From the NCBI GenBank assembly GCA_017631315.1, contig JAGBTN010000012.1, positions 186,001-250,000 of the forward strand: a stretch of DNA of 64,000 nt, given 5' to 3'. Position 1 is the stretch's first letter, and each line of letters starts with the position of its first letter. The position numbers and the translations under genes are program-made. Positions 1-64,000 of the stretch are shown in pieces. The notes under the pieces were generated by a model, which had not been told where the DNA came from, searched no databases, and was given only the letters and a program-made list of their open reading frames with translations. The DNA is from Bacteroidaceae bacterium. Its GTDB lineage: Bacteria > Bacteroidota > Bacteroidia > Bacteroidales > Bacteroidaceae.

Positions 1-22
1 TAAATGAAACAACCCCCATTTA

Positions 23-301
23 TTACTTTTTACATTTGTTAGATAGAGCATACCAAGTGTCCGTTCCTGGAACATATGTGCATGTTTGACAATACCTAAC
101 TTGACAGCCGTCTTTTTCTGTAATAGTACTATAGCAAGTATACTCTTTTGTTGTACTTTCTTGTGTAGAAAGTGCTTCCACATTCTGGATTAGCAAGCTT
201 TTGTACTTACAAGCATTTGTCTCAAATGTCTTTTTGGCAACAGAAGTTGCGATGGCAACAGCTGCAATGCATGGCAGCATAAAAAGATTTCTCTTTTTCA
301 T
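23..301 (-). CDS. NVEALA-family small secreted peptide (NVEALS variant)
   Basis: A 92-residue protein starting with a lysine/arginine-rich n-region and a hydrophobic stretch (residues about 5-22), then the sequence LLIQNVEALS, then a mature part with several cysteines (CYSTITEKDGC, CQTC, C near the end). The NVEALS box is the hallmark of the Pfam NVEALA family, short peptides of Bacteroidales whose function is not established. A longer reading begins 27 nt upstream, but the start at MKKRNLF matches the sister peptide at 10089-10403, which shares the leader (PCI-AVAIAT, TNA, NVEALS). It lies downstream of the membrane-fusion gene, which suggests it is cargo or a co-regulated product of that exporter. 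The family call is firm; the role is inference. Confidence 0.85.
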   Translation of the reverse strand: MKKRNLFMLPCIAAVAIATSVAKKTFETNACKYKSLLIQNVEALSTQESTTKEYTCYSTITEKDGCQVRYCQTCTYVPGTDTWYALSNKCKK

Positions 302-359
302 AAAAATAATAATTAAAATGTTAAACATATCGGGCTACGCCCTTTTTATTTTCTATTTA

Positions 360-1454
360 TTAATTAACATTCACTATCACCTCTGTACCATCGGCAAGGT
401 TTAGATTGCCGGAGGTTATGACAATATCACCTTCCTTAATAGTTGTCTCTTTACGCTGACAGCCCGTGATGGCAAAGGAACTGATGTTGGAATGTACCAC
501 ATCGACGTAGGTCCAAACTGCCCTCCCCTCTTCCAAAAGGAAGATGACTTGATAGCCGTCCCGCTCTACAACAGCGTCCTTGGGGACGACAAACATGTGC
601 TGCATCTTTTCTTCTACGATAACACGCACATTCATACCATCCAATAAAGTGTTTCCCCTGTTACTGAGTTGTGCCTTGATTTTCACTAAGCCTTTGTCAT
701 CTACCAATGGATTTATCTCTGTCACTCTACCCTCGTATTGGATGCTGTCCTGCACAAAGGGCGTCACCTTGACTTTTTGACCAATGCGTACGCCTAAGAG
801 TTCTGCCTCCAGTATTCTGAATTCTACCTCAAAGTCCGAGTCATCTACCAACGTACAGACTTTGTCATTCTTCTGGAAACGCTTTGCTTCTAAGTCTGCT
901 ATTCTTCCGCTGAATGGGGCATACAGGTTGCATTCCTCCAGCGCCTTCTTGGCTGATTGCAGTTGAAACTTGGCTGAATAATAGCCAGACATCACTTCGG
1001 CACGTTCAATGACATCGGCAGGGACAGCATTCATGTCATTATACCCTAAGCTTATAAGCTTGTCTGTCAGTTCCACCTTCGCACGTTGCAGTTCATGCTC
1101 GGCCTTCTCCAGTTCACGCTGCCTGTCCTGCTTGTCCAATGTGGCAATCAATTTGCCTTTGCTTATGTGTTGCCCTTCCCTGACAAAGACTTCCGCAATG
1201 ATGCCTTGCCCATTGAAATTCAACTCACTCTTTGCCTTGGCACGAAGACGGCCATTGCATACGATTTGCTTGTTAAACTCTTTCTGATGCAGTACCATCG
1301 TATCTACATACGTTTCGCTCATTTGCTGTTGGTGCATCTCCATCCCGGAACCATCCTTGTTCTCTTCTTTGTTGGAGGTACATGCTGCCACCAGGATAAA
1401 CGCAGCTAACAAGTGTAAGGCTTTATTGCCCTTTTCTCTTATCATATTTTCCAT
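360..1454 (-). CDS. Membrane-fusion (HlyD/RND adaptor) lipoprotein
   Basis: A 364-residue periplasmic adaptor. The N-terminus has a short signal ending in a lipobox (LVAAC, Cys about residue 25). It is followed by a barrel-sandwich (biotinyl-lipoyl-like) half with the GLY/ALA-rich strand IIAEVFVREGQHISKGKLIATLD, a helical hairpin (about 110-170), the second lipoyl half (LYAPFSGRIADLEAKRFQ) and beta-barrel/membrane-proximal domains with the usual VVPKDAVVERDG segment. Such proteins link an inner-membrane pump (RND or ABC) to a TolC channel. It starts 3 nt after the TolC gene's stop, so they form one operon. The inner-membrane pump is not in the window and could lie to the left. Confidence 0.88.
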   Translation of the reverse strand: MENMIREKGNKALHLLAAFILVAACTSNKEENKDGSGMEMHQQQMSETYVDTMVLHQKEFNKQIVCNGRLRAKAKSELNFNGQGIIAEVFVREGQHISKGKLIATLDKQDRQRELEKAEHELQRAKVELTDKLISLGYNDMNAVPADVIERAEVMSGYYSAKFQLQSAKKALEECNLYAPFSGRIADLEAKRFQKNDKVCTLVDDSDFEVEFRILEAELLGVRIGQKVKVTPFVQDSIQYEGRVTEINPLVDDKGLVKIKAQLSNRGNTLLDGMNVRVIVEEKMQHMFVVPKDAVVERDGYQVIFLLEEGRAVWTYVDVVHSNISSFAITGCQRKETTIKEGDIVITSGNLNLADGTEVIVNVN

Positions 1455-1456
1455 TT

Positions 1457-2934
1457 TTATTTATTGTCTATTGCTTTGTCTATGTCAACCAAGATGTCCC
1501 TGTCTGCCGTCCAGTCATATAGTGTGGACTTTTGCAGACTGTAGTAGTCAGACCAAAAAGTATTGAGCTGACTGATATATTGTGTCTTGGCAGAAGTCAT
1601 TTCCTGCAGAGCAGTATTGAGGTCTGTCACGGAAACTGTGCCTGCTTCGTACCTGCGTCTCATGATGTCATAACGTTCCTCTGCGATCTCCTGTGCACGA
1701 AGGGCATTGCGACATTGTGCAGGCTGGGCATTGAACTGCATCACTTTCTTACGCAGCTCCTGAATATAATCCTGGTGCGTTTTTTCTTGTTGCGTCCTTA
1801 CAACTTCTAACTGAGCCTGCGCCATGCGGACACGACCTTTGCTTACGCCCCAGTCAAAGATAGGAAGGCGAAGCGTCAGACCTACAATCTCGTTGTCAAG
1901 TAGCTTCCTATATGCACCAGCAAAGTTGTCGGCTGTCTGCATGAAGCCTAATTCTCCGCTTAATGTCACTTGAAGACCCTTGTTTGCTTTGGCTTGAGCC
2001 AGAGTTTTTCTGCGTTAAGCATTTCCAAGCGCAGTTCTTTGGTGTGAGAGGAATTGGCGATAGCTTTCTGTAGTACCTCATCCATGCCGACAACGAGGTC
2101 TGGTACATTATAAGGTGGCACCAGTTCTGATGCTTCGTAATCTGTTACGCGCAAATATGAAAACAGATTATATTTGGCATCGTCCAAGGTGATACGATTG
2201 TTCCCCTCTGCTACACGGGCATTCAAAACGGACAGTTCCATCTGTAAGACTTCGCTTTTGGTGGTTGTACCTAATTCCAGACGCTTCTGTGCCATTGCAT
2301 ACAGTGTTTCCCTGTCTGCGAGGGTTGCCTTGCTTTGCTGATAGTTGGATTGTGCAAACAGGACATTGAAGAAGAGTGTTGTCACCCTGATAGCGATGTC
2401 CTGCATGGCAGAGGCATAGCGCTTCTGTGCTATCTCATATTCTAACGGCGCTGTCTTCTTTTGCCATTTCAGGGAGTTGAAAGAACGAAGAGGTTGGGTA
2501 TAGCTGACACGCAAAGGCTGAGAGTTATATGTCGTCTCTTTGTATGTGAACTGGTCCAGGCGGTGAAGATATGACATTAAAGAGACGGTACCGCCTGTTG
2601 CAGCAATCTGTTGATCGACAGACAACGTGAGACTGTTGCTCAGTGTGTTGTTGCTGACGTATGACAAGCGTCCGTCATCATAGTTACGGGTTTCCACAAG
2701 GGAGCGGTTATAGTTCATCAGACCGCCACTAAGGTTTATTGATGGAAGCAGCTCTGCCTTGAAGCTTCGATATGTCCAATAACTTGCAAGAAAGGAGAAA
2801 TGTGCCGATTTGGCATCCAAGGAATTCTCCTGAGCTATCTGTATGGCATTGCCGAGGGTAACTTGCTGGGCAAAAACGCTAGATGACAACAATAATGTCA
2901 TCAAAAAAGTTATTATATTATACCTTTTCTGCAT
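1457..2934 (-). pseudogene. TolC-family outer-membrane channel, frameshifted
   Basis: The N-terminal part (signal peptide with SSSVFAQQ cleavage region, then TolC helical repeats) is in one frame and the C-terminal part (second repeat, LPIFDWG motif) in another. Reading across the T5 run at 2005-2009 (A5 on the coding strand) with one extra A restores LNAEKTLAQAKANKGLQ joined to VTLSGELGF, which is the normal TolC sequence there. This is therefore a one-base deletion in a homopolymer: a real inactivating or phase-variable mutation, or a sequencing error. Intact length would be about 492 residues. The start at 2934 precedes a clean signal peptide (MQKRYN) and sits 28 nt after a consensus promoter. 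Confidence 0.88.
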
Positions 2935-2961
2935 ATTTATCATTTGTTTCGATTTCGTCTG

Positions 2962-2993
2962 CAAAGGTATGGTGTTCTGATAACATACACAAA
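2962..2993 (-). promoter_or_regulatory. Promoter of the TolC-adaptor operon
   Basis: On the minus strand TTTG (2990-2993), a 20-bp spacer and TACCTTTG (2962-2969) fit the Bacteroidales housekeeping promoter exactly. The initiation point would fall about 20 nt upstream of the chosen TolC start. This gives the exporter genes their own promoter, separate from the upstream cluster. Confidence 0.75.
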
Positions 2994-3177
2994 CGCCATC
3001 TGTCATACAAAAGTACATTTATACATAATATAACAAAAATTCATACTTTTGTATTACATTCAAACAAGATAGATGTTATATTAACCTTTCTGTACTATTG
3101 TACAACAATTTCGGTATAAGGCATATTGATATTTTCATTCATTCTCTCGTTTTTCTAGTGATTGTATGTCTCTCATA

Positions 3178-5142
3178 TTACCACCACACCTGTTTCCCGT
3201 TCTCATAGGTAAAGATTCTTTCTTCTGTACCTTTTGTGAGATCTCTTAGAAGATATAGTGCATTCTGTGGTACACCCTTATATTTCACAAACACATTTTT
3301 GGCACGTTTCCTTCCCATACTTACCCATTTATCGTTCCAATAAAAAAGCTCGTATTCATCACCTATTTCCACACTATTCCCATCTCCACGACCATAGTAG
3401 ATGAGGTGGTCAACTTTCATAGGCTTTCCAAGGTCCAAACCAGCCCAACAACCTTCACCGCGTGGTGCATCAAATGAAGTCAAGATGTTGCCATCAAACA
3501 CCGTCTCTTTCAGATGTTCTGGATTGTTATACCATGAACCATCTGTGCCGATTACCTGTCCTAGAAGTCTTGTCGTATCCCCTTTGGCATAAAACATCAC
3601 CTCTGCTATGCTACAGAATGTGGAATATCTGTTGTTGGTATAACGCCAATAGCGGCAAGGAGGTATGGAGTCGGGTATATTGACATGCTGGCCAGATGCT
3701 TTACCCTCTTGAATTCGATGTACAACATAGTATTTTTTGAAGTTTGCATCGTTGGAAGCCTGAAATTCACCGTCTTTCAGTCTAGGAACAAATTCATAAG
3801 TACGTTCCTTTGTGGGAAATTTCCTTGCAAGTTTCATTTCCATTTTCCTTTTCATATCAGGAATCTTTTTTCTCACCTTCCCATTATGGTCCAAAATAAA
3901 GGGCTCTGCTATCGGTTTCATCTGGGCATTAACGTATATTACAGGTAGATACATTGCATTCTCACCAACATCCTTGAAAGTCGCCTTGTTGTTCTTAATG
4001 GTTCCGTATGCCACAGGCACCCATTCCTGATTGTCAAACGCAAGTAAATAGGCATATTTGTTGGGGGTACTTTCAATCTTCAATGTTACATCACTGCATT
4101 TTATTATTCCTCTTGTAACATCACGAATGAAAACATTACGGAACGACTTTGGAACAAACTCTCCACTATTATTGATTCTTACAAGCTCTATATTAGGAGA
4201 ATAGGTGCGCCTATAGATTTTTGTCATGACTTCCTCCACGCTAGTCTGTTGACCTATCTGTCCAGTAATGCCATCAAACGGGATGTTCTTGCCATCATCA
4301 GAAAGAAGTACATTCCATGTATGTCCCAGACTACGCTTAGCCCACTGTGGAGTAAAGTGAACCATTACAGGTATACCATGACTACGAAGAATCGTTGTAG
4401 CCATAGATACATAATCATTACAACGTCCAAAGGGCAATTTAGCACGATATTCTGTTGGGATATTAGCATAACGAATGGGATTACCCATTTGGGGATGAAT
4501 AGAGTCTGCAAGAGTCTTGTTCAAATTCTTCACAGCAGCATAGGCAGAATTTCGCAGCTGGTCACAATACTCAAGTCCTGTAAGTTTTTCCGAAAGGAAT
4601 GTCTTCAGTCGAGATCTCCAGTTGTCCAAAGGTTGTAAATCATCTGCCTTATAAGGAAGGATCCATTCACAAAAGTCTTCAAAACATATGTGTTTAGCCC
4701 AAGGACCATGCTGCCAGTCATAAAAGGCTATATCTATATTCTGAATCAAATAATCTGCTGTTATTATTTGGCAATCCTGCACTATTTTCAAGCTGTCTAT
4801 CCCCTTTCTTTGTGCCACTCTGTCTATAGAGTCACGCATGGCATCATTGTTCCTGTCTTCCTTCATATTTTCAATTACAGAATCAACGGCAAGTGCATAC
4901 CTGTTGATGGCGGCAGTGTCAACGTATGAAAAGTGCCCTGGCATATATTTTATTAGGAATTTAGCCGCCTCCAACTTAAGAGAATCACCTGTATAATGAT
5001 CCAGCACTTTTTGCAGTTCAGCACGGTTAGGACCAGCCAACTCCAATGCCTGTTCCAACATAACTTCCTCTTCACTCTTCTGGCACGCAGGGAATAGTGT
5101 ACATAACAATACCAGAATTATCAAATAACTTTTCTTCTTCAT
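3178..5142 (-). CDS. Transglutaminase-like lipoprotein with discoidin-like C-terminus
   Basis: A 654-residue lipoprotein (lipobox LFPAC, Cys about 20). The central transglutaminase-like core shows the expected triad in order: Cys in FGRCNDYVSMA (about 238), His in LGHTWNV (about 273) and Asp in IPFDGITG (about 289). The C-terminal 150 residues resemble an F5/8-type (discoidin) carbohydrate-binding fold (YWRYTNN, AEVMFY, FDGN, WAGLDLGKP). Family members act as proteases, amidases or transglutaminases, so it could trim or crosslink a peptide at the cell surface. Its start overlaps the stop of the preceding gene (TAATG), so it ends a tightly coupled operon. The substrate is unknown; a role on NVEALS peptides is inference. 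Confidence 0.8.
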   Translation of the reverse strand: MKKKSYLIILVLLCTLFPACQKSEEEVMLEQALELAGPNRAELQKVLDHYTGDSLKLEAAKFLIKYMPGHFSYVDTAAINRYALAVDSVIENMKEDRNNDAMRDSIDRVAQRKGIDSLKIVQDCQIITADYLIQNIDIAFYDWQHGPWAKHICFEDFCEWILPYKADDLQPLDNWRSRLKTFLSEKLTGLEYCDQLRNSAYAAVKNLNKTLADSIHPQMGNPIRYANIPTEYRAKLPFGRCNDYVSMATTILRSHGIPVMVHFTPQWAKRSLGHTWNVLLSDDGKNIPFDGITGQIGQQTSVEEVMTKIYRRTYSPNIELVRINNSGEFVPKSFRNVFIRDVTRGIIKCSDVTLKIESTPNKYAYLLAFDNQEWVPVAYGTIKNNKATFKDVGENAMYLPVIYVNAQMKPIAEPFILDHNGKVRKKIPDMKRKMEMKLARKFPTKERTYEFVPRLKDGEFQASNDANFKKYYVVHRIQEGKASGQHVNIPDSIPPCRYWRYTNNRYSTFCSIAEVMFYAKGDTTRLLGQVIGTDGSWYNNPEHLKETVFDGNILTSFDAPRGEGCWAGLDLGKPMKVDHLIYYGRGDGNSVEIGDEYELFYWNDKWVSMGRKRAKNVFVKYKGVPQNALYLLRDLTKGTEERIFTYENGKQVWW

Positions 5143-6893
5143 TATTGTATTTCGTTTGTACCGAATTCAGTATAGATTAAAGATTTTGCCTCTTCTTTCA
5201 TCTGCTTCGTGGCTGGCGAAATAATTTTCTCATGGAAAGAAACAACCTTCTTGGCGTATTCTTTTGCTTTCTTGCTGTTTCCTGTCTCCTTGTAGAGTTG
5301 CATCAACAGATAGAGAGGGTATATGCGGTTTGGCATAATAGAAAAAGCTTTCTTGTAAGATTTCTCTGCAAGGTCCGAATAACCCATATCCTTGTAGTTG
5401 TTGCCCATAAGAACATAAAACATCGGATCAGCACTTACCAAAGTCCCTTGCCTAAGCATATCGTTACTGTCATTATATCTACCATGTGTACGTAGTGTCT
5501 TCCCAAAGTCAAAAAGGAAACGGGGATTATCGTACTCAAATGGCAATAATTCATAGTAATCTTTAAAAAAAGCTTCATTCACCATCCCTGCAAACATTTG
5601 ATAATCTCTATCAGCATTATAGCGTATCTGTAGCTGTTTTATAATCAGATAAGAAGGTAAAATCAGCAACAGTGATAATACAAACCACGCATATCGTACC
5701 CTACTGTCACTCTGTTGACTATGAACAGATGCCACCCAAGCTGCCACCATAACAAAGATTATTCTGTATGGCAATAATTCAAACGGGTAGGAGAACATGG
5801 AAAATATCAATAGAGATAGCATCCCATAGAATAATGGCTTACTATGTTGCCAAAGCAGAAACAACATGTAGCCTACCATGATAATGCAAAGAAGCATGCC
5901 AATAATGCCTTGTTCAACCAATACTTTCAGTAAGTCATTAAAGGCATAGTCTGTTACGCCGCCAGAAGCAAATAAAGCAGATGAAGGGTTATTAGCATAC
6001 AACTCTGTAATCCCGTTAGCACTAGCGTGTAAGAAGCCTCCAATTCCAACGCCTGTCCATGGATAGTGTAGCCATGTAGTCAGTGCTGATAGCCATATCA
6101 GAATACGCCCATCTGCAGAACCTTGCTTTATGAAGTAGAACAACACACACATTACTATGCACACCGCCCATACAAACCAGCGCCAAGGCCAATAGCTCTT
6201 CCTGAACATCCATAGCCCTACAATACCAAAAGAAATAAAAGCAGCTCTGCTCCATGTGGCAGGCAATAGCACAAACATTAGTCCTGTAGTTCCCATGATG
6301 ATGTGTTTCTGCCAGTTTTTTTCCACTTCTTGCATCCATGCCAGACCTATAACTGCTCCCAGCATCAGAAAGGCAGAGTAGGGACCTGGATTCTGGAATG
6401 TGCCTGTCAGTAAATACAAATAGTATCTGCTTGTGCCATTTAACATTTGGGAAAGTCCCAATCCTGCTTCATATACGCCACATACCAACAGCCCACCCAT
6501 AATCCATTTGGATGATAGCTTCCCATGTGCCATCAGACAACGCAAGCAGAAATACAGCAAAACCATCTCTATGGTCTTTAAGAATGCTGTGGCACAAGGA
6601 TACTCTGTACCTAACCATACTCGCATAACGTAGTACAGAGTACCAACGGCAACCAATACATCCAACCAGCCCCAGCTACCTTTCGCTTTCTCGCAGATCT
6701 TGGAGGGTATAAACCATAGCATTACAGCCATAGCCAGTATAACCATAATACCACACAATAGTCTTATGTCAGCCTCTGCCCAACGAACTTCCACGGGTGC
6801 TAAAGTCAGCCATAGCAACATAAATGGGCCAAGGATAATTGACAGAACCCTGGGCAGTCCTATTTCCTTACAAATTTTCGGTATCCTCTTCAC
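5142..6893 (-). CDS. Wzy/O-antigen-ligase-like membrane protein with TPRs
   Basis: A 583-residue protein with about ten to twelve hydrophobic segments through residue about 420. A Wzy_C/O-antigen ligase-type loop holds SADGRILIW, HYPWTGVGIGGF and a large periplasmic stretch. About 150 C-terminal residues have TPR-like helices (DPMFYVLMGNNYKDMGYSD, IYPLYLLMQLYKETG). Family members transfer or polymerise lipid-linked glycans, and some glycosylate proteins. It overlaps the signal peptidase gene by 26 nt. Its presence among peptide-processing genes suggests glycan transfer to an exported product, but nothing in the sequence proves the acceptor. Confidence 0.75.
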   Translation of the reverse strand: MKRIPKICKEIGLPRVLSIILGPFMLLWLTLAPVEVRWAEADIRLLCGIMVILAMAVMLWFIPSKICEKAKGSWGWLDVLVAVGTLYYVMRVWLGTEYPCATAFLKTIEMVLLYFCLRCLMAHGKLSSKWIMGGLLVCGVYEAGLGLSQMLNGTSRYYLYLLTGTFQNPGPYSAFLMLGAVIGLAWMQEVEKNWQKHIIMGTTGLMFVLLPATWSRAAFISFGIVGLWMFRKSYWPWRWFVWAVCIVMCVLFYFIKQGSADGRILIWLSALTTWLHYPWTGVGIGGFLHASANGITELYANNPSSALFASGGVTDYAFNDLLKVLVEQGIIGMLLCIIMVGYMLFLLWQHSKPLFYGMLSLLIFSMFSYPFELLPYRIIFVMVAAWVASVHSQQSDSRVRYAWFVLSLLLILPSYLIIKQLQIRYNADRDYQMFAGMVNEAFFKDYYELLPFEYDNPRFLFDFGKTLRTHGRYNDSNDMLRQGTLVSADPMFYVLMGNNYKDMGYSDLAEKSYKKAFSIMPNRIYPLYLLMQLYKETGNSKKAKEYAKKVVSFHEKIISPATKQMKEEAKSLIYTEFGTNEIQ

Positions 6894-7773
6894 AAGTTAC
6901 GTCTTTACATATTCTGTCAGAAATAAGTTCGTCTGTTCTCCTGTCCTTTGAATAGGAAATATGTGTTACCACACCTACAATATATTCTTCCGGAACGAGG
7001 CCCCAGTTTCTAGAGTCGTTGGAATCCATTACGTTGTCTCCCGCCATGAAATAGTAATTATGCTGGAAAGTATGACGCTTTAATGGCTTACCATCGCCAT
7101 ACACTATGTTCTTATCCCAATCCCATGATAAGGATTTTCCTGTTTCCCACTCTAAGTACATGCGGTAATAAGCTGCCATATATGGTGTAACAGCAACCAC
7201 ATCCCCCTTGCGCGGCACATAAACGGGAAGAAGATTCTTAATAGTCTGTTTTAGATGACCGTTATAAGGGAAAGCGCATGCTAATTCTCCAGGGAGGGAA
7301 GACTCTTCTATAGAACTGAGTTTTCTTTGTTCTTCTTCCACCCCCAACACGCCTTCATAATTGTTATTCTTGTAATACCCGTTATCTGACCAGATGGTAT
7401 CACCTGGCAATGCTATGCAACGCTTACAGAATACATTGTTAATTACAAAGCTGATATGCCAATTGTGCTGGGGATAGTTAAACACAACAATATCATTGTG
7501 TTTGATTCGTCTTGTACCCCGTGTGCGCAAACACTTGAGTTCACCGCCCTCGGAATTAAAGTCGAAATCCTTATAAATGCGAGCACCCATAATAGTCTTG
7601 TCCACAATTACCCTATCACCCGGCACCAGTGTGGGGCGCATGGAGTCTGTAGGGATAATAAACTGGTCAAATAAGAATGCACGGCACAGCAGCCACATAC
7701 CATACAGGCATATGGTAACGGTAGCAACGCCAAAAGAGATAGCCGAAATTCTATACACCCACTTCATCAGCAT
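6868..7773 (-). CDS. lepB: Signal peptidase I (cluster-dedicated)
   Basis: A 301-residue type I signal peptidase with one N-terminal membrane segment. The serine box is PTDSMRPTLVPGD (Ser about 42), followed by the lysine box CKRCIALPGDTI (Lys about 118), and the conserved terminal box is AGDNVMDSNDSRNWG. These are the S26 catalytic dyad and flanking motifs, so it should be active. A chromosome normally has a housekeeping copy elsewhere. This copy, overlapped on both sides by cluster genes, is probably specialised for leader removal from cluster-encoded exports. A start two codons later (MKWVYR) is possible. Confidence 0.92.
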   Translation of the reverse strand: MLMKWVYRISAISFGVATVTICLYGMWLLCRAFLFDQFIIPTDSMRPTLVPGDRVIVDKTIMGARIYKDFDFNSEGGELKCLRTRGTRRIKHNDIVVFNYPQHNWHISFVINNVFCKRCIALPGDTIWSDNGYYKNNNYEGVLGVEEEQRKLSSIEESSLPGELACAFPYNGHLKQTIKNLLPVYVPRKGDVVAVTPYMAAYYRMYLEWETGKSLSWDWDKNIVYGDGKPLKRHTFQHNYYFMAGDNVMDSNDSRNWGLVPEEYIVGVVTHISYSKDRRTDELISDRICKDVTCEEDTENL

Positions 7774-8228
7774 GTTTGTTTCCTTTCTTGTTTACATACA
7801 GACAGCACACAGGCAATAATTGCGAGTATGAGTAATACTACATTCTTGTAGAAAGACTCAGTAGGCGTGAGGTGAATCACCTCTCCAAAACATCCACAAG
7901 ACTCTACCTGCCCATATAGGCTCACCAGATTTAGATATGTAATGTAGGTAAAATACCCCAATACCAGGGTGTATACCATCACTATATATTTCCTTATTCT
8001 GGGCATAAATGCAGCTACACCTAATAATAACTCTGCAGTGCAAATGGCATAGGCCAGTAGCATCCCATGCCCACACAATGCATCAAGTCCCAGAAAGGCA
8101 CAGAAATCATCTATGGTCAAAGCAAAAGACCTTAGCCCTATCCACTTGAAGATGCTGGAAAGAATAAAAATAACACCAAGTAACCATGTGGTATAATGGC
8201 ATGCTTTTCCATAAAGTTTTGTGTACAT
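7767..8228 (-). CDS. MauE/DoxX-like redox membrane protein
   Basis: A 153-residue protein with four hydrophobic segments and the motif SCGCFGE (about 110-116). That Cys-Gly-Cys motif marks MauE-type membrane proteins, which are thought to pass electrons for periplasmic disulfide formation or reduction. It overlaps the signal peptidase start by 7 nt and follows a thioredoxin-like gene by 10 nt. Together they make a plausible redox pair for cysteine-containing peptides such as the NVEALS products. The exact redox direction cannot be read from sequence. Confidence 0.8.
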   Translation of the reverse strand: MYTKLYGKACHYTTWLLGVIFILSSIFKWIGLRSFALTIDDFCAFLGLDALCGHGMLLAYAICTAELLLGVAAFMPRIRKYIVMVYTLVLGYFTYITYLNLVSLYGQVESCGCFGEVIHLTPTESFYKNVVLLILAIIACVLSVCKQERKQTC

Positions 8229-8238
8229 ACTAAAGATT

Positions 8239-8820
8239 TTATTCTCCTTTTATTATTCTTTTATAAATATTTCGTAATTTTTCATTATATAATGGGTTTC
8301 CTACGCATAGAATCTCATTATTTTCGTTTAAAAGAAATACATGAAATAGCTGATTATCAGGAATTTGTTTATTTGACCTCTGAAAAACATTGGCTGTATC
8401 TAAATAAATAGGCCAATCTACTGAAGATTCCTCAACAATTTGCCGCACTTCCTGTATTTTCTTCTGTGAAGGAGAGAATATAAATACGAGTCTTGCACTA
8501 CGACAGCTGTCAAAGAAGAAATCCTGAGTCACTTCTTCCCAATTTGATATTCGGGAGACATTACAAGACGTACATTCTGTAGAGTCCGTAAACACTACCA
8601 GAGTGTACTTAGATATAGAATCCCTACCAACTAAATCATTGTATGTAATCACTGAGTTTGGAAAGCATTCCATATAAGAAAGACTCAGATTAATCTTTGT
8701 CGAAAGCATACTTGAAAGTATAGTTTCAACAGCATCGTTTCTTCTTATACAGGAGAAGATAAGCGCAATTGTAACTGTTAAAATTAGTACAACTATAATT
8801 AACCTATTCCTTAAATTCAT
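8239..8820 (-). CDS. Membrane-anchored thioredoxin-like protein
   Basis: A 193-residue protein with an N-terminal hydrophobic segment that ends in Cys (ALIFSC, a possible lipobox). A thioredoxin-like domain has TLVVFTDSTECTSCNV, where CTSC sits at the usual CxxC place after the first strand, and the late strand LLNENNEILCVGNP, typical of redoxins that accompany beta-propeller lipoproteins in Bacteroidota. It lies 13 nt after the propeller gene and 10 nt before the MauE-like gene. Low GC and rapid divergence make the subfamily uncertain. Oxidoreductase activity toward secreted cysteines is inferred. Confidence 0.65.
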   Translation of the reverse strand: MNLRNRLIIVVLILTVTIALIFSCIRRNDAVETILSSMLSTKINLSLSYMECFPNSVITYNDLVGRDSISKYTLVVFTDSTECTSCNVSRISNWEEVTQDFFFDSCRSARLVFIFSPSQKKIQEVRQIVEESSVDWPIYLDTANVFQRSNKQIPDNQLFHVFLLNENNEILCVGNPLYNEKLRNIYKRIIKGE

Positions 8821-8833
8821 AACATATAATAGA

Positions 8834-9976
8834 CTACTTTTTCAATGACAATAAATCATACTTATAGAGTTTATGTAGCTCAATGTTCCAGCCATAAAGT
8901 ATGCTTCTCTGATTATCCAAAGATAACCGATGAACAGGTTGTTCTAGTTTTATCTTACGAACAAGGTTCCCGTCCCAATCAAAAACATGAATAATATTAT
9001 ACCCCTTCTCAATTGGAATGTCATTTTGAGGGGAACCTATCCATAATGCATATATGTATTTATTATCAGTGACTACTCCACAATAACAAAACAATGAGTT
9101 TTCCATATCTGTCAAGAAAACATCTTCGTCCTGCGTATTCTTCATTCTATACCCACTTACTTTCCCTGTTTTAATATTCAATATGTTAATCTGCGGCAAG
9201 CGAGTCATAACTTCCACAAGTTTACTCCGATCGGGTTTTAGCGAAGAAAAAACATTAAAGAAGTTTGATGGTAACACCTTAGATTCTTTGTTATCAATAG
9301 GATGATCAAAAATATTAATCTCAGTTAACAACTTATTATCTTTAAGCGTTCTTATTTGATAATATGAATTTATTATTCTATCTTCAGATGATAAAGTTAC
9401 TGATGGGAAATATAAGAGTACAGAATCTTCCCCGATTATATATTGATTACAGAATGCAACGGGGGATTTATCCCGCCATGAATATAAAATAATGTTATCG
9501 TAAATTGTGGAGTCTTTTCTTATTGACTCTGTTATGTTCCATATCAAAAGTTTAGATTCATTTGGAGCAAATAACAACCCCTTCTTTTCATTTTGATTCT
9601 GATATATTTGAAAGATTGGTGATAATGACAAAAATTCTTTATGTCCACGACCTCGTGAACAGAATGAACCAATTTTTCCTCTCGTACCAAATTTTACAAT
9701 ATCAAAAGCCTTATCTCCATTATCGTTATAGAATATAGCCATCGAATCTATAACGTAAAAAAAAGATGAGTATATGCTATCTAACTCTATTTCCGTAGAA
9801 AGCAAGGAAACCTCAGATGCATCATCGATATAAAACTCTAGATTACCCTGGAAATTGTTATTTTTCGTACAAGAAAAAAAGAAAATGGAAATGAATAATA
9901 GCAGATATAAGTTTTTTACGGTGCGGTTGGAATCGTGTATTCTCCATAATAGCACATATGCGTCAGTACTTTTCAT
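8834..9976 (-). CDS. 6-bladed beta-propeller lipoprotein (BF3164/TolB-like)
   Basis: A 380-residue protein. A hydrophobic segment ends in FFFSC (lipobox), and the propeller contains the characteristic early motif FCSRGRGHKEF and repeated blade strands with W-D/NG turns (VFDWDGNLVRKI near the end). Such lipoproteins are common next to NVEALA genes in Bacteroidales; their function is unknown and they may bind a partner or peptide. The n-region is unusually long (about 22 residues), but no closer ATG or GTG start exists in frame. It is the first gene after the NVEALS peptide, separated from it by a strong hairpin. Confidence 0.75.
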   Translation of the reverse strand: MKSTDAYVLLWRIHDSNRTVKNLYLLLFISIFFFSCTKNNNFQGNLEFYIDDASEVSLLSTEIELDSIYSSFFYVIDSMAIFYNDNGDKAFDIVKFGTRGKIGSFCSRGRGHKEFLSLSPIFQIYQNQNEKKGLLFAPNESKLLIWNITESIRKDSTIYDNIILYSWRDKSPVAFCNQYIIGEDSVLLYFPSVTLSSEDRIINSYYQIRTLKDNKLLTEINIFDHPIDNKESKVLPSNFFNVFSSLKPDRSKLVEVMTRLPQINILNIKTGKVSGYRMKNTQDEDVFLTDMENSLFCYCGVVTDNKYIYALWIGSPQNDIPIEKGYNIIHVFDWDGNLVRKIKLEQPVHRLSLDNQRSILYGWNIELHKLYKYDLLSLKK

Positions 9977-10010
9977 TGTCTATGCAGAGTGGACTATCAA
10001 TTGAAACATT

Positions 10011-10059
10011 AAAGCATTTTGTGCTCTTAAGAACACCTTCTTATAGCACAAAATGCTTT
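10011..10059 (-). terminator. Intercistronic hairpin between NVEALS gene and its downstream operon
   Basis: A perfect 15-bp inverted repeat, AAAGCATTTTGTGCT (10011-10025) and its complement (10045-10059), with a 19-nt loop. On the minus strand it is followed by only a weak T stretch. The position, just after the peptide gene and before the machinery genes, fits an attenuator or transcript-stabilising structure that makes the peptide mRNA more abundant than the rest. Confidence 0.65.
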
Positions 10060-10088
10060 TGATTATTATAACTACATAATAAAACAAA

Positions 10089-10403
10089 TCAACTTTTTCT
10101 GCATTTGCCGCTTGCAATCTCATAAAGCAGTGTCTGAGAACTGGGACATTTTGTTATACGATTAGGTTTTGTTCCAACTGGACATTCTAGAAGATTCTTT
10201 GGCATTTCTGGGCTTCCGCCACTGAACACATCAAAATAGCAGTCATCTAAGTCTTCCCATTCATCATCACTCAACGCCTCTACATTTGTCATTAGCAAGG
10301 CATTACTTTCACTTGCATTTGTCTTCAGTGTTTTTGTTCCTATATATGTTGCGATGGCAACTGCTGTAATGCAGGGTAGCATTAATAAACTTTTTCTTTT
10401 CAT
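10089..10403 (-). CDS. NVEALA-family small secreted peptide (NVEALS variant)
   Basis: A 104-residue protein with a basic N-terminus, a hydrophobic leader (LPCITAVAIATYIG), a TNA site, then LLMTNVEALS and an acidic mature part with four cysteines (DDCYF, LECPV, TKCPS, GKCRKS). It shares the leader and NVEALS box with the 23-301 peptide but not the mature sequence, as expected for a conserved export or processing signal followed by variable cargo. Cleavage after TNA by the cluster's signal peptidase I is plausible, leaving NVEALS near the mature N-terminus. Function unknown; bacteriocin, signal or structural roles are all possible. Confidence 0.87.
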   Translation of the reverse strand: MKRKSLLMLPCITAVAIATYIGTKTLKTNASESNALLMTNVEALSDDEWEDLDDCYFDVFSGGSPEMPKNLLECPVGTKPNRITKCPSSQTLLYEIASGKCRKS

Positions 10404-10485
10404 AATAATTAATTTAAAAGTTTTCCTACTCGTAAAGCTTTTCGGATTCCGCTCCTTTGTTTACCCTGTCTGGTCAGGAGGAAGG

Positions 10486-10538
10486 GTGTGTCAAAATACT
10501 ATGATTATTATAATCCGTTGTGGTTAATTATGACACAC
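10486..10538. repeat. Inverted repeat upstream of the NVEALS gene
   Basis: GTGTGTCA at 10486-10493 and TGACACAC at 10531-10538 form an inverted repeat around a 37-nt AT-rich loop in the leader between the DUF3244-like gene and the peptide gene. It may be a weak terminator or a binding site. I see no promoter of the usual type inside it. Confidence 0.4.
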
Positions 10539-10554
10539 CTCCATGTTTCAAAGA

Positions 10555-10953
10555 TTAATATATCTCAAACTCGCCTACATATATGAGGGTATCTATCTCA
10601 AGTGTTAAACTATATGTGCCCTCATCTAATGTACCCAAGTAAATGGAAGTCTCACCTTGCTCTGAAAAAGTGACATTGCCATTACATACTTCTAGTTCAT
10701 CTACATCATATATATTATAGGAACATGTCAGTTCTGATGGAGAATACAACAGAAGACTATCAGAAGTCTCATTCAAATATACTTCTATAGTTGCCTCCAT
10801 GCCTGAACCTAGGGATCTTGATGATCCCGGCATCCCAGCGTTTATTTTAGGCTCCTTTAAGTGGAGTAACACAGGAGTCATCCCCGGTACAAGTGTAAAG
10901 CTTTGCATCACGAAGACGAGCAAAATCGCCAAAATACTTAATAACTTTTTCAT
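10555..10953 (-). CDS. DUF3244-like secreted protein
   Basis: A 132-residue protein with a signal peptide (KKLLSILAILLVFVMQSFTLV). The small beta-rich domain (IEVYLNETSDSLLLYSP, YNIYDVDELEVCNGNVTF, GTLDEGTYSLTLEI) is of the DUF3244 type, a Bacteroidales family of exported proteins with an Ig/BACON-like fold that often occurs beside peptide or regulator genes. It is the first gene after a consensus promoter at 11000-11031 and lies 151 nt before the NVEALS gene, so they may be cotranscribed. No function is known. Confidence 0.6.
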   Translation of the reverse strand: MKKLLSILAILLVFVMQSFTLVPGMTPVLLHLKEPKINAGMPGSSRSLGSGMEATIEVYLNETSDSLLLYSPSELTCSYNIYDVDELEVCNGNVTFSEQGETSIYLGTLDEGTYSLTLEIDTLIYVGEFEIY

Positions 10954-10999
10954 AATCTCTTTAGTTTATAGTTAATAATAGATTTATAGTATTCTGGTG

Positions 11000-11031
11000 C
11001 AAAATTAGCGGTTCTTAATCAAGCCACCAAA
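11000..11031 (-). promoter_or_regulatory. Promoter of the NVEALS cluster
   Basis: On the minus strand TTTG (11028-11031), a 20-bp spacer and TAATTTTG (11000-11007) form an exact Bacteroidales promoter about 47 nt upstream of the DUF3244-like start. It is the only strong promoter I see ahead of the 10.95 to 3.18 kb minus-strand run, and it faces away from the regulator gene at 11284. Confidence 0.75.
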
Positions 11032-11076
11032 CATTTCTTGTTTCTTTGTGTTTCTCGATGTGTTATTTTTTTATTA

Positions 11077-11086
11077 CCCCCCCCCC
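11077..11086. repeat. C10 homopolymer in the divergent intergenic region
   Basis: Ten consecutive C residues in an otherwise AT-rich region between the cluster promoter and the divergent regulator gene, about 46 bp upstream of the -33 box. Long C runs are prone to slippage and can tune promoter spacing. Confidence 0.7.
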
Positions 11087-11283
11087 ACTAAAACACACTT
11101 ATCTTATTGTTTTGTTGTGCTTTACAATGCTTTCATAAAGTTTTTAATTATGCATATAATGAAACAAATGAAACGTCATTAGAGAAACATCAAGAAACAG
11201 CCTTTTGCAAAATTCGGACAAAATTATTTCATTTCTCAAATTATTTTCGCATCTTTGCAATCAGAATTGAAATAAAAGCATCT

Positions 11284-13044
11284 ATGAACAATTATTATTC
11301 TCGGTGTGTTTGCGCACTCACCATTCTATTACTAATGTCTTGCACCAATTCTAATAAAAAGCTATTAGACAGGATGGAGCAGATAAAAGAGAGTGGGAAC
11401 GAGAACCCACAGCAAGCACTTGCCATGCTTGACTCCATTGAGATTGAGATTAGGGATAAGAACAACTACGTCAAAAACAAATATGACCTGCTCCGAATCA
11501 GACTCAATGATAAAGCATATAACTTGCCAATCTCAGACATTATGATTAAGCAATTAATACCATATTTCGAGGGAAGGGAGTCTATTTCGGAAAAGCAGGA
11601 AGTTTATTTTTATGCCGGTAGCACCTACCGTGACCTACAGGATACACCGAGAGCATTGGAATACTTTTTTAAGTCGCTGGACTGTGCTCTTGATAATAGC
11701 GATGATTGCGATCCTATTATGCTACGCAACACATATTCCAATCTCAGCTACTTGTATTATACTATAAAAGACTATACAAATGCCCTTCAAATGGGAATAA
11801 AGGAATTGGAGAGTTGCAGACAGACAAAAACTGATGTTGTGTTGCCCCTTATACATATAGGGGCAATATATCATGCTTTGGACAGTGTGCAATGTACAGA
11901 AGCAGCATTAGATTCTGCATACACTCATATCATACAATCTGGAGACATATCTCGATATCAAGAGTCACTCGTCTTTCTGCTATATCATTATTCTTATTTA
12001 AAAAAGACACAAAAGGCAAAGAAGTGTATTAAACTTATAAGAAGCAATCCGCTTGTAGAGTTTAATGCTAATTCTTGTATGGCTTTTGCTTGGTATTATA
12101 AAGCATTGGAAAAGAACGATTCGGCAATCATTTTCCTTAAACGAGTCCTTGAAGATGGAACAGATATCAACAACATGTACGATGCCGCAAAATACCTTTT
12201 TTTCATGCACAACAAAAAGGGCGATGTCCCAAATGCCTGCAAATATGCAGAAGCATACTTGCAATTAAGCGATTCCTTAGATTTTGGGAAACGTCAGGAA
12301 CTGGCAGCGACAGTTAACAACCAATTTAAATATCATTTGGACCAAAAGAAAGAGCAGAAGTTGAAAGACGAGAAGGAAAGATACAAAAGCACCCTCCTTA
12401 TCGTGTCTTTTATAACACTGCTACTGACAAGTATTGGCTACATCTTACATATAAAAAAAAGAAACAAACATTTGAAAGTCATTGCTGGGCTTTCATCAGA
12501 ATTACAACGTATTTCCGATAATGACAAACAACTTCGTGAAGACATTAAAAAGAAAGAGAAAGAATTAACTAAATCCAGAAAATCATTAGAGAATACTTCA
12601 AATGAATTGAATAATGTGAAACAAGAACTTCAACGTGTGAACAATGAATTAACAGAGTACAACGAAGCCCTTAAAGAAAAAGAGGAACAACTGGCTGAAA
12701 GGATGGAACAAAACAAGTCTTTCATCAAGCTTCTACACCAGTCAGAACTTGAAGGCAAGGCAGAGGATGTCATACATGCCATTAGACAATCTTCCACAGG
12801 AAGGAAGAACATGGAATCTGCTGATTGGGAACAACTCTTTAAGGCCGTTGATGAACTACATCCAACATTCAAGGATAGACTATTGAAAGAGCTGGGTAAC
12901 TTCACAGAGGACCAGAAACGCGTCTGCTACCTTATGCGAATAGGTTTATCCAAACCGCAGATTCAAAACATGACCAACCTAGCCCGTGTCACCATCTGGC
13001 GATGGGCTAAGAAATATGATTGGGTAGTTACATCGGAAGACTGA
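11284..13044 (+). CDS. Membrane-anchored TPR sensor/HTH transcription regulator
   Basis: A 586-residue protein. The start at 11284 gives a lipoprotein-like signal (TILLLMSC). TPR helices span about 40-350 (QQALAMLDSIE, YFYAGSTYRDLQDTPRALEYF, YSNLSYLYYTIKDYTNALQ), a transmembrane segment follows (about 368-388, LLIVSFITLLLTSIGYIL), then a coiled coil (about 395-480), and a C-terminal helix-turn-helix (about 540-586, VCYLMRIGLSKPQIQNMTNL, VTIWRWAKKY). The layout puts the TPRs in the periplasm and the HTH in the cytoplasm, a one-protein signalling design common in Bacteroidota. It is divergent from the NVEALS cluster and is its likely regulator, perhaps sensing the exported peptide. A promoter-like CATCTTTG lies at 11250-11257. 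Confidence 0.82.
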   Translation: MNNYYSRCVCALTILLLMSCTNSNKKLLDRMEQIKESGNENPQQALAMLDSIEIEIRDKNNYVKNKYDLLRIRLNDKAYNLPISDIMIKQLIPYFEGRESISEKQEVYFYAGSTYRDLQDTPRALEYFFKSLDCALDNSDDCDPIMLRNTYSNLSYLYYTIKDYTNALQMGIKELESCRQTKTDVVLPLIHIGAIYHALDSVQCTEAALDSAYTHIIQSGDISRYQESLVFLLYHYSYLKKTQKAKKCIKLIRSNPLVEFNANSCMAFAWYYKALEKNDSAIIFLKRVLEDGTDINNMYDAAKYLFFMHNKKGDVPNACKYAEAYLQLSDSLDFGKRQELAATVNNQFKYHLDQKKEQKLKDEKERYKSTLLIVSFITLLLTSIGYILHIKKRNKHLKVIAGLSSELQRISDNDKQLREDIKKKEKELTKSRKSLENTSNELNNVKQELQRVNNELTEYNEALKEKEEQLAERMEQNKSFIKLLHQSELEGKAEDVIHAIRQSSTGRKNMESADWEQLFKAVDELHPTFKDRLLKELGNFTEDQKRVCYLMRIGLSKPQIQNMTNLARVTIWRWAKKYDWVVTSED

Positions 13045-13215
13045 TAACTAAATAGAGGAAGACACTTTGCAACGCCCCGCAATATACTACACATACCTAT
13101 CATTATTATTCTACGCTTTATATTGAGACTATTAAGATGACAACCAAACACAAATGACATCATTATCATCGACAAACAAAATTATCCTCTCCCTAACAAT
13201 AATTACATTCCTCCT

Positions 13216-13632
13216 TTACCACTTCCCCCACAAAAGGTTGCCGTCAGACGCTTGCCCTTCTGCCTCAATGTTTAAGATCGTATGACGTGAATTATTGTAA
13301 AGGGTAATATTGGCTTCGCCGTTCTCATCCAACTGAAGATTTGGGTTCCAATAGAGTGTCCTGCGATAATCGGTCGGTTCGGGAGGTGTCTGTACAGAGT
13401 AGTCGGGGCTGTAGAACTTGGCAGGATATGAGAATCCTTCAAGAATATAGCGGCGGTCGCGATAAATCGGACGCATGCTGTTATCGTAGAAAGGATAAAT
13501 CATTATGCGCGTCTCGGGTCTGTTTGCTCCCTTGTAACGGTCACTGCCTTCCAGCCGAGGCTGATAATCTGTATATACGGCATATGTCATTAGTTTTCTG
13601 AATCTTAGAGAACGGTCAATAACATATTGCAC
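13216..13632 (-). pseudogene. C-terminal fragment of an MG2/plug-type outer-membrane protein
   Basis: The last about 138 residues of a much larger protein: PPEPTDYRRTLYWNPNLQ, LDENGEANITLYNNS and ILNIEAEGQASDG are the typical end of the Bacteroidota alpha-2-macroglobulin/TonB-plug-domain proteins (usually over 700 residues). No upstream continuation is present; the sequence before it is non-homologous and AT-rich. It is a truncated remnant, possibly cut when neighbouring DNA was gained or lost. Confidence 0.75.
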
Positions 13633-13740
13633 AATTCTAAAGAAACAGAGACAGAAACAGAGAGAAACAAGCTTGGAGCACTAATGATGGAATAATTTTA
13701 TCCAGTCTTTTTACCAATGACCAGAGATTTGCTTCGGAGG

Positions 13741-14163
13741 CTATTGGTCATCTGTCCATGAGATGATGTCGCATGACCTGGCTTCATACAACCTTACCAG
13801 TTGAATTTTTGTATATAAAGAAGGTAAAGATGCGTCTTCCATCACGCGCACATGGATGAATGTGGGATTTTGGTGGATGATTATCATGTCTTTATTCTTG
13901 CTTATCTCTTCTCTATTAATGATTATATATATTTTTTCATTGGCAGAATAAGTGAAATTGAAGTACTACCAAAGATAGTATTTGACAATATTTTTTTCCA
14001 ATTTTAACAATAGCATCTCGTTGGAAGGAAAACCAAATGGGATACTTTCAAACATTATACCTAAATTTGTAGGCAACATGCACTTGCTGGTTAACTCTAT
14101 TTTTTGAGAAAATGAAAGCCTCCTCAAAATGACTTGAATGTTTCTTTCGTATTTACATGTGGA
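13741..14163 (-). pseudogene. Degraded ORF with one internal stop
   Basis: A minus-strand frame of 141 codons stays open except for one TAG at 13966-13968. It reads like protein on both sides: upstream IELTSKCMLPTNLGIMFES and PFGFPSNEMLLLKLEKN; downstream YFNFTYSANEKIYIII, NPTFIHVRVMEDASLPSLY and RLYEARSCDIISW. There is no good start codon near 14163. I do not recognise the family. Together with the truncated gene at 13216-13632 it marks this stretch as a graveyard at the edge of the mobile element. The rest of 13633-14335 shows nothing I can support. Confidence 0.4.
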
Positions 14164-14335
14164 TTATTTATGTTTTGTTGCAAAATACGATTTTATTCCT
14201 CTGCTAACATATTATAATGTTGTTATGCAAGAAGTAGAAAGAAAATCATAGACAGTATATAAAGATTAAATAATGTGTACTAAAGTTTCGTCCAATAGTG
14301 ATGACGAAACAATTATTGTTTTCTATTCTGCTTAT

Positions 14336-14363
14336 AGTATGATAATTCCCCGATAATCATACT
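14336..14363. promoter_or_regulatory. AGTATGAT palindrome before the left operon
   Basis: AGTATGAT (14336-14343) and ATCATACT (14356-14363) form a perfect 8-bp inverted repeat with a 12-bp centre, about 70 bp upstream of the operon promoter. The same octamer recurs three times in the divergent region at 37.9-38.0 kb beside a recombinase-like regulator gene, so it is a candidate operator. Confidence 0.5.
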
Positions 14364-14433
14364 TTAAGATTAAATTAGCCTAAAAGGATTGTTGTGCCGA
14401 GATGTGATTCCTTTTTGTGAGAAAAGGATGCGC

Positions 14434-14441
14434 TAACTTTG
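14434..14441 (+). promoter_or_regulatory. Promoter of the 14.5-29.4 kb operon
   Basis: TAACTTTG matches the -7 element; TTTG at 14414-14417 lies 16 bp upstream, slightly closer than the usual 19-21 bp. The first start codon is 38 nt downstream. All genes to 29413 are on the plus strand with short gaps or overlaps, so this likely drives one long transcript. Confidence 0.6.
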
Positions 14442-14479
14442 CGTCGCGAAACATGTAATCACATTAAAACGAGCACAAC

Positions 14480-15250
14480 ATGAACTACCTTTATGAAGAA
14501 AGTGAAATGCCTTATGGCACCTTGTCGCAGTTCGGCTTGACACAGGAGATGGTGGAAGACCTCCCCGTCGATGTGTTGGCCGACATCTACAACGGACGTA
14601 AGTCGCCCGTACTCCCCGTAACCGTCCAGACCGAGGATGGCGATACCATCCGGAGCCGCACCCGCTTTGCCCTTGTACGCAACGACAAGGACGAAGTGGA
14701 TTTGCTTTTCTATCCCGTCCTCGATGAAGAAGACCTGAAGCGATTCAGTGAAGAGCAGAAGAAACGACTCAGCGGCAACCGTGCCGTCGTCGGCTTTGTC
14801 GATGGGCAGCACCGCATCACCTTCGATGCCGACGCTCCCGACCGTAGTACCAAAAGTTTCGTGCAACTCGACCCAGAGACACGGCAGGTGCTCAGCGTCC
14901 CCGTGCAGGTCATCGGCAGGAACCTCCAGCTCATTGCCAATAACTTCGGATTGAGTGGTGACCAATTGCAGAAGATGCAGGAGGGCGAGGTCGTGACCGT
15001 CCTTCAAGGTGAGGATCCCGTCAGCATCGGCATCGACCTGAACAACAAGACGGGCATCCGTCTGGCCAGCGGCGACGAGCAACAGTGGCAGCGTGAGAAC
15101 AAACGTGAGTGGTCGAAGTACACCTTCGGGGCCTTCGGCTGCTGGGTCATGGATGACAACGGCAACCTTGATTACGTCAGCGAGGATGACTACACCGAGG
15201 AGATGTGGAATGAGCAGAAGAAACAAGGTATGCGCATGGGAGGGCGATAA
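14480..15250 (+). CDS. DUF4099/DUF3945-like mobile-element protein
   Basis: A 256-residue acidic, soluble protein. The N-terminus (YGTLSQFGLTQEMVEDLP, VLADIYNGRKSP) resembles DUF4099, and GLSGDQLQKMQEGEVVTVLQ followed by SIGIDLNNKTGI resembles DUF3945. These domains accompany primases, topoisomerases and conjugation genes in Bacteroidota elements, with no known activity. It is first in the long operon. The C-terminal 50 residues (WSKYTFGAFGCWVMDDNG) are not recognised. Confidence 0.6.
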   Translation: MNYLYEESEMPYGTLSQFGLTQEMVEDLPVDVLADIYNGRKSPVLPVTVQTEDGDTIRSRTRFALVRNDKDEVDLLFYPVLDEEDLKRFSEEQKKRLSGNRAVVGFVDGQHRITFDADAPDRSTKSFVQLDPETRQVLSVPVQVIGRNLQLIANNFGLSGDQLQKMQEGEVVTVLQGEDPVSIGIDLNNKTGIRLASGDEQQWQRENKREWSKYTFGAFGCWVMDDNGNLDYVSEDDYTEEMWNEQKKQGMRMGGR

Positions 15251-15283
15251 CTGAAGTTAAAATTGAAAAATGAAAAGAGAAAA

Positions 15284-15508
15284 ATGGCAGAGATAAAATT
15301 CTATCCCGAAGACGAACTGGTACAGAAGTACGTCAGTGGCGAGTTCAACATGCTCGACGTGGTGAACCACCATTCCGACGAGTGGCAGGACGAATACCTC
15401 GACTACTGTGCAGCCCACGACCTTGACATCACCCCCGAGAGTGCAGAGCAATTCGTCGAAGCCAAGGGCGAGGAGTTCGCTGCCGCCCTGGAGCGAGGCG
15501 ATGTGTAA
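15284..15508 (+). CDS. Small acidic protein of unknown function
   Basis: 74 residues, strongly acidic (FYPEDELVQKYVSGEFNML, ITPESAEQFVEAKGEEFAA). A start 21 nt upstream is also possible; I chose the ATG at 15284 because the extra residues are only lysine/arginine-rich leader. It lies 33 nt after the previous gene and 18 nt before the next, with the same codon usage, so it is very likely real. No family recognised; similar small acidic proteins occur beside DUF4099 genes. Confidence 0.6.
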   Translation: MAEIKFYPEDELVQKYVSGEFNMLDVVNHHSDEWQDEYLDYCAAHDLDITPESAEQFVEAKGEEFAAALERGDV

Positions 15509-15526
15509 CCCATAAACAACATCATT

Positions 15527-17203
15527 ATGTCTATCAGAAGCAAATCCCGTCCTGCGGGCTATGACCTGTCGCCCGAACTACAGGACATCCTGCGCCGTAA
15601 CGGTATGCAGGGGCATGTCATCCTCCAGGGCGATGCCTATCATCTGGCCGTGCAGGGGCATGACTCGCCCCTGCTGACCTATAAGATTACACCAGACCAG
15701 CTTCGTGCCTTGGCCGATTGGGGCACCAACTCCGCCAACTGCAAAGCCTACAACACCTTCACGGCACTGGTGGAGAAGGACTTTTACATGCCCCGCAACT
15801 TCGTTCATGCACGGAACGCCAACGGTCGTGTCGCCATGGGACTGCACGGCTACCGCATCGGTGTGGGGGAGTACGGACGGATGCCGATGCGTATGCCTCT
15901 ACCTCCTGGAGTACACCGCGACTTCTGGGGGCACCATCACGGCTTCCTCGGCTGGACACCCCGTCATCAGGACGGCTTTCACATGCGACGTGTGGGCGGT
16001 GCCTTGTTTATGCAGGGTGCCCCCATCGTGCCGGAACATCCCGACGGACGTATGAAGCCGGGTGAATTGCAGTCGGGCGGCTACGGTTTCTACTACAAAG
16101 GACAGCAAGCCGTCACCCCACAGCCTACGAAGGATGTGCTGCAAGACCTCCAGGTGTCCTTGCCTGAGCCAGAGGTGCAGGTGCGTCCACGTCCGCAGGA
16201 ACCCGCCAAACCCTATCAAGAGGTCATCACCAGCAATGTGTATTTCACTAACGAGAAATGGCAGGAGGTGCTGGCATCGCACGGCATTGTCGTGGATGCT
16301 GAAGCCAAGACGCTGACCATCCAGTCCTCGGCATCGGAGCACGACTTTCAATACGACCTGACCGATGAGGAACTGAAGAAACTGACCGCCAACTCTATCA
16401 AGGAGGTGCCGGCACAGGCACGTCTCGATGTCATCAACGGCATCATCAAGGATGACTTCCAAGATCAGGTGACGATGGACGCGCTCAACAGCAAGGAACT
16501 TGTTGCCATGAAGCTGAAGCCCGAAGTGGAGCAGCAATTGAACGAAGCTCTTCAAGCCAGACAGACGATGGCGGCAGACGAGGGGCTTATGGTTACGCCA
16601 GACTTGCAACAGTCCGAAGACAAAAGTGTTGGTCGTGTCGATGGAAATGCCCTCTATGACCTGAACGAGAACAAAGGCTGGTTTCGCGAGGGCAAGCATG
16701 GACGCGAGGTGACCGTCGATGACATCCGTGTGGAGCCTGTGCGCAACGAGCAGGGCGAGCCAGTCAAGGATGAGAAAGGCGACGTAAAGTATAGAATGAC
16801 CGCCGTCATCAATGGAGAACCCATCAGCCATGAGATTACCCAAAGGCAGCACTACAAGTTCATGGCCATTGACGACTACCACCGTATGAAACTCTTCTCC
16901 CACATCTTCCACGAGGTGGACATGAAGACCCTGCCCGGTCATGGCGTGAACATCGGTGCCGCCATCCTTGCAGGGCTCGCCGTGACAACAGACATGGCGC
17001 ATGGCGTGGGGCACCTCGTGCATGAGGTGCAGGGCATCGGCCACCATCCTGCCCCAGAGTTCTATGAGGAGCGTCATGGCAGTCCGAGGGGACATGTGTA
17101 TTTCAAGCCCGGTGTCAATTCGCCACAGGACATCGCCGCCAGAGCCTTTGATGCAGGCGTGAATGCCGCCAACCACGGCGTGGGCATATCGCGGCATTCA
17201 TAG
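15527..17203 (+). CDS. Large hypothetical mobile-element protein
   Basis: 558 residues with no signal peptide. The N-terminal part has a repeated histidine-rich segment (RDFWGHHHGFLGWTPRHQDG, about 130-150). The middle has DUF3945-like repeats with alternating strands and helices (VYFTNEKWQEVLASHGIVVD; YDLTDEELKKLTANS). The region about 370-450 resembles the DUF4099/3945 family (MTAVINGEPISHEITQRQHY). The C-terminus has a glycine/alanine-rich segment (VNIGAAILAGLAVTTDMAHG) that could contact a membrane. It is likely a DNA-processing or transfer accessory protein; the function is not established. Confidence 0.55.
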   Translation: MSIRSKSRPAGYDLSPELQDILRRNGMQGHVILQGDAYHLAVQGHDSPLLTYKITPDQLRALADWGTNSANCKAYNTFTALVEKDFYMPRNFVHARNANGRVAMGLHGYRIGVGEYGRMPMRMPLPPGVHRDFWGHHHGFLGWTPRHQDGFHMRRVGGALFMQGAPIVPEHPDGRMKPGELQSGGYGFYYKGQQAVTPQPTKDVLQDLQVSLPEPEVQVRPRPQEPAKPYQEVITSNVYFTNEKWQEVLASHGIVVDAEAKTLTIQSSASEHDFQYDLTDEELKKLTANSIKEVPAQARLDVINGIIKDDFQDQVTMDALNSKELVAMKLKPEVEQQLNEALQARQTMAADEGLMVTPDLQQSEDKSVGRVDGNALYDLNENKGWFREGKHGREVTVDDIRVEPVRNEQGEPVKDEKGDVKYRMTAVINGEPISHEITQRQHYKFMAIDDYHRMKLFSHIFHEVDMKTLPGHGVNIGAAILAGLAVTTDMAHGVGHLVHEVQGIGHHPAPEFYEERHGSPRGHVYFKPGVNSPQDIAARAFDAGVNAANHGVGISRHS

Positions 17204-17278
17204 GATTGCAATCCTACCGAGATATGGGGAGGGCAGTGCCCTGCCCGATAGAGGGAAGGACGATAAGACAAGGACGGG

Positions 17279-18652
17279 ATGAGTGAATTGACCTACGAAG
17301 ACTACAAGAGTCGCCTGAAGATGCAGGACTTGCTCACGGACGCGGGCTATGCGCAGAACAAGCGCGACGGCCTGCGCTATCCGTCGTATTCGCGCCATGA
17401 CAGCTTGGGGCGGCGCATCAGCGGTGACAAGTTCGTCATCACCCCCGACGGCAACTACTGTTTCCAGCCGCCAGTGATGAAGGTCTATAATGTCATATCC
17501 TTCATCAAGGATCATCCCGACTACTTCCAGGACTACACGCCCGGCATGGACTTGAACCGTCTGGTCAACCTCGTCTGTAGCCGACTGCTGAACCAGCCCA
17601 TCGAGGAACGTCCATCACAGGACCTTGCCCCACAGCACAGGCAGACCTTCTGCCTCGATGACTATGCACTCGTCCACTTCACCGATGACCGCACGGAGCA
17701 GCACAAGTTCTTCCCGTTCTTCGTCCATCGCGGCATCGACTGGAGCACACAGAACGCCTTCCGCAACTGTTTCGTGAGGGCGACACGCCAATCTGACGAC
17801 GGCACCAAACAGTATTCCAACCTCTGCTTCCCGCTGACCATCCCCGGACAGAGGGAATGGGTGGGCTTTGAGGAACGCGGCATGAGACGCGCCGACGGCA
17901 ACGCCTACAAGGGCAAGGCCGCTGGCAGCAACTCCTCCGAAGGATTGTGGATTGCCAGTCCAGCCGATACACCGCTGTCTGAGGCTAGACATATCTACTG
18001 GTTTGAAAGCGGCTACGACGCGATGGCATACTACCAACTGCATCAGAGAACCAACAACCAGTTGCTCAAGGCCGTGTTCGTCTCGACGGGTGGCAACCCC
18101 ACCGTAGGGCAGATGCGTGGGATGCTGGCACACACCCCATCTGCGAAACACCACATCTGCTTTGACAATGACCTTGCCGGCCGGCAGTTCACCGAGAACC
18201 TGAAGAACGAAATACACCGTGCCGTCCGTGCCTCCATCGAGGTCACCCCAGAGCGCAAGCCCTATCTCGATTCCTTTCCCTCTCATCAGGATTTCACTTA
18301 CGGCGAGACCGCCCTCCTCCCCAAACCTTTACAGGAACGATATGCCAAGTACGAGGCCGCATGGGAGGAAGCCATGTCGATGCGCGAGTGCGGACTCAGC
18401 TACGAGGGTGACATCAAGGAGCAACAGGCACTTGTCAACCGTCTCTACAAGGACTACCGCCAAGGGTTGCGTGACTTCCTCGGCATTGCGCCCGAACAAG
18501 ATACGTCCTATGTCCGTGAAGAACCCAAATACAGACACAAGGACTGGAACGAGCAGTTGTTGGCAGAGATAGAGCAAGAAAGGTCACAGGCTACAATGCA
18601 AAACCCAAAAGAAGAGAATACAGAAGAACGAAACACCCATTATCACCGCTAA
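17279..18652 (+). CDS. Toprim-domain primase-like protein (DUF3991-type)
   Basis: 457 residues. The N-terminal region (about 1-110; DLLTDAGYAQNKRDGLRYPS) corresponds to the DUF3991/zinc-ribbon-like lead of element-borne primases. A Toprim fold follows: WFESGYDAMAYYQL (about 243) supplies the first acidic motif, VFVSTGGNP the next strand, and HHICFDNDLAGRQF (about 291) the DxD. It probably makes primers or processes DNA during transfer or replication. The start is 75 nt after the previous stop, with a short hairpin (GGGCAG-TGCC-CTGCCC) in the gap. Its stop overlaps the next start (TAATGA). Confidence 0.75.
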   Translation: MSELTYEDYKSRLKMQDLLTDAGYAQNKRDGLRYPSYSRHDSLGRRISGDKFVITPDGNYCFQPPVMKVYNVISFIKDHPDYFQDYTPGMDLNRLVNLVCSRLLNQPIEERPSQDLAPQHRQTFCLDDYALVHFTDDRTEQHKFFPFFVHRGIDWSTQNAFRNCFVRATRQSDDGTKQYSNLCFPLTIPGQREWVGFEERGMRRADGNAYKGKAAGSNSSEGLWIASPADTPLSEARHIYWFESGYDAMAYYQLHQRTNNQLLKAVFVSTGGNPTVGQMRGMLAHTPSAKHHICFDNDLAGRQFTENLKNEIHRAVRASIEVTPERKPYLDSFPSHQDFTYGETALLPKPLQERYAKYEAAWEEAMSMRECGLSYEGDIKEQQALVNRLYKDYRQGLRDFLGIAPEQDTSYVREEPKYRHKDWNEQLLAEIEQERSQATMQNPKEENTEERNTHYHR

Positions 18653-19143
18653 TGATACAGCCACAGACTATACGACACTTTCAGACCGTGACACTACGGC
18701 CACACTGGATGCAGTTTGTCATCAACGAACTGCCCTGGCTTGTGCTATGTGGCGCAGGTTGGGGTTACTGGTTAGGATGGTATTGCCAAGGATGGCTTGC
18801 CGTCCTGTTGCTAATGCTGTCCGCACTCCTCCTGTATCGCCTGTTCTATCTGTGCCGCGTCAAGTACAGGATTACCAGTGAGCAGCTGATGGTGGAGTCT
18901 GGCGTGTTCACCCATAGTCAGGCATATATCGAACTCTACCGTGTTGTCGATTATGACGAGCACCGTAGCTTCATGCAGCAACTGAAAGGAATGAAGACCG
19001 TGAGCATCTACAGCGGCGACCGTACAACGCCAAGGCTTGACATCATCGGCATGGACGCACGGCTCGACATTGTGGGCTGCATCCGTGAGCGTGTGGAATA
19101 TAACAAACAAAGAAAGGGAATATATGAAATCACAAACCGTTAG
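18652..19143 (+). CDS. Membrane protein with bacterial PH (bPH2) domain
   Basis: 163 residues: two closely spaced transmembrane segments (about 25-65) followed by a bPH2-type domain (KYRITSEQLMVESGVF, IELYRVVDYDEHRSFMQQL, VSIYSGDRTTPRLDIIGM). It is the classic two-TM-plus-PH arrangement of YdbT/YdbS-like proteins. The domain faces the cytoplasm; its ligand is unknown. It overlaps both neighbours and begins a block of envelope-directed genes in the element. Confidence 0.75.
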   Translation: MIQPQTIRHFQTVTLRPHWMQFVINELPWLVLCGAGWGYWLGWYCQGWLAVLLLMLSALLLYRLFYLCRVKYRITSEQLMVESGVFTHSQAYIELYRVVDYDEHRSFMQQLKGMKTVSIYSGDRTTPRLDIIGMDARLDIVGCIRERVEYNKQRKGIYEITNR

Positions 19144-19813
19144 ACTTATCCTGGCCCTGCTGCTGTTCTGCGGTAAGGGCTATGCACAGATAGCATCCTC
19201 CAATCCGTTGGAGTATGTGGCTCTGGCCGAGGGCAACGAGCTCATCAACGGTCAGATCAAAGATCAGATTTCCGACCAGCAGAAGACCGCCCTCTTCCAG
19301 AACACCATTGCCGCCGAGTTCGACCAGATACACCGCTGGGAGCAAAAATACAACAGTTACCTGAAGACAGTCGATGGCTATGCCTCCACGCTGAAGGCCT
19401 GCACCCATCTCTATGATGACGGGGTGCGCATCTTCATCACCCTGTGCAAACTGAAGTCGGCCATCGGCAGCAATCCCCAGGGCATCGTCGCCACCATGAG
19501 CATGAACAACCTCTATATTGAGACCGCGACGGAACTTGTCACGGTCTATACGACGCTGAAGGATGCCATCGCCAAGGGTGGCAAAGAGAATATGCTGACA
19601 GGTGCGGAACGCTCGAAAACCCTCTGGGAATTGAACGACCGCCTTGCCGCTTTCAGCAAGAAGCTCAACAGGCTATACCTGAGCATCCGTTTCTACACCA
19701 TGACCGATGTGTGGAACAACATCACGGCAGGGATGCTTGACCGCACCAATGCCGAGGTCGCCCACGAAGCATACGGAAGATGGCGTAGGGCGGCAAGGGT
19801 GGCAACCCCGTAA
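19124..19813 (+). CDS. Secreted helical protein, paralogue 1
   Basis: 229 residues with a signal peptide (MKSQTVRLILALLLFCGKGYAQ). The chosen ATG follows AAAGGGAA by a proper spacing, inside the end of the PH gene. The mature part is all-helical, and the end (RLYLSIRFYTMTDVWNNI, EAYGRWRRAAR) is clearly related to the end of the next gene (RLIKAVKYTSFADVWAEI, CMVRWRRNGRR). It is a tandem duplicate. It resembles VirB5/TraI-like periplasmic transfer proteins in size and composition only; no motif proves this. Confidence 0.65.
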   Translation: MKSQTVRLILALLLFCGKGYAQIASSNPLEYVALAEGNELINGQIKDQISDQQKTALFQNTIAAEFDQIHRWEQKYNSYLKTVDGYASTLKACTHLYDDGVRIFITLCKLKSAIGSNPQGIVATMSMNNLYIETATELVTVYTTLKDAIAKGGKENMLTGAERSKTLWELNDRLAAFSKKLNRLYLSIRFYTMTDVWNNITAGMLDRTNAEVAHEAYGRWRRAARVATP

Positions 19814-19867
19814 AGAAATAAAGAATAAAGAACAAAGAATAAAGAGTGAAAAGTAAAAAATGATGCC

Positions 19868-20545
19868 ATGCGAAGATTTTTAGCCTGTTTCATCATCCTT
19901 CTGTGCATTCCGCACTCCCGACTGCTGGCGCAGGGCGAAGACCCTGTGCTGGCAGGCATGATTCTGGCCTATACCAACAAGGCAAAGAAGGAACTGAAGC
20001 AACAGGAGTCCATGATGCTGCTGGAATCCACCGGTCACATCTGGATTCGTGAGGAGGTGCAGGGAACTACCGACCTGCAGCGCGAGTTTAACGACTATCT
20101 GGACTCCTTTCATTCCATTATCTGCATGGCCGCACAGATTTACGGCTTCTACCATGAGATAGACCGTATGGCCGACAATCTCTGCGGCCTCTCCAAGCAA
20201 CTGAGCGCACACCCCGGCAATGCCGTGGCTGTGGCTCTCTCCTCCAACAGGAACAAGATATACAGAGAGATTATACTGAACAGTGTCGATATTATCAATG
20301 ACATCCGGCAGGTCTGCCTCTCCGACACGAAGATGACCGAAAAGGAACGTATAGAGATCATCTTTGGCATCCGTCCGAAACTGAAACTGATGAACCAAAA
20401 ACTTGTGCGGCTTATCAAGGCGGTGAAATACACCTCCTTCGCTGATGTCTGGGCAGAAATCGACTATCATGCTAGAGAAGGTGCCGACAAGAAAGACATT
20501 GCCCGGCAATGTATGGTACGCTGGCGAAGGAACGGACGAAGATAA
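19868..20545 (+). CDS. Secreted helical protein, paralogue 2
   Basis: 225 residues with a signal peptide (RRFLACFIILLCIPHSRLLAQ). The helical mature part shares layout and C-terminal signature (F-ADVW, VRWRR) with the upstream gene. Retention of the pair in one operon suggests a hetero-oligomer or two stages of one structure in the periplasm. The start codon follows an A-rich stretch (AGTAAAAAATGATGCC); an alternative ATG six nt upstream is out of frame. Function unknown. Confidence 0.65.
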   Translation: MRRFLACFIILLCIPHSRLLAQGEDPVLAGMILAYTNKAKKELKQQESMMLLESTGHIWIREEVQGTTDLQREFNDYLDSFHSIICMAAQIYGFYHEIDRMADNLCGLSKQLSAHPGNAVAVALSSNRNKIYREIILNSVDIINDIRQVCLSDTKMTEKERIEIIFGIRPKLKLMNQKLVRLIKAVKYTSFADVWAEIDYHAREGADKKDIARQCMVRWRRNGRR

Positions 20546-20573
20546 ATCGTAAAAAGACAAATAGTAAAAAAAT

Positions 20574-21257
20574 ATGGGCTGGACAACAGTATTGAAAGCA
20601 GGAAAGCCGCTCTTGCGCTGGACGATGCGCGGCAGCAAGGCCACCATTGAATCCGTCGGCAGTGCCGTCATCCATCCGCAGCGTACCCTCAAAGGACTTG
20701 GTACGGCCACCAAGACCGCTGCCATCGGCGGTGCGGTGGGCTATGTGGGCTGGGAAAAACTGACCACAGACAAGAGTGTCGCAGGTATTGTAGGGGATGC
20801 CGTCCTCGGCGAAGGAACGATGGAGAGTGTCGGCAATACCGTCAGCGGTGTCGTCGGTGGTGTGCATGACCTTACAGACAAGGTTGGCGGTATGACTGAC
20901 AGCGTGAACAATGCCATGACCGATGTCAACAGCAAGTGGAGCGGCATGTCAAACTTCCTCCGTGGTGTATTCTCCGGCAACGGCGGCGGAATGATGGGCA
21001 ACTTCTTCGGCAATCTCGGTCGCGGCAACGTATCGGGCCTCAGTATCGCAGGACTGGTATTGGCAGCCATGCTCATCTTCGGGCGTTTCGGATGGCTTGC
21101 CAAGATATCCGGGGCTGTCCTTGCCATGATGATGATTGGCAACAACGCCAACATGGCACAGCTTCTTGGCGGTAATCAACCACAGCAGCAACCACAGCTG
21201 GCACAGGTACAGCCGGAGCAGGAACAGCAAACAGCTGGTGGCGGCAGAAGGAGATAA
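20574..21257 (+). CDS. Membrane protein with Gly-rich and Gln-rich regions
   Basis: 227 residues. The basic N-terminal 40 residues are followed by a Gly/Ala/Val stretch (AAIGGAVGYVGW), repeated amphipathic segments (GMTDSVNNAMTDVNSKW), a glycine-rich segment (GNGGGMMGNFFGNLGRGN), one or two hydrophobic helices (about 160-195, LSIAGLVLAAMLIFGRFGWL) and a low-complexity Gln/Pro tail. No signal peptide is present. Its place between secreted paralogues and the M23 gene suggests a small inner-membrane component of an envelope complex. No family recognised. Confidence 0.55.
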   Translation: MGWTTVLKAGKPLLRWTMRGSKATIESVGSAVIHPQRTLKGLGTATKTAAIGGAVGYVGWEKLTTDKSVAGIVGDAVLGEGTMESVGNTVSGVVGGVHDLTDKVGGMTDSVNNAMTDVNSKWSGMSNFLRGVFSGNGGGMMGNFFGNLGRGNVSGLSIAGLVLAAMLIFGRFGWLAKISGAVLAMMMIGNNANMAQLLGGNQPQQQPQLAQVQPEQEQQTAGGGRRR

Positions 21258-21305
21258 CAGCTGGCGACTAAATGGTAAATAGTAATTTGTCAAATTGTAA
21301 ATGAC

Positions 21306-22133
21306 ATGAAATATACACAGGAAATGATGCTCCATTCCGACAGCGGCTATTGTATGCCCTTCGAGGAGCGTGATAAGGATGTGGAAATGACGCTCGGCTA
21401 CGGCAAGCAGCGTCATCCCCAGACAGGTGAAACATTCTTCCACCACGGTGTGGACTTCAAGGCTCACCATTATCTGCTGTCTGCCGTGGCAACAGGACAG
21501 GTGACGGGACTCGGCAACGATGCCGTGCATGGTGTCTATCAGGTTATCCGCTATGGCGGCTACGAAGTCACCTATTCCCATCTGAACAACGTCTTCAAGA
21601 CCTTCGGCCATGCCGTGAAAGCCGGTCAGATTGTGGCTGTCAGCGGTGACCTCTTACACATAGAGGTGAAGTACAACGGCGAGGAACTGAATCCGATAGA
21701 GTTTCTGACCATGCTTTACGGCAACCTGAAGGCAATGGAGCAGAGCGGTCAGGTGGGCATCCCGGAGTTTGTCACCATCGACATGGACTTGCACACCATC
21801 TATGACCAGGACAAACGGGAAATTGAAGAACTGATGCTACGCTTCTATCCCGACTACATGCAGGACATGAGGCAGGGCCTCTATATAGTGCCAGCCCATA
21901 CGGAGCAGGCACTTCGCAATGTGTTCACAGTGTCGGCAATAAAGAACTACTTCTACGAGACTCTGCCCTCGATGGCCAATCCCCTGGGTATGGGCGCACG
22001 TTCCATCCCGATTGCGGAGAAGGTTCAGAACCTGTTGATAGCTGATTTCCTGAACTACCTCGCCCTCCGTCAGCATGTGTTCCTTACCAGCATGAGTGAA
22101 GAAATAAAAAAAAACGACTTGAAGAAGCCGTAG
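21306..22133 (+). CDS. M23/LytM-like peptidase domain protein (cytosolic form)
   Basis: 275 residues without a signal peptide. An M23 fold is clear: HHGVD (H46, D50, the zinc HxxxD), ATGQVTGLGNDAVHGVYQVI, YSHLNNVFKTFGHAVKAGQIV and SGDLLHIEV. The last motif is HxH in active enzymes; here it is LLH (L116, H118), so the catalytic His is missing while the zinc His remains. It may be a non-hydrolytic, binding-only LytM domain. The gene ends shortly after an A9 run (22106-22114); one nucleotide's slip there would join it to the next frame. Confidence 0.7.
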   Translation: MKYTQEMMLHSDSGYCMPFEERDKDVEMTLGYGKQRHPQTGETFFHHGVDFKAHHYLLSAVATGQVTGLGNDAVHGVYQVIRYGGYEVTYSHLNNVFKTFGHAVKAGQIVAVSGDLLHIEVKYNGEELNPIEFLTMLYGNLKAMEQSGQVGIPEFVTIDMDLHTIYDQDKREIEELMLRFYPDYMQDMRQGLYIVPAHTEQALRNVFTVSAIKNYFYETLPSMANPLGMGARSIPIAEKVQNLLIADFLNYLALRQHVFLTSMSEEIKKNDLKKP

Positions 22134-22438
22134 CCACGAGCGGGCTTGTTGACCCTCTCGCCGAATTGGAGATAGATGTGCAGAGCTTCGACATTCCGAG
22201 GATGGTCAGTGTCTATCCCGACCGTTCCGGCATCCGCTGGTGGATAAAGGCGTGGTTCAACAACAACGAGCGTGGCGAGGCCGCCATCGAGATAGAAAGA
22301 CAGGTGGCCATCCGCTTCATCAATGATAACAGCGAGAAGGACGAGTGGCTGGAGGAATACTATCCCAAGCAGATGGAAGTCTATCACAGTGCCATCGAGC
22401 AGACACGCGAACAGATACTCAATCAGTTAAATCTATGA
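22100..22438 (+). CDS. Downstream frame of the M23 gene (frameshift extension)
   Basis: An open frame of 112 codons without a normal start codon; the first candidate is TTG at 22166. Its coding character begins exactly at the A9 run: after AAA-AAA it reads RLEEAVATSGLVDPLAEL, then FDIPRMVSVYPDRSGIRWW and WLEEYYPKQMEVYHSAI. The A-AAA-AAC heptamer at 22109-22115 is a textbook -1 slippery site in the M23 frame, so ribosomes could make a fused protein of about 377 residues. Alternatively one A was lost from the gene. The stop overlaps the next start (ATGA), which argues that translation normally reaches here. Confidence 0.6.
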   Translation, partial: RNKKKRLEEAVATSGLVDPLAELEIDVQSFDIPRMVSVYPDRSGIRWWIKAWFNNNERGEAAIEIERQVAIRFINDNSEKDEWLEEYYPKQMEVYHSAIEQTREQILNQLNL

Positions 22439-23889
22439 GCAGTACAAACAACGAGACATTATTCAAGACGAAGGTCATCCCCATCATGGACAAGGTGATG
22501 AAAGACCTCCGGCACAAGCAGTTGGAAGAGATAGGCAGGCACACGAGCAGCCTTCCCTACATTATGGCGGGTGCTGCCGGTCCCGATGGAGGCATGTCTG
22601 CCCAGGCAGCGAGTCTGGATGCCCTCCGATATACAGGGGAATGGAACTCCAAGCATACGGAAGACTATATCCAGATGGTGAAGGACGAACTGAAGAAACA
22701 GGGTATCAGCGTCACGCCTGAGATTGAAAGGATGATGATTGACAAGATGATACAGGACGAAATACCCAAGTCGTCCATTGAGTATATCATGCGCAAAGCA
22801 GCCACCAACACCATTTTCTATCTGCCACAGGCGATGAGCAAGTCGCCCTTGGAAGACCATATTACCGAACAGGCAGAGAAACGGTACAAACCATCCGCGC
22901 TTGAAAAGGGAACTGGTTATGTCTTAGGTGCGGCAGCGGACTACTTGACGATGGGCGGTTTCGGTGGCAGTTGGAAAAGTGCAGCCTCCTTCATCGGAAC
23001 AGATTTGCTCATCAACGGTGTGGCAGACAATGTGGGCGGTGCGACTGACAATCCTGACTCTGAAAGAACTATAACACAGACAACAGGGAATGGCAATGGA
23101 CGTGATGAACGGTACAAGGGCGTGCCGCTGATTGTGGCACCAGGACAGGAAGAGGCATGGTTGGCCGACCAGGAGAGACTGAAAGCGGAGCGGGAGGCAC
23201 AGGAGCAAACAGCGATGGTGCAGGAGGAACCGCCAGTATTGCCAGTAGATCAAACTCCAATGACAGAAGCACAGCCTGTCACAGACCAGCCAGAGCAGAC
23301 AAACGCCAACGGCTGGAACGGTCTGCTTGCCAGTTTCGGTCTGGACGGTATTGGTGACATCGGCCATAACCTCGGCTATGTGCTTGCCATGCTTCCCGAC
23401 ATATTCGTAGGGATGTTCACGGGCAAGACAAGACTGAACATTAAGGATAACCTTCTTCCTATCGCCAGCATTGCAGCGGGTATGTTCATCAAAAATCCCA
23501 TTCTGAAAATGATACTCATTGGCATGGGTGGGCTGAACCTGCTGAACAAGGCAGGGCATGAAACCTTGGAAAAGCAGCAGGGACAAGGAAACACTCAGGC
23601 ATCCAATGGAGGCCGTACCAACTACCGCATCTATCCTGACGAACCGCTCAACGCGCGTATCAGCAATCCGCAGCTGCAAGGCAACTGTCTGATAGCTAAG
23701 ATGGACAATGTACCATATACTATTGCTTTGCCTGATACCGTCGTGGATGCCTACAGACAAGGGGCATTGCCGTTGAACACACTCGCCAATGCCGTGCTTG
23801 ACAAGAACGACCAGATGCGACAGATAGCATCTCAGAACTACGAGGCTGGAGAACAACAGACCGTGACCCGTACACATGCCCAGAGATAA
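22435..23889 (+). CDS. Hypothetical element protein with C-terminal hydrophobic region
   Basis: 484 residues; the start ATG overlaps the previous stop (ATGA). The N-terminal half is helical and charged (about 1-150). A glycine-rich hydrophobic stretch lies at about 165-200 (GYVLGAAADYLTMGGFGG), then a Pro/Gln-rich linker (about 260-290), then hydrophobic helices (about 310-380; LGYVLAMLPDIFVGMF, LLPIASIAAGMFIKNP, LKMILIGMGGLNLL). The end has a DUF3945-like piece (RISNPQLQGNCLIAKMDNVP). It is probably a membrane-associated transfer or replication accessory. No homologue is recognised. Confidence 0.55.
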   Translation: MSSTNNETLFKTKVIPIMDKVMKDLRHKQLEEIGRHTSSLPYIMAGAAGPDGGMSAQAASLDALRYTGEWNSKHTEDYIQMVKDELKKQGISVTPEIERMMIDKMIQDEIPKSSIEYIMRKAATNTIFYLPQAMSKSPLEDHITEQAEKRYKPSALEKGTGYVLGAAADYLTMGGFGGSWKSAASFIGTDLLINGVADNVGGATDNPDSERTITQTTGNGNGRDERYKGVPLIVAPGQEEAWLADQERLKAEREAQEQTAMVQEEPPVLPVDQTPMTEAQPVTDQPEQTNANGWNGLLASFGLDGIGDIGHNLGYVLAMLPDIFVGMFTGKTRLNIKDNLLPIASIAAGMFIKNPILKMILIGMGGLNLLNKAGHETLEKQQGQGNTQASNGGRTNYRIYPDEPLNARISNPQLQGNCLIAKMDNVPYTIALPDTVVDAYRQGALPLNTLANAVLDKNDQMRQIASQNYEAGEQQTVTRTHAQR

Positions 23890-23920
23890 ACGACATATTC
23901 ATCCATAAAACAGAATTGCA

Positions 23921-26485
23921 ATGACAGAAAAGGCTCAACAAGAGAAGAATGCGGCAGAGCGACAAGTCGCTCTGCTTACCGATGCGCTGGAGTCTGCCAG
24001 GACGCATGAGGGCATTTGGCTGAACACCAAAGGAAAGGCTGCCCCCCGTTTCTATCCAAGAGGCGTGTCCGTCTCGGCCTTCAATGCCGTCATCCTCGGA
24101 CTACACAGCGACCAGAACGGCTACAAGACCAACGAATACACCTTATTCTCGGAGGCCAAGAAACGCGGTGAAAGCGTACAGGCCAAAGAAAAGGGTGTTC
24201 CTTTCCTATGGTACAACTGGAAGGAGTACGAGAACCGCCACAAACCCGATGAGCGGATTACCCGTGAGCAATACCAGCAGCTCACACCCGAGGAACAGAA
24301 AATGTACAAGGGAGTGCGTCAGCGCGAGGTGCGGATGCTGTTCAACATTGAGCAGACGACCTTTCCGATGGTGGACAAGAATGCCTTTGCCCATGAGGTG
24401 GAACTCTTCGGGGGACTTGCCAGCCGTGAGGACGTGGCCCACGAGCAGCAACAGCTTCAGAAGGATGTCAACCAGTTCATCTTCCGCACAAGGGAAAACC
24501 TCGTCCCTATCCGCAGGGATGCCAGCGGTGTGAGCCACTACGAGGCACAGCGCGATGCCGTCTATATGGCTCCGCAGAAGAGCTACGGCAGTTATGAGGA
24601 CTATGTGCGTGACCTTGTGCGTCTGGTGGTGACAGCCACCGGCCATCAGCAGCGTCTCGCCCGTGAGGGCATGACGGTGGACGGCAGGAAGAAACCGTCT
24701 GAGGATGCAGTACGTCAGGAGCAGTTGGTTGTGGAACTTACCACAGGAGCCAAGCTACAGGAATTGGGACTTCCTGCACGTATCTCGCCGGAGAACCTGC
24801 AACATATCGACTTCTGGAAACGGGAGCTCAACGAAAATCCCTGTCTAGTGGATGCGCTGGAGATGGATGTGAACAACGCGCTGGATGTCATCCACAAGGC
24901 CGAACGAAACGAGAAGGTGGAGTATGCCACGGACAGGGCGCAGCAGCAGACAGAGGAGATACAGCAACAGTTGCCGCAACACTTCTACATCGCCGATGAA
25001 ATCAAGAGCATCCCTAATCAAGAGAAGCGTGAAATGGTCATTGTACGCGACAGTAAGGCCAAGACCGCAGAGGTCATCCTTCCAGCAGGTGCCTCACTCG
25101 AACCCAAGAATGAGTTGCCAGGTATGTCGAAGGAACGCATCAAAACAGCTTTGAGAAAAGAGGGCTTTGACACGGTGACGTTCTACAATCCCGATGGGGC
25201 ATTGGGCTACAGACCTAATGACCGCCATTTTGAGGGTAAGGAGGTAACTGTCACACGGCAGAACAACTGGACGCTGGAAAACGTACAGACGCTGGATGTC
25301 AGCGATGCCGTGAAGAAGGCTGCCCTCGTGGATTTTGATTCTGTGATGATGCTTCGCGACGATGATAGGAAATGGGCTTTGTATCTGAAGCCTGAAAACG
25401 AAAGAGGCTTTGCCGTCTATCCCGACAAGCCGGACATCAACACTTTCTTCAGACTGATACGCAACCCCACTCCTAAGACAGAGGCTTTCCGTCTGGAACT
25501 GGCAAGGAAATACCATGCACTGGCTACGGCACGTCCCGACCTGAAGATTGACCTGTTCAAGAGCGATGCCACCGAAGAGGAGTTGGGGCGCATCGAGCGT
25601 GTGAACATCTTCAAGACCAGGGATGACAAGGCTAAGATTCTCTGTGCCCCGAAAATTGCTGGGCTGGAGAAAGTGCAACCGCGTCTGGTGACACATGACC
25701 AGTGGCAGCGCATGTGGCTCGCTCCGGATATGCAGGACTACAAGAAACACCTGGCCGCCTCTCTCTTTGCCGACGTGCTGCGTCAGGGACGCAGTGATGC
25801 CGTGGCTGTAGGAACAGACAAAACCGAGCAGGAAGGACAGGCTGCCACTCCACAGGAAACCAAGCAGGTAGTGACGGAGCACAAGGAGGAGCAAGAGCAT
25901 GAGCAACGCGAAGAGGAACAACAGACGGAACAGAAGGAAAAAGATGAAAAGGAGAAATTGCGTAATTCCCCTGAACAAAAGAAGAAAGAAGAGCAGGAGG
26001 AAAAGGCTAAGGAGGAAGCGACCAAGGCCGAGACTAAAGCCGTGGCGGCCGTTGTCCTCACCCCCATGCTGAAGCAGTTTTATGACTTGAAATCGAAACA
26101 TCCTGATGCTGTCCTGCTGTTCCGTGCCGGCGACTTCTACGAGACATATGGAGAGGATGCCCGTGCCGCTTCGCAGACGTTGGGCATCACCCTGACACGG
26201 AGTAACAGCACGAAGGGAAAGGATGGCAAGCCGCTGGAGATGGCAGGCTTTCCTTATCATGCCCTTGACGCTTATCTGCCGAAACTCATCCGTGCAGGAC
26301 ACCGTGTCGCCATCTGTGACCAGTTGGAAGCACCCAGACAGACTGCCAAGCGAAGTTCTGTCTCTTCCCCTGTTTCAGGAGAAGAGGGATTGTCGCCCAG
26401 ACAAGAAGTAAAGGAGATTGTCACTCCGCAGGAGAAACAGGAATCCAAGGAGGACGAAGAAACACACAGGGAGGTACGCCGATGA
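23921..26485 (+). CDS. Polyvalent protein: ArdC-like + inactive zincin + MutS domain I
   Basis: 854 residues. About 25-160 resembles the ArdC ssDNA-binding module ([39 protein letters not shown]). About 205-340 follows the ArdC metallopeptidase layout but lacks HExxH: the position reads [10 protein letters not shown], so it should not bind zinc normally. A DUF3945-like stretch and a Glu/Lys/Gln-rich coiled linker (about 630-705) follow. About 713-806 is MutS domain I ([46 protein letters not shown]), the mismatch-recognition module without the ATPase. Such composite proteins are thought to protect incoming element DNA from host defences. A tail of about 48 residues is unstructured. Confidence 0.72.
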
Positions 26486-27513
26486 GACAGCCAGACAACA
26501 AAGCCATCATACTGCTGGCAGTCTTCCTCTCGCTTTCATTTCCGAGAGTCACTTCTGCAGCAGCTCCGAATGTAAACAAAAGCACAAGACCGATGAAAAA
26601 TAGTGAATACATAGAGAAATATGCAGCCTTTGCCCAGGAGCAGATGCTGAAGTACGGCATTCCTGCCTCCGTGACACTCGCACAAGGCATCCTTGAAAGT
26701 GCCAGCGGCGGCAGCGAACTGTCGCGCAAAGGCAATAACCATTTCGGTATCAAGGCCACCAAAGATTGGCTCAGAGCCGGTGGCAGTTACCTCGTCTATA
26801 CCGATGACAAGCCGAATGAGAAGTTTTGCCGCTATGCCAGCGTGGGCGACTCCTACGAGCACCATTCGCTGTTTCTGAGAAACAACAGCCGCTATGCACG
26901 TTGTTTTCGGATTGCACCCGATGATTACAAGGGCTGGACGGCTGAACTGCAACGTGCGGGCTACGCCACCAGTAAGACGTATGCCGCATCCCTGCAGAAC
27001 ATTATTGAGCGAAACGGGCTGCAGAAGTATGACCGTCAGGTGCTCGCCATGACAGGCAGGACACCCACCATGTCTGCTGCCAGCAGTCAGAACGACCTCG
27101 CTCACCGTTCTTCCACACTGTCCTCTTCGCCCACACCGACAACGGCTCCACAGGATGGAGTCCGACAGGAAGCACCGAAGCAGCGTGATGACAGTTCATA
27201 CTTCAATACCATCCGTGCTGATGTAGGAGAAGGCGGAAAGCATGACGAAAGCTGGGAGAAGAAGATGCTCTGCTCCGAGGATAGCAGCAGCCAGCATCCA
27301 TCGGCAGACCCCATACTAGATCTGGCGGTATCGACCTTCACGGGACTAATGGGCGTGGCCGTGATGATAGACAGTGGTGCAGACCAGGCGAAGATACAGG
27401 ACGCAGCGGCAAAGGTTCCCAAGGGGAAACTGGACTTTTCATCGCTGTCAGCCTCGCTCTTTGAGCAGGGTATGGCGGCACAGGAGGAGCAGGGCAACAA
27501 GCTTCATGTGTAA
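26482..27513 (+). CDS. Secreted glucosaminidase (FlgJ-like muramidase)
   Basis: 343 residues; its ATG overlaps the previous stop (ATGA). A signal peptide ([20 protein letters not shown]) precedes a GH73-type domain (about 35-190): [20 protein letters not shown] carries the catalytic Glu, followed by [12 protein letters not shown] and [15 protein letters not shown]. The C-terminal 150 residues are Ser/Thr/Pro-rich and then a weakly hydrophobic helix ([12 protein letters not shown]). It should cut peptidoglycan glycan strands, as transfer-associated hydrolases do to make room for an envelope apparatus. Confidence 0.82.
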
Positions 27514-27553
27514 ATCGATAACCATTTCATCAACATCTAAAAACAAGAAAATC

Positions 27554-28159
27554 ATGATTAAAGCAGAAGTAACAGTATGCGGAACTATCAGTAGAATTGC
27601 GGCAGTTCGCAATGGAAAGGAAGGACGGCAGTTCGTGTCCTTCGGCATTCAGACGGTCGTAAAGGCCAAGTCTGGCATCAACAAGACCATCGACATCAGC
27701 GTAGCCAAGGACTATGTGGAGGGCGAGGACACCGGAGTTATCCGTCAGGGTACACGTATTGAGGTGAAGGGAACACTTACCTTCCGAAAGAAAGGGGAAG
27801 CTCTCTATCTGAACATGGAGGCCTCCGACATCAGTCTGGAGAATGTCAGCGGTGAGGATTCCATCGTTGGCAATCTCCACTTCCTCGGGAAAGCAAGTAA
27901 AAACGTGGAGGTCAAGACTACGAAGAAGGGAGATTCCTTCATTGTGTTCTCCGGCTTCAGCACCAGCAAGGAGGATGAGAACTTCGAGTACATCTGGGTC
28001 CGTTTCGTCCAGTTCGAGACCGAGAGACCCGAATGGCTGGCTGACAAGACTCCCATCGATGTGAAGGGTGCGCTGGAACTCAGTGTGTATAACGACAAAC
28101 TGGAGATTGGCTGCCGTGTCAATGAGCTGAAGCCTTGGGAGAAGGAGCAACAGCAGTAG
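27554..28159 (+). CDS. Tandem OB-fold single-stranded DNA-binding protein
   Basis: 201 residues. The start at 27554 follows AACAAGAAAATC. Two OB-like halves are visible: KAEVTVCGTISRIAAVRNGK, GRQFVSFGIQTVVK, GTRIEVKGTLTFRKKG, then GNLHFLGKASKNVEVKTTK, SFIVFSGFST, TPIDVKGALELSVYNDKL. It lacks the acidic DDLPF-type tip of canonical SSB, so it may coat transferred DNA without recruiting host partners. It sits between the glucosaminidase and ArdC genes. Confidence 0.65.
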   Translation: MIKAEVTVCGTISRIAAVRNGKEGRQFVSFGIQTVVKAKSGINKTIDISVAKDYVEGEDTGVIRQGTRIEVKGTLTFRKKGEALYLNMEASDISLENVSGEDSIVGNLHFLGKASKNVEVKTTKKGDSFIVFSGFSTSKEDENFEYIWVRFVQFETERPEWLADKTPIDVKGALELSVYNDKLEIGCRVNELKPWEKEQQQ

Positions 28160-28183
28160 CCGACTTTTTAGCATCCGTGCGAT

Positions 28184-29413
28184 ATGGCAGGAAAAAAGTA
28201 CAACGGCGGTAATAGTGATGGAAGGAGTGCGGAAGACCGTGCCCTTGACCGCTTTGCCGAACTGATGATTGAGAAGGTTGAGACATTGCAGGGTGACTGG
28301 AGGAAGCCTTGGTTTACGCCTGGTGTGGCACAGCCGCCCAAGAATCTCGACGGTCGCTATTACAACGGCATGAACAGTATATTGCTGATGTTTCAGGCAG
28401 AGAAGCAGGGCTATGACGTACCCGTATGGGGCACATTTGACCGCATCATCGGACTGAACTACCACAAGACGAAGGACGGCAAGGTTTCTGTGATAGATAA
28501 GAATGGGAACAAGCTACCGATCGTGACCGTCAACAAGGGCGAGAAATCCATGCCCGTGATGCTGACCACCTTCACGGTCATCCACAAGGAAACTAAGGAG
28601 AAGATACGGTATGAGGACTACAAGCAACTATCAGAGGAGGAAAGGGACAAATATAATGTCTATCCCAAGCTGTCCGTATTTAATGTATTCAATATCGCGG
28701 CACAGACCAACATAAGAAAGGCAAGGCCGGAACTGTATGAGAAACTGATGGCCGCCAATACACAGGTGCGTCCCGAACAGGGTAGTGAGAACTTTTCTTT
28801 TGAGCCGATAGACCGAATGATACGCGACAATCTCTACATCTGTCCTATTATGCCCACACATGGTGACCAGGCATATTATTCCATTTCGAGAAACGTCATC
28901 GTCGTGCCGGAGAAAGAACAGTTTGCCGACGGGGAATCCTATTACGGAACTACACTGCACGAGATGACCCATGCCTCTGGTAAGGAGGGTGTGCTCGACC
29001 GTCTGAAACCCGGACAGACTTTCGGCAGTGCGGAGTATGCCCGCGAAGAACTGGTGGCAGAACTGACCGCTGCCTGCCTTGCCTCCCGCTATGGCATGGA
29101 GAAGCACTTGAAAGATGACTCCGCTGCCTATCTGAAGTCGTGGCTTGGTTCGCTGAAGGAGTCGCCGGACTTTCTGAAGAGTACGCTTCTGGACGTGAAA
29201 CGGGCCTCGTCCTTTATTGGACAGCGCATTGACAAGATTGCCCTTGACATTGAGCAGGGTATCGACACAGCACAGGCAGAAGAACGTACAGAAACGTCCA
29301 AGGAGCAAGTAGAAGAAAAGCCGTCGGTGGAAGCCATTGCCGCCAAAGGTGTTCCTGTATCTGAGCCAGAGCCTTCAACAGAAGAAGAAAGCCACTATCA
29401 TCGTGGCCGATAG
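28184..29413 (+). CDS. ardC: ArdC-family antirestriction protein with zincin domain
   Basis: 409 residues. The N-terminal ssDNA-binding DUF1738 part (DRFAELMIEKVETLQGDWRK, YNGMNSILLMFQAEKQGYDV, MLTTFTVIHKETKEKIRYED) is followed by a zincin-like metallopeptidase with TTLHEMTHASG (HEMTH about 257) and the downstream helix YAREELVAELTAACLASRYG. ArdC proteins shield single-stranded incoming DNA from restriction and are exported with or made early after transfer. The zinc site is intact here, unlike the paralogous region in the 23921-26485 protein. It is the last gene of the operon, before a perfect hairpin. Confidence 0.87.
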   Translation: MAGKKYNGGNSDGRSAEDRALDRFAELMIEKVETLQGDWRKPWFTPGVAQPPKNLDGRYYNGMNSILLMFQAEKQGYDVPVWGTFDRIIGLNYHKTKDGKVSVIDKNGNKLPIVTVNKGEKSMPVMLTTFTVIHKETKEKIRYEDYKQLSEEERDKYNVYPKLSVFNVFNIAAQTNIRKARPELYEKLMAANTQVRPEQGSENFSFEPIDRMIRDNLYICPIMPTHGDQAYYSISRNVIVVPEKEQFADGESYYGTTLHEMTHASGKEGVLDRLKPGQTFGSAEYAREELVAELTAACLASRYGMEKHLKDDSAAYLKSWLGSLKESPDFLKSTLLDVKRASSFIGQRIDKIALDIEQGIDTAQAEERTETSKEQVEEKPSVEAIAAKGVPVSEPEPSTEEESHYHRGR

Positions 29414-29560
29414 GCAGAACGGTACAGCCGGAATAGACTACGGTCTAATCTTATTCTCGTTAATGTGGGGAGGCAGGTCTTTAGGGAGCAGCCTCTTTTG
29501 TCTTTTATTATTTGATATTCTTGTGGTAGAAAACACAAAACATCTTACCTCTGGCATTAC

Positions 29561-29607
29561 AAAACTCAGCGAAAACTACAATTATTTCATAGTTTTCGCT
29601 GAGTTTT
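29561..29607. terminator. Bidirectional terminator with perfect 18-bp stem
   Basis: AAAACTCAGCGAAAACTA (29561-29578), an 11-nt loop, and the exact complement (29590-29607). Stem ends are T-rich on both strands, fitting a terminator shared by the plus-strand operon and the convergent toxin-antitoxin genes. The intervening 29414-29560 stretch shows no gene. Confidence 0.8.
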
Positions 29608-29647
29608 ACAGAAACATAACATAAGTCTTACATGGGACAATTATGTC

Positions 29648-29956
29648 CTATGCCAGTTCTAATTCTTCCATGATAATGTTGATGTTCAGGCTGTCTTCAA
29701 TTTTTGCCATAGTTTCAAGGGAGAGATTTTCCTGGCCCTTCAACACTTTTGACACATACTGCTGACTGCATCCCATCAACTCGGCGAGTTGCTTCTGTGT
29801 CAGACTCAACTCTTCCATCTTGTCAAGCATAAGCATGGCGATATGCTGGGAGTGCCGCAGCCACGATTTGTTCTGCAACCTCCATTCAGCCTTCTCACGC
29901 CATCGGGATGGTGTGGTTGACTGATGTCGTTTCAGTCGGTTGGTTACTTCTTTCAT
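29648..29956 (-). CDS. XRE-family antitoxin-like regulator
   Basis: 102 residues. A Cro/C1-type helix-turn-helix is plain in the second half: LTQKQLAELMGCSQQYVSKV, LKGQENLSLETMAKIEDSL. The basic N-terminal 35 residues could contact the toxin. It follows the 29995-30546 gene by 38 nt on the same strand, toxin first, which is the HigBA order. It would autoregulate the TACCTTTG promoter upstream of the pair. Confidence 0.8.
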   Translation of the reverse strand: MKEVTNRLKRHQSTTPSRWREKAEWRLQNKSWLRHSQHIAMLMLDKMEELSLTQKQLAELMGCSQQYVSKVLKGQENLSLETMAKIEDSLNINIIMEELELA

Positions 29957-29994
29957 TTTATGACTCCTTTCTCCTGCACCCGCAGGCTCTAATA

Positions 29995-30546
29995 TTATGA
30001 TAATTCACTCATATAATCAATGAACGCCTCCCTATCCACTATACCTTGTTCAAGCAGGAAGTTTCTTACTTTCTCCATCTTTCCAAGTTCCTGAAGCGTG
30101 TGTTCACGTTCCTGCATGGTTCGAGTCAATTTGATGGCCCCACCCGTAATGACATAGATACCAGGTTCCAACTTTATGGCGTATATCCGAAGCCATGACG
30201 CATGTCTGACGGTGTCTTTAAGTCTTGCTTTCTCCTTGCCGAGCAGGATATCCGTAAACCTGCTGTTCTCCAATGGACGAAAAAGCTTGTCCAAATCAGC
30301 CTCTGGGGAGATGTCCATAATCAGGCACTGCAAACGTTCGCTGTCTTCTATAGTGTCGTAAATGGCATCATTGACATCCGTAATCTTGAAATACGAAATG
30401 AGGTCATCCAGGTTAGCCTTAAAGAATTCTCTCAGCCATGCGACATCGTTCCATTGATCAAACAATGTGTCGAGTGCATTGTCCGAACAACCCTCATAGC
30501 GTGTTGCCCAAAGGCGGTCGTCTTGTGTAATGCTGTCAAAAGTCAT
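29995..30546 (-). CDS. Putative RelE/HigB-like toxin
   Basis: 183 residues. The C-terminal half has a RelE/HigB-like strand-rich pattern, HASWLRIYAIKLEPGIYVIT, GGAIKLTRTMQEREHT, with ELGKMEKVRNFLLEQGI after it. The N-terminal 90 residues (DRLWATRYEGCSDNALDTLF) are extra and unrecognised, so it is longer than usual HigB. Location directly upstream of an XRE gene supports a type II toxin-antitoxin pair used for element maintenance. Confidence 0.55.
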   Translation of the reverse strand: MTFDSITQDDRLWATRYEGCSDNALDTLFDQWNDVAWLREFFKANLDDLISYFKITDVNDAIYDTIEDSERLQCLIMDISPEADLDKLFRPLENSRFTDILLGKEKARLKDTVRHASWLRIYAIKLEPGIYVITGGAIKLTRTMQEREHTLQELGKMEKVRNFLLEQGIVDREAFIDYMSELS

Positions 30547-30572
30547 ATCATTCTATTCATGAATTTGCGATG

Positions 30573-30580
30573 CAAAGGTA
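30573..30580 (-). promoter_or_regulatory. Promoter of the toxin-antitoxin pair
   Basis: TACCTTTG on the minus strand, 26 nt before the toxin start. No clear TTTG lies at the right distance upstream, so activity would rest on the -7 box. Confidence 0.5.
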
Positions 30581-30670
30581 ACAAGAATAATTGAACAATA
30601 CAACTTTTAGGTTGTTTTATTTTGAAAAAAGACATGTAAATAGCACTTTTTCCCAAAGATACGTAGAAAA

Positions 30671-30697
30671 TGGGCCGACTCCTCACGAGCCAGCCCA
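30671..30697 (-). terminator. Terminator of the OmpA/relaxase operon
   Basis: An 11-bp stem with two mismatches (TGGGCTGGCTC / GAGTCGGCCCA on the minus strand) and a 5-nt loop, followed on that strand by TTTTC. It lies 70 nt after the OmpA-like stop. Confidence 0.6.
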
Positions 30698-30767
30698 CTC
30701 CTATTAAATGAAAAAGAAATTATATCATCTTGTTTTTATATATGACCATTAACAGAGTTTGGTATAA

Positions 30768-32240
30768 TTACTTCAAATAAAGTGTGACCTTCGTCCTGCG
30801 GCTGGCGACATCCGATACATCCTCGTCAACGCCTCCAAGACTGCTAACCTTGATATGGCTGGCTATGACACCACGGTCAAGCAACTGCTGGCCGATATAC
30901 TTGGAGCGGTTCGTGCTGAGCCTGTCATTGCCTTCAGGCGTTCCCGTTGCACTGTCAGCTGCTCCTTCCACACATATATGCAGGTCGTACTTCTTGGCGA
31001 TACGTGCGATTTCGTCAAGGTTCACCAACTGTGACTCATCCGTCAGGTTACTGGTGCCGATATGGAAAAAGAAGTAGATGGGAGCACCTACGGCCAATTT
31101 ACCTTCCAACAGAGAGTTGATGTAGTCATTGAACGAGTTTATATCAGTATTGTCATTCATGTCATCGGTAGCATCCATCTTTCCAGATGTGGCATTCCAT
31201 GTGGAATCCGGCAGTTCTGAATGGCCGTCCCATTGACGGTTTTTCAGCCTGGCACGAAGTGACTGCAATCCACCGTAGGAGTTTCGTTTGTATTCCTTGG
31301 ATTGCTTCTGCCTCGACTCGTCAAACACTTTGCGGTACTTGTCAAGCAGCCCCTCAATCTCCAGTATCTTACGCAGTTCGTCGATGGTCTGCTGATCCAC
31401 CTCGTGCTGAAGGATCAGGTGGTGGTTCTTCCTGATAAGCTTATGGCTGTAGTTGATGAGCCAATCGTTCTGGATGATGTACGGCTTTGCGTCGATGATG
31501 CGTTTCCATCCGACCTTTCCCAATGTCACGGATATGCCAGCCGACAAGGACAGGAGGTGGTCACCGATGCGGTTCTTGTTGCCCTTGCCGTCAAAACTGC
31601 CGAAAGTGGAGATACCGCCGAGTTCTGCCGTCAGGTGCAGCCGTCTGGCAAGGCGGTAGCGGGTCTGCAGTCCATACGAAAAGTTGAAAGGGTAGCGCGT
31701 TGTGCGGCACATGCATTCCTCCTCGTCGAGTGACCACGGACTGGCGTAGTGCATCAGGCCAATACCCACATACGGCACCACATCCCAACGAGCCATGCCG
31801 TCAGAAGACGAAGCTGGAAGATAATGTCCCAGATTGTAAAGGAAGTCCGCATGGAACGCCTGGTATTTGGCCGTTCTGATGGAACAATCCTTGAAAGTAA
31901 ACCCCTGACCTACAACTCGCGCACCGATTGCAGGTGTGAACCATTTGCCGATGCCGACCTGAAAGACCGGCTCCGTGCGTCCGAACACATCCTCGCAACC
32001 GAGTGGCGAGCCCAGGAAGGAAGAAGCCCCGCCCTTTATGTCTATGAACCAGTTTCTACCCCAGTTAGCTGCTTCTGTCACATTCCTGAGATATGTAGGT
32101 GTCAGAGGTTTCAACATCTCCTGTTCACTGACAGGTATCTGCTGTATAAGTGTGTCAGCGTCCTGACACGGATTTACTGCCTTTGCCGTCAAGGCAGCGA
32201 GGCAGAACGTGAACATGAATATGGTTTTCTTTGTCATCAT
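30768..32240 (-). CDS. Outer-membrane barrel protein with OmpA-like C-terminus
   Basis: 490 residues. The start at 32240 gives a good signal peptide (KKTIFMFTFCLAALTAKA); ATG three nt later is equally possible. The N-terminal 230 residues resemble an outer-membrane beta-barrel (NWFIDIKGGASSFLG, PVFQVGIGKWFTPAIGARV). A coiled helical linker follows, then the peptidoglycan-binding OmpA fold: IYFFFHIGTSNLTDESQLVN, VEGAADSATGTPEGNDRLS, STNRSKYIGQQLLDRGV, with the conserved Asp and Arg. Element-encoded OmpA proteins may aid mating contact or surface exclusion. Last gene of its operon. Confidence 0.78.
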   Translation of the reverse strand: MMTKKTIFMFTFCLAALTAKAVNPCQDADTLIQQIPVSEQEMLKPLTPTYLRNVTEAANWGRNWFIDIKGGASSFLGSPLGCEDVFGRTEPVFQVGIGKWFTPAIGARVVGQGFTFKDCSIRTAKYQAFHADFLYNLGHYLPASSSDGMARWDVVPYVGIGLMHYASPWSLDEEECMCRTTRYPFNFSYGLQTRYRLARRLHLTAELGGISTFGSFDGKGNKNRIGDHLLSLSAGISVTLGKVGWKRIIDAKPYIIQNDWLINYSHKLIRKNHHLILQHEVDQQTIDELRKILEIEGLLDKYRKVFDESRQKQSKEYKRNSYGGLQSLRARLKNRQWDGHSELPDSTWNATSGKMDATDDMNDNTDINSFNDYINSLLEGKLAVGAPIYFFFHIGTSNLTDESQLVNLDEIARIAKKYDLHICVEGAADSATGTPEGNDRLSTNRSKYIGQQLLDRGVIASHIKVSSLGGVDEDVSDVASRRTKVTLYLK

Positions 32241-32294
32241 GATTCTTGTTTTTGTTTCGTGATACACTAAAAGATAATTTTTTGCAGGGAGGCA

Positions 32295-33752
32295 TCATAG
32301 TTTCTTGCGCTTGCCCGATGCCGGCCGCATCATCTTCCTTGCCATAGCCAGGCATCGACGCGCCCACTGGCGGTCATCCTCGTCGGGATTCCGTCCCCAC
32401 GGCATGTTCGACCCACCGCCACCGCCGCCATGTGTCTGAGCAAACTGCGTTGCTTCGTCCACATATCCGGCCATCAGCTGGAGTCCGACGGTGACAACCT
32501 TGTTTCCATCCTCTGCCAGTTCCGAGAGCAGAGTGCTGTCAAACAGCTGCTGGTCTTCTGCGTTCATCCGTTGCAGACGCGGCTGGAACTCATTGACTAG
32601 TTTCTCCAACATCACGGCGTGCAGGTCTGCCGTCAGATTCATTGACCAGGACTTTTCAGACTGGAGTGCTTTGGCAGAGAGATCATCGGCTTCATTCTGG
32701 ATTTGCTCACGGTCGGCTTTAAGCACAGCCAACTGTTCTTCCGTCTGTGCCAGCTGTACCTGACGTGCTGCCAGTTTCTCTTCTGTCTGTGAGAGTTGCC
32801 ATTCCAGATTGCCGATTTTCCGTGCCAGCACCTCGCTATCCTCCTCGCCCGATTCGAGCCAGTCACGCAAGGTAGCCAGTTGATGCTCGATGTTCTCCTT
32901 TTCAGTGGTCAGGTTGGCAATCATGGTAGAAAAACTCTTGGCCTTCTTCTCGGCAATGGCAATCTCCGTCTGAAGTTCGCTCAATGACTTCCGATGGTTG
33001 TCAATGTCCTCCTCCAGTGTACTGCACTCCGAGGACAGCCAGCGCCTGTATTCCTCTGTGGAGCGGTGCCGTGCGTTCGTTTCCGAGACACTTGCCCCGC
33101 GTCCAAGTCCCCACTTCTCGTTCACTTTCGCCAGTTCGTCGTGAAGGGCGAGGGTGCGCATCTTGAACTCCAGTTTGTCCTTGCCTGAAAAGAGTTCCTT
33201 GAAGGCAAACTTATTGTCTTTGTCAAGTGGCAGAAGGCTACAGTGTATGTGTGGGTTCTGCTCGTCCAGATGGACGATGAAGGAGACGATGTTCTCCTCA
33301 CCCCATTTGCCACATACGAAGTCATAAATATCCTTCGCCCACTGCTCAATCTCCGGCTGTCGCCGTATGGCAGCATTGTCGGCTCCTTTCTCGAAGTCCA
33401 CCTCCTGACTGCCGAACGCCATTTCCCTCATACGCTCCCGTGAGCCTCCGAAGATGATGTTGACCACTGTGCGGTACTTGGGCGGATCAAGTCCCTTGTT
33501 GGGGTCTTTGATGCCACGAGCATCCAGAATCTCTGCCATTCGTCGTGACAGGGTATGTTCCTTGTCAACAGGCCGGACGATGCCGCCACGGGCAATCTCG
33601 AAGTTCAGATGTTCACGGCTGCGGTCGTAGTTGCCTTCCTTCGCAGCCTGTTCCCATCCGTTCTCTGACCAGCGTCGCAACTGTTCGTTGCTGCTCTGGG
33701 CGATGCCCTTTGAGGTCTTGATGTCCATGACCTGTTTTGCTGTCGTACTCAT
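32295..33752 (-). CDS. MobV-family relaxase
   Basis: 485 residues. The start at 33752 follows AGAAAGGATAGGAACT, a good ribosome site, and removes 14 basic codons. The relaxase core carries the metal-binding motif IVHLDEQNPHIH (about 155-166) typical of MobV/Pre proteins, plus an N-terminal SREHLNFEIARGG. The C-terminal half is a long coiled coil (about 250-380) and a Gly6-containing tail. It would nick oriT and lead the DNA strand into a conjugation pore supplied in trans. The putative oriT lies just upstream. Confidence 0.87.
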   Translation of the reverse strand: MSTTAKQVMDIKTSKGIAQSSNEQLRRWSENGWEQAAKEGNYDRSREHLNFEIARGGIVRPVDKEHTLSRRMAEILDARGIKDPNKGLDPPKYRTVVNIIFGGSRERMREMAFGSQEVDFEKGADNAAIRRQPEIEQWAKDIYDFVCGKWGEENIVSFIVHLDEQNPHIHCSLLPLDKDNKFAFKELFSGKDKLEFKMRTLALHDELAKVNEKWGLGRGASVSETNARHRSTEEYRRWLSSECSTLEEDIDNHRKSLSELQTEIAIAEKKAKSFSTMIANLTTEKENIEHQLATLRDWLESGEEDSEVLARKIGNLEWQLSQTEEKLAARQVQLAQTEEQLAVLKADREQIQNEADDLSAKALQSEKSWSMNLTADLHAVMLEKLVNEFQPRLQRMNAEDQQLFDSTLLSELAEDGNKVVTVGLQLMAGYVDEATQFAQTHGGGGGGSNMPWGRNPDEDDRQWARRCLAMARKMMRPASGKRKKL

Positions 33753-33795
33753 AGTTCCTATCCTTTCTATTATTGTTGACGGCTTCCGTACCATC

Positions 33796-33920
33796 TTCTA
33801 CCGTTTGTCCGAAATAAACCTTCAGACAGGCCCTTAAAACTGACTGAGCTTGCTCTTTATCTGGTCAGTCCTCCCAACCAAAAGTTTGGTGTGGGGAATT
33901 AGGCTTCCCAAACGGTAGAA
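33796..33920. other. Candidate oriT region
   Basis: The gap before the relaxase gene is dense in inverted repeats: TTCTACCGTTTG (33796-33807) with its exact complement at 33909-33920, ACTGAC/GTCAGT (33839-33844, 33864-33869), and the short palindrome ACCAAAAGTTTGGT (33877-33890). MobV oriTs sit immediately upstream of the mob gene and carry such repeats. The nick site cannot be named from this sequence alone. Confidence 0.55.
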
Positions 33921-33958
33921 AATATGGCACGGGCAAGCCCTGTGCCTATCCTTGGTGC

Positions 33959-34948
33959 TCAGCCTTCAGTACCCACCGAGGTGGGTGTCTCATCCTCTGG
34001 GGATGCGCCTGTCGTTTTAGGAACAGCCTTTGACGTTTTCGTATTAGTGTCGGGCAAGTCCTCATGCTGTGACTTTATAGCGTCACCATGAGCCATAGAA
34101 GAGGTGTCGCAGCCGTCATTGGATGCGATGGCAGGAAATGCGGACAGGTAACTGTCGCAGATGCTGTCAAGCAGGGAGAGTTCCAGCTCGCCATGTACGG
34201 TCTTGGCTTCTGTCAGGAGGCTGGGCTTGGTATGCAGTCTGAAAGCGGATGCCAGAAAACCGAGGTCGGCAATCACGTCATGCCAGTTCCACTGACGGTC
34301 TCTGCCAAAGAGAAGACGCACGGCATCCTGAATGTTCACAGGCATGTCATGGATTGCTGTCGTTTGGAAAGCCATAAATGTCATCAACCTGTGGAACTGT
34401 TGTATCTGATGCTGAGAGACAGATGATTTGGCTGCATCATCATCCTGCTGACCACTTGCATGGTCTGCCATCATGCCATAGAATGTGCCAAATGAATCGG
34501 CTACCTCATCAGGTGATGTCCGTCCGAGGATGTATCTGGCAAAAAGAAGATGACAGAAGTCGAGAAGGTCATCCGTGGATGATACTGTCAGGGAAAGGCT
34601 GGAGTGCTGCCTGATGGTGAAGACATAGCTCTTGACAAAAGGCTTCATTTCCAACAGACCGAGTGCCACAAGGCCGTCCAGGAACTGGCGGACGGTGGCC
34701 CGCTGCCACTGCCACTTGCGGGCAAGGTCAGAAATGGTGAGTACACACTGCCCGGGCAACAGGTCTATCTGCTGTCCTGCACATTTGGCAGTATAGAGGC
34801 TGTTGGACGCACGGGCAAGGAGGTCGCAGTAGGCTTCAATCCTGCTGTAGCGTTCCTCGGCCTTGGGCTTCAGGTATTCGAGCAGGGAGCGGTCCACAGA
34901 CGTATGCTCCTCTGCCGAAAGGGAATGAGTTGTTCTTACGCTGTTCAT
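33959..34948 (-). CDS. Winged-helix DNA-binding protein beside the relaxase
   Basis: 329 residues. About 60-110 reads as a winged helix (LPGQCVLTISDLARKWQWQR, ATVRQFLDGLVALGLLEMKP). The following 170 residues are helical (FRLHTKPSLLTEAKTV) and the last 60 are disordered and Ser/Thr/Asp-rich. It is transcribed into the oriT and relaxase, so an accessory oriT-binding or replication-initiator-like role is reasonable but unproven. Its start overlaps the previous stop by 4 nt (ATGA). Confidence 0.6.
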   Translation of the reverse strand: MNSVRTTHSLSAEEHTSVDRSLLEYLKPKAEERYSRIEAYCDLLARASNSLYTAKCAGQQIDLLPGQCVLTISDLARKWQWQRATVRQFLDGLVALGLLEMKPFVKSYVFTIRQHSSLSLTVSSTDDLLDFCHLLFARYILGRTSPDEVADSFGTFYGMMADHASGQQDDDAAKSSVSQHQIQQFHRLMTFMAFQTTAIHDMPVNIQDAVRLLFGRDRQWNWHDVIADLGFLASAFRLHTKPSLLTEAKTVHGELELSLLDSICDSYLSAFPAIASNDGCDTSSMAHGDAIKSQHEDLPDTNTKTSKAVPKTTGASPEDETPTSVGTEG

Positions 34949-35526
34949 TGATTTTCTTTCTTGTGATTGTTGTGGTTATTTTGAGCAAGGTGTTTCTTCG
35001 GAAATGCCAGATGCTGGGTTGGTCTGCCATAGTAGTTCTTCGTGATAATCTCTGTCAGATGCAAGAAGTCCGAAAAGCATTCTGGTCTGGACTTCATATC
35101 CAGCACATGCTCTGAAGGGTAGAACATGGCTGCCACACCGATGGTCAGCAACGTGACCGAGGCGACCGCCATACCATCGGTCAATGCAATGAGCATTGAC
35201 GTGAGGATGAGGAGCAGCAGATGCCCGACATGTTCATGGAGCAGGTGGAACCACCTGTCCGCCACACGGAAGAACAGAAGAGGAGTCATGAACACGACGG
35301 ATGCAATAATCCCCATCGTGATACCATCTGCCACATAGTGGGTGTAGTTATACAGCAGGAGGAGTGAGTAGATGACCAAGTTGTAAAACCTCCTGGCATT
35401 CCAGTAGAGGGTCATCTTTCCATAGAACCTGCGCATGAATCGGTACTGCTTCTGATAGAGAAGCATCAGTGTCAGTCCCAGAAGAAAAGGATAGAGATAC
35501 TTGTAAATAGCGAGTGTTGTTGTCAT
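34945..35526 (-). CDS. Integral membrane protein, unknown
   Basis: 193 residues with five hydrophobic segments (about 5-22, 45-62, 70-88, 96-115, 118-135) and a soluble basic tail (LAQNNHNNHKKENQ). Basic residues between the segments suggest inside loops. The start codon gives MTTTLAIYKYLYPFLLG. No family recognised. It is coupled to the winged-helix gene by a 4-nt overlap, which suggests matched expression with the mobilisation genes. Confidence 0.6.
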   Translation of the reverse strand: MTTTLAIYKYLYPFLLGLTLMLLYQKQYRFMRRFYGKMTLYWNARRFYNLVIYSLLLLYNYTHYVADGITMGIIASVVFMTPLLFFRVADRWFHLLHEHVGHLLLLILTSMLIALTDGMAVASVTLLTIGVAAMFYPSEHVLDMKSRPECFSDFLHLTEIITKNYYGRPTQHLAFPKKHLAQNNHNNHKKENQ

Positions 35527-35541
35527 ATTATGAATGGTTGT

Positions 35542-35610
35542 TTAGTGATACATTTCCTGTTGTCTCTTCCGGGCTTCCTCCACCTGTTCAGGTGTTACCC
35601 GTTGTTCCAT
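35542..35610 (-). CDS. Possible 22-residue peptide
   Basis: ATG at 35610 encodes MEQRVTPEQVEEARKRQQEM-YH, a charged helix, 12 nt after the upstream stop and 15 nt before the next start. The intact amphipathic composition and tight spacing hint that it is real, but nothing else supports it. Confidence 0.3.
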   Translation of the reverse strand: MEQRVTPEQVEEARKRQQEMYH

Positions 35611-35622
35611 GGGACTGCCTGA

Positions 35623-35856
35623 CTACTGGTTGTCAGAAGTGGTATTGTCCTTATTTTCCTCCTTCGTCTCTTCCGAAGGACTGTCATGATTCTTTTTCAC
35701 GCCATCACGCAGTCCGCGCATGATGCAGAGGCAGCCGATGATGACTGACAGGAAGAAGGCTTTGGCATACGTAACGAGATCCTGGGAGGTCATTGCCAGT
35801 ATGCAGATGGCGATGACGGTTCCGAAGAACACATTGATTTTATGCTGGTCACTCAT
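35623..35856 (-). CDS. Small two-TM membrane protein
   Basis: 77 residues. I start it at MSDQHKIN (35856), which overlaps the previous stop by 8 nt. The longer reading adds 21 residues that would lie inside the upstream gene. Two hydrophobic segments (VFFGTVIAICILAM; AFFLSVIIGCLCIM) are followed by an acidic/asparagine-rich tail. No family recognised. Confidence 0.6.
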   Translation of the reverse strand: MSDQHKINVFFGTVIAICILAMTSQDLVTYAKAFFLSVIIGCLCIMRGLRDGVKKNHDSPSEETKEENKDNTTSDNQ

Positions 35857-36208
35857 AATCGTCCAATTCAAGTTTAAGGATTCCGAATGTTGCTTCCTCG
35901 ATGATGTATTCCACGTCACGGTTGGTCAGGTTGCAGGCTTTCAGCCTTGCTTGTGCCGAGGGGTCTTTCCTTGTCAGTGCCGTGACGGCATTGCCAATGT
36001 CATACTCGGTGACGTGCCAGGTGCGTGACTGCAGGAAACTGTAGTGGCTGCGGTAGCTCCGAAGGGAGAGAGTACGGAACATGAGCGTCCTTATCTCGCC
36101 GTTCACGGTGATGCGCATGGCTGTCTGCCGTTCCGTGTCGATGACCTTGATCCATGTCCTACGCTGGTGTATGATGTCGGCAATATGATAGTACAGTTGT
36201 CTGTCCAT
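35849..36208 (-). CDS. Hypothetical protein (119 residues)
   Basis: A soluble basic protein (YYHIADIIHQRRTWIKVIDT, RTLMFRTLSLRSYRSHYSF, YIIEEATFGILKLELDDYE). No signal or membrane segment and no recognised motif. It lies inside the mobilisation operon with overlap to the next gene and a 23-nt gap to the previous one. Confidence 0.55.
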   Translation of the reverse strand: MDRQLYYHIADIIHQRRTWIKVIDTERQTAMRITVNGEIRTLMFRTLSLRSYRSHYSFLQSRTWHVTEYDIGNAVTALTRKDPSAQARLKACNLTNRDVEYIIEEATFGILKLELDDYE

Positions 36209-36231
36209 ATATATAGGTAGCAGCCATGCCT

Positions 36232-36678
36232 TCAGCTGAAGTCGTTGGCAATCTCCGCCTCGTCACGCTTCATCACGAACCTTCCACGCGCTTGGTGCAG
36301 TGTCAGGTCCTGGAGGATGTCGCTGCTCATCAGTTCCAGCGACTCATAGACGGTCACGTTGAGTGTATCGACAAGTCCAGAGGCGTTGGTCATGATGTTC
36401 AGTTTGAACATCTGGCCGGTGGCGGGGTTGGAATAGGCACAGCACTGATGACCGAAGTTCGTGGCATCGGAAGGCACGTAATGGTAGAGCGTGACCAGTT
36501 CGGGACGATGGGCAAACATGTCAAGCACATCTGAAATGGAACATGGCATGAGAACTGAATAGGGAATGATGGCATAGTCATCGTAGACGGCCATCTCCTC
36601 GGCACCTGCGTTGTCTATCAGGTCGGGCAATATCAGCGGCCCGTTTTTCTTGAAATCATAAATTGCTTCCTGTAGCAT
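36232..36678 (-). CDS. Hypothetical protein (148 residues)
   Basis: A soluble acidic protein (FKKNGPLILPDLIDNAGAEE, YDDYAIIPYSVLMPCSISDV, LVTLYHYVPSDATNFGHQC, FKLNIMTNASGLVDTLN). It reads like a compact alpha/beta domain. No known motif. It starts 20 nt after the lipoprotein gene's stop and belongs to the same operon. Confidence 0.55.
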   Translation of the reverse strand: MLQEAIYDFKKNGPLILPDLIDNAGAEEMAVYDDYAIIPYSVLMPCSISDVLDMFAHRPELVTLYHYVPSDATNFGHQCCAYSNPATGQMFKLNIMTNASGLVDTLNVTVYESLELMSSDILQDLTLHQARGRFVMKRDEAEIANDFS

Positions 36679-36698
36679 GGTTTATTGGGTTTATGTGT

Positions 36699-37754
36699 TT
36701 ACAATGTGGCAATATACAGTTTGGCTAACTGGCCGGGAATCTCCTCGGCAGCCTTGGCTTCAGCCAGTCTCTTGGATGCAAGGATATTCACCAGTCGGGG
36801 GTAGCCATCGGCTATCTCCGTCAGTTGTCTGCGTTGCTGTTCTGTCAGCATGGAGATGCAGACGGCATCCATCGAAAGGAAAGGCTGAACGGTCATCCAG
36901 AGATAGGCATTGGTCTGACGGGCATCCTTGACTTTCTGCCCCCGTATGAGGTCGGCACAAACCTTGGCGTTCTGAAGCAGCCGGCGGTTGGTGCGCATCG
37001 ACATATAGACTAGCGCATCCTCGGAAGGGATGTCCCGTGAAGATGCGGAACGGAATATCTCGGCGCAGATGGCGTCCGTGGTCTTGGTGATGCCCGTCAT
37101 GTCGAAGTCGGAGTATTCCGCGATATGGGAGAGGAAGGAACGGAAGCAGATATCTTCTTTCTCGATGAAAGCCAGCATCTGTTCCTGATTGCCAATTCCC
37201 TGCTTGCGAGTCTCGACAAGGAACCTGATGTATTCCTGAATCATTTTCTTGGAATCACCATTTGACTGGATTCCCTTTCTGTCGAGGGCGGCATAGAAAG
37301 CCGTTGCCTTGTCCTTTACAGGCTGCAGCTCCTTGTCCTTTCTATAAGGTGACGTATTCAGCTTCAGGAAGGCGACATCTTTCATGGACCAGTTATGTGC
37401 TCCCGCCAGTCTCAGCAGCTCCGTCCGCATACTGTTCGTTGTCACCTGGAAATCCATGGAGAGGCTGATATGGGCGGTGAAGGCAGAATCTTTGCTGATA
37501 TATCGGTAAACCGTATCGGACAGTTCTTGCCATCCACAGACGAAATCCGTCATTTCGCTGACGGAGCAGCCGTTCATGTCGCGCACGGCATGGACATAAT
37601 CCTGATAGGCATGAATGGCATCCTGCGAGTTCTTGAAATCATACCTTGACTTCTCAGAAGAGCAGGCCACAATCACGCAAGTACATAAAAGAAGCAAGTG
37701 AAAGAAGCGACTCGTCAGAGTATGTTTTCTTTCACTTGCTTGGTTTCTTTTCAT
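36699..37754 (-). CDS. Helical lipoprotein, first gene of the mobilisation operon
   Basis: 351 residues. The start at 37754 gives a signal ending in VIVACSS (lipobox, Cys about 31); an upstream in-frame ATG would add 26 basic residues. The rest is helical with no recognised family (AIHAYQDYVHAVRDMNG, ATAFYAALDRKGIQ, RLVNILASKRLAEAKAAEE). Surface exposure beside an OmpA-like gene in the same operon suggests a mating-contact or exclusion role, which is inference. Confidence 0.6.
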   Translation of the reverse strand: MKRNQASERKHTLTSRFFHLLLLCTCVIVACSSEKSRYDFKNSQDAIHAYQDYVHAVRDMNGCSVSEMTDFVCGWQELSDTVYRYISKDSAFTAHISLSMDFQVTTNSMRTELLRLAGAHNWSMKDVAFLKLNTSPYRKDKELQPVKDKATAFYAALDRKGIQSNGDSKKMIQEYIRFLVETRKQGIGNQEQMLAFIEKEDICFRSFLSHIAEYSDFDMTGITKTTDAICAEIFRSASSRDIPSEDALVYMSMRTNRRLLQNAKVCADLIRGQKVKDARQTNAYLWMTVQPFLSMDAVCISMLTEQQRRQLTEIADGYPRLVNILASKRLAEAKAAEEIPGQLAKLYIATL

Positions 37755-37860
37755 TTGGTTTTTCAGGCAGATTTTCTTCTGTGTGCCTGATTGTGCCGAA
37801 AACGGCAGTGGAATTGGGATTTTTCTTCTCATTGGCGTATGTATTTGAAATTTTCGGGTG

Positions 37861-38048
37861 CAAAGGTACGGATAAATTTCGGATTAAATGCCATACTCAG
37901 CGAAAGTTTAAGTCTATTTATATTTCATACTCTAAATAGTATGATGTTCCGTTTGTACAGATGAGTTGGATTGTGAGTCTAAAAATCTTAAAGTATGATA
38001 AGAAATGTCTCAGTATGATTCCTGTCTGGAATAAATTTCCTATCTTTG
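37861..38048. promoter_or_regulatory. Divergent promoters with repeated AGTATGAT operators
   Basis: Minus-strand -7 box TACCTTTG (37861-37868) serves the mobilisation operon; plus-strand TATCTTTG (38041-38048) serves the recombinase-like gene. Between them AGTATGAT occurs at 37938-37945, 37992-37999 and 38012-38019, and CATACT at 37892-37897 and 37926-37931. The outermost copies fall where the two -33 boxes should be, and CATACT-ctaaat-AGTATG is a palindrome. This fits repression of both directions by one protein. Confidence 0.55.
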
Positions 38049-38093
38049 CGCCATATTTCTGGATTTGTAACCTCAATAAACCCCAATAGGACG

Positions 38094-38759
38094 ATGGCAA
38101 AGATTGGTTATATCATGGTCGCTCCCCATTACGAGCATCTGGAAACTGACCGGAAATGGATGAAGGACTACGGTTGCGTGAACATCTTCGAGGAGGATGA
38201 AGCCTACGAGAAGACGCGCCCCCAGTGGAAGCAGTTGATGACCTCGCTGGAACGCGGTGACGAACTGGTCATTGCGAAGTTCTCCAATGCCCTGCGTGGC
38301 AGTCGTGAACTGGCAATGTTTCTGGAAGTCTGCCGCATCAAGGTCATCCGTGTCATCAGCATCCACGACAGGATTGACAGCCGGAACGAGCTGTTCCCCG
38401 ACACGAAACCTTCGGACGTGCTGGAGATGTTCGGGGCGCTGCCGGAGGAAGTGCTGGTGCTGCGCAAGTCTGCCGCCCACATGGTGAAGCTGAAGCAGAA
38501 GCGGATTACGGCACCGCCAGTGCTGGTGTCCACACCCGCCTCCAAGCGGCTGCAACGCGAACAGACGGTCATCAACATGTATTCGGCCGGGTACTCCATC
38601 GAGGACGTTTGGCACGCCAGCGGCTTCAAGAGCCGGTCATCGGTGTTTCGCATCCTGAACAAGCATGGGGTGACACTGAACCGTGGCAAACATGTCGGCC
38701 CAATAAAGAAATGGAATGAGCGCAAGAATCCCATCATTACAAAAGGAAAGGAGGAATAG
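38094..38759 (+). CDS. Serine-recombinase-like regulator lacking the catalytic serine
   Basis: 221 residues. The N-terminal 100 residues have the resolvase fold order: MAKIGYIMVAPHYEHLETDR, RPQWKQLMTSLERGDELVIA, KFSNALRGSRELAMFLEVC. Active resolvases have GYARVST at the start; here it is GYIMVAP, so both the Arg and the nucleophilic Ser are gone. The C-terminal part is a helix-turn-helix (TVINMYSAGYSIEDVWHASG, SRSSVFRILNKHGVTLNRG). It probably binds DNA as a regulator rather than recombining it. Next to repeated AGTATGAT sites. Confidence 0.75.
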   Translation: MAKIGYIMVAPHYEHLETDRKWMKDYGCVNIFEEDEAYEKTRPQWKQLMTSLERGDELVIAKFSNALRGSRELAMFLEVCRIKVIRVISIHDRIDSRNELFPDTKPSDVLEMFGALPEEVLVLRKSAAHMVKLKQKRITAPPVLVSTPASKRLQREQTVINMYSAGYSIEDVWHASGFKSRSSVFRILNKHGVTLNRGKHVGPIKKWNERKNPIITKGKEE

Positions 38760-38760
38760 C

Positions 38761-39450
38761 ATGGAATTACTGGAAGCCATCAGTGCCCGTCATTCCGTGA
38801 GGGCATATAAGGAAACACCGCTAAGTAAGGAAATCGTCGCAATTCTGAAGGAAAAGATTGATGTCTTTAACAGGGACGGGAATCTTCATATTCAGCTGGT
38901 AATGAATGAGCCAAAGGCATTCCAGAGAACGATGGCAAAATATGGCAAGTTCCGTGGTGTTACCAACTATATCGTTATGGCTGGCAAGAAAAGTGACGAC
39001 CTTGATGAACGTGTTGGGTATTATGGTGAGCATTTGGTCTTATTGGCTCAGACGCTTGGCCTAAACACCTGCTGGGTCGGTCTCTCCTACTCGAAGGTGC
39101 CAGGAACTTATGTGCTTGCCGACGGCGAGAAGATTGCTTGTTATATAGCCATCGGCTACGGTGAGACACAAGGAAGGCCACACAAGATTAAGAAGCCAGA
39201 ACAAGTAAGCAATGCCTGCGACCTAACTCCAAGATGGTTCCGAAAAGGAGTAGAAGCGGCGTTACTGGCTCCAACCGCTGTAAATCAGCAAAAATTCCAT
39301 TTTGAATATGTTGGTGCTCTTGGCGGAGGCAAACACAAGGTTGTTGCCAGCCGTAAGTTCTCAATTATAGGTTATACCCAACTGGATTTGGGTATTGCCA
39401 AATGTCATTTCGAGATTGGTGCTGGCAAAGATTTGTTCGAGTGGGCGTGA
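38761..39450 (+). CDS. Nitroreductase-family flavoprotein
   Basis: 229 residues. The opening AISARHSVRAYKETPLSKE is the classical nitroreductase FMN-binding motif, followed by GYYGEHLVLLAQTLGLNTCW, and a late ALLAPTAVNQQKFHFE box. These enzymes use NAD(P)H and FMN to reduce nitro or quinone compounds. The start is the base after the previous stop, so the genes are cotranscribed. As element cargo it may modify nitroaromatic drugs or act in detoxification. Confidence 0.85.
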   Translation: MELLEAISARHSVRAYKETPLSKEIVAILKEKIDVFNRDGNLHIQLVMNEPKAFQRTMAKYGKFRGVTNYIVMAGKKSDDLDERVGYYGEHLVLLAQTLGLNTCWVGLSYSKVPGTYVLADGEKIACYIAIGYGETQGRPHKIKKPEQVSNACDLTPRWFRKGVEAALLAPTAVNQQKFHFEYVGALGGGKHKVVASRKFSIIGYTQLDLGIAKCHFEIGAGKDLFEWA

Positions 39451-39980
39451 TAACAAGACAGATAACAGCAGCCAATGCTGATGAAAAGATAAAACAGCTC
39501 TACGAAACGGCATTTCCTGAAGGAGAGCAGATTCCATGGGAAGATTTGATGCGTCTCGTCGGGGAAATGCCGTTGGACTTCACCGCCTATTACGATGGCA
39601 AAGAGTTCATAGGTTTCACCATCGTTTATCCACGCAAGTCCTTCAACTGGTACTGGTACTTTGCCGTCCGTGAGGAACTGCGAGGCAAGGGCTATGGTCA
39701 GCAGATTCTCACTCAGCTGATAGAGCATTACAAAGGACAGACTTGTGTCCTGGACGTGGAGAGTCCGACACAAGTCTGTGACAACATGGAGCAACGAAGA
39801 AAACGCCATGCTTTCTACCTTCGCAACGGCTTTAGGGACACAAATGTCTATCGCACCTACAACGACATCACCATGACCATTATGATGATGGGCGAAGGTA
39901 CATTCACCATGCAAGATTGGGATGACATCACCAACGAACTGAAAAGGTTCTGGTGGCCTGATGACATCAAAGAAGAATAG
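39447..39980 (+). CDS. GNAT-family acetyltransferase
   Basis: 177 residues from a GTG that overlaps the nitroreductase stop (GTGA). The acetyl-CoA-binding signature is YWYFAVREELRGKGYGQQIL (R-x-x-G-x-G/A pattern), followed by HAFYLRNGFRDTNVY. The substrate is unknown. Overlap with the nitroreductase suggests the pair modifies the same compound, possibly a xenobiotic. Confidence 0.8.
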   Translation: MITRQITAANADEKIKQLYETAFPEGEQIPWEDLMRLVGEMPLDFTAYYDGKEFIGFTIVYPRKSFNWYWYFAVREELRGKGYGQQILTQLIEHYKGQTCVLDVESPTQVCDNMEQRRKRHAFYLRNGFRDTNVYRTYNDITMTIMMMGEGTFTMQDWDDITNELKRFWWPDDIKEE

Positions 39981-39997
39981 CGTATATCCTGCTGACG

Positions 39998-40111
39998 CTA
40001 TCTGTCACGTCTATAGTCATTCCGACGATCTCCGTTCCACCATGCCCTGAGCACGAGGAAGATGATACGGAAAACTATGACGATGATAATAATGCTGCCA
40101 ATATCACTCAT
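39998..40111 (-). CDS. 37-residue single-TM protein
   Basis: ATG at 40111: MSDIGSIIIIVIVFRIIFLV, then a basic tail (RAWWNGDRRNDYRRDR). One membrane helix with an inside-positive tail and a proper stop. Small one-TM proteins of this kind are often missed. It lies 18 nt after the SLOG gene, on the same strand, and ends 17 nt from the convergent acetyltransferase gene. Confidence 0.5.
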   Translation of the reverse strand: MSDIGSIIIIVIVFRIIFLVLRAWWNGDRRNDYRRDR

Positions 40112-40129
40112 CAATCATCTGTTTAGATT

Positions 40130-40618
40130 TCAAAATACGTTTACTGTGGGGATGTTCTGAGCCATCGCCTTACGGATGGTGTAGAATGTTCCACCCTTCT
40201 CACGTCCATCATAGTAGGCAATGAGACTGGAGGCATTGTTCACCATAAACTCGTCCCTATCCAAAAAGCACCTTGGATAATAACTGTCACTAAGGACAAT
40301 CACTTCATCTGCAACCTCCAGCAACCTGTCATATCGCTTTCGGTCATAGAAACTGAATCGACTGGCTTGTCCGTTGAAAGGGATTACTGCCGTCAAAGTG
40401 ATGTCGGGATGGCTCTGCTTCAATGCCGCTACGACTTCCGCTGCCATCATGTCAAAGCCAATGGCAAAGCCGGATATGAAATTGCGGATGCCATTCCCAT
40501 ACGCATCAAGCACAGCATTTGAAAGCCGCTTCTTGACGTGTTCTCTCTGTGAAGCATCAATGAAACGATGCCCCGAAAAGGCGGCCGTTGCCGCCCTGCT
40601 AAACTTTTCTGTTTCCAT
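40130..40618 (-). CDS. SLOG-fold (DUF1273-like) protein
   Basis: 162 residues. FSGHRFIDASQREHVKKRL, FISGFAIGFDMMAAEVV, VIPFNGQASRFSFYDRKRYD, NASSLIAYYDGREKGGTFYT match the SLOG/DprA-like fold of the DUF1273 family, including GFAIGFDMMAAE and the terminal GGT loop. SLOG domains bind nucleotides or nucleotide-derived signals and occur in defence and conflict systems. A start 24 nt upstream is also possible. It follows the phosphoribosyltransferase gene with almost no gap. Confidence 0.8.
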   Translation of the reverse strand: METEKFSRAATAAFSGHRFIDASQREHVKKRLSNAVLDAYGNGIRNFISGFAIGFDMMAAEVVAALKQSHPDITLTAVIPFNGQASRFSFYDRKRYDRLLEVADEVIVLSDSYYPRCFLDRDEFMVNNASSLIAYYDGREKGGTFYTIRKAMAQNIPTVNVF

Positions 40619-40628
40619 ACAATTATCT

Positions 40629-41210
40629 TTAAGTTGGTACATATCTGTATGAGGTCTTACCGAAGAAGATACCGTTGGTTACACGTGCCCCGACACTCTC
40701 CAATTTCGCGGTGTAGGCGCAGAATGACGTTCCTGTCGTCACCACATCATCCCATACACACACTTTCTTGTTCCTAAAGAAGTTGGCATCTACCTCAATG
40801 GTGATTCCCTCTTCAAGACGCTTGGCTCTAACCTCTTTATTCATCTTCGTGCCGTGGACTTCGGAACGCTCACCGCTTACCTTGACGTGGGAAAAGCCGT
40901 CGATGGCTCCCGACAACTGACATACGAGTGCGGAGAAAGCCTTGTTTCGGGACTCGTTGCGTTCTTGACTGCTGGCTGGCACACATGAGAAAACCACCTT
41001 TCCAACCTTGCGCCCGAACTTCTTCACGAGTTCCTTTGCCACAAACTGCGCTATTTGGGGTTGATTGCATCCGTCCTTGAAATCAAAGATGGTCTGTCTG
41101 TCGAATATGCCATCTATGCCCACATTCTTGATGCGAGTTGGATAGTAACGGAGGAAACTGCTGAGTTCCTTGTCCTCTTGACCCTTGATGAAAACCTTGA
41201 CCATATTCAT
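40629..41210 (-). CDS. ComF-like phosphoribosyltransferase
   Basis: 193 residues. The PRPP-binding loop VCVWDDVVTTGTSFCAYTA is exact for type I phosphoribosyltransferases; KVVFSCVPASSQERNESRNK resembles the ComF/amidophosphoribosyl loop. No zinc cysteines of typical ComF at the N-terminus. It may transfer a ribosyl-phosphate or hydrolyse a nucleotide in partnership with the SLOG protein, which is inference from the close pairing. Confidence 0.8.
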   Translation of the reverse strand: MNMVKVFIKGQEDKELSSFLRYYPTRIKNVGIDGIFDRQTIFDFKDGCNQPQIAQFVAKELVKKFGRKVGKVVFSCVPASSQERNESRNKAFSALVCQLSGAIDGFSHVKVSGERSEVHGTKMNKEVRAKRLEEGITIEVDANFFRNKKVCVWDDVVTTGTSFCAYTAKLESVGARVTNGIFFGKTSYRYVPT

Positions 41211-41218
41211 TGCGCTCG

Positions 41219-41400
41219 ATTTTTTTCCCTTTCATTAAATCCTTTCGGACTGTGACTAGGGAAGATTTTTTCTGCACCCAAAAGTGCGGGAGCGGCAATG
41301 AGGCAAGTCTGCCGTGAAGAATACTCTTTTCATCGAAAAGGAAGATTGTTTACGAGGCACGACTTGCAATTTGATGCGGACGTGGTAACTTCGCAGAAAA
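41219..41400. repeat. Leader repeat, copy A (see 43131-43320)
   Basis: Upstream of the phosphoribosyltransferase start. It shares ordered blocks with 43131-43320: CCTTTC-G-CTGTGA, TTTTTCTGC, GGCAAT-AGGCAA, AAGAATACTCTT, GGAAGATT and a -7-like TAnnTTTG-CAGAA end (here TAACTTCG). The order and spacing are conserved while the sequence between is not. It covers most of the gene-free stretch 41211-41505; nothing else is supported there. Confidence 0.55.
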
Positions 41401-41505
41401 AACTTTCCGTTATCACTTGTCCGACATGGAGATTGGTGAAAACCATCAGTGAACTGAGGTTCATGTATAGAAAGAAGAGTTTCCCAAAATGGATTTATAA
41501 TGGAA

Positions 41506-41541
41506 CTTTGCCCTTCTGACTGCACTGTCAGAAGGGCAAAG
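41506..41541. terminator. Hairpin after the 41556-43117 gene block
   Basis: CTTTGCCCTTCTGAC (41506-41520), a 6-nt loop, and the exact complement (41527-41541). A 15-bp perfect stem 14 nt after a minus-strand stop codon is a likely terminator, though no T-run follows. Confidence 0.65.
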
Positions 41542-41555
41542 CCATATTCAAGGCA

Positions 41556-41798
41556 TCATGCCGTTTTCCTGCCTATGAGCTGGTTGAACTCATTGGCATA
41601 GAACACACCTAACAGGTACTGCTCCAGTTGCCCCAATGGCAGGTAGTCCGTGCATCTTGTGCCGAACTCTCCTGATGCTGGCACCACATAGACGGCGTAC
41701 CTTGCCCCACATCGGGCATCGGCAGCACGAAGGATGGCTTTAGGGTTTATCTCTGTGACCCAACGCTCAATCATTGATTTACGCTCTCTGTTTGTCAT
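41556..41798 (-). CDS. Small hypothetical protein (80 residues)
   Basis: Starts at MTNRERKSMIERW; an upstream start adds nine residues. Basic N-terminus, then ILRAADARCGARYAVYVVPA and LPLGQLEQYLLGVFYANEF. No known family. It lies 5 nt after the previous gene and shares its codon usage. Confidence 0.5.
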   Translation of the reverse strand: MTNRERKSMIERWVTEINPKAILRAADARCGARYAVYVVPASGEFGTRCTDYLPLGQLEQYLLGVFYANEFNQLIGRKTA

Positions 41799-41803
41799 AT
41801 CGC

Positions 41804-42106
41804 TCAATATTTTGTAAGATACCATTCATTGATATTCCAGACCTCGATGTCGTAGTTGGTTTCATAGCCCTGCGTCTGGTAGGCAAATTCAAGTTCCTTA
41901 CGGAGTCTGCGTCTTACCTCGGCTTCAAGTACCCGTTTGGAGGTCTTTTCAATCTCTTCCTCACTGAAAAATTCATCCAGTTCTATGCGGTGGTTCATCA
42001 CTATGGCATTAACGGCTGCCCATTTGCTTGTGAACACACCAGCACAATCACGATGGCTTGTGCTATGCCATGCGTCCGTTTCGTAAACAACAAATATCTG
42101 TCTCAT
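41804..42106 (-). CDS. Hypothetical protein (100 residues)
   Basis: Start at MRQIFVVYETDAWHSTSHR. The N-terminal part (GVFTSKWAAVNAIVMNHRIE) resembles small accessory proteins of Bacteroidota elements, and the rest is helical and charged (FFSEEEIEKTSKRVLEAEVR) with a C-terminal strand (YDIEVWNINEWYL). No function known. It sits in a run of four small minus-strand genes, 57 nt downstream of the 42164-42703 gene. Confidence 0.55.
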   Translation of the reverse strand: MRQIFVVYETDAWHSTSHRDCAGVFTSKWAAVNAIVMNHRIELDEFFSEEEIEKTSKRVLEAEVRRRLRKELEFAYQTQGYETNYDIEVWNINEWYLTKY

Positions 42107-42163
42107 ACTTCTTTTGTTTATAGGGGAATAGGCAGCGTTCCTGCCACCTATCCCCAAGGTTAT

Positions 42164-42703
42164 TTACTTTCCTATCTCTGAAATGATGAAGTCCAAGTGA
42201 CCTGCAAATATGTCATCTGCCTCTATCTCATGCTCATTGCCTCGGTCATTTTTCTCATCACCGATAATGGTCAGGTTGCCATCCTTATTCACTCTCACAG
42301 AAAGAATAACCACGTCACAAGGCTCGTCGTAGTTGTATGCTGCCACGATGGGACATTCACCCTCAAAGTGCCATTCATTGCCATCATCCACTTTCTCGCC
42401 ATGCTGACGGAGTGCTTCTGCAAGTTCCTCCTGCTCTCGGCGTTTCACCTTCTGCACACTGTCATAGATGGAGAAATCCTTCAACCGTGCGTGTCTTACG
42501 GTGTGCGTTTCCTCGCCATCCTCATTGTCATACTCATGGAACTGCACTGGCACAAAGTCGATGGGTGCTGCCATCCATGAAATGTTATTGAGCGAATAGT
42601 CATGCTCTGTCAAGAATTGCTCGATGTCCTCGTCAATCATGTGGTCGGGAACGTTCAAAACCTCGATGCGCACATTTGCGCTGTCCATTACGCTAATTTT
42701 CAT
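42164..42703 (-). CDS. Hypothetical acidic protein (179 residues)
   Basis: A soluble, strongly acidic protein. Two halves are visible: an N-terminal strand-rich part (VRIEVLNVPDHMIDEDIEQF) and a C-terminal part (CDVVILSVRVNKDGNLTIIG, EIEADDIFAGHLDFIISEI). High acidity is a property of DNA-mimic anti-defence proteins, but also of many others. It is 27 nt downstream of the DUF2958 gene. Confidence 0.5.
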   Translation of the reverse strand: MKISVMDSANVRIEVLNVPDHMIDEDIEQFLTEHDYSLNNISWMAAPIDFVPVQFHEYDNEDGEETHTVRHARLKDFSIYDSVQKVKRREQEELAEALRQHGEKVDDGNEWHFEGECPIVAAYNYDEPCDVVILSVRVNKDGNLTIIGDEKNDRGNEHEIEADDIFAGHLDFIISEIGK

Positions 42704-42730
42704 AATCTTCTTTGTTTATTGAATTATACA

Positions 42731-43117
42731 TTAATCTTTGTCGTAGAGCCGTGAAAGGAAAAGTTGCAATTCCTCATCCTCGATGTCGGCAAGCTTGCAA
42801 GGCTGAAACTCCTTGTCCTGCTCAATCCTTAAAGTGCCAAGTCCGTACTCGCTTGCATCATAGGTGATGCTTGCCATTTCGGTTGCAGACTGGTAGCCGT
42901 ATTCGGTTTCTTGCAGTCCTGCCACAATGCCATAGAGCGTGAAGTCGTTGCCCTCCTGCTGCCCTTCCATAATGTACCAGCGGATATTTCCAAGGTAAAA
43001 CACTGCGATGCAAAGTGCATCCTTCTTCTTCGCGTCCTGAGAATACAGGGGATAACCTGCCAGAGCCTCTTTCAGTTCTGGGGTAATCAGTCGGTTGTTG
43101 AAATCTGTTGTTGCCAT
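42731..43117 (-). CDS. DUF2958-like protein
   Basis: 128 residues. The pattern RLITPELKEALAGYPLYSQD, LGNIRWYIMEGQQEGNDFTL, GIVAGLQETEYGYQSATEM follows DUF2958, a small family common on Bacteroidota and proteobacterial plasmids and integrative elements, with no known function. It is preceded by the repeat leader (copy B) and begins the four-gene run. Confidence 0.75.
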   Translation of the reverse strand: MATTDFNNRLITPELKEALAGYPLYSQDAKKKDALCIAVFYLGNIRWYIMEGQQEGNDFTLYGIVAGLQETEYGYQSATEMASITYDASEYGLGTLRIEQDKEFQPCKLADIEDEELQLFLSRLYDKD

Positions 43118-43130
43118 ATTGCTTAAAGTT

Positions 43131-43320
43131 TTTATTTCCCCCTTCTTTCAAGCCTTTCAGCCTGTGATTGGGAATTTTTCTGCTTTATAAGGTGACAGCA
43201 AGGCAATAAGGCAAAAATAGTTTCAAGAATACTCTTGTGCCTGGCAGAAGGAAGATTATTGAAAGCGAAGCCCTGCTATTCTTGACGTTTGAATGGCGAA
43301 ACTACCTTTGCAGAAGAATT
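43131..43320. repeat. Leader repeat, copy B (see 41219-41400)
   Basis: Upstream of the DUF2958 gene, homologous in block order to 41219-41400 (CCTTTCAGCCTGTGA, TTTTTCTGC, AGGCAATAAGGCAA, AAGAATACTCTT, GGAAGATT, then TACCTTTGCAGAA at 43303-43315). It ends in a plus-strand -7 box that faces away from the gene. The rest of 43321-43660 contains short open frames without convincing coding character. Confidence 0.55.
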
Positions 43321-43660
43321 ACGATTCACGGGCTTTGAATGGAATGACAGAATATGTCGGGTATAACAACTTCCAAACCTTGGGGCCGGGATTGTCCAAA
43401 CAGGAATCTTCAGCCAGTATGTCAGCAAGAGGAGTCCCCATCAAGCATAAAAGACAGAACGTATCTGGCAACGCTTGATAGAGTCTCCTTGACATACCTT
43501 TGGCAGAGAGAGAAACTTCTTATGATCGACTTGCTCGACCACAAGAGGTTTTCCTCTATGACAAACAGAGGATGCTGTTTGGACTATGGTGAGGGCGTAG
43601 ATTATAAGTTAAGGAACACACGTAAGATTAGTAAGATGCCAGTTCGTCAGGTTAAAATAG

Positions 43661-43837
43661 TCATGGGTTGGGAATGAAGTCATAGTCCACAAAGGCAATC
43701 TTCCCGACGAAATGATAGACAGCCAGCAAGAACAGCGTCAGTGAGGTTTCGCACTGCGATCTCACCGACCCTGTTTGAAGATGACTGGCTACCTGTTCGT
43801 GATTGCCATGTCCCATTAACTGTGTCTTTTCTTTCAT
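43661..43837 (-). CDS. 58-residue small membrane protein
   Basis: ATG at 43837 encodes MKEKTQLMGHGNHEQVASHL, a polar N-terminus, then the hydrophobic segment SLTLFLLAVYHFVGKIAFV and the end DYDFIPNP. The frame is clean, has a normal stop and reads as protein. No signal of the usual type and no family recognised. It is the only gene I can support between 43118 and 44228. Confidence 0.5.
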   Translation of the reverse strand: MKEKTQLMGHGNHEQVASHLQTGSVRSQCETSLTLFLLAVYHFVGKIAFVDYDFIPNP

Positions 43838-44228
43838 GTCACGCTCTGCTGAGTGAAAATAAAGACTCTGCTAATAGGACTGGACAGGGCTTCATGGTGT
43901 GGGGCGAAGCATTATTACACTATAGAGAAATAACGAATGGTTTGAAACATCAAACTGCTCTTAGCTATAACAGGTCAAGATGAAATATAAAATGACATTA
44001 TAAGGGCAAACTAACAGACGGATGGACTTGCTTCAGATGCTGAGCATGTGCGCTATGCGATCATCCTTGGCAGATAAAGCAAGTCGTTCCGTGTTTGCCT
44101 CTCCTGAAGTAGGTGTACTTGGTCAGTGCAGCATTGCTCCACCGATGAAGTACACTTTATGAAGGATAATGGCATGACAGAATAGAATAAGGATGCGTCC
44201 TGCCGTTTACAGCAGGACGCGCTGTTTT
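43838..44228. other. Gene-free stretch with a possible gene remnant
   Basis: No complete gene. A minus-strand frame ending near 44060 reads LHRWSNAALTKYTYFRRGKH and CFICQG before a stop, but a TAA precedes it and no start is available. It may be a broken small gene. A GC-rich imperfect hairpin (GCGTCCTGCCGTTTACAGCAGGACGC) lies at 44196-44221 and could be a terminator of the 44229-44330 gene. Confidence 0.35.
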
Positions 44229-44330
44229 TTAGCATAAGACGGCAGTAGCCCAATCTATTGGCTTACCCTCTTGCTTCATCTTTTCAATTAGAGCCTTTAT
44301 CTGCTCCTTCTTCTTGTCGCTCATATCCAT
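44229..44330 (-). CDS. 33-residue charged peptide
   Basis: ATG at 44330: MDMSDKKKEQIKALIEKMKQ, then EGKPIDWATAVLC and stop. A lysine-rich helix with an intact frame, followed directly by a GC-rich hairpin. Small size limits certainty; no strong ribosome site. Confidence 0.4.
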   Translation of the reverse strand: MDMSDKKKEQIKALIEKMKQEGKPIDWATAVLC

Positions 44331-44376
44331 GATAAAAAGAATTGTGGGCAGATGGTTGGTCTGCCCGTTACCTTTT

Positions 44377-44598
44377 TTATTTTGTCTGAAAACAGACCCT
44401 GACTTTTCTTCTCAACTGGAGAACAAGGTGGCAATCCTTGTTGAGGTCGACTAACTGCTGGAGTTTAGTCCTCGTGTTCTCCGTGTTCTCCATCAGAGAA
44501 GCATAAATGAGGTTGCCTACCTGTCTGCCTTCATTGACATCGAAAGCCTTGAAACTCTTGCAGCCATCGAAACGTGCATAGCAAATATACCCTTCCAT
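44377..44598 (-). CDS. Small hypothetical protein (73 residues)
   Basis: MEGYICYARFDGCKSFKAFD, then GNLIYASLMENTENTRTKL and HLVLQLRRKVRVC. A compact alpha/beta character, no membrane segment. It lies 14 nt after the 44613-44777 gene in the same direction. No family recognised. Confidence 0.5.
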   Translation of the reverse strand: MEGYICYARFDGCKSFKAFDVNEGRQVGNLIYASLMENTENTRTKLQQLVDLNKDCHLVLQLRRKVRVCFQTK

Positions 44599-44612
44599 GA
44601 TGTTACTTGTAT

Positions 44613-44777
44613 TTAGTCCACAAACTCAAACTCGTCTCGATAGCAGGTAATCTCTGCGCCGCTGCCACATACGATGCAACTATATTGATAGCTGTGGTAG
44701 CCGCCTGTCACGCTGTTCAAATCCACTTGAATGTCCCAATATCCTTGATAGGGAACAAAAAGCCTTGCGTATCTCAT
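44613..44777 (-). CDS. 54-residue protein with cysteine pairs
   Basis: ATG at 44777 is preceded by AAAGGAGGATGTT, one of the best Shine-Dalgarno sequences in the window. The product has a strand-rich start (RYARLFVPYQGYWDIQVDL) and a CIVCGSGAEITC segment that could bind zinc or form a disulfide. It lies 19 nt downstream of the SSB gene. No family recognised. Confidence 0.6.
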   Translation of the reverse strand: MRYARLFVPYQGYWDIQVDLNSVTGGYHSYQYSCIVCGSGAEITCYRDEFEFVD

Positions 44778-44796
44778 AACATCCTCCTTTCCTCAT

Positions 44797-45219
44797 TTAG
44801 AATGGCAAATCCTTCTCGTCTGGCTCTGGAGCGTCCTGCGGTGGCTGGGGCGTGTCCTTAACCTTTGCACCTTTCTTGGCAGCCTTCTTCGGGTCTGCGT
44901 CCTGCTCGTCTTTCTTCCCTGCGTTCACGAATGCAATGCTGTCAGCATTGATAGAGATTTGAGTGTGGCTCTCGCCTTGGCGGTCTTTCCATTGCGATGT
45001 GGAGATAGTTCCCTCCACGAGAATGAGCCTTCCTTTGGTGAGGTATTCAGCCAGACGGATGTGGTTCTCCCTGCTGCTTCGTACCCTTACCCATGTGGTG
45101 ATGTTCTGACCTTTGGAGTAGTCATCGACAGCCATATCCACTGCGATGAAAGTTCCATGTGCGCCGGTGATGGTCTTACAGTCTTTGCCGATACGACCGA
45201 TAGTGTGAGTGTAAATCAT
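44797..45219 (-). CDS. ssb: Single-stranded DNA-binding protein (SSB)
   Basis: 140 residues, starting at MIYTHTIGRIGKDCKTI. OB-fold pattern: GTFIAVDMAVDDYSKGQNIT, TWVRVRSSRENHIRLAEYL, GRLILVEGTISTSQWKDRQG. The C-terminus ends in DEKDLPF, the acidic tip that recruits host replication and repair proteins. It is typical of SSBs carried by conjugative elements to protect entering strands. The upstream ATG would add 18 basic residues of no SSB character. Confidence 0.85.
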   Translation of the reverse strand: MIYTHTIGRIGKDCKTITGAHGTFIAVDMAVDDYSKGQNITTWVRVRSSRENHIRLAEYLTKGRLILVEGTISTSQWKDRQGESHTQISINADSIAFVNAGKKDEQDADPKKAAKKGAKVKDTPQPPQDAPEPDEKDLPF

Positions 45220-45307
45220 AACTTTGAAATTGTTTGTTGGTGAATAATCGTCGAGTTTTCTTTTCCCTTTCATTGGGAATTACTCCCTGAGGGAGGAAGA
45301 AGAAGGC

Positions 45308-45685
45308 TCACTTGGCCTTCTTCTTAGATTTCTTTTCCTCCTTCGGAGCTTCCTCCTTATCAGGAGTCTCATAGAACTTGGTGGCTACGAGCAACACGCG
45401 GTTGTGCTTGACACCTTCCTGGTCGCTCCATTCTTCGGGTTTGAAGTAACCCTCCACGGTGAGCATTGCTCCCTTAGTGAGCTTGTCGAATGACTCGGCG
45501 TTCTCGTTCTTACGCCATGCTTCCACGTTGATGAAAGCCGATACGCGGCTATTTTCCTCGCCATTCTTCTCGTTACGGGCGATAGCCAGGGAGAAACGTG
45601 CTACTGAAGCGGTTGTGAACTGACGGATTTCTGCATCCTTACCTACGAAACCTGTTACTGCGAAATTGTTCTCGATCTTTTTCAT
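45308..45685 (-). CDS. Second SSB-like OB-fold protein, no acidic tip
   Basis: 125 residues. FAVTGFVGKDAEIRQFTTAS, VARFSLAIARNEKNGEENSR, SAFINVEAWRKNENAESFDK, LTVEGYFKPEEWSDQEG follow the SSB fold. The tail is lysine-rich (EEKKSKKKAK) instead of ending DxPF, so it would bind DNA but not the usual SSB partners. It precedes the canonical SSB gene by 88 nt. Confidence 0.78.
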   Translation of the reverse strand: MKKIENNFAVTGFVGKDAEIRQFTTASVARFSLAIARNEKNGEENSRVSAFINVEAWRKNENAESFDKLTKGAMLTVEGYFKPEEWSDQEGVKHNRVLLVATKFYETPDKEEAPKEEKKSKKKAK

Positions 45686-46328
45686 TTTTTTGAATTTTTA
45701 GAAGTGAAACATTTAATTTTTACGTTGCTATCAGAGTTGGCAAGGGAAGTATGCTATGCAAGGAATTACCGAATTATTTCACACCTGGGCCACGAAAAGT
45801 TTTTATTGGATGCCCGGCAGACGGCAAAAAGTTTTTGGAAAAATTCGAGGAATAAGGCATCTGGTACTTGCAGAATACGGCTTGCACTAACTTTGCGACG
45901 GAAAAAGTAAGTGGTTACTTCGCCCGGAAAAGTCATAAATGAGAAAGTCGGAATAAGAACAATTCAGTGACAGAAACGACAAGGAGGATGCAAGGCAGTC
46001 CAACGCTCCATGCAGTACGTCATGGCCATCGGACGTAGAAGAACAAAGCGAGGTTACAGCGTATCATTCCGCAATCAGTAGGAAGCGGCAAACGAAGAAT
46101 GCCCATCGACAAGCACAGGATGCAATGCAGCGGATGGGTTACTACAGAAGAAAGGGAAAGAGACCTAGGATATTCGGCTATAAATTATGGGACTTATACG
46201 TTTCCAAACCTAAACTAAATTTAGAAATTCTGTTGAATTTAGAATAACTTTGAGCATAATAGAAAGTGGTGTATCCTCTGTTCATTTAGGGTACGCCACT
46301 CTTATAAGAAACAATTGCGTATAATTAT
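45686..46328. other. Long gene-free stretch
   Basis: No supported gene. A plus-strand -7 box TAACTTTG (45888-45895) suggests a transcript toward 46 kb. Downstream are only very short frames (for example MQYVMAIGRRRTKRGYSV near 46009), too weak to call. AT-rich inverted sequence near 46194-46250 may be a terminator. The layout echoes the leader repeats at 41.2 and 43.1 kb. Confidence 0.4.
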
Positions 46329-47048
46329 TTATCCTCTTTTTATAAAATCATCAATTATATTATTTGTATTATCTACATATTTTCGAGGTGAATCTGAAAC
46401 ACTTAACCTTATCCTTTCTAAACCCGATTTAACATCATCTGAAGAATTGTTATACCAAACTAATTCATAATGGTTGATTTTACCACTTTTCAATGGCACT
46501 AAATTGTCCTTGTATATCTCTGTCGCATAGCTTTTAACAGACTGTTCAGCAGAGTGATGAACTACTATGCCGTAATATTGAATATTTTCTTCAAGAAGAT
46601 AAGCATCTATTAAAGCCTGACCAAAGAATAATTGCTTAATTATATCACAAGTAATATCACCTTCTGCTAATGCACCTTTCAATGGTATTGGTTTTTCCCT
46701 TTTAATAGCAGATATCATAATCTGTTTTGCGACATTTGATATAGTCAATAAATTTTCTTTTGTATTACCATTGGTAAATAAAACGATGCTATCCGAAAAT
46801 TGTGCCAAAAGAATCTCGTCCTCCTCTTCTTCACTTTTTATCAAAGTTATATCAGAACTATCATTTTGCTTAGATGAACGTGTCTTCTTAATTTTCTTGG
46901 TACTATTTATGATTGTAGTAATATCTTTATTGAAATCAGTGAGTTCCTCATATAAAGAGTCTTGAGTATTTCTTGCGACCCTTTCTTTAAATCCCATAAT
47001 GTCTAAAAAGACAACAAAACGTTTTTTAGTTTGCTTAGGTACTTCCAT
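46329..47048 (-). CDS. Nucleotidyl-cyclase-like protein
   Basis: 239 residues from MEVPKQTKKR. Class III cyclase-like order: FVVFLDIMGFKERVARN (first metal Asp), LLAQFSDSIVLFTNG (second acidic residue), PLKGALAEGDITCD and FFGQALIDAYLLEE. A variable loop rich in Lys/Ser/Glu lies between. Related small bacterial proteins occur near defence genes, and cyclases of this class make nucleotide second messengers in some anti-phage systems. No effector with a known domain is adjacent except the small GIY-YIG-like gene 2 nt upstream. Activity is inferred. Confidence 0.6.
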   Translation of the reverse strand: MEVPKQTKKRFVVFLDIMGFKERVARNTQDSLYEELTDFNKDITTIINSTKKIKKTRSSKQNDSSDITLIKSEEEEDEILLAQFSDSIVLFTNGNTKENLLTISNVAKQIMISAIKREKPIPLKGALAEGDITCDIIKQLFFGQALIDAYLLEENIQYYGIVVHHSAEQSVKSYATEIYKDNLVPLKSGKINHYELVWYNNSSDDVKSGLERIRLSVSDSPRKYVDNTNNIIDDFIKRG

Positions 47049-47050
47049 AA

Positions 47051-47353
47051 TCATTCTGTTGTTGTTGGGGTTACAACATAGCAATATACCATTTTTGATT
47101 TATAGTCCCCACCACCAGTGCCACCACGCATACCTAAATCCAAGAAGTGTTTTTCAACTTGTCTTGCAACTTCTGAAGATATGGCAGTCGTGTATATCCA
47201 CCAAGAGTTTTCTTTATCAACATGATGCTCCTCAAAAAGTCGTTTTACTGCATTTTGGGACACACCTATGTAGAATTCAGAATAATAACGTTTACCGCTT
47301 TTTCTTAAATGCTCATCAATTTTATATACAATTTCGTCATAAGATAGTGCCAT
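47051..47353 (-). CDS. GIY-YIG-like small protein
   Basis: 100 residues. YYSEFYIGVSQNAVKRLFEE (an FYIG counterpart of YIG with following Arg), NSWWIYTTAISSEVARQVEK and the Gly-rich LGMRGGTGGGDYKSKMVYC match compact GIY-YIG-type proteins. Whether it still cuts DNA is unclear. It lies 2 nt before the cyclase-like gene, so the two are translated from one message. Confidence 0.55.
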   Translation of the reverse strand: MALSYDEIVYKIDEHLRKSGKRYYSEFYIGVSQNAVKRLFEEHHVDKENSWWIYTTAISSEVARQVEKHFLDLGMRGGTGGGDYKSKMVYCYVVTPTTTE

Positions 47354-47593
47354 ACAACAAATTACATTATGGTTTATACTTTATCAAATAATTATATAAC
47401 ACACTTATAAAGTGCAAAATTACGATTTATATTTTATATAATTGTATTTTATCAAAAATAAAGTTGCTTAATAATTTATCGACAACCATTATACATCCCT
47501 ATTATAAGGCTATTATACTTGCTTGTTCACAGCAAAGTTAATAACAAACGAGAGCATAATGGTTGCGATAATAACATTTCTAAGGTTTACAAA

Positions 47594-47911
47594 ATGGACG
47601 AATCAAGAATTATCATAGACTGGAAAGAACAAGGAGATGGCTCATATGATATTGAAGTTACGGGATATAGAAACTTCAAGCAGTATTTCTCAGAAGTATT
47701 CTACTCAATTGAGAAACCACTATCAGTACTTTCTGTTAGCGACAGCAGTATCAGTGGCGAGGTTGCTTGTAATTCAGCGACAATCACACTTCTGAAACAT
47801 CTTCTGAACATTATCGGTAACGGAGTAAAAACGAAAGGGCATATATTCACAGAGAAAGAATTGAACCTAAAATTCCCATTTGTGGACTTAATAGCCATTG
47901 AGAGGTTTTAA
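47594..47911 (+). CDS. Hypothetical protein (105 residues)
   Basis: Starts at MDESRIIIDWKEQGDGSYDI. A strand-rich beginning (EVTGYRNFKQYFSEVFYSI) and a helical end (TITLLKHLLNIIGNGVKTKG). No signal peptide or known motif. It is the first plus-strand gene after the minus accessory block and stands alone, so it may be cargo or a remnant. Confidence 0.45.
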   Translation: MDESRIIIDWKEQGDGSYDIEVTGYRNFKQYFSEVFYSIEKPLSVLSVSDSSISGEVACNSATITLLKHLLNIIGNGVKTKGHIFTEKELNLKFPFVDLIAIERF

Positions 47912-48200
47912 CAAATCACTGGCTTGAGGTTTGACCATAGCAAATTCAATAACCTTAATGAGTTTCAAGAGTATTTTGCTAAATGGTTTGAATCCCCCAA
48001 AAAACAAAAGATAGTATAAATTCTTTATGGTATTTTGTATTTTTGCCATTGATTATTTAAAAAAGCCAAGAACTTCACACATCATTTAAGATGTAAGAGA
48101 ATTAAACATCTATTATGAACTAACGATAATTTGTTATTATCATTCATTCATTTGCATTTTTTCATATATTACTAATATAAACACCCTAAATGAATGAATT

Positions 48201-49132
48201 ATGAAAGCAAATGAAAGTAAACCAAAAGTAACAGTTGTCATAGAAGATTTCTTATAGCATTGTGAATTTGAGAAGAAATTAAGCGAAAAGACGTTGAATG
48301 CTTATAAAACAGATCTATCACAATTCGTTAGTGACATTGATGATCATAATATTTCAGAAGTGACAAAAGATGTACTGAGGAAATATCTACAAGCCATTTC
48401 ACACTTTGGGCATAAAACAATAAAAAGAAAAATAGCGACAATAAAAGCCATGTTGAATTATTACGAATATGAAAATGACTGGTATAACAGTCCCATGCGG
48501 AAAATGAAAATCAGAATGCGGGAGCCAGTCCGTTTACCCACAGTGATGAACATAAAAGAAGTAAAGTTATTGTTTGGCATTGTTTATAAGCAACAACTGG
48601 ATTGTAAATCAAATACCTTTTCCTATCAAATGGCAACTCGTAATATCGCTATTATCGAGTTGCTGTTCGCTTCTGGTATGCGTGTCAGCGAACTGTGCGA
48701 CCTGCGTCTATGCGATATTGACATGAAGCAAGGTTGTGTCAGAATCATTGGAAAAGGGAATAAAGAACGAATAATAGATATCAGCCAAAAAGCCACATTA
48801 ACAGCAATAAAAGATTGGCTATACGAACGAGGACCTTGTGACTCACAATCTCCATTATTTGTTAGCCGTTTGCATAATACACTCTCTACTCAATCTGTCA
48901 GACTGCTCATAAAGAATTTAGTCTCATTGACTCAGATAAAAAAAAGAATAACGCCGCACACTTTTCGCCATACATACGCAACTCTTTTATTAGAAGGAGG
49001 TGTTGACATTACATATATATTCAGCATTTGCTTGGTCATAGTTCTGTTGTGACAACACAGATATACACTTATGTGAATCTCCAAAAGCAACATGAAATAT
49101 TAAGTAAAAAACATCCGAGGAGATTCATTTAA
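48201..49132 (+). pseudogene. XerC/D-like tyrosine recombinase, doubly broken
   Basis: The frame from ATG 48201 has a TAG at 48255-48257, then continues with KLSEKTLNAYKTDLSQF, ASGMRVSELCDL (Arg I), GKGNKERII, TPHTFRHTYATLLLE (HxxR). A frameshift near 49018-49023 then breaks it; in the next frame HLLGHSSVVTTQIYTYVN restores the His and catalytic Tyr. All active-site residues are thus recognisable but spread over three pieces. An extinct integrase, perhaps from an older element nested here. Confidence 0.82.
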
Positions 49133-49329
49133 CAGATTTATTTCATGTATGTAGTCGTATGCGGTGGCAAGCCATCGCATACGGTCGATAGCGATGGATA
49201 ACGGTCGTTCCCGGCAGGAAACAGTCTGTCCGCACATATAAAAGGGACTTCGCATCTTTTTCGACCAAAAGAAAAAGATGCCCACCTCCCGACAGGGAAG
49301 CAAGCATCTTCAGTAGTCATCATTGGAAA

Positions 49330-49515
49330 TCAATCGTCCAGGATAATCTCGTCACGAGACACCTCTATCTCCCTGCCATTCGTCAGTTCGACAATGAAAC
49401 TGGTGCCAAAGTCCTGAACCACTCTGCCCTCACGGTGTCCCTTGTAGGCAAGGACAAGCGTACAGAAGCAGCCGATAATGTCTGATGCGTTCTCGCTGAA
49501 ATCGTAGTAACCCAT
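49330..49515 (-). CDS. Small hypothetical protein (61 residues)
   Basis: MGYYDFSENASDIIGCFCTL, then GHREGRVVQDFGTSFIVEL and EIEVSRDEIILDD. A beta-rich small domain of SH3-like look. No family recognised. The gene-free stretch 49133-49329 before it contains nothing I can support. Confidence 0.45.
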   Translation of the reverse strand: MGYYDFSENASDIIGCFCTLVLAYKGHREGRVVQDFGTSFIVELTNGREIEVSRDEIILDD

Positions 49516-49964
49516 AGTCTTGATTCTTTTTTACTTCCCTTCCGTAGAGCAACTACGTTTGGGAATAGAGTGAAACAATTATGTTGCCTAAAAAGGTCTT
49601 ATGGCTCTCGTGCAAGGTTTTGACAGCCAAATACGACCTGCAAGGTGGAGATTTTGCGGCAAACCAGCGGCTTGACCTTTCACAGAGTACGGCCATAAGA
49701 GATACCTTTGCAACCTAATTGTCACGCAGTCCCAAACGCGGTTGAGGAGGATTCCTGCTACTATAACAGCACAATTATTACTGGCAAAAAGAAAAAATCG
49801 TTGTTCGATGGTTTGGTTTAGTTTAGTCCATTGTGATTATGTACACAAAATGTTTCGGACAAAACACATATCGTTTGTTTGCTCCAATATTCTGTATTAT
49901 ATAAACAGAGCAAACCAAACAAATATATGGACCGGAATTTGTCTTTTCTTTTGGACAGAAAAAA
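49516..49964. other. Gene-free stretch upstream of the integrase terminator
   Basis: No convincing gene. A plus-strand -7 box TACCTTTG (49703-49710) lies about 190 bp from the 49515 start, the same geometry as in the leader repeats at 41.2 and 43.1 kb, though sequence similarity is only slight here. Confidence 0.4.
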
Positions 49965-49995
49965 TCCCACCAGACTTTTTGCATGTCTGATGGGA
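49965..49995 (-). terminator. Rho-independent terminator of the integrase gene
   Basis: On the minus strand TCCCATCAGAC and GTCTGGTGGGA pair (11 bp with one G-T), separated by a 9-nt loop and followed by TTTTTT. It lies 38 nt after the integrase stop codon. Confidence 0.8.
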
Positions 49996-50033
49996 GTAGC
50001 AAGTAAAATGCAGAAGTCCTGGCAATAGAACAG

Positions 50034-51257
50034 CTATACCTTGCCAAAATTGCTAAATGCATTCAGCTGGTCTGCAACACGCATAACATCCTGCTCAATC
50101 TTCTTATTGGTGATTCGAGCGTATATTTGCGTGGTTTTGATGTTGGTGTGCCCAAGAAGCTTTGAAACTGTTTCCATTGGTACGCCTTTGGAAAGTAGCA
50201 GGGTGGCATAAGTATGTCTGGCCATGTGATAGGAGAGACGTTTCTTTATGCCGCACAAATCGGCTATTTCCTTTAGATACGCATTCATCTTCTGATTTGA
50301 GAGTATCGGCAACAGACGACCGTTCCTGTCAGCAGATGAATGGTATTTGTTTATAATCTCCCTTGCAACATCGAGTATCGGCACATTCTCCGTAATGCTC
50401 GTTTTTTGTCTTTTGGTCATAATCCAATCTGTTCCACCGAGGGTAACAATGTTCTCTTCCGTAAGATTGGAAACATCTATATATGCAAGGCCTGTGAAGC
50501 ATGAGAACACAAATATGTCACGAACATGTTCAAGACGCTTAACGTCGAACTGTTTTGACATCAGAACTTCAATCTCTTCTTCAGTAAGAAATCCTCTGTC
50601 AACTGGTTTGAGATGGAATCGCTGGTTGATAAACGGGTCGTGATCCAGAAAACCAACCTTCTGAGCTTGAATCGTAACGGTTTTCAATGTCTTCAGAGTT
50701 TTGGTAGCAGTATTTGACTGCATACCACCAATGGTTCGAAGATAGATGCCAAAATCTGAGATTAAGGCAGGAGTCACATCAAAAGGAGAAACTGAAGTCC
50801 AGCCATGCTTGCTCTTCAAGAAGCTTAAAAAATGCTTCTTTGTGGTTTTGTATTTCTGTGCAGTGGCGGCAGATTTTCCATGACCAACCTGCTGTTCTAC
50901 GCTCTCTATGAAATCCTCAAAGAACTCGACGAAGTTAGTTATTGTCTTGTCTTTGCCAGCATAGAGGCTATAAAGCTTCTCAACAGTAAAGCCACTATCT
51001 CCTTCACGAGACCTGGCTATGTCACAGATCTTAAGCTCTATCTCATTGAGAGCCATGTTGATGGTTCGCGCACTGGGAGTACGACCTATAACACGGTCGG
51101 CATTATTGTCCCACATATTGCGGTTTACGAAGAATCCTGTAGAACCGAAATATCTTTTCTCACCATTCAAGAATACCCTTATGTTAATGGGTGATTCTCC
51201 CAGTCTGTTAAAGTAGTTCGCTCTCAGATAGAACGAGATTTTCAATTTTACCTTCAT
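50034..51257 (-). CDS. int: Site-specific tyrosine integrase (IntDOT-like)
   Basis: 407 residues from MKVKLKISFYLRANYFNRLG. N-terminal arm-binding domain (INIRVFLNGEKRYFGSTGFF), SAM-like core-binding domain (about 90-190) and a catalytic domain with MARHTYATLLLSKG (HxxR), LLGHTNIKTTQIYARI (His and Tyr). The Arg I position reads SCFTGLAYIDVSNL, with Ala in place of Arg, as in the Bacteroides IntDOT group, which lacks the canonical Arg. It catalyses integration of the element and has a strong promoter and flanking arm-type repeats. Confidence 0.88.
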   Translation of the reverse strand: MKVKLKISFYLRANYFNRLGESPINIRVFLNGEKRYFGSTGFFVNRNMWDNNADRVIGRTPSARTINMALNEIELKICDIARSREGDSGFTVEKLYSLYAGKDKTITNFVEFFEDFIESVEQQVGHGKSAATAQKYKTTKKHFLSFLKSKHGWTSVSPFDVTPALISDFGIYLRTIGGMQSNTATKTLKTLKTVTIQAQKVGFLDHDPFINQRFHLKPVDRGFLTEEEIEVLMSKQFDVKRLEHVRDIFVFSCFTGLAYIDVSNLTEENIVTLGGTDWIMTKRQKTSITENVPILDVAREIINKYHSSADRNGRLLPILSNQKMNAYLKEIADLCGIKKRLSYHMARHTYATLLLSKGVPMETVSKLLGHTNIKTTQIYARITNKKIEQDVMRVADQLNAFSNFGKV

Positions 51258-51304
51258 ACGATAAATCTTTTTAATGCAGTTTTTCGTGCCTTTATGGATG
51301 CTTT

Positions 51305-51482
51305 GTGTTACAGGAAACACTCAGAATCAACCCACATTCGTTAGCTTGAAACAATCTGCAAAGTTAAACATAACTATCTTATGCTCAAAGATTTAGCAAA
51401 GTCAATATCGTAGTCATTTTGTAGTCTTGTGTTACATTTTTCTGTAGCACAAAAAGTGTAACACTCAGTGTAACACAAGACT
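51305..51482. other. Attachment-site region with arm repeats and int promoter
   Basis: GTGTTACA occurs at 51305-51312 and 51429-51436 and inverted (TGTAACAC) at 51457-51464 and 51469-51476. AGTCTTGTGTTACA (51423-51436) is an exact inverted copy of 51469-51482. Within the region the int promoter reads TTTG (51386-51389), 19 bp, TAACTTTG (51359-51366) on the minus strand. Repeats on both sides of the promoter, between int and a tRNA gene, look like integrase arm sites. Confidence 0.6.
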
Positions 51483-51575
51483 GACCAACAGATGACTATT
51501 TGACCACGTGTCAGGTAGTCAGACGATGGTCACTCCATCATCCAAGAGTAGAGAAGAATACTTTTAGCGCAAAAT

Positions 51576-51610
51576 AAAAGCGTTGTAAATCAAAGACTTA
51601 CAACGCTTTT
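51576..51610. terminator. Hairpin between att region and tRNA-Ser
   Basis: AAAAGCGTTGTAA (51576-51588), a 9-nt loop, and the exact complement (51598-51610), with T-rich flanks. It lies 77 nt downstream of tRNA-Ser and most likely ends its transcript. Confidence 0.7.
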
Positions 51611-51687
51611 CTGTTTTTGGCAACTTAATGACCTATTCGGGTTATACTTTTATTGACTACCCAAAAAGTCATCAATTTTGCTCTCTG

Positions 51688-51772
51688 CGGAGAGAGAGGG
51701 ATTCGAACCCCCGGTGCCTCTCAGCACGCCGGTTTTCAAGACCGGTGTAATCGACCACTCTACCATCTCTCC
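51688..51772 (-). tRNA. tRNA-Ser(TGA)
   Basis: On the minus strand the 85-nt sequence begins GGAGAGATGG and folds as a class II tRNA: acceptor GGAGAGA/TCTCTCC, anticodon arm CCGGTCTTGAAAACCGG with anticodon TGA, a long variable arm (GTGCTGAGAGGCAC) and T-loop GGGTTCGAATCCC. CCA is not encoded. Its 3' end points toward the integrase 430 bp away, the usual arrangement for a tRNA attachment gene. I find no second copy of its 3' end in the window. Confidence 0.95.
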
Positions 51773-51810
51773 GAACTCTTTTACAAGAGGCTTTTGGTCT
51801 TAAAGCGCTG

Positions 51811-51842
51811 CAAAGGTCGGAAGTTTTTTTGACGTATGCAAA
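51811..51842 (-). promoter_or_regulatory. Promoter of tRNA-Ser
   Basis: On the minus strand TTTG (51839-51842), 20-bp spacer and GACCTTTG (51811-51818, one mismatch to TAnnTTTG). Initiation would be about 30 nt before the mature tRNA. Confidence 0.6.
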
Positions 51843-51862
51843 CTTTTTGCGATTTTTCTTTT

Positions 51863-52588
51863 CTAAAATCCGCAAAAGCTTCTCAACAGATAGAATAAAA
51901 CAGGAATAATGAGGCTTGGAAGAAGATTTATTGTCTTACAGTCTTTGATGCCTAATATGCTTAGTCCAGAGCTAAGAATAAGTACCCCGCCTACAATACT
52001 CAGCTCAGCCTGCATTGCTTCCGGCATGCCGTCGCCACAAAAATAGGCTATAGCATAGAACATTCCCTGCCAACAGAAGAGTATTGGTGCAGCCAGAAGC
52101 ATCACCCACCCATACGAGGCAGCAAGGACAGCAGAACTGACGAAATCGAGCGTTGCATTAGTGTATAAAAAAGTATTAGCTGACTCATTGAATATCCAAC
52201 CTCCCGTCGGAGAAAGTGCAGAAAGTACTGGACCGACAATGGAGAAAGTGCCAATACAATAGAGAAGACATCCCGTCACCAGCCCTTGTATGCCACTATC
52301 CTCTTTACGCCCCTTGGCATTAAAGCAAAGATTTAGCCGCTCTACTCTCCCCGCCAAATCGAGTTTGGTACCAATAAGGCCACCTATTGCAAGACTTAAA
52401 ATGAAGAGCACGGGAAACTTACTCTTTTGCATATTGGGCAACGAAGCATTCGCACCTAATATAATACAGCAAAGACCAAGTCCATCGAACAAGGTCTTTT
52501 TATACTTCCCGCCAATACCTGTGCGGACTAAAGCTCCGAAAGCACTGCCCGCAACAATGGTAATAGTATTGATAATTGTTCCTAACAT
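51863..52588 (-). CDS. DUF554-family membrane protein
   Basis: 241 residues from MLGTIINTITIVAGSAFGAL. Six to seven hydrophobic segments with small polar loops; the pattern GTIIN, GLLIG-like glycine repeats, VTGCLLYCIGTFSIVGPVLS and LDFVSSAVLAASYGWVM are typical of DUF554, an uncharacterised possible transporter family. Its start overlaps the BRCT gene's end by a few bases, so they are cotranscribed. Confidence 0.85.
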   Translation of the reverse strand: MLGTIINTITIVAGSAFGALVRTGIGGKYKKTLFDGLGLCCIILGANASLPNMQKSKFPVLFILSLAIGGLIGTKLDLAGRVERLNLCFNAKGRKEDSGIQGLVTGCLLYCIGTFSIVGPVLSALSPTGGWIFNESANTFLYTNATLDFVSSAVLAASYGWVMLLAAPILFCWQGMFYAIAYFCGDGMPEAMQAELSIVGGVLILSSGLSILGIKDCKTINLLPSLIIPVLFYLLRSFCGF

Positions 52589-53250
52589 AGCTCCCTTAAC
52601 CTTAACCACGCGAGCAATTCGCTCTCTCCAGTTAAGCGAAAGCGGAAGGTTTGAGCTCGGCTTTGATTATATTGTTCCTCTATGTAGCGTAGAGCTTCGT
52701 CGGTTTGTCCATCCCGCAAATGGCGAAGAGAAGCATCGGAAAGAACAATGACATCCGTTGTTTCATTGATTTGAGGGTTGGCATATACGCCTTGATTGCC
52801 AAGTCGCTGATAGAGGTCCGTCTGCACATCCGAAGGAAGATATAGTTCCTTTGTATAAAGAGGATTACCCCCCTCTTCGAAGTTAAACTGCAAACTAAGA
52901 TAATGCCTATACGTCAGATGCAAGTCCTTATGTATCTGTTCCGGAACAGCATAGGCACTATATTGCCCCTCGAAAATGTTTTCTATGTCTTGCTCGTTCA
53001 ACACCTTCGGCAGGAAGCCATGCAGTGCAAGTTGCCACAAACGCTCTTCCGTATCGGCAGGAACATCCTTCCCAAGCACAACATAATGAAGATTTCGGCT
53101 GATGCCCTGCTTGATTTCCGCCCCCAGCCCTTGCAACTTCTGCTGCAGGACCTTCGACGCCCAACGAAACGTTCCTATCAGACAAACAGCCCGACCTGCA
53201 AAAGGACTCTCGTTCTGAAAGTCTTCGTCACTGAAGAGCTCGTACTGCAT
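52582..53250 (-). CDS. BRCT-domain protein
   Basis: 222 residues from MQYELFSDEDF. An N-terminal BRCT domain (RAVCLIGTFRWASKVLQQKL, QGLGAEIKQGISRNLHYVV) similar to that of NAD-dependent ligase, then a helical part (LHLTYRHYLSLQFNFEEG). BRCT domains bind phosphopeptides or DNA ends. In many Bacteroidota this gene lies beside DUF554. A longer start adds six residues. Confidence 0.78.
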   Translation of the reverse strand: MQYELFSDEDFQNESPFAGRAVCLIGTFRWASKVLQQKLQGLGAEIKQGISRNLHYVVLGKDVPADTEERLWQLALHGFLPKVLNEQDIENIFEGQYSAYAVPEQIHKDLHLTYRHYLSLQFNFEEGGNPLYTKELYLPSDVQTDLYQRLGNQGVYANPQINETTDVIVLSDASLRHLRDGQTDEALRYIEEQYNQSRAQTFRFRLTGESELLAWLRLRELC

Positions 53251-53271
53251 AACTCTAATGCTCAACAAATA

Positions 53272-53967
53272 CTATTCCTCAACCGTTGGCTTTTGCTGAA
53301 TTGTAATTAGATTCGACACCTGGCCGCTGGTTAGACGCAACTTTGCCTCACGAGTTTTCGTCGCATCCGTGTTTTCCGAGAAGGACAACTTTACACTATT
53401 CTTGCCACGTTGGCCGCCAGTTTTATCAAAAGTGACCCATTCCGGAGTTTCACCCTCAAAGGCAAGAGACCAATAGTTCTGCACCACGAAACAAAGAGAA
53501 TCCTCGTCCGTCTGTGCATTCACCGTCAATGTATGGTGCACCCTCTTGGGCACGGTCTGCGCCTCGTCCATAAATTCTTCTACCGTACATAAGGGACGCG
53601 AAATGTTGAGATAGCCATATTGTACCCTCACAAAAGTACTTGAATAATCATAAGAGTTGACGTACACATAGCCATCGCGTGTTACCCCCGTAGTATTCGG
53701 ACTTACTATGAGACCGGCACGACAACGATACCGTCTGCTGTTATTGTACTGTATCTTTCCCTCAGAAGGTCCGTCAATGGCCAACCAGTCAGTAGCCGAA
53801 GCGGCAGACCAACTGTCGAAAGTATAAAATACTACAGAATCTACCGTTTGGTCTGCATAGAGTGTGGCGAATCTATTTTCTATAAGAAGCTGATGTGTTT
53901 CGGGATCTTTAACACACGAAAGTACGAATGGCAGCAAACCAAAAATGAGAAACAATGTTTTTTTCAT
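53272..53967 (-). CDS. BACON-like surface lipoprotein
   Basis: 231 residues. Lipobox in FVLSC (Cys about 18). The mature part is beta-rich with two BACON-like repeats (FDSWSAASATDWLAIDGPSE, FVVQNYWSLAFEGETPEWV, LRLTSGQVSNLITIQQKP). The last motif VSNLITIQQ is typical of the BACON edge strand. BACON domains bind carbohydrate or mucin in gut Bacteroidales. It is 21 nt upstream of the BRCT gene on the same strand. Confidence 0.72.
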   Translation of the reverse strand: MKKTLFLIFGLLPFVLSCVKDPETHQLLIENRFATLYADQTVDSVVFYTFDSWSAASATDWLAIDGPSEGKIQYNNSRRYRCRAGLIVSPNTTGVTRDGYVYVNSYDYSSTFVRVQYGYLNISRPLCTVEEFMDEAQTVPKRVHHTLTVNAQTDEDSLCFVVQNYWSLAFEGETPEWVTFDKTGGQRGKNSVKLSFSENTDATKTREAKLRLTSGQVSNLITIQQKPTVEE

Positions 53968-54106
53968 TAGCATTTTGTTTTAGGGCCTTTATTCCTCATG
54001 CTTGGCAGAAGAAATGTCGGCTGTAATTACAGAGGGCAAAATTAACTAAAAAGTAACATTCTGCAAAATCTTTAATCGGAGATTTCTTTTTTTGCAGGGA
54101 AAAGTG

Positions 54107-54114
54107 TATATTTG
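54107..54114 (+). promoter_or_regulatory. Promoter of the 54150 gene
   Basis: TATATTTG, an exact -7 box, 36 nt before the GTG start. TTTG at 54091-54094 is too close to be a normal -33 box. Confidence 0.45.
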
Positions 54115-54149
54115 CGAAACAAAATAAAGAATGTTTGCACCGGACGAAA

Positions 54150-54497
54150 GTGAATAACATTTACCATAGGGACATCATAGAGATTCTGCTTGAGTGCGGG
54201 AGAGACGGGTTGCGCATAAAAAACCTTGCTCGCAGAATCTATAACAAGCACGTCGATTTCTTCGTATCGGACATTGAATACAATGAAATACGCGACTGCA
54301 TTGGTCGCTACCTATGGGAGCAAAGCAAGCGTAACGAATCTCCTTTTACTCGTACTCGCTATGGCACATACGCCATCAAGCCGGATTTCGCCATACAGCT
54401 CGACCTTTTTTTAGACTACGAACCACGTAGCGAAACGCGCAAAGAGCCGACCCGAGTTGAATGCGAGCATCGTCACATTCAACTGGAGCTCTTCTGA
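54150..54497 (+). CDS. Small winged-helix-like protein
   Basis: 115 residues from GTG: MNNIYHRDIIEILLECGRDG, then LRIKNLARRIYNKHVDFF, ESPFTRTRYGTYAIKPDF. The helix-turn-helix and wing pattern resembles HARE-HTH domains. The end EHRHIQLELF is like a clamp- or partner-binding tail. An upstream TTG would add five residues. A DNA-binding role is likely, the target unknown. Confidence 0.6.
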   Translation: MNNIYHRDIIEILLECGRDGLRIKNLARRIYNKHVDFFVSDIEYNEIRDCIGRYLWEQSKRNESPFTRTRYGTYAIKPDFAIQLDLFLDYEPRSETRKEPTRVECEHRHIQLELF

Positions 54498-54498
54498 C

Positions 54499-54969
54499 TT
54501 ATTCTTTTTTGAAGTAGTAGATGAATGTGGCAAGTCCTTCGAGTGCCTTCTTGCCTGTTTCCTGTACCTCGATGGTAAACTTGATTGTTGTCTTGATGGC
54601 ACCACGAAGGTTGGCAAGTTCCTGCAACTTTGTCTTCATGCAAATGTGCTGGCCGCTCAAAACAGGCTGAGCAAATTTCATGGCATCCATGCCATAGTTC
54701 ATCATGCGCTCAAGGTTGTTCACTTCAATTATCTGGTCCCACAGATACGGGAGCATGCTCAAGGTCAGATAGCCGTGTGCGATGGTCTGCCCAAAGGGGC
54801 TTTCCTGCTTTGCCTTTTCTGCATCGACATGAATCCACTGATGGTCCAATGTTGCATCGGCAAACAGGTTGATACGTTCCTGGTCGAGTTCTACATAATC
54901 GCTCACGCCTAACTCTTGTCCTACATACTGCTGGAAATCTTCGAACGAATTGATTACTACTTTGCTCAT
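54499..54969 (-). CDS. MaoC-like hot-dog dehydratase
   Basis: 156 residues from MSKVVINSF. The hydratase motif FADATLDHQWIHVD with following SPFGQTIAHGYLTLSML is exact for MaoC-type (R)-enoyl-CoA hydratases (Asp and His catalytic dyad). It would act on acyl-CoA or acyl-ACP. The coding end meets the 54497 gene with 1 nt between stops. A TATCTTTG box (55000-55007 on the minus strand) is a likely promoter. Confidence 0.88.
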   Translation of the reverse strand: MSKVVINSFEDFQQYVGQELGVSDYVELDQERINLFADATLDHQWIHVDAEKAKQESPFGQTIAHGYLTLSMLPYLWDQIIEVNNLERMMNYGMDAMKFAQPVLSGQHICMKTKLQELANLRGAIKTTIKFTIEVQETGKKALEGLATFIYYFKKE

Positions 54970-55106
54970 CTTTTTACTTGTTTTTGTTGTTTCTGCTTGC
55001 AAAGATACGATAAAAAGTTCATAGTTCTTCGCTTTTCCTTCAAAAAAGACTTGGACAGAGGCTGTACATTATTCGTAGTTCACATTTATTTCGTACTTTT
55101 GCAGCC

Positions 55107-56342
55107 ATGATGAAACGAGTCGCTATATTTGCCTTTTTGATATTGATTTGTGTGTCGATTTGGAGCGAGAATGCTGCCGAACGCACAAAACGTGACTTTG
55201 TGCAGTTGGGTTTAACGCTGTACGAGGGGAACGAAGTTCGTGTTCTGCCTACGGGAGAGATTAAGTTTCTCGACCTTTTTGGCGAGATAGAGAAGGCCGA
55301 AAGGTATATTCTCCTGGACTATTTCAAGTTTCAGCAGGACAGCATTTGCGGGGACTTGCTTGAGAGGCTTTGCCGCAAGGTGGCCCAGGGGGTGGAGGTT
55401 TATATCATCTTCGACAGTTTTGGCAACAAACATAGCGACCTGCCGTTGTCCGACTCGCTGCAGCAAAATTTGCGGAAGTCCGGCATACAGATCGTGGCTT
55501 TCGACCCCGTCCGCTTCCCTTGGATTAACCATCTCATGCATCGCGACCATCATAAGGTTGCCGTCATCGACGGCAAGTTGGTTTATACCGGCGGCATGAA
55601 CGTTGCGGATTACTACCTGCACGGGAAGCCGGAGGTAGGAAAATGGCGCGACATGCATGTCCGCATGAGTGGTCCTGTCGTAGAGGCATACGAAGAACTG
55701 TTCTGGAAGATGTGGGGGAAGGCTGTCCCCAATTTTCTCATGAAGAGGGGCAAGCCATCGCCTTCCAGTTATGCGGAACGTTCCGGGGAAGCCGTTGTTG
55801 CCTTTGCACCCCGTTGGCCTCGGGAGAATCCCGAAATCATGCGGCAGACCTACTCTATCGCCATCGACAATGCCGAGCACCTGATTCAGATTGTCAACCC
55901 CTATGCTACTCTCTTTGGCGAAGTGCGAGCCGCTTTGCGGAGAGCATTGGAGCGAGGCGTCAGGGTGCAATTCATGGTATCGACGAGGAGTGACGGGAAG
56001 GCAATCGACGATGTCATTGGGCTCGAAATGCGTAAACTTATGAATCGCGGAGCAGAGGTTTATTACTACGACGGCGGGTTCCACCACAGTAAGATAATGA
56101 TGATAGACGGTTTGTTCTGCACCGTAGGCACCACAAATCTTGATGCACGTTCGCTGCGTTTTGACTACGAAGTGAACGCTTTCATCTTCGACCATGCGAC
56201 GACACACCAGTTGCAACAGATTTTCCGCAACGATGCCGAGAAGAGCAGCACCCTGCTCACACCCGAAGTATTCAAGGAGCGATTCCCGCTCAGGCGACGC
56301 TTCCGTAGCCGCATCTTCACCCTCGCAAAAAGATTCCTTTGA
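55107..56342 (+). CDS. Phospholipase D/cardiolipin synthase-like protein
   Basis: 411 residues with an N-terminal signal/anchor (IFAFLILICVSIW). Two HKD motifs: DHHKVAVIDGKLVYTGGMN (about 150) and HHSKIMMIDGLFCTVGTTN (about 330). These mark phospholipase D-superfamily cardiolipin synthases, which join two phosphatidylglycerols. TACTTTTG at 55094-55101 lies so near the start that the leader would be very short, unless a second promoter is used. Confidence 0.85.
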   Translation: MMKRVAIFAFLILICVSIWSENAAERTKRDFVQLGLTLYEGNEVRVLPTGEIKFLDLFGEIEKAERYILLDYFKFQQDSICGDLLERLCRKVAQGVEVYIIFDSFGNKHSDLPLSDSLQQNLRKSGIQIVAFDPVRFPWINHLMHRDHHKVAVIDGKLVYTGGMNVADYYLHGKPEVGKWRDMHVRMSGPVVEAYEELFWKMWGKAVPNFLMKRGKPSPSSYAERSGEAVVAFAPRWPRENPEIMRQTYSIAIDNAEHLIQIVNPYATLFGEVRAALRRALERGVRVQFMVSTRSDGKAIDDVIGLEMRKLMNRGAEVYYYDGGFHHSKIMMIDGLFCTVGTTNLDARSLRFDYEVNAFIFDHATTHQLQQIFRNDAEKSSTLLTPEVFKERFPLRRRFRSRIFTLAKRFL

Positions 56343-56352
56343 GGGTGCCTGA

Positions 56353-56438
56353 AAAATAGGTTAACCTAATTGCCCAACAAGGCACGCCTATTCGGGCTGA
56401 AAGGTTAACCATTATTGCCATTTAGGTTAACCTATTTT
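56353..56438. repeat. Inverted repeat with three AGGTTAACC copies
   Basis: AAAATAGGTTAACCTAA (56353-56369) is exactly complementary to 56422-56438, and a third AGGTTAACC sits at 56402-56410. A self-complementary 10-mer core (AGGTTAACCT) is inside each arm. Located after the phospholipase stop; function unknown. Confidence 0.5.
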
Positions 56439-56485
56439 GGAGACATGCTACGGCTATACCTCCAACACCGAACAGAAACAAAAAG

Positions 56486-56521
56486 AATAGCGTGCTTCTC
56501 GCAATCGAAAAGCACGCTATT
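56486..56521. terminator. Bidirectional terminator
   Basis: AATAGCGTGCTT (56486-56497) and its exact complement (56510-56521) with a 12-nt loop, between the convergent phospholipase and secreted-protein genes; T-rich on the plus side. Confidence 0.7.
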
Positions 56522-56563
56522 TTCAGTTCAAAAGCATGTCCCCCTTTAGCCGGAGGAACATAC

Positions 56564-59095
56564 TTACTTCAGTATTTTCTTGCCGTCAACAATGTTGATG
56601 CCCTTTGCAGTCTTTTGCAAACGCTGTCCGGCTACATTATATATATAGCCGTTCTCCGAGCCCTGAGCAGCATTTACCGCATCGATGCCTGTAGCGCCAG
56701 TGCCGTTGAAGACGAAGCCCTTCACGCCGGATGCGCTTGTGAGATATGCCTTACCGGCAGGAATTTTCACGCCTGCCTCGACGAGATAGAACCCAACAGG
56801 CTCACCCTCCGGTTTTGCCAGCACATACTCGCTGCCGCTGCTCGTGATTGATTCTGTAGTGCCCAGCAAATCGTTGCTGCCGCTAAGGGCAGGAGCCGAT
56901 GTTGCAGGCGTGAAGCTATAGAAGCCTTCATTGCCCTTCAGAATGACAGCAGCCTGAGCAGGAATTGTATTGTTCTGCTCTGTGAGAGTAAGGTAACTGC
57001 CATTCTTCACACCGGTAAACACTGCGACATTAGCCGAAAGAGTTCCCGCAGTATTTGCATCATAAAGAGTTGCATAACCCACTTCCGACATCGGATATAC
57101 AACACCACGCGTCTGATCGAGTTCGGGATAAGCATCCTCACCAATCGTTTGGCGGAAGGCACCACCCAACTTATAGCAAATCTCACCCGTAGCAGCCTGT
57201 TCCGCCGTAACACCCTCGTAGCAGTTGGTAATAGTGCCACCCATAGGAAGGTCGCGGCAAATTGCAGGCAATGTGGTATAGCAATTCACAAAGTGACCAC
57301 CAGCACCCTCGCCGGCAAGAGCATTCTTCTGGTTGCTGGTTGTTACGAACTCGAAGGTACCACGAGCAAAACAGTTCACCATTTGAGCATTGTCGTGATG
57401 CTCGCCAACAATGGCACCGCAACGCAGATTGGCAGTGCTCTCGATGTAAGCATTCTCCAAACCGAGATTGTAAATCTTACCACCACGCAAACGAGAGAAC
57501 AAACCGCCCTCGCACTCTGTCCTGACATAAAGATTGCTGATGACATGATTGTTGCCATAGAACACACCACCGAAAGGATTCTGCCATGAAGCATCGTTGT
57601 TCAAACCGATAGGCTGGAAACTATCGTTGTATTCCATATCAATATCAGCCGTAAGAGAACCCTTCGCTCCCATTTCGCCAGCGTTTACAATTTGAGAGAA
57701 ACGAATCAACTGACCAAGGTTGCCAATGGTATAAGCACCGAGTTCCATGTCATAACCAGGTTCTTCGTACTCTCCGCAAACCGCACAAATACCGTTGTCA
57801 TAGACATGTGGGCAAACTGCCTCGTCAACCTGAATGAGGCGTACCTTTGCACTCCTGTCCACTGTGCCATCACACGTAATGTGCAGAGAGTAGTCCCCGC
57901 CCATGTCTTCTATCTTGGCATAAGTAGCATTCTTGCCCGTCAGTTCAAAGTAACGTGACACGCCACCATCGAATTTCTCCTCCATTACAACGGTGCTATT
58001 GCCATCCTTGTCATACTCCGTCAACTTAACATTGTCGACATATATATCATGATATACCTGATTGTCGGCATCCACGCGGAGGCCAACCTTGCCCTTGTTG
58101 AGCAAAGCGAGGTCGGTCATGTCGCACTGAACAAACGTATCCTGCAGTTTTCCATCAATATAAGTCTTAACCACATTGGCATCGACTTCAATTGTCACAT
58201 GACACTTTACACCCCAGATGTCAATAGCCTCGAAGTCCGGATAACGAGGACCGGCAGCGTGGGCCTTCCACGATTCGTTGCCATTATCGAGATGATAGTA
58301 AGTATTGACAGAGGTGTCGTTGTAATAATTCGGTGATATTTGCCACATATAGTTGCTGCCACTCTCGGTTAAACCGAAGATAAGAGAGAGATAACCGGAC
58401 TCGATAATCACATCAGCCTCTACAGTATAATGCAAATCGACCGCGTCCTTGAACATATTGTTCGGGAAATACTTCACCTGAGCAAGATTACGTCCTTCCA
58501 TCGTCAATGCGCCATCGGCCCATGTGGGATTATTCTTCCAGTCGCCGTCAGAGGTCTCGAAGTCTTCAAAATAGAGCACCTCTCCAGTCTCGTTGGCCGT
58601 CACCTTAAAATAATCATAACTTGCCGATTCGTTCACATTGCCATCATGGTCATGACGCGTGCCTATCAAACCAAAACGGAACTGATTGTCGAATTGGCTA
58701 TTACGTGAATCGATAAGAGTAAACTCACTATCAACATCACGGCGTAGGTATGTGTCAACATGGTTACCATTGTTAGAAACCACTATTTTAGTAACAAACC
58801 ATTCCGTGGTATTCAATCTTACGCTGCCAGTTCCTTTCTCCTCAAGCAGAATACCGCCCACTCCCCAATCATGAGGGCGGAACAACGACTTCGTGCCGTC
58901 TATACCTACATTGAACTGCCACATACAGATATTGCTGTCAAAACCAGCATAGGCACGGAAAGCGATACCGGCACCGATTGCATTGATTTTAAACTTAGAC
59001 TCAATTGTGTAATTATCAGTTATTCTGTAACTCCACACATGTGCGCTACAAACCATCATGGTCAATAGCATTGCAATAAATCTCAGTCCTTTCAT
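56564..59095 (-). CDS. Large secreted protein with LamG-like domains and sorting tail
   Basis: 843 residues. A signal peptide (RFIAMLLTMMVCSAHVWS) is followed by repeated jelly-roll (concanavalin/DUF1080-like) domains with MWQFNVGIDGTKSLFRPH, EDFETSDGDWKNNP and DNVKLTEYDKDGNS, about 1-380. A CxxC-containing bridge (CPHVYDNGICAVCGEYE) and a GLUG-like repeat region (PFGGVFYGNNHVISNLYVR, GGLFSRLRGGKIYNLGL) follow, then a C-terminal tail IYNVAGQRLQKTAKGINIVD. The tail resembles those used for surface export in Prevotella-like bacteria. It likely binds or presents glycans beside the glycosidases upstream. Confidence 0.7.
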   Translation of the reverse strand: MKGLRFIAMLLTMMVCSAHVWSYRITDNYTIESKFKINAIGAGIAFRAYAGFDSNICMWQFNVGIDGTKSLFRPHDWGVGGILLEEKGTGSVRLNTTEWFVTKIVVSNNGNHVDTYLRRDVDSEFTLIDSRNSQFDNQFRFGLIGTRHDHDGNVNESASYDYFKVTANETGEVLYFEDFETSDGDWKNNPTWADGALTMEGRNLAQVKYFPNNMFKDAVDLHYTVEADVIIESGYLSLIFGLTESGSNYMWQISPNYYNDTSVNTYYHLDNGNESWKAHAAGPRYPDFEAIDIWGVKCHVTIEVDANVVKTYIDGKLQDTFVQCDMTDLALLNKGKVGLRVDADNQVYHDIYVDNVKLTEYDKDGNSTVVMEEKFDGGVSRYFELTGKNATYAKIEDMGGDYSLHITCDGTVDRSAKVRLIQVDEAVCPHVYDNGICAVCGEYEEPGYDMELGAYTIGNLGQLIRFSQIVNAGEMGAKGSLTADIDMEYNDSFQPIGLNNDASWQNPFGGVFYGNNHVISNLYVRTECEGGLFSRLRGGKIYNLGLENAYIESTANLRCGAIVGEHHDNAQMVNCFARGTFEFVTTSNQKNALAGEGAGGHFVNCYTTLPAICRDLPMGGTITNCYEGVTAEQAATGEICYKLGGAFRQTIGEDAYPELDQTRGVVYPMSEVGYATLYDANTAGTLSANVAVFTGVKNGSYLTLTEQNNTIPAQAAVILKGNEGFYSFTPATSAPALSGSNDLLGTTESITSSGSEYVLAKPEGEPVGFYLVEAGVKIPAGKAYLTSASGVKGFVFNGTGATGIDAVNAAQGSENGYIYNVAGQRLQKTAKGINIVDGKKILK

Positions 59096-59134
59096 ATTAT
59101 TTAGTATTTAGGGTTAATATTGTATTACTTTTCT

Positions 59135-62065
59135 TCATCTTACAGCAGACAGGAACTTCTTCCCACCAGAAACGATGATTTGTGGGGCATACGAACGCTG
59201 TACCGGTTTCCCGTCGAGCGTATAATAATTTTTGTTGGACATTGCAGAAGAAGCAGGAATAGAAGAGATGGCATCTGGGACATCATTCAGCCATGCCAAA
59301 ATATCACGAGACATCTGGCCCTCTACCCTTAACCTCTCTGAAACAACAAAACCTTCCGAGAACGGATTCGAATCAGAGAAATCCTCTTCAAAAACCACCC
59401 CACTCGAACCGCTAGTCGCCTTTACCTTAATGACTACATCATCAAACAATGCTATTTCAGTCTTCCCGTATGCATCATCATGAGCCTGACGGAAACCAAT
59501 CCTGCCATATGCAAAATTGCCTCCGCGCTCATCTACCAAAACATTGTCAATATATGTCTTTGCATATGACTCGTCCTCTATCTCAATCCTAATATTAAAG
59601 GGATGTCCGGCTTGCATATTGACGGCCTTGGGCAATTCTATCTCTCCAAGAAGTGAAGCATTACCACCTAGCCAACGATGAGGACGCAAACATGGATGTT
59701 GCTTGTCGGAAACATTGAATTGCCACATATAATAATTCTGTTGATCCGTAATTGCAAAGCATACACCTGCCGACAACTGCTCCACCTCTGCCTGCAACTC
59801 AATTGAATAAGATAACTTATTGCCTTCCGGATTGTCAATCGCCCCATTCCTAATTACAAAATTATCATCTACAAGAAACATCGACTGGCAAGACCGTAAC
59901 GACAAGCGAATGTCAACATATCCATTACCTTCCTGCAGAATTTCAGGTTCAGAAAGTTTCCCCGTATGCGGATTTAGTAGAGTCAACTTTCTTGCAGAAG
60001 TCTTTACACGAATAACGTTCGTGGCAGCAGTTGCATCTATATTGCCAAAATACCATACATCATGTTCGTCTATAACCTTATGCAGATAATTGAAAGGATG
60101 TGCACCATCAGAGAATCTAACATCACGACTCGGCAGACATTCCTCCATTACCTCGGCTAACGAACTCGCAGAAGGTAAAGGAACAAAAATAGCCCTATTC
60201 TCTGCAGAGCCAAGCATACGCGCAACTATGCCTTTTACTTCTTCATCTCCATCGCTACCATCAGCAGACTGCTGAGGATATTGTGTAGTAAAGACCACTT
60301 TTACTCCTTGCTTCCAAGCTTCTTCTATCTTCCTCATATTACTGAGTGATATAACCTTTACTCCAGGAAGTACCAACGTGGAAAACTGTTCATAGTTGAC
60401 CACATTACTCATGGTCAACTTGCCACCTTCCACGAGACAACGATCGTCAAGAACCTCTGGATGGAGATATGTAAAATCGATTCCCAAATCATCTGTCAAA
60501 TAATGCGATATTTGTGGATAGTCTGTTCCTTCAACATCAATACCTCCTTCATAATAACCTTTAGGCCCATCTAGTCTATGACCAGCATATTGTGTCTGTA
60601 TTGGATATAACATTGCCACATCAGCTACATGACGCCCCTCACGGGCTAAAATATAGTTCAAACGGGAAAGAAAGGCATTAAACGAAGGTAATTCCGAATT
60701 ATACAAAGGGTTACGCCATGAGAGTTCCGGCAGGAAAGTGACATCGGCATCATTATACCATACCGCATGAGGGATTAGATGATTGATGCCCTTGGCGTAC
60801 TGCTCAATTGCCACTTCATAGAGTTTTTCAACTGAAATGTTTCCCATTGCACCATATGTCTCAGACATGACCATCGCCTTGTCCCAATTATATGCCGATG
60901 ACGATACAACCTTATAAAAATCCTCTGTGTTACGTCCATTTCCTATCTTGTCAATCCCTGGCATCGACATATATTTGCCAACAAGCATCAAATCGCCAGA
61001 AACGCTGGTAGGATTGGCTATTTCCTCCTGGTCCTGATGACCTGTAGCCATTATATTATGTTCTGCGGCCCAATCGGATATTGTTTTCATGAAACCCTCG
61101 CTGTAAAGCGATGAATGTAATCCAAAAAGCATATTCCTCGCAGTCGCAGTCTTCTCACCTATATCATACCACAAGGCAGGATAAAGAGCTTCTGGAGAAA
61201 AGCCATAACGGCGTTCGAACGATTCATTAAAGTTAGCAGTCCACATACGCCCCTGCGCTCTATACATCGTAGGTTCGTCAAAGAAAGTAGACATTATTGT
61301 CCCACCGAAATGTTTTGAGAAACGGCTATAATATACTTCATGCGTATCCTGAACAAACAATTTAACCGCCTCAGGAGAAAGGTAATCCACATTAGGATCT
61401 CCATCCTTAACACACTGACACATCATGACATGCCATCCAGACCCCTTGGGGGCAGTCCATGTCAAACGTCCCGATGCCTCATCGTAATATTCACGCAGTG
61501 GTATTATTTCCTTTGTGTTCATGTTCCATGCCACTAAAGACATCAATTTCCCCTGAAGAGGTAACTGACGGTCAAAGGTGGCACCACTACTCACTCTATA
61601 TTCTACTTTATCAAGACGTTTGATCGTGTGATCCGGATGGTTGTTCATAAAAGTAGTCACGCCAGACCCATTGATGGCTCCCATACTCCCGCTGGGGAAA
61701 CCATATTCGTCGTAGATAGAAAGATGAGCCCCTAAAGATTGTGCTTTACTAAGAACTACGCCATAGAGACGTAAGTACTCCTCAGACAGATAGTCTGGGC
61801 GGAATCCTGCACCAAAAGGTAGAATGGCACATCCACCATACCCATCTTTTTCTATCATCTGATTGAACTGGTCAACCAGTGATGCCTCCACTATCCTGGT
61901 ATTGTTCCAGAACCATAAAGGTATGGGACGCCATGGCATAGAAGGCTTTGAGAACTCGCGTGTCTCGAGCAAAGGAGTATCCTCAGAAAAGGAGGTAAGA
62001 ACAAAACTCCACAAACAACAAACGAGTGTAATAATGCGAAGCAAAGAAACTCTGTAAACCATCAT
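59135..62065 (-). CDS. Secreted glycoside hydrolase, GH106-like
   Basis: 976 residues with a signal peptide (IITLVCCLWSFVLTSFS). The catalytic barrel (about 35-560) holds MPWRPIPLWFWNNTRIVEAS, LSIYDEYGFPSGSMGAINGS, STFFDEPTMYRAQGRMW and MVMSETYGAMGNISVEKLYE. This is the pattern of large Bacteroidota glycosidases of the GH106 type, mostly alpha-L-rhamnosidases. A jelly-roll domain (about 740-900) similar to that in the downstream gene follows, and a TLDGKPVQRSYAPQIIVSG tail. It overlaps the GH78 gene by 4 nt. Confidence 0.65.
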   Translation of the reverse strand: MMVYRVSLLRIITLVCCLWSFVLTSFSEDTPLLETREFSKPSMPWRPIPLWFWNNTRIVEASLVDQFNQMIEKDGYGGCAILPFGAGFRPDYLSEEYLRLYGVVLSKAQSLGAHLSIYDEYGFPSGSMGAINGSGVTTFMNNHPDHTIKRLDKVEYRVSSGATFDRQLPLQGKLMSLVAWNMNTKEIIPLREYYDEASGRLTWTAPKGSGWHVMMCQCVKDGDPNVDYLSPEAVKLFVQDTHEVYYSRFSKHFGGTIMSTFFDEPTMYRAQGRMWTANFNESFERRYGFSPEALYPALWYDIGEKTATARNMLFGLHSSLYSEGFMKTISDWAAEHNIMATGHQDQEEIANPTSVSGDLMLVGKYMSMPGIDKIGNGRNTEDFYKVVSSSAYNWDKAMVMSETYGAMGNISVEKLYEVAIEQYAKGINHLIPHAVWYNDADVTFLPELSWRNPLYNSELPSFNAFLSRLNYILAREGRHVADVAMLYPIQTQYAGHRLDGPKGYYEGGIDVEGTDYPQISHYLTDDLGIDFTYLHPEVLDDRCLVEGGKLTMSNVVNYEQFSTLVLPGVKVISLSNMRKIEEAWKQGVKVVFTTQYPQQSADGSDGDEEVKGIVARMLGSAENRAIFVPLPSASSLAEVMEECLPSRDVRFSDGAHPFNYLHKVIDEHDVWYFGNIDATAATNVIRVKTSARKLTLLNPHTGKLSEPEILQEGNGYVDIRLSLRSCQSMFLVDDNFVIRNGAIDNPEGNKLSYSIELQAEVEQLSAGVCFAITDQQNYYMWQFNVSDKQHPCLRPHRWLGGNASLLGEIELPKAVNMQAGHPFNIRIEIEDESYAKTYIDNVLVDERGGNFAYGRIGFRQAHDDAYGKTEIALFDDVVIKVKATSGSSGVVFEEDFSDSNPFSEGFVVSERLRVEGQMSRDILAWLNDVPDAISSIPASSAMSNKNYYTLDGKPVQRSYAPQIIVSGGKKFLSAVR

Positions 62066-64000
62066 TTTACAATTTTCTTTTTCCCTTCTGTAATAACTAT
62101 ACCGTGTACTGAGTCATTAGGTAACTGCTTGCCGTCAAGGCTATAGAAAACTTTCTCCCTTTGATTTCCCGTCAAAGTGGCAGACTCATCTACACTCTTA
62201 ATGCTTGTAGGATCTTCTGTGCTAACCATAAACACATAAGAACCTGATCCAACATTATATGTAGCATAGCCTTCGCTTGTGCCTATGTATTGAACGCCAT
62301 CAGCCTCCTCTGCCAGCTTAGCTCCTTCGTAAATATACAAACCATCTCCCGTGGGCAAGCGCAACGTAGCAGATGTATTGGCAGGTATAGTAATTTGATA
62401 AGTCATTTCCTTTGTACCATCACATTGCCACTCTGCCTTAATTTGTCCATAATCTGAAGCAAAGTCTGCATCTACTTCTGTAATACGTTTTTGACTATAA
62501 CGAAGTACATTTCGTGTATCCGGATTTGGCTGTAAGAAGAAGTGCTTAAAACCTGGCTGTTCCTCGTTCGGCATGATACCTGCCATATGTTGGAACATCC
62601 ACTCTGCCACTGCACCATAAGCATAATGGTTGAAAGAGTTCATACTAACTGGGCCAAAGCCTTTTGCAACTGTATAGGAATTCCAACGTTCCCAGATAGT
62701 AGTTGCGCCCTGATCAACACTATACAGCCATGAGGGGTCGTTGCGCTGTAAAAGCAATGTGTAGGCATCATCGTTATAACCATTCTCGGTAAGTGTTTGG
62801 TTCAGAATCGCTGTTCCCAAGAAACCTGTATTGAGTTTGTAGCCATTGTTCATTATTGCACGATGCAAATAACTGCGAGTGCGACTAATAGAGGCCTCGT
62901 CTGGCAATAATTTATATCGGAGTGCCATGAGATAACCACATTGAGTCGCCTGGGTTGGCACCTTTGTTGAATTTAAATAACGGCTCTGCCACTCTGCCTT
63001 GATGTTCTGGAAGAGTTGTTCGTATTGTTCTGCCTTCTGGCTGTATGTGTCGCCTTCTGTTTCCGAGAGAGCACGACAAGTGCGTGCCATCAAGTCGGCA
63101 GCATAAGCATAGTAGCAAACACTAATGTAACGGCCATCGGTGGTGACATATGCAACCCAGTCGCCATGAATAGGATCGGAGCCATTGTATTGATAGCCAC
63201 CGCCACTCTTTGTTGTAAGGAACTGCATATAGCGTTCGTTGGCCTCGAAGTTGTCGCGTAGGATATCTTTGTCGCCCGTCATCATATAGACGTTCCATGG
63301 AACGATGATAGCTGCCTCTGACCAACCTGTTGAAGCATATTCAACGCCCCAATGGTAAGGAGCAATGACAGAGTAGGCACCATCTGAACGCTGAGAATCA
63401 CGCACGTCGCGCATCCATTTCTTATAGAAGTTTCGAGTATCGCCATTATAGAGGCCCGTCAATGAAAATACCTGTGTATCGGCCGTCCATCCCATACGCT
63501 CGTCACGCTGAGGACAATCGGTAGGCACGCTGACAAAGTTGGAGCGTTGTCCCCACATAACATTACTATATAGTTTGTTGACGTCCTCGTGACTTGTGGT
63601 GAAAGATGATTTCTCTTCTACCGCACTGGTCACAGTCTCGCCGATAACATTTGTTAGTTCTACGTCTGCCGAAGTGGTTACCTCAACATATCGGAAACCG
63701 AAATATGTTGTTGTGGGCTGGAATGATTCTCCTTCTGCATCGCCTCGAAGGGTATAATAAAGCGTTGCTTCAGCAGAACGTAAATTCTCCGTATAGATAG
63801 AACCTGCGGGACCATCATCGCCACGACTGCGATCGCCAGTCGTATTAGGCATCTCTCCGAATCGGAAGCGGAGCTTTGTTCCTCCTATGCCTTTTGCAGT
63901 AAAACTAACCCAACCGGAAGCATTCTGTCCAAGGTCGATAACGGCTGTCTGACCGGCTTTCAACACAAAATTATTTTGTGCTGTCAATTCTTCTATGACA
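62062..64000 (-). CDS. Alpha-L-rhamnosidase, GH78 (5' end beyond window)
   Basis: The coding frame enters from the right edge and has no start inside the window; about 646 residues are visible. Signature pieces are GQNASGWVSFTAKGIGGTKL, FGFRYVEV, then VPTDCPQRDERMGWTADTQV, GAYSVIAPYHWG, STGWSEAAIIVPWNVY, DQGATTIWERWNSY and FNHYAYGAVAEWM. These are the (alpha/alpha)6-barrel motifs of family 78. It releases L-rhamnose from plant or microbial glycans. The tail FYSLDGKQLPNDSVHGIVIT parallels the tails of the two downstream genes. Confidence 0.88.
   Translation of the reverse strand, partial: VIEELTAQNNFVLKAGQTAVIDLGQNASGWVSFTAKGIGGTKLRFRFGEMPNTTGDRSRGDDGPAGSIYTENLRSAEATLYYTLRGDAEGESFQPTTTYFGFRYVEVTTSADVELTNVIGETVTSAVEEKSSFTTSHEDVNKLYSNVMWGQRSNFVSVPTDCPQRDERMGWTADTQVFSLTGLYNGDTRNFYKKWMRDVRDSQRSDGAYSVIAPYHWGVEYASTGWSEAAIIVPWNVYMMTGDKDILRDNFEANERYMQFLTTKSGGGYQYNGSDPIHGDWVAYVTTDGRYISVCYYAYAADLMARTCRALSETEGDTYSQKAEQYEQLFQNIKAEWQSRYLNSTKVPTQATQCGYLMALRYKLLPDEASISRTRSYLHRAIMNNGYKLNTGFLGTAILNQTLTENGYNDDAYTLLLQRNDPSWLYSVDQGATTIWERWNSYTVAKGFGPVSMNSFNHYAYGAVAEWMFQHMAGIMPNEEQPGFKHFFLQPNPDTRNVLRYSQKRITEVDADFASDYGQIKAEWQCDGTKEMTYQITIPANTSATLRLPTGDGLYIYEGAKLAEEADGVQYIGTSEGYATYNVGSGSYVFMVSTEDPTSIKSVDESATLTGNQREKVFYSLDGKQLPNDSVHGIVITEGKKKIVK

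Follow-up and report, generated by a model that had tools for sequence, protein, structure and literature searches.

Proteins of the NVEALA type carry a Pfam name (PF14055) but, to our knowledge, no known function. A gene cluster from a Bacteroidaceae bacterium, in which two such peptides lie among signal peptidase, redox and efflux genes, raises the question of which machinery serves them and to what end. We analyzed a stretch of 64,000 nt (hereafter the window; GCA_017631315.1, contig JAGBTN010000012.1, positions 186,001 to 250,000, forward strand), for which a first-pass annotation had proposed a single pathway of peptide maturation, export and sensing. The recurrence of the gene set in relatives upholds the core of that proposal, whereas its sensing component is unsupported and its start of the mature peptide probably needs to be moved. 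Judged from sequence, the cluster probably belongs to a polymorphic system for peptide maturation and export that is widespread in Bacteroidales; the system is little described and perhaps used in competition between bacteria.

Gene content of the cluster

The cluster extends beyond the window edge, where the second propeller-family lipoprotein and two AcrB-type RND pumps lie. Its features are as follows (window coordinates unless marked C12, which are contig coordinates):

1..19, minus strand, continuing outside to C12:184886: 5' end of a second propeller-family lipoprotein, assigned by family clustering alone (no Pfam match at 1e-3)
C12:181767-184868 and 178424-181750, outside the window: two RND pump genes after the second propeller-family gene, both AcrB-type (PF00873)
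23..301, minus strand: second NVEALA-type precursor (peptide 2); the leader runs to residue 45, with NVEALS at 184-167 and the core starting at 166; 5 Cys
360..1454, minus strand: RND-type periplasmic adaptor (TIGR01730, 151 bits vs cut-off 94.9)
1457..3018, minus strand: TolC-type outer-membrane channel in two frames (1966-3018, 1457-1969), OEP matches in both halves
3178..5142, minus strand: transglutaminase-fold lipoprotein with an F5/8C carbohydrate-binding-like domain at its C-terminus; C241 and H274 conserved
5142..6893, minus strand: Wzy_C (O-antigen ligase-like) membrane protein carrying TPR at its C-terminus (Pfam match)
6868..7773, minus strand: dedicated signal peptidase I of ~300 aa (TIGR02227); Ser and Lys align with E. 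coli signal peptidase I
7767..8228, minus strand: MauE-like membrane redox protein (PF07291, 60 bits vs 27)
8239..8820, minus strand: thioredoxin-like protein with a CTSC motif, possibly a lipoprotein (motif and family)
8834..9976, minus strand: six-bladed beta-propeller lipoprotein paired with peptide 1 (PF15869, 49.4 vs 29.2)
10089..10403, minus strand: first NVEALA-type precursor (peptide 1), with NVEALS at 10286-10269 and the core starting at 10268; 4 Cys
10555..10953, minus strand: small secreted protein, DUF3244-like (16.8 bits, under the cut-off of 25)
11272..13044, plus strand: divergent protein with TPR, membrane span, coiled coil and an HTH-like C-terminus (HTH assigned by eye; not constant)

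As the first-pass annotation had described, the two peptides have a common leader (leader segments 55% identical) and differing cores. Against the Pfam NVEALA model they score 24.5 and 22.7 bits, both under the curated cut-off of 27, and they show its leader trait, an NVEAL box ~40 residues from the start. The neighbours it had named are also real, with profile matches above cut-off for signal peptidase I (TIGR02227, 98 bits vs 47), MauE, the Wzy_C protein with TPR (46 bits vs 31.7), the transglutaminase-core lipoprotein (24.9 vs 23) and the RND adaptor, and with OEP matches for the TolC-type channel. The label "thioredoxin-like" is weaker: neither Pfam nor NCBIfam gives a match of the thioredoxin type for the window protein, and the label draws on the CTSC motif and on CxxC in relatives. 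The list had overlooked the peptide's most constant neighbour, the propeller that follows peptide 1. The TolC/adaptor export genes that it did name belong to an RND pump set that lies partly outside the window. Adaptor, outer-membrane channel and AcrB-type pumps form a tripartite set in one operon, in which the window copy of TolC is split near 1966; locus L072 holds an intact one-frame copy.

The DUF3244-like protein is accessory and rarely conserved among relatives. None of the seven core proteins scanned matched the PADLOC anti-phage models, and three weak PADLOC matches concern the coiled-coil region of the TPR/HTH protein. The right flank of the cluster carries mobile-looking genes.

Recurrence across relatives

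We fetched 80 loci via the Wzy-like gene, with the peptide left out of the search, and 20 control stretches. NVEALA-type peptides were found in 50/80 of these loci, propellers in 59/80, the signal peptidase in 66/80, the thioredoxin-like protein in 45/80, the transglutaminase in 38/80 and RND genes in 43/80; the corresponding counts among the 20 controls were 1, 2, 0, 0, 0 and 2, and the one control stretch with peptide, Wzy-like and propeller genes is another copy of the system. Some of the 30/80 loci in which no peptide was detected hold diverged candidates. The gene order, on whose conservation the first-pass annotation had staked its reading, is kept in relatives: several Bacteroidales families, and Sphingobacteriales as well, combine peptide, signal peptidase, thioredoxin-like, Wzy-like, transglutaminase and TolC/adaptor genes. 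The same order is independently annotated on plasmids of P. vulgatus and P. dorei. Matches to the Wzy-like protein were found on 5 of 72,556 plasmids and in none of 50,697 phage records.

Individual genes track the peptide to differing degrees. Within the genus, a Wzy-like match of at least 130 bits was present in 7/8 genomes with the peptide vs 0/131 without it (Fisher 4.7e-11). This marker is threshold-dependent: the best score in a peptide-negative genome of the genus, 122.7 bits, lies just below the chosen cut, and at E <= 0.001 matches appear in 18/139 genus genomes, 11 of them peptide-negative, and in 122/198 genomes of the order. The RND clade separated 20 genomes perfectly (11/11 vs 0/9), a status lost in the larger samples of the genus (8/8 vs 7/131) and order (8/8 vs 24/190); in the fetched stretches of G263, G210, G275 and G121 it stands without peptide or propeller. 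A signal peptidase clade of 300 aa was found in 8/11 peptide-positive vs 0/9 peptide-negative genomes, whereas another type, presumably the housekeeping enzyme, has open frames of 459-549 aa and occurs in 20/20. G108 and G121 hold the peptide without the 300-aa clade and without a strong Wzy-like match.

Precursor processing

Every precursor starts with a conserved leader of the Sec type, whose last residues follow the pattern L-L-x-x-N-[VI]-E-A-L-[AST]. Across 138 precursors, position -1 of the NVEAL site is A, S, T or G in 135 and position -3 is A in 137. Identity in 49 pairs with similar leaders drops across this boundary, from 1.00 (-2) and 0.80 (-1) to 0.33 (+1) and 0.22 (+2). The cores beyond it are hypervariable, with 7.7% Cys, and the sole nearly invariant column in an alignment of 64 cores is a Cys. 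A known core family was considered and rejected, the scan of 64 of the 132 listed cores giving one stray Pfam match for each of four families.

The start of the mature peptide had been placed after TNA, but an ordinary A-x-A site near the hydrophobic stretch is not enriched (strict form in 29/131 leaders vs a shuffle expectation of 42.5) and the NVEAL site is near-invariant. From these patterns, it probably starts after NVEAL[AST]. Two observations count the other way: 104/131 leaders have a loose ordinary cleavage site nearer the membrane, and the NVEAL site follows the hydrophobic stretch at a median distance of 24 residues, an unusually long spacing for signal peptidase I. The window enzyme aligns with E. 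coli signal peptidase I over PTDSM and KRCIALPGD (S44 and K117 by our own count), and we consider it likely that this dedicated peptidase would cut the precursor after NVEAL[AST].

Disulfides in the core would, with good probability, be formed or edited by the thioredoxin-like protein, with or without MauE, which is optional (22/80 loci). CxxC occurs in 52/59 ORFs of the thioredoxin-like family in the 80 loci; among ten proteins scanned (nine family members plus a plasmid gene with a redoxin annotation), three match Redoxin, Thioredoxin_8 or AhpC-TSA, all below cut-off. The chances that the RND-TolC set would then export the peptide from the periplasm appear evenly balanced. A more tentative suggestion is that the Wzy-like protein and the transglutaminase modify or attach the peptide. 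The former has a weak PDB sequence match (7tpg, E 0.0077); in the latter, C241 and H274 are invariant in 24 sequences, and a fold search with a multidomain model returned low-TM transglutaminase matches only.

Leaders also appeared homogenized within genomes when all taxa were pooled (excess 0.091, 0/1000 shuffles), compared with 0.0038 for cores (143/1000 shuffles) and 0.011 for propellers (0/1000 shuffles). We set this reading aside because the signal is absent within the genus and propellers show an excess too; it may be mere ancestry.

Pairing of peptides with propellers

The NVEALA gene is followed by a propeller gene on the same strand in 120/138 cases, and 125/138 have any gene of at least 250 aa within 600 nt. 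Core and propeller co-segregate in 50/57 comparisons overall and in 43/46 at leader similarity <0.3, where ~2.5 are expected. Rank correlation over all pairs is close to zero (0.014, or 0.006 once the leader is taken into account), so co-segregation is visible among recognizable relatives only, and the Pearson value of 0.55 over all pairs is carried by few similar pairs. Simple linkage of two adjacent genes would also yield co-segregation. Two near-identical operons hold different peptide-propeller cassettes. A first alignment suggested a recombination break inside the leader; this was dropped, since the leader is ~57-87% identical per 30-base block vs 94-97% in the flanking alignments, which puts the break close to the adaptor's 3' end and to the point where the first pump gene begins.

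Propellers also occur without a detected peptide (66/197), and 12/61 such orphans have at least 35% identity over 250 aa to a peptide-paired propeller of another locus. Two reciprocal orphans are >90% identical to paired ones, in genomes that are incomplete; with their peptide found only in another genome, they look like orphan immunity genes. Across 36 propeller sequences, G336 is invariant, C36, G109 and E114 are nearly so, and no catalytic residue is conserved. Among the structural matches, DUF4221 and NHL domains score higher; generic propeller folds and the lack of a conserved site led us to reject the propeller as an enzyme. A variable peptide of putative export with a cognate neighbour gene follows the pattern of a bacteriocin with its immunity gene, a likeness of pattern only. 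The propeller may bind its own peptide, most likely protecting the producer, with the peptides as bacteriocin-like weapons, a reading we place a little short of even.

Alternative explanations

The co-segregation of core and propeller would also suit peptide-receptor signalling, with the mature peptide as pheromone, the propeller lipoprotein as receptor and the TPR/HTH protein, which adjoins some clusters including that in the window, as output. Relatives of that protein occur in only 3/80 loci by phmmer and 6/80 by looser clustering, which leaves the sensing regulator of the first-pass annotation unsupported; the propellers scanned have no signalling domain, and the 17 peptide matches in one genome (G332) would require many outputs, so that we regard signalling as unlikely. 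It is also improbable that the peptide serves its propeller as a structural subunit, the pair forming a variable adhesin or binding module. Reciprocal orphan propellers, the associated pump set and the scarcity of MauE speak against such a surface complex, even though the propellers lack a conserved catalytic residue and the types of part (small Cys-rich protein, propeller, MauE, thioredoxin-like protein) are those of the methylamine dehydrogenase set.

More doubtful still is a propeller acting as a core-specific maturation enzyme or chaperone for a peptide that is a natural product of other use, given propellers with almost no invariant residues, their resemblance to DUF4221 and NHL domains and their occurrence without a detected peptide. 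Finally, NVEALA-propeller cassettes and an RND efflux operon could be adjacent by chance. Cassettes without signal peptidase, Wzy-like or transglutaminase genes in 20-kb stretches (L061, L084, L087), the RND clade without a detected peptide and the mobile-looking right flank favour a loose island of this kind; the recurrence of the order over many taxa with low controls, and a signal peptidase ORF ending within 60 nt of the Wzy-like ORF start in 40/80 loci, make it very unlikely.

The reading as weapons can be extended, as a tentative proposal, to a large undescribed class of polymorphic Bacteroidales peptide weapons, whose Sec-exported precursors are cut at NVEAL[AST] by a signal peptidase I of their own, carrying disulfides, perhaps glycosylated by the Wzy-like protein, exported through RND-TolC, countered by six-bladed propeller lipoproteins as immunity proteins, exchanged between strains as two-gene cassettes and present on human gut Phocaeicola plasmids. 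The conserved propeller pairing and the conserved processing set open the role of NVEALA proteins to direct tests in gut Bacteroides and Phocaeicola that can be cultured. Should the peptides be weapons, strain-level competition in the gut would have in them a large source that has hardly been explored; should they instead be signals or surface parts, the cluster would still represent a new route by which Gram-negative bacteria mature and export hypervariable peptides.

Comparison with known systems

We found no published account of the system in the open-licence PMC literature, outside which subscription papers and bioRxiv lie, and no paper there contains "NVEALA"; those that mention PF14055 deal, to judge by their titles, with malaria parasites or an enzyme-profile method. 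Pfam PF14055 shares the leader and the NVEAL motif with our precursors; it is a 62-position peptide model, outside which the propeller pairing, the hypervariable core and the processing genes fall. A Fulvocin C-related protein (NF033852) on plasmid 9 of B. finegoldii is likewise Cys-rich and lies beside TlpA, discoidin and O-antigen ligase genes, but it is longer and without the NVEALA leader; phmmer found no relatives of it in the 80 Wzy-like loci or the other four plasmid loci.

Methylamine dehydrogenase combines a small disulfide-rich subunit with a propeller subunit and is helped by MauD and MauE. Its MauA/B/D/E maturation resembles the cluster in combining a propeller and a small disulfide-rich protein with MauE and a helper of thioredoxin type; a shared cofactor enzyme is nevertheless unlikely, since a Cys forms the sole near-invariant core column. 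WaaL and PglL are names in the O-antigen ligase (Wzy_C) superfamily, to which the Wzy_C domain, above cut-off, links the cluster protein; the latter differs in its fusion to TPR and its frequent gene coupling to the signal peptidase. Operons of the SipW-TasA type also place a signal peptidase I beside its own substrate, although here the substrate differs and a long conserved motif precedes the proposed cut. Class II microcins and bacteroidetocins have double-glycine leaders handled by a peptidase-ABC transporter. With them the cluster has in common a conserved leader with a putative dedicated protease, a variable core, a putative exporter with adaptor and TolC, and a candidate cognate protection gene; it departs from them in that the leader is of the Sec type, the protease a signal peptidase I and the pump of the RND type.

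Gene content and surroundings of the cluster

The first-pass annotation had described two NVEALS peptides in the window, which spans C12:186001-250000, encoded beside their own leader peptidase, redox, Wzy-like and export genes. The existence of this cluster is confirmed; it is conserved, and its gene content exceeds that description. A divergent TPR/HTH gene lies upstream of the following minus-strand genes, given in order:

Gene 1, minus strand: small DUF3244-like protein
Gene 2, minus strand: NVEALA peptide 1
Gene 3, minus strand: six-bladed propeller lipoprotein
Gene 4, minus strand: thioredoxin-like protein
Gene 5, minus strand: MauE
Gene 6, minus strand: signal peptidase I
Gene 7, minus strand: Wzy_C-TPR membrane protein
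Gene 8, minus strand: transglutaminase-like lipoprotein
Gene 9, minus strand, window 1457-3018: TolC
Gene 10, minus strand: RND adaptor
Gene 11, minus strand: NVEALA peptide 2

The cluster extends beyond the window edge, where another propeller-family gene and a pair of AcrB-type pump genes follow. The TolC gene falls into two frames near 1966 in this assembly (source genome 2.68 Mb, 87% complete) and is intact, in one frame, in a close relative (L072). On its right the cluster adjoins a gene run of mobile or conjugative look, judged by eye (window 13216-26485, with a DUF4099 gene at 14480-15250). The sole tRNA gene found in the window is tRNA-Ser (tga) at 51687-51772. At L003:876-4423, to the left of the pump genes, lie genes for an HSP90-like ATPase protein and for an HTH-bearing Schlafen/AlbA_2 protein.

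Co-occurrence of the gene set

To avoid peptide-based choice, loci were selected through the Wzy-like protein (best 80 of 230 relatives); they represent Bacteroidales and Sphingobacteriales, and two belong to bins labelled Tepidanaerobacteraceae and Tissierellia. With profiles made from NVEALA loci, and 20 stretches of 20 kb as controls, signal peptidase was detected in 66/80 loci vs 0/20 controls, any propeller in 59 vs 2, NVEALA in 50 vs 1, TolC in 47 vs 1, adaptor in 46 vs 3, thioredoxin-like in 45 vs 0, RND in 43 vs 2, transglutaminase-like in 38 vs 0 and MauE in 22 vs 1. The sole NVEALA-positive control also carries a Wzy gene and is a further copy of the system. Contig comparison identified nine of the 80 loci as overlapping the profile-building loci, all nine with NVEALA; dropping them leaves NVEALA in 41/71. 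By ORF extents, the signal peptidase ends at most 60 nt from the Wzy start in 40/80 loci, and the two ORFs overlap by at most 120 nt in 30. Three loci (L143, L145, L151) carry two adjacent uncharacterised gene families (c6, c10) near the Wzy gene, c6 having, by eye, a response-regulator look.

Co-occurrence was also counted in whole genomes, with bit and E-value thresholds that were set after the lists were seen. Within the genus, where ancestry was matched and 8/139 genomes were NVEALA-positive (leader profile match at E <= 1e-8), Wzy at >=130 bits occurred in 7/8 positive vs 0/131 negative genomes (Fisher 4.7e-11); across the order, at >=200 bits, it occurred in 6/8 vs 6/190. Wzy relatives at E <= 0.001 are far more common (18/139 genus and 122/198 order genomes). 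The clade of the first pump (E <= 1e-90) was present in every positive genome (8/8 in both tests) and is associated with NVEALA without being exclusive to it, because 7/131 genus and 24/190 order negatives carry it; stretches fetched from four genomes (G263, G210, G275, G121) contained neither NVEALA nor propeller beside it. Among 20 genomes unmatched for ancestry, a 300-aa signal peptidase clade was found in 8/11 positives vs 0/9 negatives and a transglutaminase clade (>=70 bits) in 10/11 vs 0/9. One genome without that peptidase clade, G074, has longer signal peptidase-like genes adjoining its NVEALA genes. Borderline matches (E 6e-7 to 8e-4) in G013, G062, G055 and G108, with variants including NSEALA, DIEALG and NAEALT, each have a propeller directly downstream and RND genes nearby; the leader profile therefore misses distant members. 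Other weak matches (G030, G059, G122, G127, G174) may be due to chance.

Leader, core and proposed cleavage site

We compiled 138 distinct motif-bearing sequences from the NVEALA stretches and the 80 Wzy loci, leaving out seven motif-less matches. Positions are counted from the proposed cut, and the search pattern constrained -6 through -2 (allowing just A or S at -3) while leaving -1 free. N at -6 and A at -3 were each present in 137 sequences, E at -4 and L at -2 each in 132, A/S/T/G at -1 in 135 and E at +3 in 80. The median core length was 47 aa and the Cys content of cores 7.7%; four Cys was the commonest number (69/135), with even counts in 101, odd in 33 and none in one. In P. massiliensis, four precursors have nearly identical leaders and unrelated cores. 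We further compared 49 pairs with leader identity >=70% and unrelated cores, chosen for dissimilarity from +5 on, the exact position of the identity drop being no part of the selection. Identity was 1.00, 1.00 and 0.80 at -3 to -1 and 0.33, 0.22, 0.63 and 0.18 at +1 to +4, in pairs that are not independent because 35 come from within one locus. Leader conservation and the drop at the boundary fit a model in which the dedicated signal peptidase cuts at an A-x-A type site, directly after NVEAL[AST]. We strongly infer this cleavage site; its position, ~24 residues past the hydrophobic stretch, speaks against it.

Peptide and propeller as a cassette

Pfam NVEALA matches occur in 9/139 genus and 9/198 order genomes. 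Around them 36 stretches were fetched; scanning with an iterated model yielded 72 NVEALA ORFs, a number that includes the window and some repeats of overlapping stretches. Within 600 nt downstream, 125 of the 138 sequences have a same-strand gene of >=250 aa, which matches the propeller profiles in 120; four of the 13 exceptions lie at an edge. Seven of ten downstream partners scanned matched PF17170, PF15869 or PF13970 and three no family. The converse pairing is looser: 122/197 propellers have an upstream NVEALA gene, five the motif only and 66 no peptide found, and four lie at an edge. A single locus of Prevotella aff. ruminicola Tc2-24 (L105) has seven labelled NVEALA genes, five of them consecutive with no labelled propeller in between, with nearly alike leaders and different cores.

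Core and propeller appear to travel together. We kept 120 of the 125 pairs and dropped duplicate propellers. Where another genome held a clearly similar core (raw score >=60), that partner's propeller ranked in the top five in 50/57 cases (expected 2.5), and in 43/46 with leader similarity <0.3. Choosing the partner by leader gave 18/120, and rank correlation across all pairs was about nil. The G223 operon is 94-97% identical to that of the window and carries, between adaptor and first pump, a different peptide and a different propeller, together with a thioredoxin-like gene. Comparison of G331 with G332 (22 NVEALA genes, in stretches covering every match listed for both) revealed seven distinct propellers in common at >=57% identity. 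Five keep their core, one such core being out of frame in G331; the other two, both >90% identical, lack the cognate core, one in each direction. Orphan immunity genes would show such a pattern, seen here in two cases from incomplete genomes.

Gene co-occurrence supports well a predicted single pathway of peptide maturation and export. Its end use would most likely be antagonism, with the propeller as immunity, a reading we hold with moderate confidence.

Relation to annotated systems

No published account of the system appeared among the papers listed by searches of the open-licence PMC literature. A P. vulgatus plasmid is annotated, in order, with NVEALA, 6-bladed propeller, redoxin, lepB, O-antigen ligase, hypothetical, transglutaminase and propeller, and nearby with two further NVEALA-propeller or NVEALA-lipoprotein pairs. 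The same set lies on a P. dorei plasmid (L270), where transposase genes, one IS1380-like, replace part of the redoxin gene and stand between its shortened remainder and lepB. B. finegoldii plasmid 9 (L269) encodes O-antigen ligase, TlpA proteins and a fulvocin C-related Cys-rich protein; no NVEALA was found on it, and it may represent a related sister system built on a different type of precursor. In the B. thetaiotaomicron tables of PMC10434189, BT0662 is listed as O-antigen ligase, BT0663 as hypothetical, BT0664 as 6-bladed propeller, BT0667 as lepB and BT0669 as RND adaptor; these annotations by themselves point to the model strain as a candidate carrier of the system.
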